Positions 1 through 48,003 of a stretch of DNA of 48,003 bases are shown here, one piece after another. The stretch comes from Bacteroidota bacterium (GTDB lineage: Bacteria > Bacteroidota > Bacteroidia > Bacteroidales > GCA-2748055). The notes beneath the pieces were generated by a model. The model saw only the letters and a list, made by a program, of their open reading frames with translations. It did not search any database and was not told the origin of the DNA. Each line of letters opens with the position of its first letter. Position 1 is the first letter of the stretch. The DNA lies in assembly GCA_020047715.1 (NCBI GenBank), contig JAIFNN010000069.1, positions 1-48,003 of the forward strand, given 5' to 3'. The translations under genes and the position numbers were made by a program.

Positions 1-296
1 GGCTGAAATACCTTCAGGAGCGGGAGGCGCATGTTGAAATTGTTGATTATATTAAACAGGGTATTTCTATAGCTGAAATCCGGGAAATTATTTTAAAATT
101 GCATGTCAGCCCTTTTGAGTTGGTTCGGAAAAATGAGGCTGTTTATAAAAAAGAGCTCAAAAACCTGAGTCTGACTGACGAGGAGTGGATCAAGATAGTT
201 TCGGAAAATCCGGTCTTGCTTCGTCGCCCGATAGTTCTTGCAAAGCATAAGGGAATTATTGGTGATGAGGCCGAGAATATTGAAAAGATACTTTAA
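1..296 (+). CDS. ArsC/Spx-family arsenate reductase-like protein (5' end cut off)
   Basis: The reading frame is open from base 3, so the gene starts before the window; the track's start at 99 is only an internal TTG. The visible 97 residues match the C-terminal part of the ArsC/Spx family: a helix-rich stretch (HVEIVDYIKQGIS), then SPFELVRKNE, and near the end the family hallmark ENPVLLRRPIV, in which the Arg after the NP-L-L-R block corresponds to an oxyanion-binding Arg in ArsC. The CxxC/CX5 active-site region lies outside the window, so arsenate reductase cannot be told from the broader YffB/Spx-like reductases. A lipoprotein gene follows 16 bp downstream in the same direction. Confidence 0.8.
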   Translation, partial: LKYLQEREAHVEIVDYIKQGISIAEIREIILKLHVSPFELVRKNEAVYKKELKNLSLTDEEWIKIVSENPVLLRRPIVLAKHKGIIGDEAENIEKIL

Positions 297-312
297 CTCT
301 AAACCCCAAATT

Positions 313-786
313 ATGAAGAAGCTAAATCTATTAAGACTTTTGTTATCGGTTTTTGCAATGGCAGCTGTTTTAAGTTCTTGTAAAAAGGATGAAAGCTTCA
401 GCCAGGTTACTGTGTTTGAAAGGGGTATCCACGAGGCCATTAACGATCATAGGGTTTCTGTTTCCAAGCCGGAAATGGTTCTGCAATTTCTTATGATCGA
501 CGATGCACAGTCGGCCAGTGCGAAACTGGCTAACGGCACTGTAACCGGAATCGAGCCGATTGTTGCAAGCCTGAGGGCACTTCAAACCGACCTCGGCGGC
601 ACAGCCAGCAGCGTTTGGACCGTGCAGTGCCAATATGAAAATGTTGATTCGGTAATGAGTATCGTTCTCGGTAACGCGGAAATAAAAGCCACCATCGAAG
701 GCAATTTTAACCAGTCGGCCGTTGGCGCAGTAAAAGACAAGGATGGGATTTTCCATATCACCCACTTTTTAATGCTAATCCCCTGA
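313..786 (+). CDS. Lipoprotein with a degenerate CAP/SCP-like domain
   Basis: I chose the ATG at 313, inside the longer track ORF (238), because it gives a clean lipoprotein signal: MKK, a hydrophobic run, then the lipobox LSSC with Cys at about residue 23 and KKDE after it. The mature part (about 130 residues) keeps the outline of a CAP (cysteine-rich secretory/SCP) domain: IHEAINDHR near the start, a central [12 protein letters not shown] helix, and a final [13 protein letters not shown]...[10 protein letters not shown] strand pair resembling the CAP end 'I.G.Y...GVG'. The usual CAP histidines and glutamates are not visible, so any activity is doubtful. It would sit lipid-anchored in the outer or inner membrane. 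The fold is inferred from pattern only; the lipoprotein call is firm. Confidence 0.7.
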
Positions 787-796
787 AATAAAAAAT

Positions 797-2182
797 ATGA
801 AGAACAGAATTGAAAAAGACACCATGGGCCCTATTGAGGTTCCGGGTGACAAGTATTGGGGCGCTCAGACACAGCGCTCGCGCGATAATTTCAAAATTGG
901 CGGGCAGCTTATGCCCATTGAGATAATTTACGCTTTTGCATATCTGAAAAAAGCAGCAGCATTGGCAAATCAGGATCTTGGCGTGCTGAGCGGCGAAAAG
1001 GCAGAACTTATTGCTGCAGTTTGCGATGAAATCCTTGCAGGAAAGCTCGACTCGGAGTTCCCGTTGGTAATCTGGCAAACCGGCAGCGGCACCCAGTCGA
1101 ACATGAACCTGAATGAAGTGATCGCCAACCGCGCCCATGTTCTGAAAGGAAATGTGCTCGGCGAAGGGGCGACTTTTATCCATCCCAACGATGACGTTAA
1201 CAAATCCCAGAGTTCAAACGACACCTTCCCAACGGCTATGCATATCGCTGCCTACAAGGTGATTGTTGAAACCACTATTCCGGGAGTGGAACGGCTTAAG
1301 AACACCTTGAAAACGAAGTCGGACGAATTCATGGACATTGTAAAAATAGGCCGTACCCACTGGATGGATGCAACACCTCTTACCCTGGGTCAGGAATTCT
1401 CGGGCTACGTTTCCCAGCTGGAACATGGTGTTAAAGCGCTGAAGAATACCCTTTCGCATCTTTCGGAAATTGCCCTCGGGGGAACTGCAGTTGGCACAGG
1501 GATAAACACTCCAAAAGGTTATTCCGAAAAGGTGGCTGAAAAAATCGCGGGATTAACAGGGCTACCGTTTGTAACCGCTGTCAATAAATACGAGTCGCTC
1601 GCGGCGCACGACGCAATCGTTGAAGCGCATGGGGCTTTGAAGACCCTTGCCGTAAGCCTTACGAAAATTGCCAACGACATTCGTCTTCTTGCCTCAGGCC
1701 CACGCTGCGGTATCGGCGAAATAATGATTCCCGAAAACGAACCTGGCTCTTCGATTATGCCGGGCAAAGTGAATCCTACTCAGGTTGAGGCACTTACCAT
1801 GGTTTGCGCACAGGTACTCGGGAACGATGTTGCCATCAATATTGGCGGGATGAACGGAACTTTCGAGCTGAATGTTTATAAGCCCATGATGATCAGTAAC
1901 TTTCTTCACTCTGCGCGTTTGATCGGCGACGCCTGCGTTTCGTTTGATGAGCATTGCGCAACCGGGATTAAACCGAACCTTACAAGCATCAAGAAGAATC
2001 TCGACAACTCATTAATGCTTGTTACGGCCCTGAACACCCATATCGGTTACGACAAAGCCGCACAGATTGCCAAAAAGGCACATAAAGAACATTTAACCTT
2101 GAAGCAGGCTGCTGAGGCATTGGGATTTGTAAGTTCTGAGGATTTTGATACGTGGGTGGATCCGTCGAAAATGATTGGATGA
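797..2182 (+). CDS. fumC: Class II fumarate hydratase
   Basis: This enzyme interconverts fumarate and (S)-malate in the TCA cycle or its reductive branch, as a cytoplasmic homotetramer. The 461 residues equal the usual FumC length. Family signatures are in order: the N-terminal DTMGPIEVP and [18 protein letters not shown] (about residue 95), SSNDTFPT (about 139), [16 protein letters not shown] (about 185), and the superfamily signature [13 protein letters not shown] (about 317) with the catalytic Ser loop. The ATG lies 11 bp after the preceding lipoprotein stop, so the two may be co-transcribed. One small difference: the loop reads [10 protein letters not shown], where many FumC have GRTHLQDATP. 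Nothing is broken. Confidence 0.97.
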
Positions 2183-2190
2183 TAGTTTTT

Positions 2191-3345
2191 CTAGTAATTA
2201 CGCTTGATATATTCTTCAAATTTTGGAACTGTGAAGGTGATCAGGCCACGGGAAGGACTGTAAGCCATACCTTTTTTGATAAGCTCATCCCTTAGTGGAG
2301 CAGCTTGCCGGACATTAATTTTAAGTATTTCCGCTACTTCAGTCGAGTTTGCAGGAAGATGACCTACCATTGCCAATGCTCGGGCGTATTCTTGTTGCCT
2401 TTCTGTTAACCGTTCATATCGTATTCGAAAAAATCCGGAATCCAAAGCTGAAACTGCTCTTAAGGAGGCTTTATTGACATCGTTAAGGCTAATGGGTGAT
2501 GCTTTTGCTGTTTCCCATACGTGGTATCCCCATACTTGCAGAAAGTAGGGATATCCTTCTGTTTCATCAATAATTTGTTTTAGAGCATCAGGTTCGAAAC
2601 TGACATTCTCATTTAAGGCTGGCTTTTCCAAAGCTTCCTGAGCACTTTTATAATCCAGCCTGTCAATTGGAATGTAGTCAAACAGCCTTTCTGCATACGA
2701 TTTTGCTTCACCAGCTAATTTGGCTAATTGTGGCAAACCTGCTCCAAAAAAGAGAAAAGGCAACTGCTTTTGGGAAATTTTATGCATGGCCAGAATTAGC
2801 GCTGCAAAATCATTTCCATCAAGGTACTGAACTTCATCAATCATGATGATTACAACTGTGTTTCTATTTTTTGCAGCTTCACCAATCGAAACAAACATGT
2901 CGGCCAGATCTATATTTAAGTCACCTGTTAAATTCCCTGATGTAAGGCTAAACTCGAATTCCCCAATTTTTACTTTGAAAATTCCGGCGAATTCTCTCAG
3001 GAGTCCAAACGTTCTTTGAATGTCCTTGCCGATTTTTTTTCTTCGATCAAGTTTAAGAAGCAAACGGTGCAATTGTTGAGTCATCATTTCTGGCAATGCT
3101 TGTCCAGGTGTTGCTTCAAAAAAGGCAATATGATTTCCTGAATCCTCTGCCAATTGATTAATTCTGTTCAACAGTACTGTTTTACCAACTCCCCTCAAAC
3201 CAAGCATAATTTGACTTTTAGCTGCCTTATTGTTTAATGATCTTTGGATAGCATTAACAGCCTGGAGAAGTATTGCTTCACGTCCGGCCAGTTCAGGAGG
3301 TGGAGTGCCAGCTCCAGGTGTATAAGGATTGTCAATTGGATTCAT
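2191..3345 (-). CDS. STAND/AAA-type ATP-binding protein with C-terminal winged helix
   Basis: This 384-residue ATPase belongs to the archaeal-type/AAA_16 P-loop group. Walker A GLRGVGKT is at residues 49-56 and Walker B VVIIMIDEVQYL at about 163-174; the lid reads EGYPYFLQVWGYHVW (about 265-280). The C-terminal 90 residues (ERQQEYARALAMVGHLPANSTEVAEIL...) look like a winged helix. There is no signal peptide or membrane helix. It is convergent with fumC, whose stop lies 8 bp from this gene's stop. By eye it is more AT-rich than fumC, as expected for an acquired gene. Family members are often orphan regulators or defence/mobile-element ATPases; the sequence does not show which. No partner gene is next to it except the small winged-helix gene on the other strand. 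Confidence 0.85.
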   Translation of the reverse strand: MNPIDNPYTPGAGTPPPELAGREAILLQAVNAIQRSLNNKAAKSQIMLGLRGVGKTVLLNRINQLAEDSGNHIAFFEATPGQALPEMMTQQLHRLLLKLDRRKKIGKDIQRTFGLLREFAGIFKVKIGEFEFSLTSGNLTGDLNIDLADMFVSIGEAAKNRNTVVIIMIDEVQYLDGNDFAALILAMHKISQKQLPFLFFGAGLPQLAKLAGEAKSYAERLFDYIPIDRLDYKSAQEALEKPALNENVSFEPDALKQIIDETEGYPYFLQVWGYHVWETAKASPISLNDVNKASLRAVSALDSGFFRIRYERLTERQQEYARALAMVGHLPANSTEVAEILKINVRQAAPLRDELIKKGMAYSPSRGLITFTVPKFEEYIKRNY

Positions 3346-3486
3346 TTCTTGCTATTTGTACATCAAAGTTAGTATTGTTTGGGATAAAATCACTAACAAA
3401 TTTGCAATTTTTACCCATTTTGCATTTTATGTTGAAAGTTATGATGTATTTTAGGAGGGTCTAAATATAAACAAAAATCTTTGGTG

Positions 3487-3513
3487 AATGTTAGGTTGAT
3501 TCAACCTAACATT
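3487..3513. promoter_or_regulatory. Perfect 13-bp palindrome, likely operator
   Basis: AATGTTAGGTTGA and its exact reverse complement are separated by one base. There is no T-tract after it on either strand, so it is not a terminator. Three bases downstream lies TAACTTTG (3516-3523), a match to the Bacteroidota -7 box TAnnTTTG, although I see no well-spaced -33 TTTG. The palindrome therefore sits where a repressor or activator would act on the small winged-helix gene starting at 3584. It could also serve the divergent ATPase gene starting at 3345. Confidence 0.6.
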
Positions 3514-3583
3514 ACTAACTTTGATATACGGAATCCTTATTCGTATTTCAAAATCCATATATAATTTATAGAAAACCAACATA

Positions 3584-3760
3584 ATGGAAAAAACAGATCT
3601 CGTACTCGCAACCATGAAAGAAGCCGGAAAAGCCCTGAGCGCCGGACAGATCTCCGAATTGTCCGGTCTTGACCGCAAAGAAGTAGATAAAGTAATGAAA
3701 ACCTTGAAAACAGGAGGGAAAATTGTGTCGCCGAAGAATTGCTATTGGCAGCCGGTATGA
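3584..3760 (+). CDS. Small winged-helix/HTH protein (58 aa)
   Basis: This gene is too short for the ORF track. It begins [18 protein letters not shown] and contains a clear helix-turn-helix-wing pattern: [42 protein letters not shown]. That is helix 1, ISELSGL, the recognition helix [16 protein letters not shown], and a short beta wing. It resembles free-standing one-domain wHTH proteins with MarR/Lrp-like topology, common in Bacteroidota. A perfect palindrome with a -7-like box lies 60-100 bp upstream, suggesting autoregulation. The DoxX fusion gene starts 87 bp after its stop in the same direction. The DNA-binding role is inferred from fold pattern only. Confidence 0.75.
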
Positions 3761-3847
3761 TAAAGCAATTGAATCAGCTTTTTTTATTGTTCGATAGCAG
3801 AACTTCAACATCCTCAAAATACTATCTCATTTTCAAAAATTCTGTTT

Positions 3848-5431
3848 ATGAATTCTAAAACCAACCAAAACCCAGTTTACCTCTACCTCCTGGTAATTGT
3901 TAGGATAGCAATCGGCTGGCACTTTCTGTATGAAGGTCTGGCCAAGATTATAGGCAACAACTGGAGTTCGGCAGCCTATCTTGCCGGCTCGAAATGGATT
4001 TTCGCTCCGGTTTTTCACTGGATGGCTGATAATGCAGGAATCATTGCCTTTGTTGACTTCCTGAATATCTGGGGGATGACATTGGTAGGCCTCGGCCTTA
4101 TTCTGGGATTGTTTACACGTTGGGCAAGTGCAGGAGGGGCATTAATGCTGTTCTTGTATTTTATTGCTTATCCTCCGATTCCGGGTTATATGTATGGATT
4201 GCCAACCGATGGGAGCTATCTCTGGATAAACAAGACACTTATCGAATTCCTTGTTCTGACCGTTTTTGCATTTCTGTCACCAAGCTTTATGTTTGGGCTC
4301 GACCGGCTTTATGCACACTGGAAAGAAGAGAAAGCCCGCCAGCCTGTTCCCGATCATCCCTCGGATGGAAAAACGGGAATTGAACGCCGCGAAGCTATCA
4401 GAAACCTGATCTCGGTTCCTGCTCTGGGGGCTTTTGCTTATGCGCTCTACAAAAAGGAGAAATGGGACAGTTTTGAAGAAAAATTATTAAAGGTGGAGGG
4501 AATTGATGCTAACTCCGGAGCTACATTGCTGAAATTCAATTATGCTTCCTTAAAAGACCTGAAGGGACAAGTCCCAAAAGCTTATATCAATTACACCGAC
4601 GAATACGGCAAGCCAGCCCGATTCGAATTGAGTCGTTTATTAATGGGGGGCAATCTTATAGGTGGTTGGGCACATGCACGTGACCTAATTTATGTTTCAA
4701 AGCTTGTCAAGACCTATCATACCGATGAAAAGGTTATGCAAACGCTTAACCTGGGAGAGGAATGTGGTATTAATGCAATTATTTCAAATCCACAGCACGG
4801 ACGGATATTCCAAAAATACAAGCATGAGTTCAGGAGTAAAATGAAATTTATATCCGATTGCGGTATTGATCTTGATTTTCAGAAGGGAATTGCCTTGTCG
4901 CTTGCCGGGAATTTTGACGCCCTTTATTGCCAGGGAGAGATTACCGACCGTTGGGCAAACCCTGAATGGGAAGATCCTCTGAAAAGAACGGTTGCAGAAC
5001 GAATGGAACTTATACGAAAGGGTCTTGAGGAAATCAGGAAAAACGGGAAGCCTGCCGGAATTGGTGCGCACAGAATAGAGGCCATAAAAGTATGTGTGGA
5101 GCATGGCTTGAAGCCCGATTTTTGGGTTAAGACCAGTCATAGTCATAATTATTGGTCGGCCCAGAACAACTCCCCCTGGAAGGATAATCTTTTTGATTTT
5201 GACCCCGAGGAAACCGTGCGTTACATGGGAACTCTACCTGAGCCCTGGATTGCCTTTAAGGTGCTGGCTGCGGGAGCAATAACCCCGGAAGAAGGACTGA
5301 AGTACGCATTTGAAAAAGGCGCCGATTTTGTGTGCATGGGGATGTACGATTTTCAGATTGTCGAAGATGTGAATATCGCGCTGAATGTGCTTGAAAATGT
5401 TGCAGGAAGGCAAAGGCCCTGGATGGCGTGA
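3848..5431 (+). CDS. DoxX-family membrane domain fused to a TIM-barrel-like domain
   Basis: Residues 1-155 are a DoxX/DoxD-type four-helix membrane domain (RIAIGWHFLYEGLAKI at about 17, then LGLILGLFTRWAS, and LIEFLVLTVFAFLSPS). After a basic linker comes IERREAIRNLISVPALGAFAYALY (about 176-200), a twin-arginine followed by a hydrophobic stretch, which looks like an internal Tat-type signal or anchor. Residues 215-527 form a soluble domain with LLMGGNLIGGW and a terminal GADFVCMGMYDFQ, reading like a TIM barrel of aldolase/aldo-keto type; it may be relict or active. The substrate is unknown. The DoxX part is usually linked to redox or thiosulfate/quinone chemistry. The 527 residues are read through without a break, so this is a real fusion, not two genes. 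Confidence 0.85.
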   Translation: MNSKTNQNPVYLYLLVIVRIAIGWHFLYEGLAKIIGNNWSSAAYLAGSKWIFAPVFHWMADNAGIIAFVDFLNIWGMTLVGLGLILGLFTRWASAGGALMLFLYFIAYPPIPGYMYGLPTDGSYLWINKTLIEFLVLTVFAFLSPSFMFGLDRLYAHWKEEKARQPVPDHPSDGKTGIERREAIRNLISVPALGAFAYALYKKEKWDSFEEKLLKVEGIDANSGATLLKFNYASLKDLKGQVPKAYINYTDEYGKPARFELSRLLMGGNLIGGWAHARDLIYVSKLVKTYHTDEKVMQTLNLGEECGINAIISNPQHGRIFQKYKHEFRSKMKFISDCGIDLDFQKGIALSLAGNFDALYCQGEITDRWANPEWEDPLKRTVAERMELIRKGLEEIRKNGKPAGIGAHRIEAIKVCVEHGLKPDFWVKTSHSHNYWSAQNNSPWKDNLFDFDPEETVRYMGTLPEPWIAFKVLAAGAITPEEGLKYAFEKGADFVCMGMYDFQIVEDVNIALNVLENVAGRQRPWMA

Positions 5432-5440
5432 GGATTATTA

Positions 5441-5536
5441 AGGGGTAACGGGGTAACGAGGTAACGAAGTTACGTTACTCCGTTACCCCGTTACTCCGTT
5501 ACCTCGTTACCCCGTTACTCCGTTACCTCGTTACCC
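5441..5536. repeat. 8-bp tandem repeat array (GTTACYYC / GRRGTAAC), inverted at its left end
   Basis: The array holds about eleven octamers. The left three read GRRGTAAC, and from about 5470 the orientation flips to GTTACYYC (GTTACTCC, GTTACCCC, GTTACCTC), so the left part can pair with the right part into a long hairpin. It lies 10 bp after the DoxX-fusion stop and 75 bp before the rpsP promoter. The same octamer family recurs at 28629-28738 and 42811-42840. Its period of 8 and lack of spacers exclude a CRISPR array. Confidence 0.85.
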
Positions 5537-5609
5537 TCTCACCCCTCAGGGCGGCGACCATCACCCCGTCAAAAATAATTAGACAATCAAATCGATTTTT
5601 ACAAAATCC

Positions 5610-5640
5610 TTTGTGTTTGAAAGATAAAAAACTACCTTTG
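5610..5640 (+). promoter_or_regulatory. Bacteroidota-type promoter of rpsP-rimM
   Basis: TTTG at 5610-5613, a 19-bp spacer, then TACCTTTG at 5633-5640. This fits the Bacteroidota housekeeping consensus TTTG-N19-21-TAnnTTTG exactly. The start codon of rpsP lies 42 bp downstream. Confidence 0.8.
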
Positions 5641-5681
5641 CACCCTATTTTTAGTGTAGTTAAAATTAAATAATTAAGAGA

Positions 5682-6338
5682 ATGCCTGTAAAAATCAGAT
5701 TAACAAGACAAGGTCGCAAAAAGAGACCTTACTATCACATTGTTGTATCGGATAGCAGGGCGCCACGAGATGGCAGGTTTATCGAAAAGCTGGGAAATTA
5801 CGATCCCAATACTAATCCTGCTACAATTGAACTCGATTTTGGGAAATCCCTCGATTGGGTTTTAAAAGGCGCTCAACCTACTGATACTTGTAGAGCAATT
5901 CTATCCTATAAGGGTGTGATGTACAAGAAACACCTTGTTGAAGGTGTAAGAAAAAATGCTTTTTCGGAAGAGGAAGCTGAGAAAAAGTTTAGCCTTTGGT
6001 TAACCGGAAAAGAAGCCAAGATTCAAGCTAAGATTTCTTCATTGGATCAGAAGAAATCCGACTCGAAGACAAAGGCTATGGAACACGAAGCCAAAGTTAA
6101 CGAAGCGAGAGCCAAGGCAATTGCCAAAAAGAATGCCAAATTAGCAGAAAGTGCTGCTGGTAAGGTAGCGGAAGAAGTGGCGGAAGAAGAAAATGCTGTT
6201 GAAACCGTAGAAGCTCCTGCTTTGGAGACCCCTGTAGCTGAAGTAGCCGCGGCGCCTGTTGAGGCTCCTGTTGCTGAAGCTGCAGCTGAAGAAGCTGAGA
6301 AACCGGCTAATTCAGAAGAAAAAGAATCAGAAGCATAG
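5682..6338 (+). CDS. rpsP: 30S ribosomal protein S16 with long acidic tail
   Basis: S16 binds 16S rRNA early in 30S assembly. The conserved core is residues 1-85: [42 protein letters not shown], then a tail of about 130 residues. Residues 120-160 are a charged helix rich in Lys/Ala/Glu ([20 protein letters not shown]), followed by an Ala/Val/Glu/Pro low-complexity tract to residue 218. Bacterial S16 is usually 80-90 residues; Bacteroidota often carry a C-terminal extension of this kind, so its presence is lineage-typical although the function is unknown. A strong promoter lies just upstream, and rimM follows after 8 bp. Confidence 0.97.
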
Positions 6339-6346
6339 GATCTTAA

Positions 6347-6865
6347 ATGATCAGGGAGAACTGTTCGTTAATCGGGTATTTTACAAAGTCTCACGGAATT
6401 GGGGGACGGTTGATGCTCCGCTTGAACAGCGATTTTGCTGATGATATTGAACCGGGGGAACCGCTGTTCGTCGAAGTGGACGAACATCTGGTTCCCTTTT
6501 TTATTGAAGAAGCCGAGGTATTTCCCGACCGGGCTATAATCAAACTCGAATTTATCGCAAACCCGGAGGAAGCTCTGAAACTGGTTGGAAAGAATGTTTA
6601 CCTGGAAAACTCACTGATCCGGGAAAAAGATGAACTGTTGGACGAAAATGCCGGAATCTTTGTGGGATACTTTTTTGAAGATAAAACTTCAGGAATCAAA
6701 GGAATCATTAAAGAGTATATCGACAATCCCCTGAATCCGCTTTTTTTGGTTTCTGACAAAACTTCAGAGTTCCTTATCCCGGTTCACCCCGACTTTATTG
6801 TGGAGGTGGATCACAAGAAAAAACTTATGGTATTTGATCTGCCTGAGGGGTTGATGGGACTTTAA
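6347..6865 (+). CDS. rimM: 16S rRNA processing protein RimM
   Basis: RimM is a 30S maturation factor that binds S19 and works on the 3' domain of 16S rRNA. Its 172 residues are typical. The N-terminal RimM domain shows GYFTKSHGIGGRLMLRL (about 10-27), with the KSHGI-G motif of the family; the C-terminal PRC barrel starts near GIFVGYFFED and ends with FLIPVHPDFIVEVDHKKKLMVFDLPEGL, the usual family ending. It lies 8 bp after rpsP, in the conserved rpsP-rimM pair. The trmD and rplS genes that often follow are not here: 272 bp with no convincing gene separate it from the DUF4160 gene. Confidence 0.95.
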   Translation: MIRENCSLIGYFTKSHGIGGRLMLRLNSDFADDIEPGEPLFVEVDEHLVPFFIEEAEVFPDRAIIKLEFIANPEEALKLVGKNVYLENSLIREKDELLDENAGIFVGYFFEDKTSGIKGIIKEYIDNPLNPLFLVSDKTSEFLIPVHPDFIVEVDHKKKLMVFDLPEGLMGL

Positions 6866-7137
6866 TCAAATCGCAGATAAAGCGTTATTTTTGCGATTAG
6901 AATCAAGAAATCTCCGAAATATAGTCCGAAGTCGACAATGAGCTGTTAACCTAATCGTGACCTCTTGTCTTATTAGGAATCGTTTTGTTAATTAGATGCT
7001 TACAAATTTACTAAATCTAATCTGAAGATAACATTCTTGTTCACAAGCCTATCCATATTATAGTATGTTAAAATTTCTGCATATTATTTTATAAGCTGTT
7101 TAACAATCGTTTCACCAGGAATGTTGTAAATTTGTAA

Positions 7138-7377
7138 ATGAGCCCAACTGTTTTTAAATATAAAGAGTATCGGTTCTTCTTTTTTTCAAGAGAAGAAAAA
7201 CGAATGCATATTCATGTGTCTTCACAAAATGGAGAAGCTAAGTACTGGCTGGATCCAGATGTTGAATTAGCTCAAAACATTGGGTTTTCTGCAAAACAAC
7301 TGAATGAGGTTAAACGTTTTATAAAGAATCGAAAAAATGAAATCATCCACTCCTGGGTTAATCACTTCAATAGTTGA
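7138..7377 (+). CDS. DUF4160 domain protein
   Basis: This is a 79-residue protein of the DUF4160 family: MSPTVFKYKEYRFFFFSREE, then the hallmark HIHVSS...GEAKYWLDPDVELA (about 27-45), and FIKNRKNEIIHSWVNHF at the end. It is typically found just upstream of a DUF2442 gene, as here, where the two overlap by 41 bp in different frames. Such pairs have been proposed as toxin-antitoxin-like modules, but the activity is not established. A -7-like TAAATTTG lies at 7127-7134, only 3 bp before the ATG, so the message may be nearly leaderless if that box is used. Confidence 0.85.
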   Translation: MSPTVFKYKEYRFFFFSREEKRMHIHVSSQNGEAKYWLDPDVELAQNIGFSAKQLNEVKRFIKNRKNEIIHSWVNHFNS

Positions 7378-7597
7378 AGTCACCAATATTTCAGCACACG
7401 GTTTTTGGATATTACTGAATGAAAAAGAGTATTTTCTTTCTTATTCCAATTTCCCATGGTTTAAAGAAACAACAATAGACAAAATTTGTGATGTTCAATT
7501 GGTAAATGAAAGGCATTTATATTGGAAACAATTAGATGTCGATTTAGAACTCTCTTCCATCTCAAATCCCGAAGATTACCCGCTGATATTCAAATAA
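7337..7597 (+). CDS. DUF2442 domain protein
   Basis: This 86-residue protein belongs to the DUF2442 family (VTNISAHGFWILLNEKEYFLSYSNFPWFKE, then LYWKQLDVDLELSSISNPEDYPLIFK). The C-terminal W..LD.DL....I..PE.YP pattern is the family signature. DUF2442 proteins have a small NE0471 N-terminal-like fold and often pair with DUF4160. The ATG lies 41 bp inside the DUF4160 gene in another frame, so the two are translationally coupled. The molecular function is unknown. Confidence 0.85.
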   Translation: MKSSTPGLITSIVEVTNISAHGFWILLNEKEYFLSYSNFPWFKETTIDKICDVQLVNERHLYWKQLDVDLELSSISNPEDYPLIFK

Positions 7598-7968
7598 ATG
7601 AATAGAATTTCAAATACTTTTATCTTATTGTTGAGATAAAGTATTTATATGATATCTTGAATAAGAGAAATTATTCATTAAACCCCAAGAACCTGATAAA
7701 ATGATGTTTTTCAGACAAGGCAGAACAAGCCGTGTCAGCGCGTTAAATCATTCCAGTTTAGATACCCTTCCTTTATCCGAAACTGGTACAATTCTTCTTT
7801 TGGAATAACCTGATTATTCAGGATATTTCTGGCTTTACTTAGTTGTTGAGTAATGGCTTATACTTATTGTTCGTCTTCCAATTATAACAATGAATAGACT
7901 ATGTCCACATATAGGCTCTCAAATTCATATAGAAGAGACTTTTGCATACAGATTCTATACTTTTATCC
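7598..7968. other. 371-bp gap without an intact gene
   Basis: The region is AT-rich with no ORF of usable length on either strand. It does contain a short coding-like remnant on the minus strand (7735-7857, listed separately). No promoter of consensus form, tRNA or repeat is visible. Confidence 0.6.
7735..7857 (-). pseudogene. Possible 3' remnant of an eroded gene
   Basis: On the minus strand, 40 codons read ITQQLSKARNILNNQVIPKE then ELYQFRIKEGYLNWNDLTR and stop at TGA. The peptide has the composition of a real globular protein end (amphipathic helix, aromatic-rich tail). The frame is closed directly upstream by TAA and has no ATG. It most likely represents the tail of a lost gene. I do not recognise the family, and chance cannot be excluded. 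Confidence 0.25.
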
Positions 7969-8013
7969 AAAACAAAAAAAGCAAAATCAACCGATTTTGC
8001 TTTTTTTTGTTTT
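7969..8013. terminator. Bidirectional rho-independent terminator
   Basis: AAAACAAAAAAAGCAAAATC, a 4-nt AACC loop, then GATTTTGCTTTTTTTTGTTTT form a near-perfect stem with A-tract and T-tract on opposite sides. It would stop transcription of the minus-strand thioesterase gene and any read-through from the plus strand. Confidence 0.85.
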
Positions 8014-8028
8014 AAGGCTTCTTACATC

Positions 8029-8484
8029 TTAGTTTGGAGAAACCGGATATTTTAATTCAATATTTTTCTCGAAACTCACAAACCTGTTTTTCCATTCGTC
8101 AGGTACTTCAAAGGTGATTTTTTGTTGGGCGTCATATCCCACAAGAACTGCGCGGTTGGAAGATCTCACTTCCCTGGTTTTTACATCAATTAATTTCTGT
8201 TTCATGGCAATGCTCTTGTTACCAAGCATTTCAACGCGGGTTTCAACGAGGATTTCATCATCAATGCTGATGGGACTGAAAAAGTCCACTTTAATAGAAG
8301 CTAATACAAGAGTCTGATTGGCCCAGTTGATCGAATCCCCAAGTACACTCTTAAAATACTGGATTCTGGCAAAGTCGTAATAATGCTGGTAAACGGCATT
8401 GTTAACATGCCCCAGGATGTCTACATCATTAAATCGTATTTGTACAGGGGTGTTGTGCCTGTACAGGCTGTTCTCTGTTTCCAT
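8029..8484 (-). CDS. Acyl-CoA thioesterase, 4HBT (YbgC/FadM-type) family
   Basis: This 151-residue single hot-dog domain protein would hydrolyse acyl-CoA or acyl-ACP thioesters in the cytoplasm. The family signature is VQIRFNDVDILGHVNNAVYQHYYDFARI (residues 14-41), with the Asp of the DxDxxGHVNN motif as catalytic residue. Further on, KVDFFSPISIDDEILVETRVEMLGNKSI is the usual central strand-turn, and the tail has EVRSSNRAVLVGYD. It is a stand-alone gene between a strong terminator downstream and the divergent head-GIN gene. The exact acyl substrate cannot be read from sequence. Confidence 0.9.
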   Translation of the reverse strand: METENSLYRHNTPVQIRFNDVDILGHVNNAVYQHYYDFARIQYFKSVLGDSINWANQTLVLASIKVDFFSPISIDDEILVETRVEMLGNKSIAMKQKLIDVKTREVRSSNRAVLVGYDAQQKITFEVPDEWKNRFVSFEKNIELKYPVSPN

Positions 8485-8606
8485 AACGTAGTTTTTAGAA
8501 GTTGAAGTACGATGAGCAAGTTGGAAAAATATTTTCGATTATGCAACATTCACTTAACATTAACGTCTTTTGATTACGATTTATTTCACAATTAAAACAT
8601 TTTACA

Positions 8607-9341
8607 ATGAAAAAGCATCTCTTTATAAGGATTATTGCCATTGCGGCAATTGTTATCGGATTTACTGCCTTTATGATTCCCTCAGGAAATATTGGAGGAT
8701 TAAACTCCCCCGTGGAGAAAAACAGTTATTCGGGAGAGAAATTCTCCAAGATTTCCATTTCTATTTCTGCTAAAGTTAATATTGAACAGGGAGATGTTTA
8801 CAGCGTACTTATTGATGCTGACGAAAACACTCTGGAGAAAATCCTGGTTGAGTACAGCTCAGATGAACTTCATATTTCGAGCAAGCCGGCATCCCGAATC
8901 AATAGCCCTGTAGAGATCAACATTACAACTCCAACCCTTAATGCAATATCACTGGCCGGATCGGGTGAAGTGTATATGAAAAAAACTTTCGAGACCAGCT
9001 CAATGGACTTGGAAATAGCCGGAAGCGGAAGTATGTCAATCAATGACCTGAAAGCAGACAAGGTGTCAGCAAGTATCGCAGGTTCGGGAGACCTGGTTCT
9101 TGCCGGGGGTAAGGCAGGCAGTTATGAGGACTTCAGTATTGCGGGTTCCGGCAAGGTTGACGCATTGAATTTTAAATCGTCCACAGCCGATGTGGAAATT
9201 GCCGGATCGGGTGACTGCAAACTTTTTGCCACCGAAAAGCTAAATGTTTCTATTGCGGGAAGCGGTACTGTATATTATAAGGGAAAACCTGTGCTGAAAT
9301 CCGAGTCTGTTGGCTCGGGAAAGGTGGTTTCAATTGATTGA
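8607..9341 (+). CDS. Head-GIN domain (DUF2807) exported protein
   Basis: This 244-residue protein has an N-terminal signal or anchor (MKKHLFIRIIAIAAIVIGFTAFMIP). The rest is a DUF2807 beta-solenoid: FSKISISISAKVNIEQGD, then repeated rungs each carrying a GSG turn (LAGSGEVYMK, EIAGSGSMSI, SIAGSGDLVL, SIAGSGKVDA, EIAGSGDCKL, SIAGSGTVYY, SVGSGKV). The family is widespread in Bacteroidota and has been called a putative autotransporter adhesin, but no function has been shown. The repeats are regular and the frame is intact. No operon partner: the next gene on either side is on the other strand. Confidence 0.9.
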   Translation: MKKHLFIRIIAIAAIVIGFTAFMIPSGNIGGLNSPVEKNSYSGEKFSKISISISAKVNIEQGDVYSVLIDADENTLEKILVEYSSDELHISSKPASRINSPVEINITTPTLNAISLAGSGEVYMKKTFETSSMDLEIAGSGSMSINDLKADKVSASIAGSGDLVLAGGKAGSYEDFSIAGSGKVDALNFKSSTADVEIAGSGDCKLFATEKLNVSIAGSGTVYYKGKPVLKSESVGSGKVVSID

Positions 9342-9439
9342 TGGAATGGCAGTAAATCGTTAGAGCATGAGGTATGCACTGCTCTTTACATGAGGGGGTG
9401 GCGGAATAGACCTTGCCCCCTTAGTGTTTGTATTTTCTT

Positions 9440-10003
9440 TTACTCCCTGATAATTTTAAAAAGCCCGCCTTCGCCCAGTTTTATTATAGACGAAGGTGGG
9501 TTTTTTACCGTGTCGTCCTGCCTCCACTCAACAACATAATCCACCGAAGCCTTGATCTCTTCGCTGATCTCCGAAAATACCGATGGGGTTTTCTCCCCCG
9601 AGATATTAGCGGAGGATGATACCAATGGTTTTCCGAGTTTTTTTATTAACTCCCCACAGAACTCGTCGCTGGAAATGCGAATCCCGATGCTGCCATCCTC
9701 GGCAATCAGGTTCTTTGCAAGATTCCTGGCGCCGGGATAAATGATGGTTATTGGACGCACTGCAGCGTCGATAATCTCCCAGGCGATTTCGGGTACCTCC
9801 CTAACATAAGATTCGATTCGACCATTGTGGTCCACAAGTACCAGCATGCTTTTGCTGTCTTCCCGCTTTTTAATGGCGTAAATACGCGCAACGGCCTCGG
9901 CGTTGGTGGCGTCGCAGCCCAAGCCCCAAACGGTGTCGGTTGGGTAAAGTATCACTCCTCCTTTTTTTAGGACTTCAAGGGCTTTTGTAATATCCTCATT
10001 CAT
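9440..10003 (-). CDS. tsaC: L-threonylcarbamoyladenylate synthase
   Basis: The TsaC/YrdC/Sua5 enzyme makes threonylcarbamoyl-AMP from Thr, bicarbonate and ATP, the first step of t6A37 tRNA modification. The 187 residues correspond to the YrdC domain only, without the Sua5 tail. Motifs: GGVILYPTDTVWGLGCDATN (14-33), a KxR-like KKREDSKSMLVLV (about 45), and GKPLVSSSANISGEKTP (about 128-145), holding the SANxSG signature. Its start overlaps the upstream glycosyltransferase stop by 8 bp, so it is co-translated with it. Confidence 0.95.
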   Translation of the reverse strand: MNEDITKALEVLKKGGVILYPTDTVWGLGCDATNAEAVARIYAIKKREDSKSMLVLVDHNGRIESYVREVPEIAWEIIDAAVRPITIIYPGARNLAKNLIAEDGSIGIRISSDEFCGELIKKLGKPLVSSSANISGEKTPSVFSEISEEIKASVDYVVEWRQDDTVKNPPSSIIKLGEGGLFKIIRE

Positions 10004-11120
10004 TTGTCAAGATTTTTTTGTAAAGCTTCATCATCTCTTTGGCTGTGCGGTCTTCCCGGAAATATGCCGCATGCTCCAGTCCCTCCGAAACCATACTGCT
10101 TTTCAAATCGGGATTACGGAGCACACGGTTTATCGATTCTGCAATTTCTTCAGTATTCATCGGATTCACGTATATCGATCCTCTTCCCCCGGTTTCCTCC
10201 ATGCAGCCGCCTGTGCCGGCTATCACCGGAATACCCGAATTCAGTGCCTCCAATATCGGGATCCCAAATCCCTCGAAAGAAGAGGGGTACAGAAAAAGTT
10301 CTGCCATCTGGTAAATGCCGGGAAGTTCTTCCTGCTCCAGGTTTTTAAGAAAATAGATTCCCTTCAGTTTATTCTGCTCAATATAGGTTTTGACTTTTTC
10401 ATAATAGGGGGTCTGTCGGCCTACAACAACCAAGGGAATCGTGATTTTAAACTCATGCATTGCTTTGACGAGTTGAAGCAGATTTTTTCTCTCTTCAATG
10501 GTTCCAACATAGAGCATGTATTCCCGGGGGAGTGAATGCTTGGTGCGAATGTGGTTTTTCGTATCCTGGCTTGCTTTTTCGTAGTAAAGGGGACTGCATC
10601 CCTGGTAAATGACATGGATTTTTTCAGGGGAGATATTCAAGAAATTTACAATGTCGGCTTTTGTCTGCTCACTGATGGCTACAACAGCATCGGCCATATT
10701 GCAGCTCTGCTGAAATTTGTTGCGGTATATAACCCTGTCGGCTCTTTTGTACAAATTCGGGTAACGAAGAAATATCAGGTCATGAATGGTTACAACCGAG
10801 CGCGCATTACTTTTCTTAATGTCCATCGGGAGCTCGTTTGAAAGTCCGTGGAAGATATGAATGTCTTGTTTTGCAATGCTTCTCCCCATATAGAAAGAGC
10901 GCCAAAGCGAGGGGAATTTTTTGAAGGGGAAAGTATTTGGATACCGGGTAGTGGAGTTTAACGGGGGAAATGCCTTGAAACTGGTTTTATCTTTTGGTGA
11001 AAAAAGAACATATTCGTTTTCCGGAAAAAGTTCGCATAGTTGTGAAATAAGAGTCCGGCTATAGTTCCCCAGCCCGCTGTGGTTGAAAAATGCTCTTTTT
11101 GCATCAAAGCCGATTCTCAT
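9996..11120 (-). CDS. Glycosyltransferase family 1/4 (GT-B)
   Basis: This 374-residue retaining GT-B glycosyltransferase probably adds a sugar to a surface glycan or lipid in the cytoplasm. The N-terminal domain starts MRIGFDAKRAFFNHSGLGNYSR, with the acceptor-side GLGNYSR typical of GT4. The C-terminal nucleotide-sugar domain begins at YMLYVGTIEERKNLLQLVKAM (about 200) and carries LFLYPSSFEGFGIPILEALNSGIPVIAG (about 278-305), the E-x7-E donor motif. It lies 10 bp after dapD and overlaps tsaC by 8 bp, so dapD-GT-tsaC form one minus-strand unit. The donor and acceptor cannot be inferred here. Confidence 0.92.
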   Translation of the reverse strand: MRIGFDAKRAFFNHSGLGNYSRTLISQLCELFPENEYVLFSPKDKTSFKAFPPLNSTTRYPNTFPFKKFPSLWRSFYMGRSIAKQDIHIFHGLSNELPMDIKKSNARSVVTIHDLIFLRYPNLYKRADRVIYRNKFQQSCNMADAVVAISEQTKADIVNFLNISPEKIHVIYQGCSPLYYEKASQDTKNHIRTKHSLPREYMLYVGTIEERKNLLQLVKAMHEFKITIPLVVVGRQTPYYEKVKTYIEQNKLKGIYFLKNLEQEELPGIYQMAELFLYPSSFEGFGIPILEALNSGIPVIAGTGGCMEETGGRGSIYVNPMNTEEIAESINRVLRNPDLKSSMVSEGLEHAAYFREDRTAKEMMKLYKKILTNE

Positions 11121-11130
11121 GTTATCCGGA

Positions 11131-11949
11131 TTATACAGCTACATTATATTCGCGCAGGGCTTGATTCAGTGATGTTTTCAAGTCGGTTGAAGGTTTTCGT
11201 GTGCCGATGATCAAAGCACAGGGCACCTGAAATGTCCCTGCAGGAAATTCGCGGGTGTATGAGCCGGGAATCACTACGGAACGCGGGGGCACAATACCTT
11301 TGTATTCGATGGGAGCGCTGCCGGTCACATCGATTACCTTGGTGGAGTTTGTAATTACAACATTGGCGCCCAAAACAGCTTCCGCACCGATCCTGGCACC
11401 TTCCACAACGATGCACCTCGAACCGATAAAGCAATTGTCTTCAATAATTACCGGAGCAGCCTGAACCGGTTCCAGAACGCCGCCGATCCCAACTCCCCCG
11501 CTAAGATGAACATTTTTGCCTATCTGCGCACAGCTTCCAACCGTTGCCCAGGTGTCGACCATGGTTCCCTCATCCACATAGGCTCCGATATTCACGTACG
11601 AAGGCATCATGATTACTCCTTTTGCCAGGTAAGCGCCGTAACGGGCAATGGCGTGAGGCACAACGCGCACACCAAGCTTTTCGTAATTTTTTTTAAGGGG
11701 GATTTTATCGTGGAATTCGAAGGGGGGACATTCGATGGTCTCCATTTTTCGTATCGGGAAATACATGATTACAGCTTTCTTTACCCATTGATGAACCGTC
11801 CATTCCCCGTCGATTTTTTCGGCAACCCGTATTTTCCCCTGGTCGAGCAAGGCTATGGTGTCTTCAATTACTTTTCTTACCGTGGGATTTGAGAGGCTGT
11901 CTCGGTTTTCCCAGGCTTCTTCAACAATTTTTGAAAAATCTTCGAACAT
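11131..11949 (-). CDS. dapD: 2,3,4,5-tetrahydropyridine-2,6-dicarboxylate N-succinyltransferase
   Basis: DapD uses succinyl-CoA to acylate tetrahydrodipicolinate in the succinylase branch of lysine/meso-diaminopimelate synthesis. The 272 residues match the family. The N-terminal alpha domain (IVEEAWENRDSLS..., VRVAEK-like IRVAEKIDGEWTVHQWVKKAV) precedes a left-handed beta helix of hexapeptide rungs: GAYLAKGVIMMPSYVNIGAYVDEGTMVDTWATVGSCAQIGKNVHLSGGVGIGGVLEP (about 105-165). It heads the minus-strand unit dapD-GT-tsaC. It is divergent from the antiporter gene, with 87 bp between the starts. Confidence 0.96.
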   Translation of the reverse strand: MFEDFSKIVEEAWENRDSLSNPTVRKVIEDTIALLDQGKIRVAEKIDGEWTVHQWVKKAVIMYFPIRKMETIECPPFEFHDKIPLKKNYEKLGVRVVPHAIARYGAYLAKGVIMMPSYVNIGAYVDEGTMVDTWATVGSCAQIGKNVHLSGGVGIGGVLEPVQAAPVIIEDNCFIGSRCIVVEGARIGAEAVLGANVVITNSTKVIDVTGSAPIEYKGIVPPRSVVIPGSYTREFPAGTFQVPCALIIGTRKPSTDLKTSLNQALREYNVAV

Positions 11950-12036
11950 GGATATCGGGTTTTAGGGCCGTAAAGGTACAATGAAAAATGATTAGGAAAA
12001 ATTCAAAACTTATGAATAAATTGCGAAAAAAAATTC

Positions 12037-14088
12037 ATGGATTCATTGTTCGGTATTTCCTTGCCAATTCAGGATCCTGTAACAGTATTTTTACTGATAC
12101 TTGTTTTTTTTCTTTTCTCGCCCATTTTTGCCCGCAGGCTTAAAATGCCAGGGATTATAGGGCTTATATTATCCGGGATACTCCTTGGCCCCTTTGGTTT
12201 TAACTTGATTTCGCAAGATATTGGTATTACCATGTTCGGTACCGTAGGGCTCTTATACCTTATGTTCCTGACCGGTTTGGAGATTAACCTAATTGAACTG
12301 TCAAGGTTTCGTACCCATGGAATTGTATTTGGTATCCTTACTTTTCTTATCCCCTTGTTGTTGGGAATACTTATCATTTATTATCTTTTGGGCTTGCCTT
12401 TCAAAACAGCGCTTTTGTTTTCAAGCATTTTCTCAACCCATACTCTTATTTCCTACCCAATCATCAGCAGATATGGAATTACTCAGATAAAAATAGTTGG
12501 GATCACCATTGGGGGAACAATTATTACCGATACAGCTGTTTTGTTGCTATTAACGATTATTGCCTCATCAACTCATGGCGACGTTGGCTGGATGTTTTCT
12601 TTGAAGCTGATACTGTATTTCATCATACTAATCGGCTTCACGCTATTTCTGCTGCCAATTGCCGGAAGGTGGCTTTTGGCTCGTTTACAGGGTGAGAGCG
12701 GCTATCAGTTTACTGCCGTTATTATGATGGTTTTCTTTGCTGGTTTCCTTGCTAAAATGCTTGATATTGAACCGATTATCGGTGCGTTTTTTGCCGGATT
12801 AGCGTTGAATAAGCTTATTCCGCAGAAATCTCCATTGATGAACAGAATCGTGTTTATTGGAAATAATCTGTTTATCCCGTTCTTTCTGCTGAGCGTTGGC
12901 ATGCTGATCGATTTGTCGGCTCTGCTGGCTGGTCCGGCAGTCTTGCTGGTTGCTTTAATCATTATTGCCGCTGCCGTCTTCAGTAAGTATCTTGCCAGCT
13001 ACTTGATGCAACTGATTTTTGGATATTCTGTAATCGAGCGCAACCTCATGTTCGGCCTTAGCACCTCCCATGCGGCTGCCACAATTGCCGTAGTGCTTGT
13101 GGGATACCAACTTAAGCTCTTCGACTCTGACCTGATGAATGTGGCAATTTTACTGATCCTCGTCTCATGCCTTATAGGATCTGTGGTTACCGAAAAGGCC
13201 GCTCGTAAATTATCCCTACTCTACAAACAAGATGACAAACACGAGGATTATCAGCGGCCGGAGCGAATACTGGTTCCTCTTGCAAACCCCGGCACCCTCG
13301 ATTTTTTAATGAGTTTTGCTTTCACTGTGAAGAAATCCGGATCGCGCGAGCCAATTTATCCCCTTACGGTTCTTCAGGATGACGGAAGCGCTCCCCAGAA
13401 AATAATCCAGTTTAACAGGAGCCTCGAAAAGTATCAGATCGAAGCCGCCTCCACGGAGGAAGTTGTGAGCCCGATGGTGAGGATTGAAATTTCAGCAGTC
13501 GACGGCATTCTCCGGGCCATCAAGGAAAAAATGATCACCAAAATAATAATCGGCTGGAATGTAAAAGTTACTGCGAGCAATCTGATTCTGGGCTCGCTCC
13601 TCGAAAAGCTTATCGAAAAGGCCGATAAGATGCTGATGATCGTAAATGTCGATAAGCCCCTTGAAACCTTCAGGTCAATTAAAATATTCATTGCCCCTGA
13701 AGTGCACAACGAACCCGGCTTCGACGACTGCATCAATACGCTTGTTTCTTTTTCAGGGAGATTAAAAAAAGAGACATCGTTTTACTGTGAGGTGCAAACC
13801 GAAAACTACCTGGAGGCCCAAATCAAAAAGCAGCTTTTTGATAATCAGGGATACAGAATAGTTGACTTTAACGACTGGAGTAATTTCAACGATTATTCTA
13901 AGACACTTCAGGCCGATGAGCTTCTGGTTTTTGTGAATTCGCGACCTAAATCCTTTTCTTATAACGCTTCTCTCGATAACATCCCCAGGGTGCTCAGCCG
14001 TTTTTACAAGGATCACAGTTTCGTGCTCGTTTATCCTGAGGACCCTGTTCAGATTGTCGATTCGCTGAGCAGCAGGCTGGGTACCTGA
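12037..14088 (+). CDS. CPA2-family cation:proton antiporter
   Basis: This 683-residue protein is a monovalent cation/H+ exchanger in the inner membrane. Residues 1-390 hold about 12 hydrophobic helices (FLLILVFFLFSPIFARRLKMPGIIGLILSGILLGP at 18-52 is the CPA2 opening; later GAFFAGLALNKLIP and LSTSHAAATIAVVLVGY). Residues 400-683 are a soluble tail resembling tandem universal-stress-protein-like domains (ERILVPLANPGTLDFLMSFAF; ITKIIIGWNVKVTASNLILGSLLEKLI). No RCK/KTN domain is evident. Single gene, convergent with the zinc operon. Na+/H+ versus K+/H+ specificity is not decidable. Confidence 0.9.
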   Translation: MDSLFGISLPIQDPVTVFLLILVFFLFSPIFARRLKMPGIIGLILSGILLGPFGFNLISQDIGITMFGTVGLLYLMFLTGLEINLIELSRFRTHGIVFGILTFLIPLLLGILIIYYLLGLPFKTALLFSSIFSTHTLISYPIISRYGITQIKIVGITIGGTIITDTAVLLLLTIIASSTHGDVGWMFSLKLILYFIILIGFTLFLLPIAGRWLLARLQGESGYQFTAVIMMVFFAGFLAKMLDIEPIIGAFFAGLALNKLIPQKSPLMNRIVFIGNNLFIPFFLLSVGMLIDLSALLAGPAVLLVALIIIAAAVFSKYLASYLMQLIFGYSVIERNLMFGLSTSHAAATIAVVLVGYQLKLFDSDLMNVAILLILVSCLIGSVVTEKAARKLSLLYKQDDKHEDYQRPERILVPLANPGTLDFLMSFAFTVKKSGSREPIYPLTVLQDDGSAPQKIIQFNRSLEKYQIEAASTEEVVSPMVRIEISAVDGILRAIKEKMITKIIIGWNVKVTASNLILGSLLEKLIEKADKMLMIVNVDKPLETFRSIKIFIAPEVHNEPGFDDCINTLVSFSGRLKKETSFYCEVQTENYLEAQIKKQLFDNQGYRIVDFNDWSNFNDYSKTLQADELLVFVNSRPKSFSYNASLDNIPRVLSRFYKDHSFVLVYPEDPVQIVDSLSSRLGT

Positions 14089-14124
14089 AGGATACAGCCG
14101 GATTTAGTTTTCAATATGGATTCC

Positions 14125-14949
14125 CTACTGTGCAAACAGCTTTCTAAGACTAAGAAAAAGTCGCATTAGCAGGTAAATGCACACCAGGCTGAATATTATG
14201 GTTGCCCCGCTTGGAATGTTGAGGAAGTAGGAAATAACCAGTCCGCAAAGCGATCCCGCAAAACCAATGAGAATTGAAAGGAATATTATCTTCTTGTAAT
14301 CTTTGGTTATGAGATTTGCGGCGTTTTGGGGAATGGTAAGCATCGACAGCAAAAGGATGATTCCAACCAGCTTAATGTTAAAAACAATTGTGAGCGATAC
14401 CAGCGCCATGAGGCTGTAATTGATAAATCCCACATGCAGGTTCAGGGATGAGGCATACTCCTGGTCGAAGGAGATATACTGAATCCTTCGGAAGAAAAAC
14501 GAAAAGAACAGGATTATAACAAGGGTTAGGGCAAACAGCATATAAAGATCGGAAGAGTTAACCGTAAGGATGCTCCCGAAAAGATAGGTCATCAGGTTAG
14601 GGGCGTATCCTGGGGTAAGGTAGATAAATATCACCCCAATGGCCATCCCGAGCGACCACACCATGGCAATTACCGAGTCGTTGCGGATGTTCCCCTTGCG
14701 GGTGAAATACTCGATTCCGAGACCGGAAAGGACCGAGAACATTGCCGCTCCCCAAACGGGGTTGAAGCCAAGAAAATACCCGATTCCAATTCCTCCAAAA
14801 GAGGTGTGGGTAATACCTCCGCTTATAAAAACGATTCGTCTGGAAACAACATAGGTGCCCGTTATACCACAGCTTATTGCCGCCAAAAGGGAAGCCAGAA
14901 TTGCATTGGTGAAATACTGGTAATGAATTAATTCGAAAATACCTTCCAT
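14125..14949 (-). CDS. znuB: Zinc/manganese-type ABC transporter permease
   Basis: This 274-residue ABC-3 family permease has about eight membrane helices (YFTNAILASLLAAISCGITGTYVVSRRIVFISGGITHTSFGGIGIGYFLG at 11-60 is the family's opening; VFNIKLVGIILLLSMLTIPQNAANLI at about 187-212). Its ATG overlaps the znuC stop by one base (TAATG), which indicates translational coupling. It is the last gene of the zur-yidD-znuA-znuC-znuB series. Zn2+ is favoured over Mn2+ because of the upstream Fur-family gene and the His-rich binding protein, but the specificity remains inferred. Confidence 0.93.
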   Translation of the reverse strand: MEGIFELIHYQYFTNAILASLLAAISCGITGTYVVSRRIVFISGGITHTSFGGIGIGYFLGFNPVWGAAMFSVLSGLGIEYFTRKGNIRNDSVIAMVWSLGMAIGVIFIYLTPGYAPNLMTYLFGSILTVNSSDLYMLFALTLVIILFFSFFFRRIQYISFDQEYASSLNLHVGFINYSLMALVSLTIVFNIKLVGIILLLSMLTIPQNAANLITKDYKKIIFLSILIGFAGSLCGLVISYFLNIPSGATIIFSLVCIYLLMRLFLSLRKLFAQ

Positions 14950-15713
14950 TATTTGGGTTTTATATGTTCCTGCAAAACTCTGTGGGGCACCGGTCCATGG
15001 GCAATTATATCGATCGGGCAGTTATATACATTCAATTCCTCGGCATTGATTTCGTTTGAAGGATGATAGTGGAGACTCCCGTTCACGCATGCAATGGTTT
15101 TGATATAGCTCGAAATGGTGCCGATATCATGCGAAACCAGCAGGATTGCAATATTTTTATTCAGTTCTTTCAGGGTCTCGTACAGCTCAAACTCTGCCCG
15201 GTTATCAACATAGGTGCTGGGCTCGTCGAGAATGAGCAGGCGGGGATTGGATATTACGGCCCTTGCCAGGAAAACCCGCTGCAGTTGTCCACCGGAAAGT
15301 TCGCCTACCGGGTTTTGGGAAATGCTGCCAAGACCTGATTTCTCAAGCAACTCGTCGGCTTTCTTTTTATCTGCGGATGAGAACCTGAAAATAAGCGGCT
15401 TTTGGGAGGTCAGGCCGGAAAGCACTACCTCCCTTACGGAAATGGGGAATTTCTTGTCGATTAGATTTTGCTGCGGAAGGTAACCGATGTATTTTTGGAA
15501 ATCATTTGGTTTTCCGGGAAAGTGATAAACAATTTTGCCATGTAAGGGTTTTATTACCCCCAAAACAGCTTTCATCAGCGTGGTTTTCCCCCCTCCGTTC
15601 GGGCCAATGATCCCAATAAAATCGGTATCGTGTACCTGGAAATTGATTTTCTTCAGAACGAGGTTATCGTCGTACCCGGCATCCAGATTTTTTATCTCAA
15701 GTATTTTGCTCAT
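14949..15713 (-). CDS. znuC: Zinc-type ABC transporter ATPase
   Basis: The ATG at 15713 (MSKILEIKNLDAGYDDN) is preferred to the TTG at 15749 in the track, because ABC domains begin at this point and the additional 12 residues have no family match. Motifs: Walker A GPNGGGKTTL (about 38), the Q-loop in YLPQQNLID, signature LSGGQLQR (about 138), Walker B RLLILDEPSTYVD (about 158), and H-loop LLVSHD (about 193). The 254-residue length is normal. It lies 150 bp after znuA and is coupled to znuB. A spacing of 150 bp leaves room for an internal promoter, but none is evident. Confidence 0.94.
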   Translation of the reverse strand: MSKILEIKNLDAGYDDNLVLKKINFQVHDTDFIGIIGPNGGGKTTLMKAVLGVIKPLHGKIVYHFPGKPNDFQKYIGYLPQQNLIDKKFPISVREVVLSGLTSQKPLIFRFSSADKKKADELLEKSGLGSISQNPVGELSGGQLQRVFLARAVISNPRLLILDEPSTYVDNRAEFELYETLKELNKNIAILLVSHDIGTISSYIKTIACVNGSLHYHPSNEINAEELNVYNCPIDIIAHGPVPHRVLQEHIKPK

Positions 15714-15863
15714 TCCTAGTATAAGTCGTTTATCGCATTTATTCTTCAAAACCTTAGTTCAACATCCCGAATGGAATCTTTTTTTGCCTTTTCTCAGACC
15801 TGCTCTTATTTTCGAAACAGCCCTGGACAAAGCATTTCGCTAATCCCCATGGGATCTGAAACA

Positions 15864-16745
15864 CTATTTATTTGCCAGCAGATGGTTAAGTATTTCAATC
15901 ATTTGTTCTTTCCATTGTTCGTCCATAGGGTCGATCGGGATTATCTCTGCATTGATTTCTTTTGCCAGTGAACGAGAGTTGTCGAGGCTGAACTGTTTCT
16001 GGACAAAAATGAATCCTATTTTTTTTTCTTTTGCCAGATCGATTATAGCCTTGATATGCGCGGGAGGGGGCTCTTTCCCTTCAAATTCAAGAACGATTTG
16101 TTCCATGCCATAATCCCTTGCCAGATAGGCGAGGGCCGGGTGATATATAATAAAACTCCGTCCTTTCAATTTGTCGGCGTTTAGGTTGTAAAGCGCCTGT
16201 ACACTATCAATCGTCATCATAAAGGAATTGTAGTTCGACCTGAAAACGGCTGAGTCTGAAGGATAGATTTTGTTCAGGGACTTCAGGATGTTTGTGGCGA
16301 TGATTTTTACATTCCCCGGCGACATCCATGTATGCGGGTCGATTCCTGTCTCATTTTCCTCTGAATGAATATGCCCGGCTTCTTCGTGGTGTTCGCATTC
16401 GCCTGCAATCAGGTCAATTCCTTCTGAAAGGTCGAAAAGCTGCATCTCCGGGTTTACTCCCCCGAAACGAGGCATCCAGGCTAGCTCAAAATCGAGATGG
16501 CCAATTTTAAGATAGGCCTGAGAATTCACTAAAAGATTCATTTGCCTTGCGGTAGGCTCATAGCTCGAATGCGAAGCCCCGGGCGGGATCATCACATTTA
16601 CCTTAATCCCCTCTCCGGCAATAGCCTCCACGAAGTATTTCTGGGGGAGTACACTAACCGAGACCGCCTTGGCGGGTTTGATTGGAGCGGGACTGTTGCA
16701 CGAAGATAATGTGAAAATAAGGGCGGGTATAAAAAAGATTCTCAT
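15864..16745 (-). CDS. znuA: Zinc ABC transporter substrate-binding lipoprotein
   Basis: I start at the ATG at 16745 (MRIFFIPALIFTLSSC), which gives a lipobox LSSC and avoids overlap with yidD; the longer track ORF would put a hydrophilic stretch before the signal. The mature protein keeps metal ligands of cluster A-I (ZnuA/TroA) binding proteins: the H in GASHSSYEPTARQ, H in IGHLDFE, a His/Glu-rich loop (GECEHHEEAGHIHSEENETGIDPHTW) typical of zinc-specific ZnuA, and H in IYHPALAYLARDYG. It captures Zn2+ outside the inner membrane and hands it to ZnuB. The His-rich loop is the best evidence for zinc over manganese. Confidence 0.93.
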   Translation of the reverse strand: MRIFFIPALIFTLSSCNSPAPIKPAKAVSVSVLPQKYFVEAIAGEGIKVNVMIPPGASHSSYEPTARQMNLLVNSQAYLKIGHLDFELAWMPRFGGVNPEMQLFDLSEGIDLIAGECEHHEEAGHIHSEENETGIDPHTWMSPGNVKIIATNILKSLNKIYPSDSAVFRSNYNSFMMTIDSVQALYNLNADKLKGRSFIIYHPALAYLARDYGMEQIVLEFEGKEPPPAHIKAIIDLAKEKKIGFIFVQKQFSLDNSRSLAKEINAEIIPIDPMDEQWKEQMIEILNHLLANK

Positions 16746-16758
16746 TGATTTTGGTTTT

Positions 16759-17115
16759 TTAAGAGTTATGACTGTTGCCATCATGATGATGACCGCTATG
16801 TTTAGCTTTATTCTTAAGGTTCGCTAAGGAGGTCCCTTTTTCGGGGACGGGATCAAAACCGTGTCCGCCCCAGGGATTGCAGCGGACAATCCGGTATATT
16901 CCAAGTATCAAACCTTTTATGGGTCCATGGACTTTTAGCGCCCCGATGGCATACTGGGAGCAGGAGGGGTTAAAACGGCACGAGTTGGGGAGCAGGGGGG
17001 ATATCGAAAGCTGATAGAATTTCACAAGCAGTATGAATATCCCGGTAAAAAACCAGGAAATCCCTTTGGAAAGAGGGTTTTCAAAAAGCAGGGAAATTAT
17101 TCTAGTCTTGTTCAT
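16759..17115 (-). CDS. yidD: YidD membrane protein insertion efficiency factor
   Basis: YidD is a small peripheral membrane factor that helps YidC-mediated insertion. This 118-residue ORF carries the invariant core [54 protein letters not shown] (about 38-90), with the three conserved cysteines. It has an unusual tail, [17 protein letters not shown], rich in histidine, which the family does not require. The start overlaps the zur gene by 14 bp and the stop is 13 bp before znuA, so it is embedded in the zinc operon rather than beside rnpA/yidC. The start at 17115 gives a hydrophobic N-terminus ([16 protein letters not shown]). Confidence 0.93.
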
Positions 17116-17518
17116 TTAGGCAGTTTTTGCATATTCCAAAAATGATGAACTGGTTCTCCAGTTTTGTGAAACCCTCAGGGAGTTTGTAATCATCTACCGA
17201 AAGCTCTTCCATGCAGAAAGTGGTGTTGCATCTTCTGCATTCAAAATGCACATGGTCGGATTTTTTCCCGTCTTTGTTTTTCCCACTTGCAAGTTTGTAC
17301 TTAACAGCCTCGGCTGATAATATCCGGTGGACAATCTTTTTTTCCACGAGGGAATTGAGGTTTCGGTATACGGTCGTCCGATTGCAACTCCCGTTCATCA
17401 GGTATTCCAACTCTTTTTCGCTGATAGCCTGTTTGCAGTTTGAAAGTATGCTCAACAATTCTATCCTGTGGGAGGTGAGGCTAAGTTTACTGCTCTTTAG
17501 TATCTCTTTGTGATCCAT
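17102..17518 (-). CDS. zur: Fur-family metalloregulator, probably Zur
   Basis: The ATG at 17518 ([22 protein letters not shown]) gives a normal 138-residue Fur-family protein; the track's extra 47 N-terminal residues are non-conserved and run across the operator. The winged helix includes [28 protein letters not shown] and [18 protein letters not shown] (recognition helix TTVYRNL). The metal-binding half has [18 protein letters not shown] and a C-terminal [15 protein letters not shown], i.e. two CxxC pairs for a structural zinc. The Fur HHxH-type site is reduced to HVHFECRRC. Being the first gene of the znu series, with a palindrome 9 bp before its start, it fits an autoregulated zinc repressor. 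Confidence 0.9.
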
Positions 17519-17526
17519 GATGTAAT

Positions 17527-17547
17527 ATTTGCAACAGACTTGCAAAT
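17527..17547. promoter_or_regulatory. Zur/Fur-type operator, perfect 8-5-8 inverted repeat
   Basis: ATTTGCAA, five bases (CAGAC), TTGCAAAT. The inverted repeat is exact and ends 9 bp upstream of the zur start codon. Location and symmetry fit a binding site for the dimeric regulator itself, giving zinc-dependent repression of the whole zur-yidD-znuACB unit. The divergent phosphofructokinase gene starts 240 bp away and is unlikely to be controlled by it. Confidence 0.8.
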
Positions 17548-17787
17548 TTAAGCATTCCCGGAAATTATTTAGACGTTTTCTATCTGTTTTTTTAAAAAGA
17601 TATCTCCATCTTTGTGCTCGGAAAAACGATCGGGTAACAGATTCAAACATTAAAAGCAAATTCTCTTACAGATTGTTCAAAATAATGGCAAATGAAACCC
17701 ATATGATTGGTTGCAGCTCAAAAGCAACCCTATAATAAAAAATCAGCTGTGGTTCAGTTATACCATTAAAATCAAAATTATTATATA

Positions 17788-19047
17788 ATGAATAAAAAAG
17801 TAATATCAGAACCAATGAAAGAAGCAGTTGCAATTTTATGCGCAGGGGGACCTGCTCCGGGAATAAACACAGTTATAAGTTCCGTTACGAAGATATTTCT
17901 TCAGAATGGCTTTCAGGTATTAGGCTTGAATGGCGGGTACAAATCCCTTTTTTCGGCTGAGCCTGCATTCGATTATCTCGATTTTGAGTATGCCGACCAG
18001 ATTTACAGCAGGGGAGGGTCAGCGCTTAAGATGAGCCGTTACAAACCAAAGGATGACGAGTTCAAAGTGGATTTCTTCCGCAGGAACAACGTTAAAATTC
18101 TCGTTACCATTGGGGGAGACGATACCGCATCCACAGCGAACCGTTTGGCTAAATATCTGGCCAGCCAGAAAATGGATGTGGCGAATATTCATGTTCCAAA
18201 AACAATCGACAACGATCTTCCGCTACCCGAGGGAACGCCCACATTCGGATATCATTCAGCCAAGGAAGAAGGAGTGAGGCTTGCGTCCACCATTTATGAG
18301 GACGCCCGCACCAGCGGTAACTGGTTTGTGGTATCCGCCATGGGTCGCGAAGCCGGGCATCTTGCATTCGGGATCGGTACAGCATGCCACTACCCGATGA
18401 TTATCATTCCCGAGATGTTTGACAAAACGAAAATCACCTTTGAGAAAATCACCAATCTGGTAATTTCTTCGATGGTTAAAAGGCGTTTGTTGGGTATTGA
18501 TTATGGGGTTGCGATTATTTCAGAAGGCGTTTTCCATTTTATGAGCGACGAGGAGATTATTGCTACCGGTATCAACTTCACCTACGATGATCACGGTCAT
18601 CCGGAGCTTGGTAATGTAAGCAAGTCGCACATATTCAATATGTTGGTTCAGCAAAAGTTAAAGACCCTGCGAATAAATGTAAAGAGCCGTCCCAACGAGA
18701 TGGGGTACGAACTTCGCTGCTGCAGGCCCATTGCTTATGATTTGAATTATGCCACCCGCTTGGGACTCGGTGTTTATAAGCTGTTTAGAAAGGGAGTTAC
18801 GGGTTGTATGGTTACAATTGATCGTGCCGGCGAGATCACTCCGCTTTTTCTCAAGGATGTTGAAGACGAAAATGGCAAGGTAAAGCCCCGACTGGTAAAC
18901 ATCAACGCCGAAAAGGTTCAGTTGATCTATCGTAACAATCTTCACTTCATTACCCCTGCGGATTATCGGGGAGCAAAGAAATTTGTTCAGAATCCTGAGG
19001 AGTTTGATTTTTACAAGATTCTTAACTGGAACGAAACCGAAAGCTAG
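17788..19047 (+). CDS. 6-phosphofructokinase, pyrophosphate-type signature
   Basis: This 419-residue PFK phosphorylates fructose 6-phosphate in glycolysis, or runs in reverse. The start has CAGGPAPGINTVISS (18-32). GGDDT at 109-113 and PKTIDND at 137-143 carry the Asp and Lys that mark pyrophosphate-using enzymes, where ATP-PFK have GGDGS and PGTIDND. MGREAGHLAFGIG (about 190) is the sugar-phosphate binding MGR-x-AG. It is followed by a strong terminator and a second PFK of a different subgroup. PPi dependence is inferred from these two residues. The start at ATG 17788 follows an AT-rich leader with no obvious consensus promoter. Confidence 0.92.
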   Translation: MNKKVISEPMKEAVAILCAGGPAPGINTVISSVTKIFLQNGFQVLGLNGGYKSLFSAEPAFDYLDFEYADQIYSRGGSALKMSRYKPKDDEFKVDFFRRNNVKILVTIGGDDTASTANRLAKYLASQKMDVANIHVPKTIDNDLPLPEGTPTFGYHSAKEEGVRLASTIYEDARTSGNWFVVSAMGREAGHLAFGIGTACHYPMIIIPEMFDKTKITFEKITNLVISSMVKRRLLGIDYGVAIISEGVFHFMSDEEIIATGINFTYDDHGHPELGNVSKSHIFNMLVQQKLKTLRINVKSRPNEMGYELRCCRPIAYDLNYATRLGLGVYKLFRKGVTGCMVTIDRAGEITPLFLKDVEDENGKVKPRLVNINAEKVQLIYRNNLHFITPADYRGAKKFVQNPEEFDFYKILNWNETES

Positions 19048-19055
19048 TTTTTCTT

Positions 19056-19086
19056 AAAGCCGCCTCAACCCGAGGCGGCTTTTTTA
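19056..19086 (+). terminator. Rho-independent terminator after the first PFK gene
   Basis: AAAGCCGCCTC, a short AACCC loop, GAGGCGGCTTTTTT: an uninterrupted GC-rich stem with a T-tract, 9 bp after the stop codon. It separates the two PFK genes into independent units. Confidence 0.92.
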
Positions 19087-19172
19087 TGAATTGTTGTTTT
19101 GACTCTCGATTGCTTTTCTTCTCTTTTTATTGTATTTTTATGTCTCTCAACTGAAACATAAATCCAGAAATC

Positions 19173-20378
19173 ATGCCAGATTCCAAACGCAAAAGAGGAA
19201 CAATCGCCATTCTTACAGGTGGCGGCGACGTGCCGGGATTAAATCCGGCCATCAGGGCGATAACCATCAGGGCTCTCAGGGAAGGTTACCGGGTGTTGGG
19301 ACTTCGCAGAGGCTGGGCAGGAATTATGGAGCTTCAGCGCGACAAAGATGCCGACAACAGTGATAACTATCAGTATTTAAGCGAGGAAATAGTTAATAAA
19401 GCGGGGAGAACAGGCGGGACTTTTCTGCATACCTCAAGAACAAGGCCCAGCCATGTCCCGAAAGATATGGTGCCCGACCATCTGCAGTCGGTCTATTCAG
19501 ACGACATAAACGATTTGACTCCCGAGGTGCTGAAGAACCTCAGTTTTCTGGGAGTGGATTTTCTTATCCCCATCGGCGGCGACGACACCCTTTCCTATGC
19601 CGTAAGGATGTACCAGGAAGGGGTTAAGGTTATTGCCATACCCAAAACCATGGACAATGATGTTCCGGGAACCGACTATTGCATAGGATTCAGCACATGT
19701 GTTACCAGAACCATCAATATGACAAATACGCTTAGGACTTCGGCCGGATCCCATGAGAGAATTCTCGTGCTTGAAGTTTTCGGAAGATATGCCGGGTTTA
19801 CAGCCATGTTGCCTACTATGGCCGGGGCGGCTAACCGATGTGTAATACCGGAATACAAGTTTGACATTGACAAGCTGACTCGTTTGTTGGTGGAGGACCG
19901 TAAGAATAATCCCAGCAAATATTCTGTGGTTTTGGTGTCGGAAGGGGCTACTTTTTCCGGCATGGAAGAAATGATGTTTCGACAGAAGGAAAAAGACATG
20001 TATGGACATTCCAAACTTGGAGGAATTGGTGAAGCCGTTTCTGGAAAAATAAAGGAGATTTCCCCGCAATACAATAATGGCAAGGCCGTTAATGTAATTA
20101 CCCAGCAATTGGGGTATCTGGTAAGGGGAGGAGATCCGGATTCTATTGACTCTATCGTTCCCATGGCTTATGGGAACCTGGCGCTGGACCTTGTTCTCAA
20201 GGGCATCCATGGAAGGCTTGTTGTGCTTCGGAATGGCCGTTACGACAATGCACCGCTGGATGTGGTAACATCTTCGAAAAAGTTGGTGGATCTGAAAAAA
20301 TATTATAACACCGATCGCTACCGACCTCATTATAAAAGCTTTGAGTTTCAGCCTTTGTTTATTATGACGGGGTCGTGA
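19173..20378 (+). CDS. Second 6-phosphofructokinase, pyrophosphate-type signature
   Basis: This 401-residue PFK starts RGTIAILTGGGDVPGLNPAIRAI (8-30). GGDDT is at 135-139 and PKTMDND at 157-163, again with the Asp/Lys pair typical of PPi-dependent enzymes. FGRYAGFTAMLP (about 204-215) holds the R-x-AG sugar-phosphate motif. It is clearly a different PFK subgroup from its neighbour: GGGDVPG replaces GGPAPG and the N-terminal domain has a longer insertion. The two probably differ in regulation, direction or substrate (for example sedoheptulose 7-phosphate), but that is inference. It is transcribed from its own start after the upstream terminator. Confidence 0.93.
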   Translation: MPDSKRKRGTIAILTGGGDVPGLNPAIRAITIRALREGYRVLGLRRGWAGIMELQRDKDADNSDNYQYLSEEIVNKAGRTGGTFLHTSRTRPSHVPKDMVPDHLQSVYSDDINDLTPEVLKNLSFLGVDFLIPIGGDDTLSYAVRMYQEGVKVIAIPKTMDNDVPGTDYCIGFSTCVTRTINMTNTLRTSAGSHERILVLEVFGRYAGFTAMLPTMAGAANRCVIPEYKFDIDKLTRLLVEDRKNNPSKYSVVLVSEGATFSGMEEMMFRQKEKDMYGHSKLGGIGEAVSGKIKEISPQYNNGKAVNVITQQLGYLVRGGDPDSIDSIVPMAYGNLALDLVLKGIHGRLVVLRNGRYDNAPLDVVTSSKKLVDLKKYYNTDRYRPHYKSFEFQPLFIMTGS

Positions 20379-20450
20379 TGACCCGCGCCATAATAATTAT
20401 TGGTTTTGCAGGAAAGGTTCAGCGGATTGCCAGTCCGGCAGGAACAGTTT

Positions 20451-20924
20451 TTACTTGAAATACACCCATGATTTGGAGGCAATCACAGAACGAGCTTTTT
20501 TCAATGCAGGTAATGCATCCTTCAATCCTGAATGAGTAGAAGAGGTAACGAGCTTAAAGTTTGAAGGCCCGTCGATAATATTTCCCTCGTAACCCATAGA
20601 TTTGATTTTGCCTGCATATTCCTCGGCATACTTCTGGTTTTTGAAACTTCCAACTACTACATAAAAACCTGTCACCGGTGTTTTTGGATTCGAAGCCTCA
20701 TAGTTGGCAAGCTTTTGCTCATATTCGGCACGCAGTGCATCCAACTCCCTTTCATATGCGGCGGCATCTTCTTTTATTTGGTTTTGCAGCTCATCGTTTT
20801 CAGCTACAAGCGCGTCAATCTCCTGTTGACTCATAGCAGGTTTCCCAAACCACTCATTAAGTTTTTTGCAGGAAGAAAACGATACCATCGAAACGGCCAG
20901 GATATAAATAATTGTTCTTTTCAT
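20451..20924 (-). CDS. SPOR-domain lipoprotein
   Basis: The ATG at 20924 (MKRTIIYILAVSMVSFSSCKKL) gives a clean lipobox FSSC; the track start adds 13 residues before it. A coiled coil spans about residues 31-75 (MSQQEIDALVAENDELQNQIKEDAAAYERELDALRAEYEQKL). The C-terminal 70 residues are a SPOR domain (TGFYVVVGSFKNQKYAEEYAGKIKSMGYEGNII...), which binds denuded peptidoglycan glycan strands, often at division sites. It is therefore probably an outer-membrane-anchored cell-wall binding protein. It is convergent with the second PFK gene and has no operon partner. Confidence 0.9.
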   Translation of the reverse strand: MKRTIIYILAVSMVSFSSCKKLNEWFGKPAMSQQEIDALVAENDELQNQIKEDAAAYERELDALRAEYEQKLANYEASNPKTPVTGFYVVVGSFKNQKYAEEYAGKIKSMGYEGNIIDGPSNFKLVTSSTHSGLKDALPALKKARSVIASKSWVYFK

Positions 20925-21229
20925 AATCATTTGATTAAATGTGAAATATGTCAACTTCAACAAAAATATGAATTAAGGATATATAAATCCATTATTCAGG
21001 CAATTATTATTAACATTTTTTTTGCGTTGCTATCGATTTTTCGCGTCCGGATTGGCGTTTCGAGGCAGCAGGAACGGAATTTTCCTTAACTGTTCTCAAT
21101 TCAAAAGTGGGTTTAGCACAAAAATCCTTTTACACAACATAGTATAATCGGATATCTCTATTTACATAGAAAAGTAAAAAGATTAAATTTGTTTGATTCA
21201 GATATCCTATATTGCAAAAAAATAAATCC
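20925..21229. other. 305-bp divergent intergenic region
   Basis: This lies between the SPOR lipoprotein (minus) and the dihydroorotate-dehydrogenase-like gene (plus). It is AT-rich. Near the right end, TTTG at 21188 and TATATTG at 21208 look like a promoter pair for the plus-strand gene, but the spacing (16 bp) is short of consensus. No RNA gene or repeat is visible. Confidence 0.45.
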
Positions 21230-22225
21230 ATGGCAGACCTAAGCGTAAAATACCTCGGACTTGATCTTAAGACGCCTCTGATTGCGGCTTCATCGGGATT
21301 GACAGATAACATTGACAACCTTAAGCGTTTTGAGAAGCACGGTGTGGGAGCTGTAGTTCTAAAATCTCTTTTTGAGGAAGAGATACGTATTGAAAAAGAT
21401 GCGGCATTGTCCAAAATGAGTTCGTCGGGGTTTATTTACCCTGAATCGATGGAATTTTATGACTATCTCGATGGGGCCGACAGCGAAAGCACTTATCGCT
21501 ATCTTGACTTTATCCGCGAGGCGAAGAAGAAGCTCTCAATTCCGGTTATTCCTAGCATTAACTGTGTTACAGCCGAACAGTGGACTGATTTTCCGAAGCA
21601 AATTCAGGAAGCAGGAGCCGATGCCCTCGAACTCAATATCTTTATTATACCGTCAGACCTGAACCGGACGAAGTTCGAAAATGAAAAGACCTATTTTGAT
21701 ATTGTTAAGGAGGTCAAGAAACAGGTTACCATACCGATCTCTCTCAAGGTGAGTTTTTACTTTTCGGATTTGGCGCTGATGCTCAAAAGACTCTCCGAAT
21801 CGGGCATAGCAGGACTGGTACTTTTCAATCGCTTCTATAGTCCCGATATCGACATCGACACATTGGAGGTTACTTCTGCCAGTGTTTTGAGTTCGCCCGG
21901 CGACTTTTCGCCTTCCCTTCGCTGGATTGCCATAATGAGGGATTATGTATCATGTGATCTGGCATCCTCAGGGGGCGTGCACGATGGAAATACCCTGATA
22001 AAAATGATTTTGGCCGGAGCCAATGCCGTTCAGGTAGCTTCAGCTTTTTATAAAAACGGAATTGATTATGGTGATGATATGATAGGCGTGCTACAAGCCT
22101 GGATGAAAAAGAACAATTACAAAAGCATCGAGGAATTCCGCTCATTGATGCGGCAGCATGAATCGGTTAATCCTGCCGTTTTTCAGCGGGTTCAGTTTAT
22201 GAAGTATTTCAGGGGACAGAGGTGA
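21230..22225 (+). CDS. Dihydroorotate dehydrogenase-like flavoprotein
   Basis: The ATG at 21230 (MADLSVKYLGLDLKTPLIAASSGLTDN) is better than the TTG at 21212, giving 331 residues. It belongs to the TIM-barrel PyrD-like family: LGLDLKTPLIAASSGLT (about 8-25) for phosphate/FMN contacts, GVGAVVLKSLFEEEI (about 41), PVIPSINC (about 104) and a C-terminal phosphate-binding pattern SGGVHDGNTLIKMILAGANAVQVASAFY (about 244-272). Annotated relatives are usually called 'dihydroorotate dehydrogenase-like' because a separate true PyrD exists, and they lack a proven substrate. It is convergent with the redoxin gene, only 1 bp between the stops. Confidence 0.88.
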   Translation: MADLSVKYLGLDLKTPLIAASSGLTDNIDNLKRFEKHGVGAVVLKSLFEEEIRIEKDAALSKMSSSGFIYPESMEFYDYLDGADSESTYRYLDFIREAKKKLSIPVIPSINCVTAEQWTDFPKQIQEAGADALELNIFIIPSDLNRTKFENEKTYFDIVKEVKKQVTIPISLKVSFYFSDLALMLKRLSESGIAGLVLFNRFYSPDIDIDTLEVTSASVLSSPGDFSPSLRWIAIMRDYVSCDLASSGGVHDGNTLIKMILAGANAVQVASAFYKNGIDYGDDMIGVLQAWMKKNNYKSIEEFRSLMRQHESVNPAVFQRVQFMKYFRGQR

Positions 22226-22226
22226 C

Positions 22227-22805
22227 CTAAACCAGATCGCATGCATCTGCAGGCATCCAGTGCTTGTCTTTCCCGTCCCATTTAACGTTGCATCCAATCG
22301 GATTGGTTACGGGAATGCTAATTTCTTTGCCTTGCGTAAGTTCTGACAGGCTGCGGTCGAGATCGTTAACAGTCATTTTTGAAGTGTCGCGGGGTTGATC
22401 AACGCCACGACCTGTATAAAGCAATTTCCGGTCCTTACCGAAAACGTAAAAATGTGGTGTCCGGAGTGCTCCGAAGGTTTTAGCTATTTCCTGCGATTCA
22501 TCGTAAAGGTATACCCATGGAAACTTATGTTGTTTCATGCGCACTTTCATGTGTTCGAAGTCGTCTTCGACATAGGTGTTTTTGCTGTTGGAGTTGATTG
22601 CAACAAATCGCACACCCAGTGAGGCGTATTTTAGGGCGGTTTTTCTGGTTTCCTCATCAGATCCGATAACATAGGGGCAGTGATTGCATGTAAAGAATAT
22701 CACAAGGAAAGGCTCTTTAAAATCCTCGGAATTATAGGTCTGGCCGTCGGTGGCGGGCAAAATGAAGGCTGGGGCAACAGCCCCGTTTGGCAATGTGAAC
22801 GACAT
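22227..22805 (-). CDS. Thioredoxin-like (AhpC/TSA-Redoxin) protein
   Basis: The ATG at 22805 ([24 protein letters not shown]) gives 192 residues with the family's normal N-terminus and no signal peptide. The active site is [16 protein letters not shown] (about 38-53), a CNHC CxxC in the position expected for thioredoxin-fold AhpC/TSA-type proteins. Further motifs are [24 protein letters not shown], and [24 protein letters not shown], with the cis-Pro (TPHFYV). It is likely a cytoplasmic thiol-disulfide oxidoreductase or peroxidase-like protein. It lies 70 bp downstream of the EEP gene on the same strand and may be the last gene of the mutL run. Confidence 0.9.
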
Positions 22806-22875
22806 GTTTTGTGTTTTTAAATCTATACCAATAAAAACAATAAACAATAGTCGAGATTAAAAGTTTATTCAGCAA

Positions 22876-24003
22876 TTACTTTACCTTATCCTGCAGTTCG
22901 AAAATGCAGATAATCGGATAATGATCGGAGAGATTTGCTTCGACCTTTTCAAACAGGATGGGTTTAAAAGCCATGCCATGAAAAATATAGTCAATCCTGA
23001 AATAGGGGAACAGCCCCTGATAAGTGCTGCCGGTACCCTGACCGGAACTTATGAAGGCATCTTTCAAGCCTTTCCTCATTTTTCGATAGGAGTAGGAGAC
23101 AGGCGTGTCGTTAAAATCTCCACAAACCAACACGGGATATGCTGAGGTTTTGATGTGTTTGGAAATTGCATCAACCTGCGCCGAGCGTTTGATGTATGCT
23201 GTTTTTAGGCGGGAGGAAATATCCCTGATCTCTTTCATTTGGTCCTCATCATACCGAAGTTTCAGCGTGTCTAGGAAATTGAGATTTCGTCTTTGCAGTT
23301 GTACCGATTGGAGGTGGTTATTGTAGATTCTGATGGTGTCGTTATCAACGATCACATCCGTGAATATTGCCTCATTGGCAGTCTTCGGAAAACTTATGGT
23401 TCCCTGATTAACAATTGGGTATCGGCTGAATGTGGCAATGCCATAACCCGAGTTGGTACTGTTTTTAAAGGAGTAATGGATAAAACTGTAAGGGGTATCA
23501 GAGAAGAACCTCTTAATTTTTTCGGGACGGTAATCTTTTTTGGTGCTGCTATAGAATTCCTGGAGGCAGATGATATCCGGGCGCTCGCTTCGTATGAAAT
23601 TGAAGATGTCTTGATTGGTTCCCGGGTCTGATAGCCATTCGTAAATATTAAACAGACGAACATTATAGGAGAGTATTTTCAGCTGTCTGGGGTTTTCCTT
23701 CACAAACTCTTTTTTGTTGTCCTTCCCCAACCGCATAGGGATAAAGTCATTAAGGTGATTAAGGCCAATCAGAATTGCCAGGAATGAAACCAGGAACTCT
23801 TTTTTAAGCCTGAAAATCCAATATATCATGAAAAGGACATTCAAAAACAGGATATAGGGATAAGCCAAGCCGAAAAAAGCCAATACCCATATCTTTGCAG
23901 GTGATATATAGGTTGAGAGGTACGAAAGCAGCAAGGCAACCCCCAGCAGAACGTTGATATAGAAGAAAACTCGGTTAATGAAGCGTCTCAATGGAGGATG
24001 CAA
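22876..24003 (-). CDS. Membrane-anchored endonuclease/exonuclease/phosphatase (EEP) protein
   Basis: Residues 1-100 carry three hydrophobic segments (VFFYINVLLGVALLLSYLS, IWVLAFFGLAYPYILFLNVLFMIYWIF, FLVSFLAILIGL). From about 110 the EEP catalytic fold begins: KILSYNVRLFN (Asn ligand), DIICLQEFYS (Glu metal ligand), IYNNHLQSVQL, VLVCGDFNDTPVSYSYRKM (Asp/Asn) and LSDHYPIICIFEL (catalytic Asp-His). All key residues are present, so it should be active on a phosphodiester or phosphomonoester, outside the cytoplasm or at the membrane face. It follows the two rhomboids in the mutL run, a conserved Bacteroidota arrangement. The substrate is unknown. Confidence 0.9.
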   Translation of the reverse strand: MHPPLRRFINRVFFYINVLLGVALLLSYLSTYISPAKIWVLAFFGLAYPYILFLNVLFMIYWIFRLKKEFLVSFLAILIGLNHLNDFIPMRLGKDNKKEFVKENPRQLKILSYNVRLFNIYEWLSDPGTNQDIFNFIRSERPDIICLQEFYSSTKKDYRPEKIKRFFSDTPYSFIHYSFKNSTNSGYGIATFSRYPIVNQGTISFPKTANEAIFTDVIVDNDTIRIYNNHLQSVQLQRRNLNFLDTLKLRYDEDQMKEIRDISSRLKTAYIKRSAQVDAISKHIKTSAYPVLVCGDFNDTPVSYSYRKMRKGLKDAFISSGQGTGSTYQGLFPYFRIDYIFHGMAFKPILFEKVEANLSDHYPIICIFELQDKVK

Positions 24004-24076
24004 TTATTTGTTTGTGGTTAAATTTACGACGATTGAAACAATGGCGCAAAAAGCACAGCTATTATTTTGTATAAAT

Positions 24077-24955
24077 TTATTTGCCCATCTTGAAAAGGGT
24101 GTCTTTTTCCTCTTTCGAGAGACTTTCGTAACCCGATTTTGAGATTTTATCGAGAATGGCATCCAGAATTTTTTGTTCTTCTTTTTTAACTGCTTTATAT
24201 TCGTAATCGTTGGCTGGTTTTTTATAGGATACCTTCATTTTTTTCCGGGGCTTTATCAGGGCAAACAAGCCGTCCATTATAGAGGAAAACCATTTGGTAA
24301 TATCTTTCCCTTGTTTGTAGCGGAGGATGAAGAAATATCCGAAAAGAGCACCTCCCATATGAGCAATTTTCCCTCCCGTGTTCATGGAGAAATCAACAAT
24401 GGACGAGAGCACAAAGCCTATTAGGGCCACCCAGATGATTTTAACCGGGCCGACAAAAACCAGATAGATAGTGTGGTTTGGGGCATAGGTGGCAGTGGCT
24501 ATAACAATTGCCATTACTGCAGCGGATGCACCCAGAGCGATTGAGTTGGGGGCCTGCTCACTCAATACAGGAACAAGATTGTATGCAAGAACATAGAGAA
24601 TCGCACCAGAAATCCCTCCCAGGATATAAATATTAACAAGTCGCTTCTCGTCGAGATAGGAGAGGAAAATTTTCCCAAACCAATAAAGCCAAAGCAGGTT
24701 AAAGAGGATATGGAAAAAATCCTTGTGCAGAAACATGTAAGTGAGCACCGTCCATGGCTTGCTCATAAGGGTGCCCAGGTCGGCAGGAACGGAGAGCCAC
24801 TCAAGAATGCTTATGGTGCCGTTTTCAACCGAAAACAGGTAAAGGAAGATGATGGCGATGTGCAAGGCCAGGAAAACACCAAGATTTATGTAAATCAGGC
24901 GGGTCAGGGCATTGCCATTCTTAAAGGAGTCTTTTATTTCGTCGGCGATGTTCAT
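24077..24955 (-). CDS. Rhomboid-family intramembrane protease (second copy)
   Basis: This 292-residue protein has six hydrophobic helices. Catalytic residues of the Ser-His dyad are placed as in rhomboids: Ser in ALGASAAVMAIV (about 145) and His in IAHMGGALFGYFF (about 203). The Ser motif is GASA rather than the usual GxSG, a mild deviation also seen in Bacteroidota homologues. The oxyanion-side region has FLHKDFFHILFNLLWLYWFGK (HxxxN). A soluble C-terminal tail (KVSYKKPANDYEYKAVKKEEQKILDAILDKISKSGYESLSKEEKDTLF) follows; this type of tail is typical of these proteins. It lies 77 bp after the first rhomboid. Confidence 0.9.
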   Translation of the reverse strand: MNIADEIKDSFKNGNALTRLIYINLGVFLALHIAIIFLYLFSVENGTISILEWLSVPADLGTLMSKPWTVLTYMFLHKDFFHILFNLLWLYWFGKIFLSYLDEKRLVNIYILGGISGAILYVLAYNLVPVLSEQAPNSIALGASAAVMAIVIATATYAPNHTIYLVFVGPVKIIWVALIGFVLSSIVDFSMNTGGKIAHMGGALFGYFFILRYKQGKDITKWFSSIMDGLFALIKPRKKMKVSYKKPANDYEYKAVKKEEQKILDAILDKISKSGYESLSKEEKDTLFKMGK

Positions 24956-25032
24956 ATATCTGAAATTTCAAATATCAGTATGGCATGATAGGATCTGCGC
25001 AGGGGAATATGACCGCCCTACGCGATTCCCAA

Positions 25033-25770
25033 TTAATAAAATGCGTTTCGGTCTTTGCTCCAGAGCTTAATCATTACAAAACCAAACAACATCCCTCCGA
25101 GATGGGCAAAGTGGGCCACGTTGCTTCCCGACTGGCTGATACCCAGATAAAGCTCAATTAGTCCATACCCAATTACAAAATATTTTGCCTTAATGGGAAT
25201 GGGGGGGAAGAGCAGCATAAGTTGGGTATTGGGGAACAGCATTCCGAAAGCGAGAAGAACCCCGAAAACCGCACCGGATGCACCGATTGTTGGAGTCAGT
25301 AGCCCAACTGCAAGAGCCTTGGCCCTGGGGTCGCCCATACTGTAGAGCCGGTCAAGAACCTCAGGGGTTATCTGTTCTATTCCATAAGTTTGACTTACAT
25401 AATTCATCAGGGGATTGAGCTCAATGAAAAGTACAAGGGTATGAAGGAAAACCGCACCCAAACCGGTTATCATATAATATATGAAGAACCTTTTGCTTCC
25501 CCAGACTTGTTCCAGGACCTTGCCGAACATCCACAAAGCGAACATATTGAAGAATATGTGAGTGAGAGAGCCATGCATAAACATGTGGCTGATAATCTGA
25601 TACGGATTAAACAGGGGGGAACTTAGAAAATACAGCCCCAAAACATGGTTTAAATCGGTGTTGAATGCCTGTCGAATTGCCAGCGTCCCCAAAAATAATA
25701 GGGCGTTGATAATGATAAGGTTTTTTACTACCGGAGGGGTATTGCCTGTTCGTCCAAAATATGTACTCAT
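25033..25770 (-). CDS. Rhomboid-family intramembrane protease (first copy)
   Basis: This 245-residue rhomboid keeps the full active site: HMFMHGSLTHIFFNMFALWMFGKVLE (about 62-87, HGSxxHIxxNM), Ser in TIGASGAVFGVLLAF (about 163-177, GASG) and His in FAHLGGMLFGFVMI (about 219). Six membrane helices are visible. It starts 2 bp after the mutL stop, so it is probably co-translated. Compared with its neighbour it lacks the soluble C-terminal tail. The substrate is unknown; pairing of two unequal rhomboids behind mutL recurs in Bacteroidota. Confidence 0.93.
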   Translation of the reverse strand: MSTYFGRTGNTPPVVKNLIIINALLFLGTLAIRQAFNTDLNHVLGLYFLSSPLFNPYQIISHMFMHGSLTHIFFNMFALWMFGKVLEQVWGSKRFFIYYMITGLGAVFLHTLVLFIELNPLMNYVSQTYGIEQITPEVLDRLYSMGDPRAKALAVGLLTPTIGASGAVFGVLLAFGMLFPNTQLMLLFPPIPIKAKYFVIGYGLIELYLGISQSGSNVAHFAHLGGMLFGFVMIKLWSKDRNAFY

Positions 25771-25772
25771 TC

Positions 25773-27584
25773 TTATTTAAGTATTTTTTCAATTTCCTCA
25801 ACACTCATGATACTGATTACCTGCTTTCCTCCCGGGGAATAATTCGGGTTTGAACAGGCAAACAAATGGTCCACAAGGTTTCGCATCTCTTCTTGTTCAA
25901 GAACCTTGCCATAGGGTATGGCTGAGGCTTTGGCAGCAGCCCTTGCGATCTTATCCTGTGCTTCCAAAAGCAGGTCTCCCTCATAGGACTTGAAGGTTTC
26001 AAGCATTTCGTCGATCAGATCTTTAAGAACTGCATTTTTGACAGTAGCGGGAATCCCATTGACAATTATGGCATTGTTTCCTATGTCGCGTATGTCGAAA
26101 CCCAAACGGTTTACGCTGTCGATAATTCCGATAAAAGTAACATAATCAGCATGATTTAGTTCGATAGTCTCGGGAAAAAGGGTTTGTTGTCCCGCAAAAG
26201 CATCCGTAGCAAGCGATTTGAGATTTTCCTCATATAATATTCTCTCGTGAGCTCTTTTTTGGTCGATGATCATAAATCCCGATCTTACGGCGGCCAGGAT
26301 ATAGCGATTTTTAATCTGTAAAAACTTGTTCCCATCGGCCATGTCAGGGTTTACTTTAGTGGGAAACGATTTCTGCGGGTTGGAGAAATCGTTTCGGGCC
26401 GATTCGAAAGGATCGACCGACTCGAGATAGGATTCCCTGTCGCGGTAGGGATTTCTTACAGGTCTGTCGTGCTCGCTGTCGAAAGGGTTGAAATTCCTGT
26501 TTAGGTTGATTTGCGGTGTCCGTATGAGAGTCTCGTTTCTCAGGACCGGGATATCAATAACTCCCTCGGTATTAAAATCCAGTGAGGGCATCAGGTTGTA
26601 TTTCCCAATCGATTCCTTCACAACGGCTAGGAGAATCTGCCAGATGGCCACCTCGTCCTCAAATTTTATTTCGGTTTTGGTAGGGTGGATGTTGATGTCG
26701 ATTTTTTCCGGGTCGGACTCGAAAAAGATAAAATACGAAGGAATGGCGTCGTTGGGAAGGATTTGCTGGTAAGCCTGGGTTACTGCCCGATGAAAATAGG
26801 GGTGTTTGATGTAGCGGTTATTCACGAAAAAGAACTGCTCGCCATAGGTTTTCTTGGCAAACTCGGGCTTCCCGATAAATCCGTCGATTTTCACGAGTGT
26901 GGTATCGGTAATTACCGGTATAAGGTTTTGATTGAGTGCTTTTCCAAAGATCGCGATAATTCGTTGCCTAAGGGTTGTTTTTGGGAGGTTGTAAATCTGG
27001 GAGTTGTTATGGATCAGGGAGAACTCGATTCCCGGATGGGCAAGTGCGATATGGTTGAATTCGGTGATAATATGGCGGAGTTCGGTGCTATTGCTCTTCA
27101 GGAATTTTCGCCGGGCCGGGATATTGTAAAACAGGTTCTTTACCGAGAAGTTGCTGCCTTCCTGGCAAGCCACGGGCTCGTTGAGCAGAATCTCAGAGGC
27201 GCTGATGCGAATATGGGTTCCGAGCTCGTCTTCTTCCCTTTTGGTTTTAAGGCTAACCTCGGCAATGGCGGCAATGGAAGCCAGAGCTTCGCCACGGAAA
27301 CCTTTGGTGCGGATAGAGAAAAGGTCGTTGGCGACGCGTATCTTGGAAGTGGCATGCCGCTCCCAGCACAAGCGGGCGTCGGTCTCCGACATACCGAATC
27401 CGTTGTCGATAACCTGAACCAATGTTCGCCCGGAATCTTTTACGTTTATGGTTATGTTGTTGGCCCCCGAATCGACCGCGTTTTCAACCAGCTCCTTAAC
27501 AACCGAAGCGGGCCGTTGAATTACCTCCCCCGCAGCAATCTGATTGGCAACAGCATCCGGTAAAAGTTGTATGATATCGGCCAT
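25773..27584 (-). CDS. mutL: DNA mismatch repair protein MutL
   Basis: MutL is the GHKL ATPase that links mismatch-bound MutS to downstream repair. Motifs at the N-terminus: IIQLLPDAVANQIAAGEVIQRPASVVKELVENAVDSGA (5-42), the catalytic Glu in KELVENAVD, DNGFGMSETDA (about 61-71), and TKGFRGEALASIAAIAEV (about 93-110). The C-terminal dimerisation domain is residues 420-603. It has the CSNPNYSPGGKQVISIMS ending (CPHGRP-like region changed to CSNPNYSPGG), and I cannot see the QHAxxERxxYE-like DQHAAHER motif in its usual form; DQKRAHERILYEE is present instead. The frame is complete at 603 residues. Confidence 0.96.
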   Translation of the reverse strand: MADIIQLLPDAVANQIAAGEVIQRPASVVKELVENAVDSGANNITINVKDSGRTLVQVIDNGFGMSETDARLCWERHATSKIRVANDLFSIRTKGFRGEALASIAAIAEVSLKTKREEDELGTHIRISASEILLNEPVACQEGSNFSVKNLFYNIPARRKFLKSNSTELRHIITEFNHIALAHPGIEFSLIHNNSQIYNLPKTTLRQRIIAIFGKALNQNLIPVITDTTLVKIDGFIGKPEFAKKTYGEQFFFVNNRYIKHPYFHRAVTQAYQQILPNDAIPSYFIFFESDPEKIDINIHPTKTEIKFEDEVAIWQILLAVVKESIGKYNLMPSLDFNTEGVIDIPVLRNETLIRTPQINLNRNFNPFDSEHDRPVRNPYRDRESYLESVDPFESARNDFSNPQKSFPTKVNPDMADGNKFLQIKNRYILAAVRSGFMIIDQKRAHERILYEENLKSLATDAFAGQQTLFPETIELNHADYVTFIGIIDSVNRLGFDIRDIGNNAIIVNGIPATVKNAVLKDLIDEMLETFKSYEGDLLLEAQDKIARAAAKASAIPYGKVLEQEEMRNLVDHLFACSNPNYSPGGKQVISIMSVEEIEKILK

Positions 27585-27863
27585 CTACCGGAATAATAGG
27601 AGATACGACACAAACAGCAGGAAAAGTATAATCAGGATCAGACGAGTATTTGACTGTTTTCGGACTGTTTCACCTTTTTTGAAATAGGTTTTCATGGTGC
27701 CTCTCTGAATGCCGGGGGTATAGGAACCGGGAGGCTGGGTGCCTGCTTCGGCCCTGAGCTTTCGCATACGTGCTTCGCGTTCCTCCTTTTCAGGATCGTG
27801 GTAAAGGGGGAGGTAGGTGAATTTTCGATATTCGGGTAGCTTGAAAAGTCTCGGTAGATTCAT
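27585..27863 (-). CDS. Small membrane protein preceding mutL
   Basis: The ATG at 27863 (MNLPRLFKLPEYRKFTYLPLYHDPEKEEREARM) gives 92 residues. The first 60 are soluble and highly charged, with a conserved-looking RKFTYLPLYHDPEKEERE start; the last 18 (RLILIILFLLFVSYLLLF) form one transmembrane helix, giving an inside N-terminus, tail-anchored type protein. It stops where mutL begins, with no gap. Proteins with this FxYxPxYYDP(E/K)KE start commonly precede mutL in Bacteroidota; their role is unknown. Confidence 0.85.
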   Translation of the reverse strand: MNLPRLFKLPEYRKFTYLPLYHDPEKEEREARMRKLRAEAGTQPPGSYTPGIQRGTMKTYFKKGETVRKQSNTRLILIILFLLFVSYLLLFR

Positions 27864-28055
27864 GCGCAAAAAATTTATCTGCAAAGTTATGATATTTTTG
27901 GAACTACTCCGAAACAAAAAATAATTGTTGGGGTTTTGATAGAATTCCCGCTAAACACTTGAAATATCAGCATTGTCTCAACACCTAAACAATGCCTTCT
28001 CATTTAGGTTAAAAGAATCAAAAAGTGTATTTTCGTGAAAATAAATTTTCACATC

Positions 28056-28646
28056 ATGGAGCTCATCAAAAATAGTCTTGACGAATCACTTGCCGTTCTT
28101 CAACAGTTTATCGGTAACGAGGGGAATATCCTGGCCATAAAGCGTGCCGGCGATATTATGCTAGATGCCCTCGGGCAGGGTGGACGTGTCATTTCATTCG
28201 GAAATGGAGGTTCCATGAGCGACGCTATGCATTTTGCCGAAGAGCTTACGGGGAGGTTTCGGGATGACCGGCCGGCAATCTCAGCCCTGTCGATTTCCGA
28301 CCCCACCCACATCACCTGTGTGGCAAACGATTACGGATTTGATTCGATTTTTTCGCGATTTCTGGAGGCGAACGGCAGAAAGGGAGACGTAGTCCTTGCC
28401 ATCAGCACCAGCGGCAATTCCAAAAATGTTATACTGGCCTGCGAAGTTGCAAGAGCAAAAGGAATGAAGGTCGTTGCACTTACAGGCAAAACCGGTGGCA
28501 AGTTGGCTGATCTGGCCGACGTGGAAATCCGTGCACCCCATATGGGCTATTCCGATAGGATACAAGAGCTTCATATTAAGGTGATTCATATTTTGATCGA
28601 GTATATTGAGAAGGGAGTTGGGAAGGGTGACGAGGTAACGGGGTAA
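28056..28646 (+). CDS. gmhA: Phosphoheptose isomerase (SIS domain)
   Basis: GmhA converts sedoheptulose 7-phosphate to D-glycero-D-manno-heptose 7-phosphate for LPS inner core. I use the ATG at 28056 ([18 protein letters not shown]) rather than the track's GTG at 28035, giving 196 residues. Motifs: [25 protein letters not shown] (about 50-75, SIS phosphate loop), [20 protein letters not shown] (about 113-132) and [20 protein letters not shown] (about 167-188, family end with metal ligands E/H). The final residues GKGDEVTG and the stop codon are encoded by the start of an octamer repeat array. Confidence 0.94.
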
Positions 28647-28738
28647 CGAGGTGACGGGGTGACGAGGTGACGAGGTGACGGGGTGAGGAGGTAACGGGGT
28701 AACGAGGTAACGGGGTAACGAGGTAACGGGGTAACGGG
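28629..28738. repeat. 8-bp tandem repeat array (GRGGTRAC), about 13 units
   Basis: Octamers GAGGTAAC, GGGGTAAC, GAGGTGAC and GGGGTGAC follow one another head to tail, with one variant (GGGGTGAG). All are in the same orientation. The array begins inside the last codons of gmhA and ends just before a REP-like sequence. It is the same family as the arrays at 5441 and 42811. Confidence 0.9.
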
Positions 28739-28765
28739 CGCTGCCCTGAGCCTGTCGAAGTGGAA
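28739..28765. repeat. REP-like element (CCTGAGCCTGTCGAAG)
   Basis: The sequence GCTGCCCTGAGCCTGTCGAAGTGG contains CCTGAGCCTGTCGAAG, whose reverse complement CTTCGACAGGCTCAGG is a well-known dispersed REP-like intergenic sequence in several bacterial lineages. It abuts the octamer array directly. Confidence 0.6.
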
Positions 28766-28841
28766 GCTAACTTTCTCTCTCGTTTGAATTCGTAAAAATA
28801 TTTTATCAAATGATTTTTAACTGGAACAAAGATTAGGTGCT

Positions 28842-29663
28842 TTGAAAAACAGCGATCTGAACAACGAATGGCGCAAAGTGGCTTCGGCGATCTACCAGAA
28901 GCCTGTGGACTCCAAAATTTTTGGCTCGGTGGAGATTGATGTAACCGAGCTTGAGGAATTTGTAAGCCAGAAGCGCAGGGATGGGTTGAAGATCACCCTT
29001 ACCCATATATTTGTGCTTATTGTGGCTCGGGCACTCAAGTACGAAGTGCCGGAGCTCAACTGCTTTATCCGACGAGGAAATGTTATTGGCCGCGATTATG
29101 TTGATGCCATGGTAAGCGTTCTAAATGAGGATAAGCAAATGACCTCCGTGAAAATCGCCAATGCGGAAACTCTCACTTTGGCTGAATTGGCCGCTGTGAT
29201 GAACGATGCCATTAAAAACACCCGCAGCGGAAACGAAAGCAAGACTATGCGGATGAAAGGCTTTCTGGCATCAATACCCTGGCCCTTTCGTAACTGGATT
29301 TTTATACTTATCCGAAAAATCACAATAAGTTGGGGGCTGAGCATCCCTGCTCTGGGTTTGTCGGGCGAGAGTTTCGGATCGTTTGTGATTACCAATATCG
29401 GGAGTATTGGTCTCGACATGGGTTATCCCGCTTTGTTCCCCACTTCCAACGTGGCAATTGTTTTTGTGATGGGAGGAGTTTCGAAAAAGCCTGTAGTTGT
29501 AAATGATCAAATAGTAGTAAGACGAATTATGTCGCTCGGAGCAGCCCTCGACCATAGGGTGGTTGATGCGGTGCATGGAGGGAAACTTTTCAAATTCATC
29601 AGGCAAACAGTGAGAAACCCACAATTGCTCGAAGAAAAACCTTTTTTTTCGAACTTGCAATAA
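28842..29663 (+). CDS. Stand-alone E2-type (2-oxo acid dehydrogenase) acyltransferase domain
   Basis: This 273-residue protein is only the catalytic domain of the dihydrolipoamide acyltransferase/CAT superfamily; no lipoyl or E1/E3-binding domain precedes it. Motifs: KITLTHIFVLIVARALKYEVPELNCF (about 48-75), SFVITNIGSIGLDMGYPALFPTSNVAIVFVMG (about 181-212) and the active-site ALDHRVVDAVHGGKLFKFI (about 236-254). The catalytic His and the HRVVD are intact, but the usual DG pair is DA. Without a lipoyl arm the acceptor is unclear. The start is a TTG at 28842 with AGG nearby; no in-frame ATG lies upstream. It is divergent from nothing and follows the gmhA repeat region. Confidence 0.85.
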   Translation: MKNSDLNNEWRKVASAIYQKPVDSKIFGSVEIDVTELEEFVSQKRRDGLKITLTHIFVLIVARALKYEVPELNCFIRRGNVIGRDYVDAMVSVLNEDKQMTSVKIANAETLTLAELAAVMNDAIKNTRSGNESKTMRMKGFLASIPWPFRNWIFILIRKITISWGLSIPALGLSGESFGSFVITNIGSIGLDMGYPALFPTSNVAIVFVMGGVSKKPVVVNDQIVVRRIMSLGAALDHRVVDAVHGGKLFKFIRQTVRNPQLLEEKPFFSNLQ

Positions 29664-29733
29664 AAAAACATTAAATCAAACGCTGATTTTTTCATTTTCG
29701 CGGCATTAATAGGTACATGCAACATCTGTTATC

Positions 29734-31272
29734 ATGCTGATCAAAACCTATGCGAGTTCTGTTCATGGAATAAATGCCGATATCATCACAATTGAGGTTA
29801 ATATTTCTGCCGGGATCAAATGCAGTATTGTTGGTTTGGCCGACAATGCAGTTAAGGAGAGCCAGCAGAGAATTGAGTCGGCGCTAAAAAACAACGGATT
29901 CCACTGGCCGGGGAAGAAGATTGTGGTAAACCTTGCCCCGGCTGACATTAAAAAAGAGGGTTCGGCCTACGATCTTCCAATGGCGATTGGAATACTGGCC
30001 GCGTCGGATCAACTAAGCAACAGCATCCTGGAGAAGTTTGTCATTATGGGGGAACTTTCCCTGGATGGCAGTCTTCAGCGCCTGCGCGGTGGACTTCCCA
30101 TGGCAATCAGAGCCAGAGATGAGGGTTTCAGGGGACTGATCCTGCCGGAAGGAAACGCTATGGAAGCTGCAGTTGTGGATGGGCTGGAAGTGATCGGAGC
30201 CCGAACCCTCCTCGACGTTGTTGGGTTTCTAAGGGGAGAGAATAATATTGCCCCATTGGTAATTAATGCCAGGGAGGAGTTCTTTAACAAACTTACCCAT
30301 TTTGACACCGACTTTTCCGAAGTCAAGGGACAGGAGAATGTGAAACGTGCGCTGGAAATTGCTGCTGCCGGGTCGCATAATCTTCTGATGATTGGCCCGC
30401 CCGGAGCAGGCAAGACAATGCTGGCCAAGCGTTTGCCCACGATAATTCCACCGCTGAGCCTCGAAGAAGCGCTCGAAACCACAAAAATCCATTCGGTTGC
30501 GGGAAAGATTGGGCGCAATACTTCTTTGATGACACGTAGGCCATTTCGAAGCCCCCATCACACAATTTCGGACGTGGGCCTTGTCGGTGGGGGTAATTTT
30601 CCTCAGCCCGGGGAGATTTCTTTGGCTCATAACGGCGTTTTGTTCCTGGATGAATTGCCTGAGTTTAAAAGAAACGTACTTGAGGTGATGCGGCAGCCTC
30701 TTGAAGACCGCGTAATTACTGTCTCCCGTGCCCGATTCAGTATCGAGTTCCCAGCCAATTTCACCCTCATTGCAAGTATGAATCCTTGTCCCTGCGGATA
30801 TTACAACCATCCGGAGAAAGAATGCGTCTGCGGTCCGGGGATGGTGAAAAAGTACCTGGCCAAAATCTCCGGTCCGCTGCTCGACCGTATCGATATCCAT
30901 ATCGAAGTTGTTCCTGTTCCCTTTCGTCAGCTCTCCGAACTTCGCGAGGCAGAGAAAAGCGCAATTATCCGTGAGCGGGTTATCGTTGCCCGGAATATTC
31001 AGGAACGAAGGTTTTCGGAATCCGGGGGGATTTATTCAAATGCCCAGATGGGGAGCAGAATGCTTAGAAAGTATTGCCGCATAGACGATGAGGGGCAGGG
31101 TTTATTGAAAAACGCCATGGACAAGCTTGGGCTTTCCGCCCGTGCCTACGACCGTATCCTTAAAGTTTCACGCACCATCGCCGACCTTGAACAGTCCGAA
31201 AACATCCAAAGTCACCACCTGGCTGAAGCTATTAACTACCGCAACCTCGATCGGGAAGGCTGGGCAGGATAG
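29734..31272 (+). CDS. YifB/ComM-family Mg chelatase-like ATPase
   Basis: This 512-residue AAA+ protein has an N-terminal Lon-protease-like fold (KTYASSVHGINADIITIEVNIS..., 3-25; KKIVVNLAPADIKKEGSAYDLPMAIGIL, 63-90), then the AAA+ core with Walker A MIGPPGAGKTMLAKRLP (about 219-235), Walker B NGVLFLDELPEF (about 304-315) and sensor/arginine regions NPCPCGYYNHPEKECVC (about 350), which is a zinc-ribbon-like insert, and a C-terminal Mg_chelatase_C part (ARAYDRILKVSRTIADLEQSENI). ComM-type members promote branch migration in natural transformation. It is a single gene and complete. Confidence 0.94.
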   Translation: MLIKTYASSVHGINADIITIEVNISAGIKCSIVGLADNAVKESQQRIESALKNNGFHWPGKKIVVNLAPADIKKEGSAYDLPMAIGILAASDQLSNSILEKFVIMGELSLDGSLQRLRGGLPMAIRARDEGFRGLILPEGNAMEAAVVDGLEVIGARTLLDVVGFLRGENNIAPLVINAREEFFNKLTHFDTDFSEVKGQENVKRALEIAAAGSHNLLMIGPPGAGKTMLAKRLPTIIPPLSLEEALETTKIHSVAGKIGRNTSLMTRRPFRSPHHTISDVGLVGGGNFPQPGEISLAHNGVLFLDELPEFKRNVLEVMRQPLEDRVITVSRARFSIEFPANFTLIASMNPCPCGYYNHPEKECVCGPGMVKKYLAKISGPLLDRIDIHIEVVPVPFRQLSELREAEKSAIIRERVIVARNIQERRFSESGGIYSNAQMGSRMLRKYCRIDDEGQGLLKNAMDKLGLSARAYDRILKVSRTIADLEQSENIQSHHLAEAINYRNLDREGWAG

Positions 31273-31498
31273 AATTATTGAGCTGGTTTATTCCGCAATT
31301 TCCGGAATTGCCTCTGTCTGTATATTTCATTTGTAATTCCAAAGCTTCTGTATCGGTTTTTTTGCTCTTGGTGGATAATTATTCAAGCTTCATGCTCGGT
31401 AGTTTGTAGATTAATAAAAATAAATAAGAATAAAAGATGCGATAGTATAATAATAATTAAATTGCGCTAATTATTTGTGATACCAATACAACAGTTAT

Positions 31499-34400
31499 AT
31501 GAAAACTATTATCCGCAGCAGAAAGAAGATTTGTGCTTTTCTTTTCCTTTTTGTTTTTTCTATAATGCTTCCGGCCAGCGTTTTTTCGCAATTGTCGGGC
31601 ATAAAAACCATTAATCCATCGGGGGGCGATTTCGTTAGTTTTACTGCTGCTGTAAATGCGCTGGCTTCTCAGGGTGTTAGTGGTCCTGTGGTTTTCAACG
31701 TTGCTGCTGGAACCTATACCGAACAGGTTATCATCCCTGAAATTGTCGGAGTCAGTGCAGTGAATACCGTTACTTTCCAGTCATCTACCACAGATTCCTC
31801 TCTAGTTGTTCTTTCCTTCAGTGCTGCACTGGCGGCATCCAATTACACTCTCCTCCTTAACGGTAGCGATTTTATAGTTTTGCGTAAGATCACCATACAA
31901 GCTCTGGGCAGCACTTATGGGAGGGCTATTGAAATTGCCGGAACTGCTTCCAGCGTGATTATTGAGAACTGCCGTCTTATCGGTTTCAATTCAACCGGGG
32001 GATATTCAGAGCATTCCTTAATCTACAGTTACCGTGTACCATTAGCTAAGCTCACTGTAAGAAACAATCTTTTCTCGGGTAGTAATTATGGTATTTACCT
32101 CGAGGGAGTCAATTCAACCACTCTCACACCTGAAACACGAATTTCGGGTAACAACTTTTCCAGTCAGCGCTTATACGGAATGCACCTCGAGAGTCAAAAT
32201 GCCCCGGTTGTAAGCTCAAATACCATACAGTTGAAATCCGATGCGGGCTATGGCATATATATGCAATATTGTGATAACGCCCTGCTTGTCGAAAAAAACA
32301 ACATTATCCTCCCCGGTGGGCATTATGGCATCTACCTGTATTTATGCGACGGGAATTCATTGGCTCGTGGACTTGTGGTGAACAACACAGTTGCCATCAC
32401 TGGCGGCAGCAACGCATCGGGTATTCATTACAATGGCTCAAGCTATCAGAATATCTGGCATAATTCGGTGCAACTAACTGGTGTAACCACCAGTGATTTT
32501 GGTGCATTTTATCTTACCGGTGGATCCAACACCGATATCCGGAATAATATTTTTTCCAATGCGGGCGAAAATTATGCCTACAACATTAAAACTCCTTCTG
32601 CCATTGAGTTTTCCGACTATAACAATTATTATTCCAACGGGAATTTTTTAGCCTTCTGGGGCAATAAAAGGGAGGATCTAGCCCAGCTGAAAGCTGCTCA
32701 GTCGCCTCTTTACGATGCGAATTCCATTTCCTTTAACCCGGTATTTGTTTCTGCAACTGATCTTCACGGGGGATCGTTCAGGATCGACAACAAGGGTACC
32801 AACCTGGGAATTACCAAGGATATGGATGGGCAGACCCGAACAGCTTTTGATATTGGGGCCGATGAATTTGCCGGAACCGGCTCTGCTCTTGCTGCCGGAA
32901 CCTATAGTATTGGTGGAGTATCGCCCTCTTTCGCCAGTTTCGTGCAAGCCGCAGCTGTTTTAAATACCTATGGCATATCCGGGAACGTCACGTTCAATGT
33001 GCGCAATGGTACTTATGACGAGCAGTTTACTTTAAGTCCGATTGCTGGCACAGGCCCTTCTGCCCAGGTTATTTTTCAAGCAGAAAGCGGCGATTCTACA
33101 AAGGTTGAGCTTTCCTTTAATTCAGGAAATCTAAACAACTATCTTGTGCGCTTTAGCGGGGCCGATTATGTGACCTTCAGAAAACTTAGTCTTACAGCCC
33201 TTAATCCGACCTATTCGAGAATATTCCTGTTTGATGGTAGCTCCCATAACAATACAATCACTTCTTCGATCCTGAACGGTCAGCCTTCCGGTTCAACTTA
33301 CGATGCCCTGATTTACTCCTATGAAAGCAATGCAAACAACCTTACTATTACCTGGAATCTTTTTTCCGCCGGACGTTATGGGGTTTACCACAATCCAAAC
33401 TCCCTTTCCAAAGCAACAGGTCTGATAGTTCGAAAAAACAATTTTTCCTCTCAGAGGGGCAGTTACCCGAATAGCATTTACCTTCGATATCATATAGCCC
33501 CAGACATACAGTCCAACACATTTACAAACACTCTTGCTACAAATTATTACGCTATTAACCTTCAGGATTGCAACGATGATATCAAGGTTATATCCAACAG
33601 GGTTAACTCGAATAACTCAGAGGGCGGAATTTTGCTCAATGCCTGTAAATCAATAAGCACAAAACGAGGCTTGGTGGCAAACAATTTCGTTGCCATTAGC
33701 GGATCTTCAAATGCTTGGGGCATTTATCTGTATAATTCCGAGTATCAGAATATCTATTATAACTCGGTTCGTATAAGCAGTTCACATCTTTCCAATGGAA
33801 GGGCTTTTTACAATGCAGCCAACTCGAATAACATCAACCTGCGTAACAATAATTTTACAAATTTCGGAGATGGTTATGCCTTTTACAGCGAGGGCACAAC
33901 GGTGAATTTTGCATCCAACTATAATAATCTTTACTCAACGGGCATATACCCTGTTTTTTGGAACGGTACATCTCACAGTTCGTTGTCTTCCTACCAGACA
34001 GCTGCCACACTCGATGCTAATTCCTTTTCGGTTAATCCGGTTTATCTTTCCGAGACCGATCTTCATGCGCAAAGTTCGTTTGTGAATAATGCAGGAACTC
34101 CTCTTGTTGAGGTTCTTTCCGATATCGACGGACAAAACCGAAATGCAGCAACACCCGACATCGGTGCCGATGAGTTCATTCCTACCTTGTTGCCTCTGTC
34201 TGCAGGTACATATACCATTGGTGGTGTATCACCCAGCTATCCGAACTTTACTGCAGCAGTCAGCGACCTTAACAACCGTGGGGTATCCGGCCCTGTGGTT
34301 TTCAATGTGCGCAACGGGATCTATAATGAACAAATCTCCTTGTATGAAATTAACGGTGCCTCATTGGTTAACAACATCCTTTTCCAGTCAGAGTCGGGCG

Positions 34401-37400
34401 ATTCCAGCAAAGTAGAACTTACTTTCTCGGCAAACATTAACAATTCGCATATTGTGCAACTCTCAGGCACTGATTACATAAGTTTCCGCAAACTAACATT
34501 TACAACTTTGAACCCCACTTATTCCAAGATTTTTAATTTGAGGGGAGGCATCCGAAAACTAAGCATTCAGAACAGTGTGCTCAATAGTAACGGCTCCACC
34601 GGAGCTGAATATTACACTTCGGCTATCTATTCTGAAAATGCTACCTTCACTGATCTTCTTATCGAAAACTCCATTCTAAATGGAGGTAGATCGGGGATAT
34701 GGATGGAAAGTCCACTGGCTGCTCAGAGTGTCGGAACCCGGATTCTCAGCAACCGCTTTACCGGACAAAATTACGACGGTCTTTACCTGAAGTACCACGA
34801 GGCAGCGAAAATTGAGAGAAACAACATTGTCAATACAACCGCTTATGTCTATTTCAATGGAATTTACCTTTCCTATTGCAACAACGATATCCTGATAAAC
34901 CGAAATTCAGTCACAGCACCTTCAGGACGTTATGGGATTTTTCTGCAATATTGTTCGGGAAACATCTCCAAAACCGGTTTGATTTCGAACAACATAGTAG
35001 AGACAGGAGGCACTGGAGGTTCAATAGCTATAATTCTTGAGAACAGCAATTATCAAAGGGTATATTTCAATTCTTCGAATGTAACAAGCACCGATGTTAA
35101 CGGCGGTTCAGGATTCACTGTAACCGCAGGTTCAAATATCGATATTCGCAATAACAGTTTTGCGAACTTTGGAGGAGGCTGGGCATACACAACGAATTCT
35201 GTTACTGCAATCACCGGTTCCGATTATAATAATCTTTTCACCACCGGCAACTTTTTAGCCAACTATAACGCCCCAAGTCGTGATCTTGCTAGTTTCAAAG
35301 CTCTAAGCGGAAAAGAGGCCAATTCAATCTCAGTAAACCCGGTATACACAGCCCTTATCCGAACCACAAGTTCGTACCTTAACAATAAGGGCTCTGCTGT
35401 TGGGGTGGTTACAACTGATATTGATGGCGAGTCCCGAAGTGTTGCTACACCCGACATCGGTGCGGATGAGTTTGTGCCCAGTCAGTTACCTTTTGCCGGA
35501 ACTTTTACAATTGGTGGTACTTCACCCGACTTTGTCTCTTTCAGCGCTGCAGCAACAGCTCTTAACGAAAGGGGAATTTCCGGGCCGGTAACCTTCAATG
35601 TAAGGAACGGAGTTTACACCGATCAACTGGATCTCATGGAAATAAGTGGAGCAAGCGCCATAAACAAGATTGTTTTCCAATCTGAGTCGGACGATTCCAC
35701 TAAAGTTACCCTGAACTTCAATTCCGGGTCAGCATCTACCAATTTTGTTGTCAGGTTGATTGGAACCGACTTTCTGACTCTCCGAAAACTCACCATCGCA
35801 GGAACCAATCCCGTTTATAGTAATCTTATAACATTAGTCGGGAATGTAAGTCAGGTAAATATCCTGAACAATGTTCTAAGCTCAAATATAAATGCATCTT
35901 CCACTGCTATTTCCTCCCCCGATGGGAATGTCCTTAATGCCATCGCTATAAAGAATAACAATTTCCTTAGTGGGAGCGTAGGTATTTTTCTCGACGGAAA
36001 CAATTCTACGCAATCTCCGGGTTTGGAAATAAGTGGGAATAAATTCAATAATCAGAGGAGTTATGGTATACGTCTCGATGCTTTCGAAAGTCCACAAGTG
36101 AAGGCAAACGACTTGTACAGTAACATCTACGGTTACGAAGGGATTTACCTCTATAATTGCAATACCAAACCCGATGTTTCCGGAAATCGAATTTTCACAG
36201 AAAACCTTTCGACGGGAATAACCCTTTACTATTGCTACGGTACCCTTGTTAATCAGGGGATTGTTTCCAATAATTTTGTATCGATCGCAGGCAGCTCTTC
36301 CGCAACTGGTATTCAGATTAACACAAGCCAATACCTTAACGTAGTTTATAATTCAGTTAGCATTACATCCACATACAATGCACCAGCTTATAAATCTGCT
36401 TTTTACCTTTCAGGTGGTGACAATGTTTTTGTCAGGAACAACATTTTCTCCTGCTCAAACGGAGGCTATGCCTATAATGTAAACACTCCTGCTGCAATTG
36501 ACGGCTCAGATTTCAACAACTTGTATTCAACTTCAGACCTGGCAGTTTGGGGAGGTGTGAGATCCAACCTTGCCGCTCTTCGAACAGCTAACGCTATGGA
36601 TGCCAAATCACTTTCTGTAAACCCCGAATTTGCTTCTGTAAGCGATTTGCAAGTGAAGCAAGCTCTCTTGCACAAAGCGGCAACTCCTTTGGCTATTGTG
36701 ACAACGGATATCTTCGGAAACCTGCGTGATGCAATCAAGCCTGATATTGGGGCAACCGAGTTTTCCTGTGTTACGCCGGTGATAGACTTCTTTGCATCCT
36801 CGTCGTGTTTTGGCGACAGCACTGAATTTTCCTACAATATTACCAAGGTTGCTTATGGTTCAAATTTCAGCTTTGACTTCGACAACGACTTTAATCCGGA
36901 CGAAACTTTTAGTTCTCCCAATGGGATTATTAAGCATCTTTTTGCCACGTCCAGCCCAAAAACGGTAAACCTACTAGTTTCTCAGCTTGCCGGTTGTAAC
37001 AACTCTATTGCCAAAACTATTTCTGTGGAGCCCTCGCCGGTTTTGGATGTGATTACAGAAGGTGCATATTGTGGCAACGATAACGGTTCAGCGTCAGTTA
37101 ATGTGTCAGGCAGCAGTGGACCTTTCAGCTACCACTGGTCAAACGGAAGCGATGACACCAATGTTATTGGCCTTGCCAAAGGAAGCTATTCTGTTACCGT
37201 AAAAAATAGTGATAATTGCATCAGCACAACAACTTTTGAGATAGGTGACAAGATCATTGTTTCAGCCAGCGAACTGAGTCCATCAACCTGCGGTCAGTCT
37301 GATGGTAGTGCAGTAGCAACCGCAACAGGTGGATCTGGTCCGTATAGTTATGTGTGGTCAAATGGGGAAAGTCTTGCAACTGCAGTGAATTTGCCATCAG

Positions 37401-39013
37401 GTGCTAATTATATAACGGTTACAGATGGAACAGGATGTTCCACTGTAGGGTCGGTTAACATCAGCACTGATGCTTCAGGACCCAAGATTGCTCTCAAAAC
37501 GGTTACCCACAATATCTGCTACGGTGAAAAGATGGGGGTTTTGGATATTACTCTAACCGGAGGAACAACACCCTACAGTATTCAGTGGTCGAACGGGGAG
37601 ATTACAGAAGACTTGTCAAATCTAGGATCGGGTATATATGATATTTTGGTAACGGACAATACAGGATGTTTGGCAACGGCAACTTTTGGGATTGAACAGC
37701 CAGTTTTCCTCAATGTCTCGACTGTCGTAGAGGATGCCAGTTGCAGTGGTTCTGATGGAAAAGCAGTTGCCTTGGCTGGTGGTGGCGCAAAGCCTTACTT
37801 TTATCAGTGGTCGAATGGTAACACGGGACCTGTTGCTCAGAATCTCTCTGCAGGGATTTATACCCTCACCCTTACCGACAATAAAAACTGCTCTATTGTA
37901 ACCCCGGTAATTGTAAATAACTCAGGAGGCCCCAAAGTTTCCTTGAATAGTCTAACAGGAGTTAATTGCAACAATGAATCTACCGGTTCAATTGACATTC
38001 AGATCAGCGGTGGCACTCCCCTGTATTCCTATTCATGGTTACCCGGAGGTCAAACCTCGCAGGACATCACCGGACTTAATGAAGGCAGTTATGAAGTAAG
38101 TGTTACAGATAATGCCGGATGCATAGGGGTAAGCAGCTTTGTGATTGGAGAAGAATCCCCGGCAACCAACCCGATTTGTCTTGTAACTGTCGACAGTATT
38201 TCAGGGAAGAACCTTGTTGTTTGGGAAAAACTGAATCAGGCAGATGCGGCCTTCTACAACATCTACCGGGAAAGCTCCTCCAAAGGTTTATTTCAGCTGA
38301 TTGCCACCCGGCCAGCTGAAGAAATTTCAGAGTTTACTGATGAGATTGCAGATCCATCGCTCAGATCGTGGCGATATAAAATATCCGTGGTGGACGATTG
38401 TGGTAATGAATCCGATTTGAGCGAGTCGCATAAAACGATTCACCTTACACAGAATATAGGGCTTAATGGCAGGGTAAATTTGATCTGGGATAAGTACGAG
38501 GGATTTACAGCCAACAGTTACAAAATTCTGCGCTACTCAAAAGAGGAGGGTTGGATAACTCTTGGCAGAATTCCTGGCGACCTGTCCTCATTTACCGATG
38601 ACAAGGCTTTGCTGGAAGAAGAGTTATTCTATGAAATCGAAGTTGAAAATCCCAGCGGAGGCTGCTCCACCCTAAAAGCCAGCACCCACAACACTTCGAG
38701 ATCGAACCGTCAGAGCACCACAGTAAAGAATACTACGGGCATTTCGGTAAATGAGAGTCTGAAATCCCTTACGATTTATCCCAATCCGGCAAAAACGGAG
38801 GTCACCCTCGAGCTGAATCAGAAAAACCTGCAAAAGCTTGCAGTGGAACTAATTGATGCAAAAGGGCAAGTCTTGAGGAACTACCAGTACCCGGCCAGCT
38901 CCGACGAGTTCCGCACCACCATTGATATAAGTGGTATCAGCGAGGGTGTATATGTTTTGAGGATAAGCAGCGACACTAATATCAGCTTCAGGAAACTAAT
39001 TATACAGCCATAA
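31499..39013 (+). CDS. Giant T9SS-exported cell-surface protein with beta-helix and SprB repeats
   Basis: This 2504-residue protein starts with a signal peptide (MKTIIRSRKKICAFLFLFVFSIMLPASVFSQ). Residues about 33-1755 are four tandem copies of a roughly 430-residue module, each opening with a (G)T(F/Y)TIGG.SP.F..F..A...LN..G(I/V)SGPV-type segment, a right-handed parallel beta-helix core and an end (D)IG(A)DEF; starts are near 33, 460, 897 and 1327. A PKD-like segment (about 1757-1846), five SprB-type repeats (1847-2217, each with YxWSNG...L..G.Y.V.VTD..GC), two fibronectin-III-like segments and a C-terminal T9SS type A sorting domain (YPNPAKTEVTLEL..., about 2422-2504) follow. It is likely an adhesin or glycan-binding/processing protein anchored at or released from the outer surface. 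No catalytic motif is visible in the helix cores. Confidence 0.93.
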   Translation: MKTIIRSRKKICAFLFLFVFSIMLPASVFSQLSGIKTINPSGGDFVSFTAAVNALASQGVSGPVVFNVAAGTYTEQVIIPEIVGVSAVNTVTFQSSTTDSSLVVLSFSAALAASNYTLLLNGSDFIVLRKITIQALGSTYGRAIEIAGTASSVIIENCRLIGFNSTGGYSEHSLIYSYRVPLAKLTVRNNLFSGSNYGIYLEGVNSTTLTPETRISGNNFSSQRLYGMHLESQNAPVVSSNTIQLKSDAGYGIYMQYCDNALLVEKNNIILPGGHYGIYLYLCDGNSLARGLVVNNTVAITGGSNASGIHYNGSSYQNIWHNSVQLTGVTTSDFGAFYLTGGSNTDIRNNIFSNAGENYAYNIKTPSAIEFSDYNNYYSNGNFLAFWGNKREDLAQLKAAQSPLYDANSISFNPVFVSATDLHGGSFRIDNKGTNLGITKDMDGQTRTAFDIGADEFAGTGSALAAGTYSIGGVSPSFASFVQAAAVLNTYGISGNVTFNVRNGTYDEQFTLSPIAGTGPSAQVIFQAESGDSTKVELSFNSGNLNNYLVRFSGADYVTFRKLSLTALNPTYSRIFLFDGSSHNNTITSSILNGQPSGSTYDALIYSYESNANNLTITWNLFSAGRYGVYHNPNSLSKATGLIVRKNNFSSQRGSYPNSIYLRYHIAPDIQSNTFTNTLATNYYAINLQDCNDDIKVISNRVNSNNSEGGILLNACKSISTKRGLVANNFVAISGSSNAWGIYLYNSEYQNIYYNSVRISSSHLSNGRAFYNAANSNNINLRNNNFTNFGDGYAFYSEGTTVNFASNYNNLYSTGIYPVFWNGTSHSSLSSYQTAATLDANSFSVNPVYLSETDLHAQSSFVNNAGTPLVEVLSDIDGQNRNAATPDIGADEFIPTLLPLSAGTYTIGGVSPSYPNFTAAVSDLNNRGVSGPVVFNVRNGIYNEQISLYEINGASLVNNILFQSESGDSSKVELTFSANINNSHIVQLSGTDYISFRKLTFTTLNPTYSKIFNLRGGIRKLSIQNSVLNSNGSTGAEYYTSAIYSENATFTDLLIENSILNGGRSGIWMESPLAAQSVGTRILSNRFTGQNYDGLYLKYHEAAKIERNNIVNTTAYVYFNGIYLSYCNNDILINRNSVTAPSGRYGIFLQYCSGNISKTGLISNNIVETGGTGGSIAIILENSNYQRVYFNSSNVTSTDVNGGSGFTVTAGSNIDIRNNSFANFGGGWAYTTNSVTAITGSDYNNLFTTGNFLANYNAPSRDLASFKALSGKEANSISVNPVYTALIRTTSSYLNNKGSAVGVVTTDIDGESRSVATPDIGADEFVPSQLPFAGTFTIGGTSPDFVSFSAAATALNERGISGPVTFNVRNGVYTDQLDLMEISGASAINKIVFQSESDDSTKVTLNFNSGSASTNFVVRLIGTDFLTLRKLTIAGTNPVYSNLITLVGNVSQVNILNNVLSSNINASSTAISSPDGNVLNAIAIKNNNFLSGSVGIFLDGNNSTQSPGLEISGNKFNNQRSYGIRLDAFESPQVKANDLYSNIYGYEGIYLYNCNTKPDVSGNRIFTENLSTGITLYYCYGTLVNQGIVSNNFVSIAGSSSATGIQINTSQYLNVVYNSVSITSTYNAPAYKSAFYLSGGDNVFVRNNIFSCSNGGYAYNVNTPAAIDGSDFNNLYSTSDLAVWGGVRSNLAALRTANAMDAKSLSVNPEFASVSDLQVKQALLHKAATPLAIVTTDIFGNLRDAIKPDIGATEFSCVTPVIDFFASSSCFGDSTEFSYNITKVAYGSNFSFDFDNDFNPDETFSSPNGIIKHLFATSSPKTVNLLVSQLAGCNNSIAKTISVEPSPVLDVITEGAYCGNDNGSASVNVSGSSGPFSYHWSNGSDDTNVIGLAKGSYSVTVKNSDNCISTTTFEIGDKIIVSASELSPSTCGQSDGSAVATATGGSGPYSYVWSNGESLATAVNLPSGANYITVTDGTGCSTVGSVNISTDASGPKIALKTVTHNICYGEKMGVLDITLTGGTTPYSIQWSNGEITEDLSNLGSGIYDILVTDNTGCLATATFGIEQPVFLNVSTVVEDASCSGSDGKAVALAGGGAKPYFYQWSNGNTGPVAQNLSAGIYTLTLTDNKNCSIVTPVIVNNSGGPKVSLNSLTGVNCNNESTGSIDIQISGGTPLYSYSWLPGGQTSQDITGLNEGSYEVSVTDNAGCIGVSSFVIGEESPATNPICLVTVDSISGKNLVVWEKLNQADAAFYNIYRESSSKGLFQLIATRPAEEISEFTDEIADPSLRSWRYKISVVDDCGNESDLSESHKTIHLTQNIGLNGRVNLIWDKYEGFTANSYKILRYSKEEGWITLGRIPGDLSSFTDDKALLEEELFYEIEVENPSGGCSTLKASTHNTSRSNRQSTTVKNTTGISVNESLKSLTIYPNPAKTEVTLELNQKNLQKLAVELIDAKGQVLRNYQYPASSDEFRTTIDISGISEGVYVLRISSDTNISFRKLIIQP

Positions 39014-39381
39014 CCTCATGTAGATATATTGATTGGGTTGGTGTTTATGCAAAGGGTAATTTGTTGGATTTGCATGTCTGGATATACCTGGCATCATTAA
39101 CCACAATGATGGTTCTGAAAGTTACTTGATTCGGGTTCAGTCCATTCGGGGTTAAGGTTTCTGTGCTCAATTCATTCCTAATTCTCTGATGCCCATTGCA
39201 GGCGTTTTAGGAGGAGGTATGGTGTTATTTTAATTGGCAGCGAAGGGCTTTTATTTTAAAACATTTTAAGGGAACCAGGCATTGCTGACCTTCCGGATAG
39301 GATGGTTCACGATGCATCCAAAATAATATCCAGTGGTTGTTTTTCAATCAGATTTCATCATTGCATTTTAACGATTGTGTG
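39014..39381. other. Intergenic stretch after the giant gene
   Basis: The 465-bp gap up to the next start holds no convincing ORF on either strand; the minus-strand 153-residue track ORF (39358-39819) is a shadow of the Big_5 lipoprotein gene. No clean terminator hairpin after the giant gene was found. The right-hand end holds the tandem direct-repeat promoter described next. Confidence 0.5.
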
Positions 39382-39442
39382 AATGATATAAGTTAATCTC
39401 CAAATTTTGTAATGCTTTCCCTTTATAACGGGCGCAACTTTG
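39382..39442 (+). promoter_or_regulatory. Island regulon promoter, site A
   Basis: Two direct-repeat elements AATGATATAA (39382-39391) and AATTTTGTAA (39403-39412) begin 21 bp apart. CTTTG (39438-39442) lies 29 nt after the G of the second GTAA and forms a -7-like CAACTTTG. The start codon of the Big_5/OmpA gene lies 36 bp further. The repeats, the 21-bp phase and the 29-nt distance are the same in sites B, C and D. Confidence 0.8.
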
Positions 39443-39478
39443 CCGGGTGAAAATGCTTTCACATTTAAATCCATAAAA

Positions 39479-41101
39479 ATGAAGCCTAATAAAGTATTAG
39501 CAAGCATTGCAATTGCACTTGCTGTTTTATTTACGGGGTGTAAAGAAGACGATTTCGAGGAAGTCGACGGAATTTGCCCTATCGTTGTAACTACTGATCC
39601 TGCCAATCTTGCTACGTTTGTTTCTTTTAACCAGATAATATCTGCTACTTTTAATGCGAACATGGATCCGGTAACCTTTACTCCGGAATCTTTTAGCTTA
39701 CAAAGTGCAAAAAAACTTATCAGCAGCAAGCCTGGGTACCTTGTCCTATAATGCTGCCAGTAAAACAATGAGGTTTGTTCCTTCATCACCACTCGCCGAC
39801 AAGACAACTTAAACTGCAACCATTAAATCTACAGTTAAGGATTTAAGTGGAATTGGGTTACCAGGCAACTATGTATGGACTTTTAAAACAGGTGAAATAG
39901 TAAGTCAGAAAGTTATATTAACCGACCCGTTAAATCTGGCAACCAGGGTAGTGTTTGACAAAACTGTTTCAGCAACCTTCAGTGAATCCATGAACAGTGC
40001 AAGTCATACAGCAACAAGCTTTACACTTCACGAAGGTGCAAACCTGATCGATGGTCTCGTTTCGTATTCAGGTACATCAGCTTTGTTTATTCCTACAGCA
40101 GATCTTTCTGATAATACGCTCTATACGGCTACTATTACAACCGGAGCAGAAAGTATTACTGGCAACAATCTTAAGGCAAATTATGTATTGACCTTTTCAA
40201 CAATGAGCGCCGCCCCACTAATAATACTTACCGATCCACTGCAACTAGCTATAGATGTGGCTCTTGATAAAACGGTTACGGCAACTTTCAGCGAACCTAT
40301 GAATGGAACTACAATCACAGCCAGCAGTTTTACAATAAGCGAAGGATCGAATCCTGTTGCAGGTGTTGTTTCCTATTTTGGAACCGCAGCATCATTTAAT
40401 CCGGATTCTGACTTCCCGGAAGGTACCGTGTTCACAGCCAGAATTTCAACAGATGTTATAAGTGCCTCAGGCACCGTTTGCACAGCTACGTTTCTTTTAA
40501 TGCCGAGGGAGCTGAAAAAGCTTTTACTTCATGGTCGTTAGAGCTTAAAGATGAGAAGGCAACAGTACAAAGCTTTGGCCCTTATACTAAAGAAAGTGTT
40601 GCTATTCCCGGAAAAACTATATTGGGGAGCAGTCCATCGGGCAACTATGCGGCAACTATGATTGGGAAGACAAAAAGCGGAAAAACTGTAAAACAGGAGG
40701 CTCCTGTTCATATGGTTCTATGGACTCCGGCCGAAAGAGAAGAAGGCCTGAGATACAGTGTTATTTATGAGTTCAACAATTCTGATGCTATCGCGGTTTA
40801 TGAAAAGTATCTGACTGAGGTGGTTGCGCCAAAGATTCCCAAAGACGGCACCGTTATTTTACATGGACATACCGATGTTATTGGAGATGAGGCGCACAAC
40901 CAGGAATTGTCACTAGCCAGGGCTAATGATGTCAAGTCTATTCTGGAAAAGGCACTTGCAAAAGCCGGCAGAACCGATGTTGTGTTTGAAGTTTACGGAT
41001 TTGGCGAGGATGAGAGCCTTTCTCCCTTTAATAATGAGTATCCGGAAGAACGCTTTTACAACCGAAGTGTTGTGATTGATCTGCTTCCCCAGAAAATCTA
41101 A
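39479..41101 (+). pseudogene. Broken lipoprotein gene: Big_5 (Ig-like) repeats followed by an OmpA-type domain
   Basis: The start MKPNKVLASIAIALAVLFTGCKEDD (39479) has a lipobox FTGC. Three frames together encode one long protein: Big_5 repeats (ILTDPLNLATRVVFDKTVSATFSESMN; IILTDPLQLAIDVALDKTVTATFSEPMN) and a C-terminal OmpA-like domain (GTVILHGHTDVIGDEAHNQELSLARANDVKSILEKAL). Lesions seen: a +1 shift at an A7 run near 39699 (with six A's the frame continues correctly), an in-frame TAA at 39810-39812 where TTYTATI is expected, and a -1 shift between about 40470 and 40500. The join to the OmpA part may also be a chimera. Two homopolymer-type shifts could be assembly error, but the nonsense codon argues for a true pseudogene. 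Confidence 0.8.
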
Positions 41102-41122
41102 GAACTAAAACATTCTAGTATA

Positions 41123-41150
41123 AAGGCCTCATGTCGAGGCCTTTTTTTTT
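41123..41150 (+). terminator. Rho-independent terminator after the OmpA-type gene
   Basis: AAAGGCCTC, loop ATGTC, GAGGCCTTTTTTTTTT: a 9-bp stem with a long T-tract, 21 bp after the gene end. Confidence 0.92.
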
Positions 41151-41414
41151 TAGTAAACGAAGGCATTGGCGTTCCTTAAATACAGAAATTCTATTTTTGT
41201 CTTACCGGATAACAATGAAATTGCAGTGAGAATTCGAAAGTCAGCAAATAGGGGCGAAGCACATCAATTATCACAAAAAACCAATAGGTTTAAATGATTC
41301 AATACATTCAACCCAACAACACTAATGCTGAATTGCATGAATGGATTTGCGCAATGGGCATTTTTTTTTGTATATTTCCGTATTTAATTTCCGTTGAATC
41401 CAATGTTTTGAGTT
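41151..41414. other. Intergenic region before the first HMA-AraC gene
   Basis: 264 bp of AT-rich sequence without gene. I looked for the island direct-repeat element here and did not find a proper copy: no AATNNTGTAA pair with 21-bp phase precedes this gene. A weak -7-like TATATTTC lies near 41380. The first regulator is therefore probably controlled differently from the four sites A-D. Confidence 0.5.
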
Positions 41415-41975
41415 TTGAAAATCTATATTCAAAATATGGTTTGTATCCGTTGCAAAATGGTTGTTAAATCGGAGTTTGAAAAACTTGGTTTGCATTATGT
41501 CAATGTTGAATTGGGTGAGGCAACTATTAAAGAGGATATCACACCGCAACAATTGAAACTTCTCAGCAAGAATCTCAAAAAGACGGGATTGCTTCTAATG
41601 GATGATAAAAAAAGCATTCTGGTTGAAAAAATAAAACTGATTATTATCGAGTTGGTTCACTATACTGAAGATCAGATCAAAGTAAATCTTTCCGATTTTA
41701 TCAGCGAGAAACTTAATTTTGATTATAGCTATTTGTCCAATTTGTTTACTGAAGTCAAAGGAACCACCATTGAAAATTATTACCTGGCTCACAAGATCGA
41801 AAGAGTAAAAGAACTTATCGTTTATGATGAGCTTAACCTTTCTGAAATTGCATATAAAATGCATTACAGCAGTGTAGCGCATCTTTCCAACCAGTTCAAG
41901 AAAATTACAGGGCTTACACCATCCCATTTCAAAAATCTGAAGCACAAAAGACGCAGATCATTGGGCGAGCTCTGA
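41415..41975 (+). CDS. HMA-like/AraC-type transcriptional regulator 1
   Basis: The start is a TTG at 41415 (KIYIQNMVCIRCKM). I accept it because the paralogue at 43125 begins with the same KIYI-x-x-M from a GTG. Residues 1-65 have a ferredoxin-like HMA pattern: MVCIRC is an exact MxCxxC metal-binding motif, followed by a helix, strand LHYVNVELGEATI and a second helix. After the linker MDDKKSILVEKIKLIIIELVHY come two AraC-type HTHs: LSDFISEKLNFDYSYLSNLFTEVKGTTIENYYLAHKIERVKELIVYDELNLSEIAYKMHYSSVAHLSNQFKKITGLTPSHFKNLK (about 93-180). Probably a DNA-binding activator sensing metal or thiol state; that part is inference. Site B overlaps its stop codon. Confidence 0.88.
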   Translation: MKIYIQNMVCIRCKMVVKSEFEKLGLHYVNVELGEATIKEDITPQQLKLLSKNLKKTGLLLMDDKKSILVEKIKLIIIELVHYTEDQIKVNLSDFISEKLNFDYSYLSNLFTEVKGTTIENYYLAHKIERVKELIVYDELNLSEIAYKMHYSSVAHLSNQFKKITGLTPSHFKNLKHKRRRSLGEL

Positions 41976-42035
41976 ATTGTGTAAATCTTTCCGGCAATTG
42001 TGTAACATTTTCTTTTCCGAAACACTGCAACTTTG
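41975..42035 (+). promoter_or_regulatory. Island regulon promoter, site B
   Basis: Direct repeats AATTGTGTAA at 41975-41984 and again AATTGTGTAA at 41996-42005, identical and exactly 21 bp apart. CTTTG at 42031-42035 lies 29 nt after the G of the second GTAA. It precedes the cupin gene (start 42131), with an unusually long leader of about 95 nt. The first repeat overlaps the stop codon of the HMA-AraC 1 gene. Confidence 0.85.
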
Positions 42036-42130
42036 TCTGGTACAGTTTTTCTGAAGGTCTCCAGCATGAAGTACGGATGATCAATGTCTGGTAATTATGG
42101 TCAGATCTTAAATATTTCAAGATTAGAAGC

Positions 42131-42469
42131 ATGGAAAGCAAAGACGTTGAAAAAGGGAAAGCGCATATTATTGTTGAGATCATTGAATATGTTCCAAATT
42201 CGGTGGTAATAAAATCGATTATTAAGAAATCAACCGGAAATATAACAGCAGTTTCTTTTGATATTGGGGAAGCCCTGACTGAAAAAATAATTCCTTTCGA
42301 CACTTTTGTTCAGATTATCGATGGAAAGGCAGAGATATTAATAGATGGGATTTCCAGAATTCTCGAAACAGGCGAAGCAATAATTATTCCGGCACACTCT
42401 TCAAATATTGTTAAGGCTAACGAACGTTTCAAAATGATCTCAACTATAATTAAAAGTGGTTACGAATAA
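42131..42469 (+). CDS. Cupin-domain protein
   Basis: A 112-residue single cupin: VSFDIGEALTEKIIPFDTFVQIIDGKAEILIDGISRILETGEAIIIPAHSSNIVKANERFKMISTII. The G(X)5(L/H)... and final P.H....A pattern correspond to the two cupin motifs, though the metal-binding histidines are mostly replaced (only PAHSSN keeps one), so enzyme activity is doubtful and a sensor or binding role likely. It is transcribed from site B, behind HMA-AraC 1. Cupins of this size are common small regulators or enzymes in stress islands. Confidence 0.85.
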   Translation: MESKDVEKGKAHIIVEIIEYVPNSVVIKSIIKKSTGNITAVSFDIGEALTEKIIPFDTFVQIIDGKAEILIDGISRILETGEAIIIPAHSSNIVKANERFKMISTIIKSGYE

Positions 42470-42508
42470 AACCGTGTTAATAAGCCAGAGGTTCAAGACA
42501 AATGTGTG

Positions 42509-42569
42509 AATTATGTAACTGTTTGCTGTAATTACGTAATGATTCAAATGCGCAATGTATGCATCTTTG
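42509..42569 (+). promoter_or_regulatory. Island regulon promoter, site D
   Basis: Direct repeats AATTATGTAA (42509-42518) and AATTACGTAA (42530-42539), 21 bp apart; CTTTG (42565-42569) lies 29 nt after the G of the second GTAA. It precedes csbD (start 42607), 37 bp downstream, and probably drives the whole csbD to response-regulator unit. Confidence 0.83.
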
Positions 42570-42606
42570 CATTGCAACTATTTGTATATCATTCAAATCT
42601 ACAGCA

Positions 42607-42795
42607 ATGAAGAATATTACTGAATTAAAAGGAAACTGGAACGAAATTAAAGGAAAGCTAAAACAAAAGTTTGCAATGCTTACCGATAGCGATCTGTTAT
42701 TTACCGAGGGAAAAGAAGAAGAAATGTATGGCCGACTTCAGACACGCTTAGGGAAAACGAAGGAAGAGATTCATAAGCTTATCAATGCGTTGTAG
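42607..42795 (+). CDS. CsbD-family stress protein
   Basis: The ATG at 42607 (MKNITELKGNWNEIKGKLKQKF) gives 62 residues; the track's extra upstream residues are not part of the family. The signature is LKGNWNEIKGKLKQKFAMLTDSDLLFTEGKEEEMYGRLQTRLGKTKEEIHKLI, matching the CsbD pattern WxxIKGKxKxxxxxLTDxDLxxxxGKxxxLxGxLQxxxGxxKExxxxxI. CsbD proteins accumulate in general stress responses in many bacteria; their mechanism is unknown. First gene of the unit behind site D. Confidence 0.93.
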   Translation: MKNITELKGNWNEIKGKLKQKFAMLTDSDLLFTEGKEEEMYGRLQTRLGKTKEEIHKLINAL

Positions 42796-42810
42796 GTTGG
42801 GGTGGAAAAG

Positions 42811-42840
42811 GGGGTGACGAGGTGTCGAGGTGACGAGGCG
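42811..42840. repeat. Short octamer repeat array (GRGGTGAC type)
   Basis: GGGGTGAC, GAGGTGTC, GAGGTGAC, then GAGGCGAA: about three and a half octamers of the same family as at 5441 and 28629, here degenerating. It lies between csbD and the next small gene and is followed by GGGCGCAA, similar to GGGCGCT after the gmhA array. Confidence 0.7.
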
Positions 42841-42907
42841 AAGGGCGCAAGCATAACAGCAAATGTCGGATCGCGAATAACAGCCAAACATTCTAACAAC
42901 AATATTC

Positions 42908-43117
42908 ATGAAAAAAGCAGGGATTGTAATTATCGTAATCGGTGTAGTTTTAACCATCTTTACAGCATTTACTTTTTTCACGAGGGAGAAAGTCGTTGAT
43001 ATCGGAAAACTTGAAATTACAGCCAACAAACCACATCATTTCACATGGTCTCCCCTTATTGGAATCGGAGTTATAGGTATAGGGGGAATTATGTTATTGC
43101 TGCCGGGTAAAAAATAA
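42908..43117 (+). CDS. Small two-helix membrane protein (69 aa)
   Basis: MKKAGIVIIVIGVVLTIFTAFTFFTREKVVDIGKLEITANKPHHFTWSPLIGIGVIGIGGIMLLLPGKK: two transmembrane segments (about 4-24 and 49-66) with a short loop FTREKVVDIGKLEI between them. Proteins of this type accompany CsbD and related stress genes in Bacteroidota; no function is known. It is followed after 7 bp by HMA-AraC 2, so it is part of the same unit. Confidence 0.85.
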   Translation: MKKAGIVIIVIGVVLTIFTAFTFFTREKVVDIGKLEITANKPHHFTWSPLIGIGVIGIGGIMLLLPGKK

Positions 43118-43124
43118 TCGATTC

Positions 43125-43721
43125 GTGAAAATCTACATTAAATACATGGTCAGCAATCGGTGTAAAATGCTGGTGAAGGAAGAGTTGAAAAATCTCGGTC
43201 TTCACTTTGTTCTTGTTGATATGGGCGTAGCCGAGGTAATGGAAAATATTACTGATGTGCAGCGTGAAGAGCTCAAAGCTGCATTGTTGAGATCCGGCCT
43301 TGAGCTTATGGATGATAAAAGAGCAGTCCTTATCGAGAAAATAAAAAATGTGATTATTGAAATGATTCATTATACCGATGAAGTCCCTAAAATTAATTTT
43401 TCAGATTACCTGAGTGAAAAATTGGAGTACGATTACACCTACCTCGCAAACCTCTTTTCTGAAGTTCAGGGAACAACCATTGAGAGATTCATTATTTCGC
43501 ACAAAATAGAGCGGGTTAAAGAGCTGATTATTTATGATGAAATGAATTTAACTGAAATCGCATGGAAAATGCATTATAGCAGTGTTGCTCATTTGTCCAA
43601 TCAGTTTAAAAAGCACACCGGACTTACCCCTTCCCATTTTAGAAATTTAAAGAACAAAAGGCGCATTCCGATAGAAGAAATTGGCATTACAGAGAAAGCC
43701 GATACAACCGATAATTTTTAG
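43125..43721 (+). CDS. HMA-like/AraC-type transcriptional regulator 2
   Basis: The start is a GTG at 43125 (KIYIKYMVSNRCKM), aligned with regulator 1. It is a paralogue with the same order: HMA-like domain, MDDKRAVLIEKIKNVIIEMIHY linker and two HTHs (IERVKELIIYDEMNLTEIAWKMHYSSVAHLSNQFKKHTGLTPSHFRNLKNKRR). In this copy MxCxxC has become MVSNRC, so the first metal-binding Cys is lost. The 198 residues include a longer C-terminus than regulator 1. It lies 7 bp after the small membrane gene and 13 bp before the hybrid kinase. Identical core HTH segments (KMHYSSVAHLSNQFKK) suggest both bind the same DNA element. Confidence 0.88.
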   Translation: MKIYIKYMVSNRCKMLVKEELKNLGLHFVLVDMGVAEVMENITDVQREELKAALLRSGLELMDDKRAVLIEKIKNVIIEMIHYTDEVPKINFSDYLSEKLEYDYTYLANLFSEVQGTTIERFIISHKIERVKELIIYDEMNLTEIAWKMHYSSVAHLSNQFKKHTGLTPSHFRNLKNKRRIPIEEIGITEKADTTDNF

Positions 43722-43734
43722 GAGGCTTATAAAA

Positions 43735-46700
43735 ATGGAACGTACCAAAACCCATGGATCGCAATATGCCAGCAGTCTTATTGAAGCAAGTCTTGACCCG
43801 TTGGTAACAATAAATACCGAGGGAGAAATTACGGACATGAACCGGGCAAAAATTCTTATAACCGGAATGGAACGCAACGAGCTCCTGGGCACAAGTTTTT
43901 TCAGCTATTTCACCGAACCGAAGAAAGCACAACAGCTATATTTGGAGGTGTTTTCCAACGGAGTATTTTCGAGTACTCCTTTGACCATCCGACACAAAAA
44001 TGGCAGTTTGACAGATGTGTTGTTCAATGGGTCGATTTACAAGGATGGCAAAGGAAATGTTGTTGGAGCAGTGCTGGTGGCACGCGATACATCTGAACAA
44101 AAATGGGCAATAGAATTACGTGCGGCAAACAAGAAACTTGCTTTTCAAAATGATGAGAAGGAAAAAAGGGCTCAGGAACTGATCATTGCAAATAAGGAAC
44201 TCGTATTTCAAAACCAGGAGAAAGAAAAAAGAGCTGCTGAATTAATCATTGCAAATAAAGAACTTGCCTTTCAAAATAAGGAAAAGGAAAAGCGGGCTTC
44301 CGAGCTAAGTATCGCAAACAAAGAGCTCGCATTTCAGAATAATGAAAAGGGAAAAAGAGCGGGGGAATTGATCATTGCAAACAAGGAGCTTGTATTCCAA
44401 AATTCCGAAAAGAAAAAGCGGGCTGATGAACTAATCATTGCTGATAGGGAGCTTGACTTTCAGAACAAAGAAAAAGACAAGCAGGAAAAAGCAAATAGCG
44501 AACTCAGGGCATACAGTAATTCGGCAAATCTCGCTTCTCAGTATTCACTCAGTCTTATTGAAGCCAGTCGCGATCCACTTATAACAATCAGTCCCGAGGG
44601 AAAGATTACAGATATGAATGAAGCTCTGGCGAAAATTACAGGGATATCCAGGGAGAAACTTACCGGCACAGACTTTTTCGAATACTTTACCGAGCCAAAA
44701 ATGGCCAGAAAAGTGTATAAAAAAGTTTTTGCCAAGGGATCTGTGGCCGACTCTCCGCTTACGCTTCGTCATAAAAACGGTAAGCTTACCGATGTTTTGT
44801 TTAACGGATCGGTTTATAAGGACGACCGCGGCAATGTTATGGGTGTAGTGATAGTTGCAAGAGATGTAACGGCTCAAAAGGTCGCTTCGCACTATGCAAG
44901 GAGCCTTATTGAAGCAAGTCTTGACCCCCTTTTTACTATTAGTCCTGCAGGCAAAATCACCGACATGAATAATGCCTCTGTGAAAATCACGGGCGCGCCA
45001 CGCGAAAAATTAATAGGCTCAAACTTCTTCGACTATTTTACCAACTCCAATAAGGCAAGAAAGGTTTACAAGGAGGTCTTTGCCAAGGGTTTTGTTACTA
45101 ATTATCCGCTAACGATCAAAGACCATAAATTAACTGATGTTCTTTTCAATGGATCGGTTTATAAAGATGAACAGGGCAATGTGCTTGGCGCTGTTGTAGT
45201 TGCAAGGGACATTACCGAACAGAAAAGAGTGGCCAATGAACTTACAGAGGCCATTGTTTTTGCTGAACTGGCGACAGGACTGGCAGAGGATGCGAAGAGG
45301 AAAGCCGAAAAGGCTACCCAAATTGCAGAAAATGCAGTGAAGGCCAAACAGCAGTTCCTTTCCAATATGAGCCACGAGATCCGCACACCGATGAACGCTA
45401 TTATCGGGTTCACAAAAGTGGTTCTGAAAACAGACTTGTCAGCCAAACAAAGAGAATACCTGACAGCAATAAAAATGAGTGGGGATTCACTGATCGTGCT
45501 TATCAACGACATACTCGACCTGGCAAAAGTTGATGCAGGAAAAATGACCTTTGAAAAAGTCCCTTTCAAAATGGCCTTGTCCATTTCGGCAATGATTCAT
45601 TTATTTGAAACAAAAATTCAGGAGAAAAATTTAAAGCTTTTTAAGGAATATGATTCAAAGATTCCTGAAGTATTGGTTGGTGACCCTGTTCGTTTGCACC
45701 AGATAATTTTAAACCTTGTAAGCAACGCAGTAAAATTCACCAATAAGGGAAATATTACTGTAAGTGTTCGCTTGCTAAGTGAGGATAGCGAGAAAGTAAT
45801 TATTGAATTTTCTGTGAAGGACACCGGGATTGGTATCGCAGAGAATAAAATCGATAAGATATTTGAAAATTTCCAACAGGCATCAAGCGCCACTGCCAGG
45901 TTATACGGGGGTACTGGATTAGGCCTGGCCATTGTTAAGCAGTTGGTAGTACCGCAAGGCGGCACTATCTCTGTATCGAGCAAAATCGACAGGGGATCCG
46001 TGTTCAGTTTTGTACTTCCATTCTTAAAAACAAAAGCAGAAGCAGAGGAAGAACCCGGCGTTGAGGAACCGGATATGGAACCAAAAGATATCAAGGTGCT
46101 GGTGGTTGAAGACATTGCTCTAAATCAACTGTTAATGAGAACGTTACTTGATGATTTCGGATTTGAATGCGACATTGCAGCCAATGGGAAAATTGCGATC
46201 GATAAGCTTCAGTCAGCCCATTATGATATTGTGTTAATGGATTTACAGATGCCGGAAATGAACGGGTTTGAAGCAACGGAATATATCCGGAACAAGCTTT
46301 ACTCAAAAATTCCGATAATTGCTCTTACAGCGGATGTGACAACAGTTGATCTGGCCAAGTGCAGAGCTGTAGGAATGAACGATTATATTGCAAAGCCTGT
46401 GGATGAGCGATTGTTATACAGCAAAATTAACGAGTTGGTTAAGAAAAAACTCCTCCTTGCAAAAGCTAAAGATGATAATATCCTTACAGTCAAGCAGGTT
46501 AAATGCACTGATATGGGTTATCTGATGAGCCGAACAAAATCCAATCCGGAATTAATGATGCAGATGATTACGCTTTACCTGGAGCAAACACCGCCTTTAA
46601 TCAGCTCTATGAAAAAAGCTTTACGCGATAAGGATTGGGTGCTATTGCATGCAAGCGTGCATAAAATGATTCCTTCCTTTGCAATTGTGGGTATTAATCC

Positions 46701-46872
46701 AGACTTTGAAACCCTTGCAAGAAAAGTCAAGGATTATGCCGGGACTCAGTTAATGATTGAAGATGTTTCCGAAATTGTTCTTCAGATTGAAAAAGTCTGT
46801 GTTCAGGCATGTGTTGAGTTGCAAGAAGAGTTCAATAATATTAAAAAAAAGCAAAATGGTTCAGGAAAATAA
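43735..46872 (+). CDS. Hybrid sensor histidine kinase: PAS x3, coiled coil, HisKA-HATPase, REC, HPt
   Basis: The ATG at 43735 follows GGAGG, so I reject the track's upstream extension. The 1045 residues read: PAS 1 (about 8-122), a six-fold 21-residue coiled coil (127-252), PAS 2 (267-382), PAS 3 (384-500), HisKA with FLSNMSHEIRTPMNAII (His about 545), HATPase with LNLVSNAVKFTN and YGGTGLGLAIVK (to about 770), receiver VLVVEDIALNQ...DIVLMDLQMPEMNGFEA (785-905) and a C-terminal HPt (about 930-1030), whose VHKMIPSFAIVG carries the phospho-His. No membrane helix: it is a cytoplasmic phosphorelay kinase. Its 3' end overlaps the response regulator by 17 bp. Confidence 0.95.
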   Translation: MERTKTHGSQYASSLIEASLDPLVTINTEGEITDMNRAKILITGMERNELLGTSFFSYFTEPKKAQQLYLEVFSNGVFSSTPLTIRHKNGSLTDVLFNGSIYKDGKGNVVGAVLVARDTSEQKWAIELRAANKKLAFQNDEKEKRAQELIIANKELVFQNQEKEKRAAELIIANKELAFQNKEKEKRASELSIANKELAFQNNEKGKRAGELIIANKELVFQNSEKKKRADELIIADRELDFQNKEKDKQEKANSELRAYSNSANLASQYSLSLIEASRDPLITISPEGKITDMNEALAKITGISREKLTGTDFFEYFTEPKMARKVYKKVFAKGSVADSPLTLRHKNGKLTDVLFNGSVYKDDRGNVMGVVIVARDVTAQKVASHYARSLIEASLDPLFTISPAGKITDMNNASVKITGAPREKLIGSNFFDYFTNSNKARKVYKEVFAKGFVTNYPLTIKDHKLTDVLFNGSVYKDEQGNVLGAVVVARDITEQKRVANELTEAIVFAELATGLAEDAKRKAEKATQIAENAVKAKQQFLSNMSHEIRTPMNAIIGFTKVVLKTDLSAKQREYLTAIKMSGDSLIVLINDILDLAKVDAGKMTFEKVPFKMALSISAMIHLFETKIQEKNLKLFKEYDSKIPEVLVGDPVRLHQIILNLVSNAVKFTNKGNITVSVRLLSEDSEKVIIEFSVKDTGIGIAENKIDKIFENFQQASSATARLYGGTGLGLAIVKQLVVPQGGTISVSSKIDRGSVFSFVLPFLKTKAEAEEEPGVEEPDMEPKDIKVLVVEDIALNQLLMRTLLDDFGFECDIAANGKIAIDKLQSAHYDIVLMDLQMPEMNGFEATEYIRNKLYSKIPIIALTADVTTVDLAKCRAVGMNDYIAKPVDERLLYSKINELVKKKLLLAKAKDDNILTVKQVKCTDMGYLMSRTKSNPELMMQMITLYLEQTPPLISSMKKALRDKDWVLLHASVHKMIPSFAIVGINPDFETLARKVKDYAGTQLMIEDVSEIVLQIEKVCVQACVELQEEFNNIKKKQNGSGK
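44113..44490 (+). repeat. Six 63-bp direct repeats coding for a 21-residue coiled coil
   Basis: Inside the hybrid kinase the 21-residue unit EL(I/R)(I/A)ANKEL.FQN.EKEKRA repeats six times in register (residues 127-252). Each unit is exactly three heptads, with A, L and F at core positions. It joins PAS 1 to PAS 2 and should transmit a signal as a continuous coiled coil whose length can change by repeat slippage without breaking heptad phase. Confidence 0.9.
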
Positions 46873-47290
46873 AATTAAGCTTTTTCTGGTTGATGACGAT
46901 GAGTTGTATCTGAAGCTTCTGGAAATTGAACTTCTGGAAAATGCGGATTTGGTAATCGAAACTTACACAACGGGTGAGAATTGTATCCGTAACCTGGACC
47001 ACAATCCTGACCTTGTCGTCCTTGATTATCATCTCGATGGCGTTGAAAAAACTGCTATGAACGGTATTGAAGTATTGGATAAAATTAAGGCTTTCAACCT
47101 GAAGATCCCGGTTATTATGCTTTCAAGTCAGGATAAAATTGATGTGGCGGTCAATTGCATGCATCACAAAGCCTCAGAATATATCGTTAAAAGCGAAACT
47201 GCTTTTATACGTCTCCAACAATCCATGTCAAATATTTTTCATACTCAGAAAATAGAAAAGACATTAAGCTGGTATATGGAAAAGATGTAA
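46856..47290 (+). CDS. Single-domain response regulator
   Basis: I choose the ATG at 46856 (MVQENKIKLFLVDDDELYLKL), which overlaps the hybrid kinase by 17 bp and gives a 144-residue receiver; the longer track ORF only adds residues read from the kinase in another frame. Acidic pocket LFLVDDDE, phosphorylatable Asp in DLVVLDYHLDG (about 60), Ser/Thr in VIMLSSQDK (about 92) and Lys in SEYIVKSE (about 114) are all present. There is no output domain. It would accept phosphoryl groups from the neighbouring kinase/HPt and act by protein binding. Last gene before a terminator. Confidence 0.93.
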   Translation: MVQENKIKLFLVDDDELYLKLLEIELLENADLVIETYTTGENCIRNLDHNPDLVVLDYHLDGVEKTAMNGIEVLDKIKAFNLKIPVIMLSSQDKIDVAVNCMHHKASEYIVKSETAFIRLQQSMSNIFHTQKIEKTLSWYMEKM

Positions 47291-47327
47291 GCATATATCA
47301 ATTAAGCGTTTTAGTAAGGATTTCCCA

Positions 47328-47372
47328 CCCTGCTGTTTTTTGGCGTAAGCTAAAAATACAGCAGGGTTTTTT
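47328..47372 (+). terminator. Rho-independent terminator after the response regulator
   Basis: CCCTGCTGT and ACAGCAGGG form a 9-bp stem with a 21-nt loop, followed by TTTTTT. It ends the csbD to response-regulator unit, 37 bp after the last stop codon. Confidence 0.85.
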
Positions 47373-47381
47373 CAATGTGGG

Positions 47382-47442
47382 AATGATGTAACACTTTCCC
47401 ATAGTTGTGTAATGCTTTGCGCTTTAAACAGGTACACCTTTG
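47382..47442 (+). promoter_or_regulatory. Island regulon promoter, site C
   Basis: Direct repeats AATGATGTAA (47382-47391) and AGTTGTGTAA (47403-47412), 21 bp apart; CTTTG (47438-47442) lies 29 nt after the G of the second GTAA. The GTG start of the coiled-coil lipoprotein lies 31 bp downstream. The site begins 10 bp after the upstream terminator. Confidence 0.85.
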
Positions 47443-47473
47443 TGGTATTAATTATCACTAAATATTTATCCCC

Positions 47474-47935
47474 GTGAGAAAGATTTTTTTTTACCTGACT
47501 CTTATAGTTTTTCTAGTTGGATTTGTAGTTGTTGGCTGCCAGTCGAAAGACAAAAAAGTAGAGAGTGCCGAAAGCAAACTTCAAAATGCAGAGTTGAATT
47601 ACCGTAAAGCTTTAAAGAATTTTGAGGAAACAAAGAAGGATTCATTAAGTGATTTTGAACTTTTCAAAAACGATGTGGAAAGAAGTATTCTGGCGTATGA
47701 AATAAGTATCGCTAAATACAAAAAAGAAAACGAAAATGGGAGAACTCTGAACAAGGTGGAAAATCAAGCGAAGATGGCAGAGCTGGAGCAAAAAGTAGAA
47801 GTTCTTAAAGAGAAGTTGGTTAACTATAAAGACGATGAACATGACAAATGGGACATGTTCAGATCTGAATTTGTTCGTGACATGGAAGAACTTGGCAAAG
47901 CCTTAAGGGATTTTACAATTAAAAACAATTTCTAA
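47474..47935 (+). CDS. Coiled-coil lipoprotein, stress-protein-like
   Basis: The start is a GTG at 47474 (the nearest in-frame start for MRKIFFYLTLIVFLVGFVVVGCQSKDKK), giving a lipobox VVGC with Cys at about 22. The remaining 130 residues are a long charged coiled coil (KVESAESKLQNAELNYRKALKNFEETKK..., KMAELEQKVEVLKEKLVNYKDDEHDKWDMFRSEFVRDMEELGKALRDF). The tail resembles the sll1863-like stress proteins often found with CsbD and lmo0937-type genes; this family assignment is tentative. It lies behind site C and is followed after 41 bp by the next gene. Confidence 0.85.
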   Translation: MRKIFFYLTLIVFLVGFVVVGCQSKDKKVESAESKLQNAELNYRKALKNFEETKKDSLSDFELFKNDVERSILAYEISIAKYKKENENGRTLNKVENQAKMAELEQKVEVLKEKLVNYKDDEHDKWDMFRSEFVRDMEELGKALRDFTIKNNF

Positions 47936-47976
47936 ATCAGCTATATCAATTTTATTAATCAATTAAATCTAAAAAC

Positions 47977-48003
47977 ATGGGAAATCTACTTTATGTCATC
48001 GCG
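47977..48003 (+). CDS. lmo0937-like small membrane protein (3' end cut off)
   Basis: Only nine codons are in the window: MGNLLYVIA. That start is the typical beginning of the lmo0937-family small membrane proteins (about 50 residues, two hydrophobic segments), which commonly sit in Bacteroidota stress clusters. It lies 41 bp after the coiled-coil lipoprotein and probably belongs to its transcript. With nine residues the assignment rests on the match plus context. Confidence 0.6.

Follow-up and report, generated by a model that had tools for sequence, protein, structure and literature searches.

A conserved palindrome ahead of a zur-like gene in Bacteroidota is a probable operator of a zinc-uptake operon

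A 21-letter palindrome, ATTTGCAACAGACTTGCAAAT, lies at positions 17527-17547 of the 48,003-nucleotide stretch of Bacteroidota DNA analyzed here (the window), just ahead of a gene for a zur-like Fur-family regulator, and the question raised by this locus is whether the repeat is the site through which that regulator controls the metal-uptake genes behind it. Our comparisons make it very probable that the adjacent Zur-like repressor uses the palindrome as its operator and through it controls zur-yidD-znuA-znuC-znuB, the metal most likely being zinc; the initial annotation had likewise proposed a zinc-uptake operon headed by zur and autoregulated through this site, and the conservation of the box with zur and its absence without zur support that proposal. 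The repeat has the exact 8-5-8 form described there, and the spacing between box and start codon, given as 9 bp, counts to 8 bases (zur ATG at 17518-17516, minus strand). The window holds six perfect 8-5-8 inverted repeats, and chance alone would give one match to the palindrome with at most three mismatches in each such window; the 8-5-8 geometry alone is not beyond chance, and with six such repeats in the window, palindromy by itself was dropped as an argument. Since such repeats are not rare here, the case for an operator rests on comparison. The consensus obtained from related loci, TTTGCAACnnnGTTGCAAA, spans 17528-17546, and the window box agrees with it at 15 of 16 positions.

Table 1. 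Features of the predicted zinc-uptake locus and its flank
Feature	Position	Strand	Basis
Predicted -7 promoter element TAAATTTG (Bacteroidota TAnnTTTG)	17543..17550	-	Direct sequence; overlaps left arm of box as read from zur
Predicted operator (Zur-type box) ATTTGCAA-N5-TTGCAAAT	17527..17547	.	Exact match; conserved 5' of zur in family relatives, absent without zur
zur-like Fur-family regulator, 138 aa, HxHFxCxxCx4C and C-terminal CxxC	17102..17518	-	PF01475, 35.3 bits; AlphaFold model
yidD, 118 aa, His-rich tail	16759..17115	-	PF01809, 97.6 bits
znuA, metal-binding lipoprotein, His-rich loop ECEHHEEAGHIH	15864..16745	-	PF01297, 186.6 bits
znuC, ABC ATPase	14949..15713	-	PF00005; best NCBIfam match AztA zinc transporter model, below cut-off
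znuB, ABC permease, ATG overlapping znuC stop (TAATG)	14125..14949	-	PF00950, 233 bits
Phosphofructokinase-family gene, divergent, PPi-type by best match	17788..19047	+	PF00365; NF041103 below cut-off; synteny

The regulator gene comes first in the order zur-yidD-znuA-znuC-znuB and is divergent from a phosphofructokinase (PFK) gene, which serves as a marker of the locus in relatives and is not a predicted target. The junctions listed in the initial annotation are all correct: a 14-bp zur-yidD overlap (17102-17115), a 13-bp yidD-znuA gap (if znuA is taken to begin at 16745, the ATG of the lipoprotein), and the TAATG shared by znuC and znuB; omitted from it were the 150 bp that separate znuA from znuC (15714-15863), in which a simple scan found no terminator-like site. 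The other junctions in the window are overlaps or short gaps, and the zur-yidD-znuA order is conserved in relatives; the five genes are probably carried on one transcript that runs across the 150-bp gap. The window's yidD is the sole copy found in the genome, placed inside the zinc operon and bearing a His-rich tail that recurs in another genome of the same genus (G001; HSGHHHGDCNHNS); yidD stays beside znuA in relatives that lack zur, and some zur operons in other families contain it too (L187 and L025). On the divergent side, a second phosphofructokinase-like gene (19173-20378) follows the first in tandem.

As read from zur, the left arm of the box coincides with a sequence that fits TAnnTTTG, the -7 consensus of Bacteroidota promoters (PMC7366714), and this overlap is common to the family orthologs that have the box. 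A sigma-70-type promoter scan was uninformative for this region. The left arm doubles as a predicted -7 element, and the right arm alone is, by this reading of the sequence, purely operator. Published work on Bacteroidia translation (PMC9976891) states that their ribosomes fail to recognize Shine-Dalgarno sequences, which would allow a box at this short distance from the start codon without conflict with a ribosome-binding site.

The comparison in question sets genomes of the same family with zur against those without it. The box is present in all nine same-family genomes that have this zur gene, matching 13 to 15 of the 16 consensus positions, in genomes whose Zur is 39 to 91% identical to the window protein; its position before zur is constant, and most of the remaining intergenic sequence has diverged. 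Ten other genomes of the family, nine from genus g2 and one from g5, retain the PFK gene and the yidD-znuA-znuC locus without zur, and their PFK-yidD intergenic regions contain no box (best 8 to 11 of 16). In most zur-less relatives the -7 element persists in the absence of the box: TAnnTTTG is present in 8 of these 10 intergenic regions. A second genome collection, with species partly shared, gave the same picture, with the box in 5/5 genomes with zur and 0/13 without it, and the -7 element kept in 10 of the latter. These genomes cluster by genus, so that the independent events behind the counts are few and the pattern fits gain and loss of zur alike. Because the palindrome is conserved with zur and absent where zur is absent, it stands beyond chance. 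The box follows the regulator, and the contrast between the two groups separates the putative operator from the predicted promoter; with zur present at this locus in some genera and missing in others, the family offers a natural experiment on operator versus promoter. It is therefore very improbable that the palindrome is a promoter only, that is, TAnnTTTG with a chance second arm and no regulator bound: the coincidence of the left arm with the -7 element and the six perfect 8-5-8 repeats in the window would suit such a reading, yet the right arm, which lies outside the promoter, is conserved where zur is present and missing from the zur-less genomes that keep the -7 element.

The same genomes bear on whether the site might belong to another regulator. 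The window's genome has two further Fur-family genes, of the classical Fur/PerR type (G000:C61 and C225), and Fur-family operators can resemble one another. A family-wide PF01475 search found the divergent Zur type absent from the zur-less genomes and classical Fur/PerR-type proteins present in them; these box-less relatives thus have the proteins in question, and across the class the box adjoins genes of the divergent subfamily, which leaves ownership by one of the two classical proteins with very little probability. The same search found one efflux-type protein in another g2 genome (G020). Genome G006 has, in addition to the zur-like gene of its znu operon, a second, truncated one with its own box (L093; G006:C28, near the contig end).

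The regulator is a divergent Fur-family protein, most likely a Zur-like repressor of Bacteroidota. It passes the curated cut-off of the Fur domain (35.3 versus 23.1 bits for PF01475), and its AlphaFold model (pLDDT 86) has a winged helix and a dimerization-domain fold whose best PDB match is zinc- and DNA-bound E. coli Zur (4mtd), with PerR and Fur close behind (E about 1e-7 for these top matches). It is not filed as an E. coli-type Zur equivalog, because it scores 35.6 bits against a cut-off of 167 for the NCBI model PRK11639. A structural zinc site of two CxxC pairs, which is usual but not universal in the Fur superfamily, is present (C94, C97, C130, and C133, invariant in alignments A1 and A2). 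The Cys ligand before HxH, typical of characterized Zurs but not strictly defining, is missing: no Cys occurs within 18 residues upstream of HVH in the window's clade, where an invariant C102 after the CxxC may replace it. The conserved metal-site residues are thus arranged differently from those of canonical Zur; given this arrangement and the score far below the Zur cut-off, zinc specificity is presumptive.

That the adjacent regulator uses the site while sensing manganese, iron, or some other metal, in an mnt/sit-like operon, is unlikely. Specificity is not safely readable from sequence, no metal-specific NCBIfam model scores above cut-off for the uptake genes, and the best NCBIfam match of the substrate-binding protein is MntC, far below its cut-off (94.7 versus 400). 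Zinc is favored over these metals by the best ABC matches, the AztA/AztB zinc transporters (likewise below cut-off), by the Cys in the predicted regulatory site, and by the presence of the same motif elsewhere in a zur-queD operon and ahead of genes for ZIP and COG0523 proteins and for zinc-type efflux. It is also favored by ZnuA: a His-rich loop is a zinc-type feature of that protein, and the loop found here points to zinc.

Searches across the class Bacteroidia linked the motif to this Fur subfamily more widely. Next to genes of the subfamily, the pattern TTTGCAAC-N3-GTTGCAAA occurs about 18 times as often as expected: 43 box matches (at least 13 of 16 positions) adjoin the regulator, where 2.35 would be expected from the remainder of the same 134 loci, which were found by protein similarity alone, the consensus TTTGCAACnnnGTTGCAAA itself being derived from the loci under comparison. 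The count of 134 leaves out loci found by the motif itself; in a slightly larger set that includes them, a consensus with shuffled arms averages 0.17 matches beside the regulator. A scorable box is present at 39 of the 134 loci, so at the others the motif appears to drift or to sit elsewhere. A strict form of the motif occurs at 14 places in 393 genomes of the order, and the reversed pattern at none. Its neighbors, named by BLAST against reference loci and by reading of the sequences rather than by curated models, include zur-znuA, zur-ZIP, zur followed by TonB-receptor-like genes, and zur-queD-yidD, as well as ZntA-like ATPases and Fur-family genes followed by czcA; for one or two of these places no link is evident. 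A promoter-anchored search placed the box ahead of a gene for a COG0523 GTPase, amid many matches without such a link, and a one-mismatch pattern search in 100 genomes returned mostly background. The suggestion in the initial annotation that the motif is a searchable Zur box is borne out in other families, where it retrieves zur-like and other metal-transport genes, and the result is a usable recognition motif, tested by comparison, for operators of zinc regulation in Bacteroidia. At four loci (L289, L294, L295, and L304), two boxes about 38 bp apart lie 5' of the regulator, some of them facing a divergent TonB-receptor-like gene.

The reach of the box within the window's own genome seems to be narrow. 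The initial annotation had looked to other zinc genes for further boxes and had named copies at many unrelated places as evidence that would speak against the site. In other families the motif does stand by further metal-transport genes; among the near matches read in this genome, no wider regulon appeared. The counter-evidence that it named did not appear, the palindrome having one exact copy in the 3.78-Mb assembly (87.6% complete). Among the near matches read, a partial inspection of sites one to three mismatches from the box or its core, none is a convincing second target at a zinc-gene promoter, and most lie inside coding frames or away from recognizable zinc genes. One site (L358; G000:C9) resembles the zur promoter and was set aside because no recognizable zinc gene adjoins it. 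The best reading is a single operator that would serve the local operon.

What the sequence shows directly is the operon order and the site itself, with its conservation, its overlap with a promoter motif, and its absence from genomes without zur; from these features we infer DNA binding, repression, and zinc as the metal. With the metal (most likely zinc) plentiful, a metal-loaded dimer would bind the two TTTGCAA half-sites and cover TAAATTTG and the predicted transcription start, which would switch off the whole zur-yidD-znuA-znuC-znuB transcript, the regulator included; when zinc is scarce, the dimer would be released, and the uptake system and its repressor would be made together in a negative feedback loop. 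A box over the -7 element of zur-yidD-znuACB has the sequence anatomy of a promoter box at zinc-uptake genes.

Autoregulated operons in which zur lies together with znuABC are known in other bacteria (PMC6103462). Like those described for the Zur proteins of Pseudomonas, Paracoccus, and Streptomyces, the present locus joins a Fur-fold regulator to a zinc ABC importer, with a palindromic operator over the regulator's own promoter and self-feedback, both as predictions here (PMC6103462). It differs from them in its operator sequence (TTTGCAACnnnGTTGCAAA), in a box that overlaps a Bacteroidota -7 element rather than a -35/-10 promoter, and in the inclusion of yidD. E. coli Zur is about 24% identical to the window protein, which has two CxxC pairs, as well as being its best fold match; in contrast, the window protein falls far below the equivalog cut-off and lacks the Cys before HxH, and its operator does not resemble the Zur box of E. 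coli. Another divergent member of the Fur family in Bacteroidota is PgFur of Porphyromonas gingivalis, which reportedly binds the hmu promoter and has no His-rich regulatory motif, whereas HxH is retained in the window protein, whose gene lies with znuACB; the distinction is drawn from the published description of PgFur rather than from its sequence (PMC6613475). A review of Zur regulons makes no mention of Bacteroidetes (PMC6103462), and no described Zur box for Bacteroidota or Bacteroidia was found in the open-access library searched, a scope that lies outside RegPrecise and does not prove absence.

The operator proposed for the window is an ordinary kind of switch, and the more novel lead is a group of related regulators linked to efflux. 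In a quick tree (145 columns, many forks poorly supported), the efflux-linked regulators form one clade of 30 rows (SH-aLRT 97) that is sister to the window's Zur. Where a box is found in this clade, it lies mostly just downstream of the regulator, ahead of efflux genes, and 7 of 16 boxes so located overlap a -7 element. At eight loci (L030, L033, L038, L048, L189, L196, L197, and L198), the same box precedes genes for CzcCBA or ZntA-like P-type ATPases, often in the interval between these and the gene for a Zur-like regulator. The sister clade carries an extra Cys before HxH that is absent from the window's clade but common to many other relatives. A tentative reading, which we hold at somewhat less than an even chance, is that one Bacteroidia Fur lineage split into a Zur type on zinc uptake and a sister clade redeployed to efflux (czcCBA, ZntA-like ATPase, and CDF) with the same operator. 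If so, the efflux branch would need an inverted metal logic (an apo-repressor or a metal-dependent activator), and genomes holding both branches would have to prevent cross-talk; the shared box poses the question of how one DNA site serves regulators of uptake and of efflux. Corynebacterium glutamicum Zur has been tied to efflux genes, which it represses at low zinc (PMC6103462); there a single Zur uses a different, direct-repeat site, whereas the Bacteroidia have a separate sister clade with the same palindrome.

Elsewhere in the window, two similar proteins (41415-41975 and 43125-43721) have, by eye, a metal-binding-like N terminus (MVCIRCKM and MVSNRCKM) and an AraC-like C terminus, and the second precedes a large sensor kinase (43681-46872) with repeated coiled-coil-like units, also recognized by eye. 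A predicted surface protein of 2504 aa (31499-39013) consists of repeated blocks and ends in a segment that, by eye, resembles the Bacteroidota C-terminal sorting domain.

Follow-up and report, generated by a model that had tools for sequence, protein, structure and literature searches.

Tandem direct-repeat sites ahead of stress and envelope genes in Bacteroidota, with an AraC-family protein as candidate activator

Four sites in one gene island

The window (the whole stretch of DNA analysed, 48,003 nucleotides) carries four sites, read from the sequence at 39382, 41975, 42509 and 47382, all on the forward strand, as are the genes described below. Site A (39374-39442) consists of a 5' extension (39374-39381), box 1 (39382-39391, AATGATATAA), box 2 (39403-39412, AATTTTGTAA) and a -7 box (39435-39442, CAACTTTG). 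In site B (41967-42035), where the extension is degenerate, box 1 spans 41975-41984 (AATTGTGTAA), box 2 41996-42005 and the -7 box, again CAACTTTG, 42028-42035. Site C (42501-42569) has the extension ATGTGTG, followed by box 1 (42509-42518, AATTATGTAA), box 2 (42530-42539, AATTACGTAA) and a -7 box at 42562-42569 (CATCTTTG); site D (47374-47442) has the extension TGTGG, box 1 at 47382-47391 (AATGATGTAA), box 2 at 47403-47412 (AGTTGTGTAA) and a -7 box at 47435-47442 (CACCTTTG).

The four share a pair of AATKRTGTAA-like boxes, 21 bp from start to start, with CAnCTTTG at a single fixed distance: 25 nt separate TGTAA from CTTTG, whose C lies 29 nt beyond the G of GTAA. This bears out a preliminary description of the locus, which had reported box pairs 21 bp apart in four upstream regions and CTTTG 29 nt after the G of the second GTAA; reading the sequence, we found the pairs at all four positions and the same distance at 4/4 sites. 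The TGTGnGAAT extension that it saw at three sites and not at B is likewise present in A, C and D, and reads TCTGAAT in B. Its account of the boxes as AATKRTGTAA needs amendment: the repeats are real, but those of site A are imperfect, as box 1 reads AATGATATAA and box 2 AATTTTGTAA, and conservation covers a longer unit than it described (TGTGTGAATnATGTAA...). Sites A, B, C and D differ from the pattern AATKRTGTAA-N11-AATKRTGTAA-N22-CANCTTTG by 2, 0, 1 and 1 mismatches, respectively.

Behind site A lies a gene for a Big_5/OmpA-type lipoprotein (39479-41101; Pfam Big_5 and OmpA), frameshifted into open reading frames at 39479-39751, 39951-40541 and 40478-41101. The gene of the proposed activator, AraC1 (41415-41975, 186 aa), is located between sites A and B, and the first base of box 1 of site B is the last base of its stop codon. 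Site B precedes a cupin-fold protein of 112 aa (42131-42469) with a weak Pfam match to EutQ, whose homologues match Cupin_2. The first gene behind site C encodes a CsbD-like stress protein (42607-42795; Pfam CsbD, 1.4e-15), and the same unit includes a small two-TM membrane protein (42908-43117), an open reading frame without Pfam match, and a hybrid histidine kinase that contains three PAS domains plus a receiver domain (43735-46872; Pfam). The island also encodes AraC2 (43125-43721), a paralogue of AraC1, and a single-domain response regulator (46855-47290; Pfam). Downstream of site D are a coiled-coil lipoprotein with a GTG start (47474-47935), weakly matching the sll1863 family of stress response proteins, and the start (MGNLLYVIA, read from the sequence) of a DUF5670-type small membrane protein (47977-48003), cut by the contig end.

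Frequency of the sites in the genome and the phylum

The two boxes alone, at two mismatches or fewer, occur four times in the window, where chance predicts 0.012, and the full pattern with the -7 box, likewise found four times, did not turn up in 4 Mb of simulated order-1 Markov sequence. Pattern searches of the organism's own genome (3.78 Mb) gave six matches at up to three mismatches and none with the reversed pattern; an improved motif gave eight sites and none in the reversed control. Occurrence at random frequency, which the preliminary description had named as the outcome that would refute it, was therefore not seen, and its "four-member" regulon is too small, since this genome alone carries eight sites. 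Genomes of the family yielded 23 matches, in 7 of 28 genomes (control, 0), and 80 loci encoding an AraC1 relative yielded 168 two-box sites (reversed control, 1). TGTAA pairs with the 21-bp spacing numbered 121, compared with about 9 for other spacings, and the 5' extension is conserved though absent from the search pattern.

In Mariniphaga sediminis, 10 of 12 sites cluster on one 82-kb scaffold. Such islands would suit an origin of the sites as copies of a small mobile element or of a recent duplication. However, the bases between and around the boxes vary freely and only contact positions are conserved, as the logo of 170 unique sites makes plain, and the downstream genes belong to different families; we regard this origin as scarcely credible.

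Promoter architecture

Across the 168 sites, which were found without using the -7 box, TTTG or TTTA stands at offset 25 in 129 and at offset 24 in 20; a second set has the fixed -7 offset in 19 of 31. Promoters of sigma-ABfr have two elements, TAnnTTTG at -7 and TTTG at -33 (PMC7366714). We searched the operators for the -33 TTTG and found it absent, with TTG at operator positions 26-33 in only 2 of 170; box 2 overlaps this region. The sites thus meet the description of class II AraC-type promoters (tandem half-sites 21 bp apart, a fixed -7 offset and no -33 TTTG), and the earlier suggestion that the second copy lies near -33, in class II placement, is upheld by the same features. It is from the position of the operator that we infer activation, not repression, and activator-dependent transcription is an inference too.

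The overlap of box 2 with -33 would also be compatible with an AraC protein that represses by covering that region. Repression, however, does not need a spacing to -7 fixed within 1 bp, and because the -33 TTTG is missing these promoters would be weak without an activator, which makes a repressor improbable. Even less probable, in our judgement, is that the conserved blocks are recognized by an alternative (ECF) sigma factor and not by an activator. The fixed distance to a -10-like element could be so explained, and Bacteroides thetaiotaomicron does have a second promoter motif, which has been connected with oxidative stress (PMC7366714); but the conserved DNA forms two repeated blocks that extend to about 70 bp before the start, beyond the coverage of a sigma factor, and the -7 box departs little from the sigma-ABfr standard.

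The candidate activator

The C-terminal part of AraC1 is a two-HTH domain (Pfam HTH_18, 8.8e-16; HTH_AraC, 4.3e-11), as required of the AraC/XylS family, and its structure model (pLDDT 91) matched AraC-type domains with a probability of 1.00 in Foldseek. For AraC1, 551 homologous stretches were found. The N-terminal domain, which begins MVCIRC from a TTG start, has in the model a ferredoxin-like fold that qualifies as an HMA fold by Foldseek. Against Pfam HMA (PF00403) it fails, with E 0.013 and 16.3 bits under a gathering cut-off of 24.8, so it is HMA-like by fold only; the predicted union of an HMA (copper-chaperone) fold and an AraC domain is weak by sequence on the HMA side. AraC2, 63% identical to AraC1 and of the same family by Pfam, starts with GTG and reads MVSNRC, having lost one Cys. 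The putative CxxC metal site reads CxRC in 47 and SxRC in 33 of 80 relatives, and the second Cys is invariant in the alignment. At 36 of the 80 loci the operator starts, always in one register, inside the stop codon of araC; an operator in the regulator's own stop codon is a clear example of coding and regulatory sequence co-evolving.

At least one site, at four mismatches or fewer, accompanies 75 of the 80 araC loci. Among 158 Bacteroidota genomes, the regulator is present in 17 of the 18 with sites against 57 of the 140 without (p = 9.3e-6), and in the 28 genomes of the family, sites occur in all five with a close orthologue (E < 1e-90) against 2 of the 23 others. The phylum-wide recurrence of the sites, their fixed -7 offset without a -33 TTTG and the co-occurrence with an adjacent AraC-family gene strongly support the common regulator that the preliminary description had inferred. 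It had left the activator unnamed. A relative of AraC1 at E <= 1e-30 is found in 74 genomes, and 57 of these have no site at two mismatches or fewer, so part of this family of relatives probably binds other sequences. Other AraC-type paralogues are present in these genomes.

The operators may be real and yet be bound by a different transcription factor, the araC gene being merely a frequent target or neighbour. Some AraC paralogues, mainly of the SxRC type, do sit behind sites themselves, and in two genomes sites occur although no close AraC was detected: one of the same genus with a single site and no AraC match at 1e-40 (G019), and one with a single site-like match and no regulator gene (G072). 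Against this, the presence of AraC predicts sites genome-wide, direct repeats 21 bp apart with one copy overlapping -33 are AraC-type geometry, and the island's other regulator (46855-47290) is a receiver domain only. We consider another factor unlikely, if less so than repression. The two-component proteins of the island were rejected as DNA binders, because the response regulator has, by Pfam, no DNA-binding domain. AraC/XylS proteins bind DNA at asymmetric, directly repeated sites; the sites here are direct repeats that co-occur with an araC gene, and binding to them by AraC1 is inferred. AraC1 is the best candidate activator, pending any binding or expression data.

Genes behind the sites

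Open reading frames for cupin homologues have a site upstream in 30 of 45 cases; the figures are 15/23 for CsbD, 5/6 for BON, 13/16 for Ice_binding, 14/20 for Big_5 and 13/22 for OmpA-glycine-zipper proteins, against a baseline of 145/1307 for all ORFs of at least 120 aa. At other loci, the family most often found directly behind sites is DUF5670, and genes behind sites also encode KaiC-like, CbpA/CbpM-like, ice-binding-like, OmpA/glycine-zipper and cupin proteins and regulator paralogues. General stress regulons typically include CbpA/CbpM-like, BON and KaiC-like proteins as well as small membrane proteins; with stress-protective families among the site-bearing genes, this set qualifies as such a regulon on gene content. 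The earlier reading of the genes as an envelope/stress set fits the gene content of many genomes.

Proposed mechanism

We propose that sites A-D are activator-dependent promoters of one regulon widespread in Bacteroidota. AraC1 would bind as a pair to the two half-sites, which their 21-bp spacing sets on one face of the DNA; the downstream half-site would replace the missing -33 TTTG, and AraC bound there would contact the primary sigma factor that recognizes the -7 box (CAnCTTTG/TAnCTTTG), as in class II AraC activation. Targets would be small membrane, envelope and stress proteins, signalling proteins and extra copies of the regulator, so the output would most likely be a general stress and envelope protection programme with feed-forward. 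Stress may be the inducing condition, and the signal might be one of metal or redox state perceived through the Cys motif. We put the probability that a class II-type AraC activator drives a general stress/envelope regulon from these promoters at about 0.8. The sites, their spacing and -7 offset, the absent -33 element, the recurrence across the phylum, the co-occurrence with araC and the target families are observations; binding by AraC1, activation and stress as the inducer are inferred without binding, expression or transcription-start data. More tentatively, and with the odds somewhat against it, the HMA-AraC protein could be a master regulator of the general stress response in Bacteroidota, with the role that SigB, RpoS or EcfG has elsewhere and with its chaperone-like domain as the sensor of metal or thiol state.

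Bacteroidota abound in soils, in water and in the gut, and to our knowledge how their general stress genes are induced is poorly known. We found no published description of the two-box signature in the open-licence literature, the only literature covered, and within that limit the earlier remark that no described regulon is known to bear it can stand. Searches on HMA-AraC fusions, on CsbD with AraC in Bacteroidota and on general stress responses of Bacteroidota returned nothing on this system, most subscription papers not being covered. The results offer a defined promoter signature and a candidate regulator that combines domains in an unusual way, and gene lists from species in culture (Mariniphaga sediminis, Emticicia aquatica, Maribellus luteus and Niastella caeni) make the proposal directly testable.

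Comparison with known systems

At araBAD, Escherichia coli AraC uses the direct-repeat half-sites araI1 and araI2, 21 bp apart, the downstream one overlapping the -35/-33 region. The sites described here are alike in the 21-bp repeats, the -35/-33 overlap and the AraC-type HTH domain, and the DNA-binding domain of AraC (2k9s) is among the Foldseek matches of AraC1. They differ in operator sequence and in serving many promoters per genome instead of one operon, and the N-terminus of AraC1 has a copper-chaperone (HMA) fold where E. coli AraC has a cupin arabinose-binding domain. Gene families overlap with the regulons of SigB in Firmicutes, EcfG/PhyR in Alphaproteobacteria and RpoS, and in Sphingopyxis EcfG targets CsbD directly (PMC7083833); in contrast to these systems, the control proposed here pairs the housekeeping sigma factor with an AraC-type activator instead of relying on an alternative sigma factor. 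The -7 box C/TAnCTTTG matches that of sigma-ABfr promoters (PMC7366714), whereas the second half-site stands where the -33 TTTG is missing. With copper chaperones (CopZ 2qif, TTHA1718 2roe, Atx1 2xmv, HAH1 1fe0) the regulator has in common the beta-alpha-beta-beta-alpha-beta fold and, in the CIRC subgroup, MxCxxC; unlike them, it is without the first Cys in about 40% of the 80 relatives (the SxRC group), and its HMA-like domain is fused to an AraC DNA-binding domain.

Two-box sites in the window and in its genome

Four sites, A to D (39382, 41975, 42509 and 47382), had been described as pairs of AATKRTGTAA-like half-sites whose starts lie 21 bp apart, followed at a constant distance by a CTTTG element (in the -7 box). 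Direct reading of the sequence found both features at all four, with the -7 box reading CAnCTTTG. Mismatches to the full pattern numbered 2, 0, 1 and 1 for A, B, C and D. Simulated sequence matching the window in nucleotide-step composition (4 Mb) contained no instance of the pattern, even with up to 4 mismatches allowed. With no more than 2 mismatches, the box pair by itself was observed four times, versus 0.012 expected per window. A short TGTAA-N16-TGTAA scan was non-discriminating (87 matches versus 54 expected), and the strength therefore rests on the whole pattern. It is near certain that the sites are a real feature. The extension preceding box 1 (TGTGnGAAT-type), reported as missing at site B, looks degenerate there because the operator start reads GAG-CTC-TGA-AT over the araC1 stop codon.

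The window makes up a single contig of a draft genome (3.78 Mb, 254 contigs). The preliminary description proposed scanning this genome and its relatives, and both scans bore it out: allowing up to 3 mismatches, the full pattern occurred at 6 places in the genome (reversed control, 0), and 23 places were found in 7 of 28 same-family genomes, with no control match. An improved motif gave 8 places in the genome (control, 0), four of them outside the window. These lie upstream of a DnaJ/CbpA-type chaperone with a CbpM-like MerR_2 partner (L178), a glycine-zipper OmpA lipoprotein plus an outer-membrane protein (L024, minus strand), a 292-aa gene clustering with the gene behind the single site of a same-genus genome, G019 (L024, plus strand), and a DUF5692 membrane protein (L025).

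Recurrence across Bacteroidota

Using the AraC-type protein AraC1 (41415-41975) as query, we collected 80 araC loci (1.25 Mb) from named genomes of Bacteroidales, Chitinophagaceae, Cytophagales, Flavobacteriales and Mucilaginibacter. TGTAA pairs were spaced by 21 bp 121 times, versus about 9 times for other spacings; two-box sites with 3 or fewer mismatches numbered 168, versus 1 for the reversed pattern, and 75 of the 80 loci had at least one site at up to 4 mismatches. A scan of twelve named whole genomes yielded 47 matches in 10 of them (control, none), which in several cluster near the araC locus: 10 of 12 matches in Mariniphaga sediminis were on one 82-kb scaffold, and 8 of 11 in Emticicia aquatica on the 77-kb araC scaffold. 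We found no description of this signature or system among the searchable open-licence literature.

More distant relatives (L092, L100, L110, L117) had variant operators, TGTGATTTATGTAA or TGTGATATGTGTAA, suggesting that the recognition sequence drifts along the family tree. In one compared genome, G025, several sites lay less than 0.8 kb from the ends of four contigs (C51, C59, C77, C8), which suggests assembly-breaking repeats close to regulon genes. A contig labelled Myxococcales (L087, CAJCIZ010000128.1) carried a Bacteroidota-type araC gene and a site, and is probably misassigned.

The probable regulator

AraC1 has an AraC/HTH_18 domain. Its structural model (mean pLDDT 91) predicts a beta-alpha-beta-beta-alpha-beta N-terminal domain followed by a two-HTH domain; in Foldseek, the second part matched AraC-type DNA-binding domains and the first the copper chaperones CopZ, TTHA1718, Atx1 and HAH1. 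At the sequence level the N-terminus bears only a weak resemblance to HMA (Pfam HMA E 0.013, under the cut-off), and its best PDB sequence matches, mostly heavy-metal binding proteins, were insignificant. An MVCxRC motif is found in 47 of 80 relatives and MVSxRC in 33, the second Cys being invariant in a 56-sequence alignment. The window has both kinds: CIRC in AraC1, and SNRC in its paralogue AraC2 (43125-43721), in the unit behind site C.

Among 158 Bacteroidota genomes, 74 had a family member at E≤1e-30 and 18 a site with 2 or fewer mismatches; 17 of these 18 had the regulator gene (Fisher p 9.3e-6), as did all 8 genomes with at least two sites (p 0.002). Within the home family, sites occurred in 5/5 genomes with a close AraC1 orthologue versus 2/23 others. 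At 36 of the 80 loci the start of the operator falls within the stop codon of araC, in a constant register (GTG-TGA-AT), a position that site B shares. The AraC-type protein is the likely regulator of the sites. Sites of this kind were missing from many genomes whose family members are more distantly related; DNA specificity is therefore probably not uniform throughout the family.

The stop-codon register is the same from Bacteroidales to Cytophagales (L038-L117; e.g. L038:10556-10561). Many of the AraC proteins concerned end in DV or NV, perhaps due to selection on the DNA.

Genes behind the sites

We scanned the first genes behind 96 sites for known families: DUF5670 (8), Ice_binding (6), CsbD (6), Big_5 (5), Cupin_2 (5), OmpA (4), AraC-type regulators (4), KaiC-like ATPases (3) and BON (3), with one case each of YceI, SPFH, GH130, short-chain dehydrogenase and MlaE. 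A site lay within 450 bp upstream of 15/23 CsbD-like, 5/6 BON-like, 13/16 ice-binding-like and 14/20 Big_5-like ORFs in the fetched loci, against a background of 145/1307 ORFs of at least 120 aa. Since the loci were selected by their araC gene, these enrichments are local, not genome-wide. In an alphaproteobacterium, CsbD is among the direct targets of the general stress response (PMC7083833). The genes had been read as one envelope/stress set; they do fit envelope and general stress protection, but this remains an inference, and a stress role is likely on gene content alone.

In three Bacteroidales drafts, KaiC-like ATPase genes directly follow araC and the operator (L054:10996-12732, L059:10812-12548, L063:10813-12549). 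In the window, the gene for the Big_5/OmpA lipoprotein downstream of site A (39479-41101) is broken across three frames; either it has decayed, or the draft genome contains errors of assembly or sequencing. A predicted 2504-aa surface protein with long internal repeats (31499-39013) ends just before the regulon island.

Inferred promoter architecture

The 170 unique sites yield the logo AATGTGTGAATnATGTAACTTWTTnnnnnAATTRTGTAACAcTT-n17-C/TAmCTTTGt. The seven bases 5' of box 1, ATGTGTG, were absent from the search pattern and are conserved nearly as well as the boxes. With the -7 box omitted from the pattern, [ACGT]TTT[GA] was still found past box 2: at a distance of 25 nt in 129 of 168 sites, at 24 nt in a further 20, and, in an independent genome set, in 19 of 31 sites. 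TTTG at -33 was sought in the two-box sites of the 80 loci and not found.

We propose that two AraC1 (or AraC2) molecules would occupy both half-sites on the same DNA face, the downstream one contacting the sigma factor and thereby substituting for the interaction at -33, and that transcription would start a few bases past the -7 TTTG. Regulator copies located behind sites could provide feed-forward. The signal might reach the regulator through the HMA-like domain, the PAS kinase and receiver protein of the site C unit, or its own abundance; these routes are undecided.

In Bacteroides, the standard promoter combines a TTTG near -33 with a TAnnTTTG at -7 (PMC7366714). In comparison, the regulon sites retain the -7 box and lack the -33 TTTG; therefore the second half-site stands at -33 and replaces that element, the geometry expected from the class II AraC-type activation suggested for these sites.
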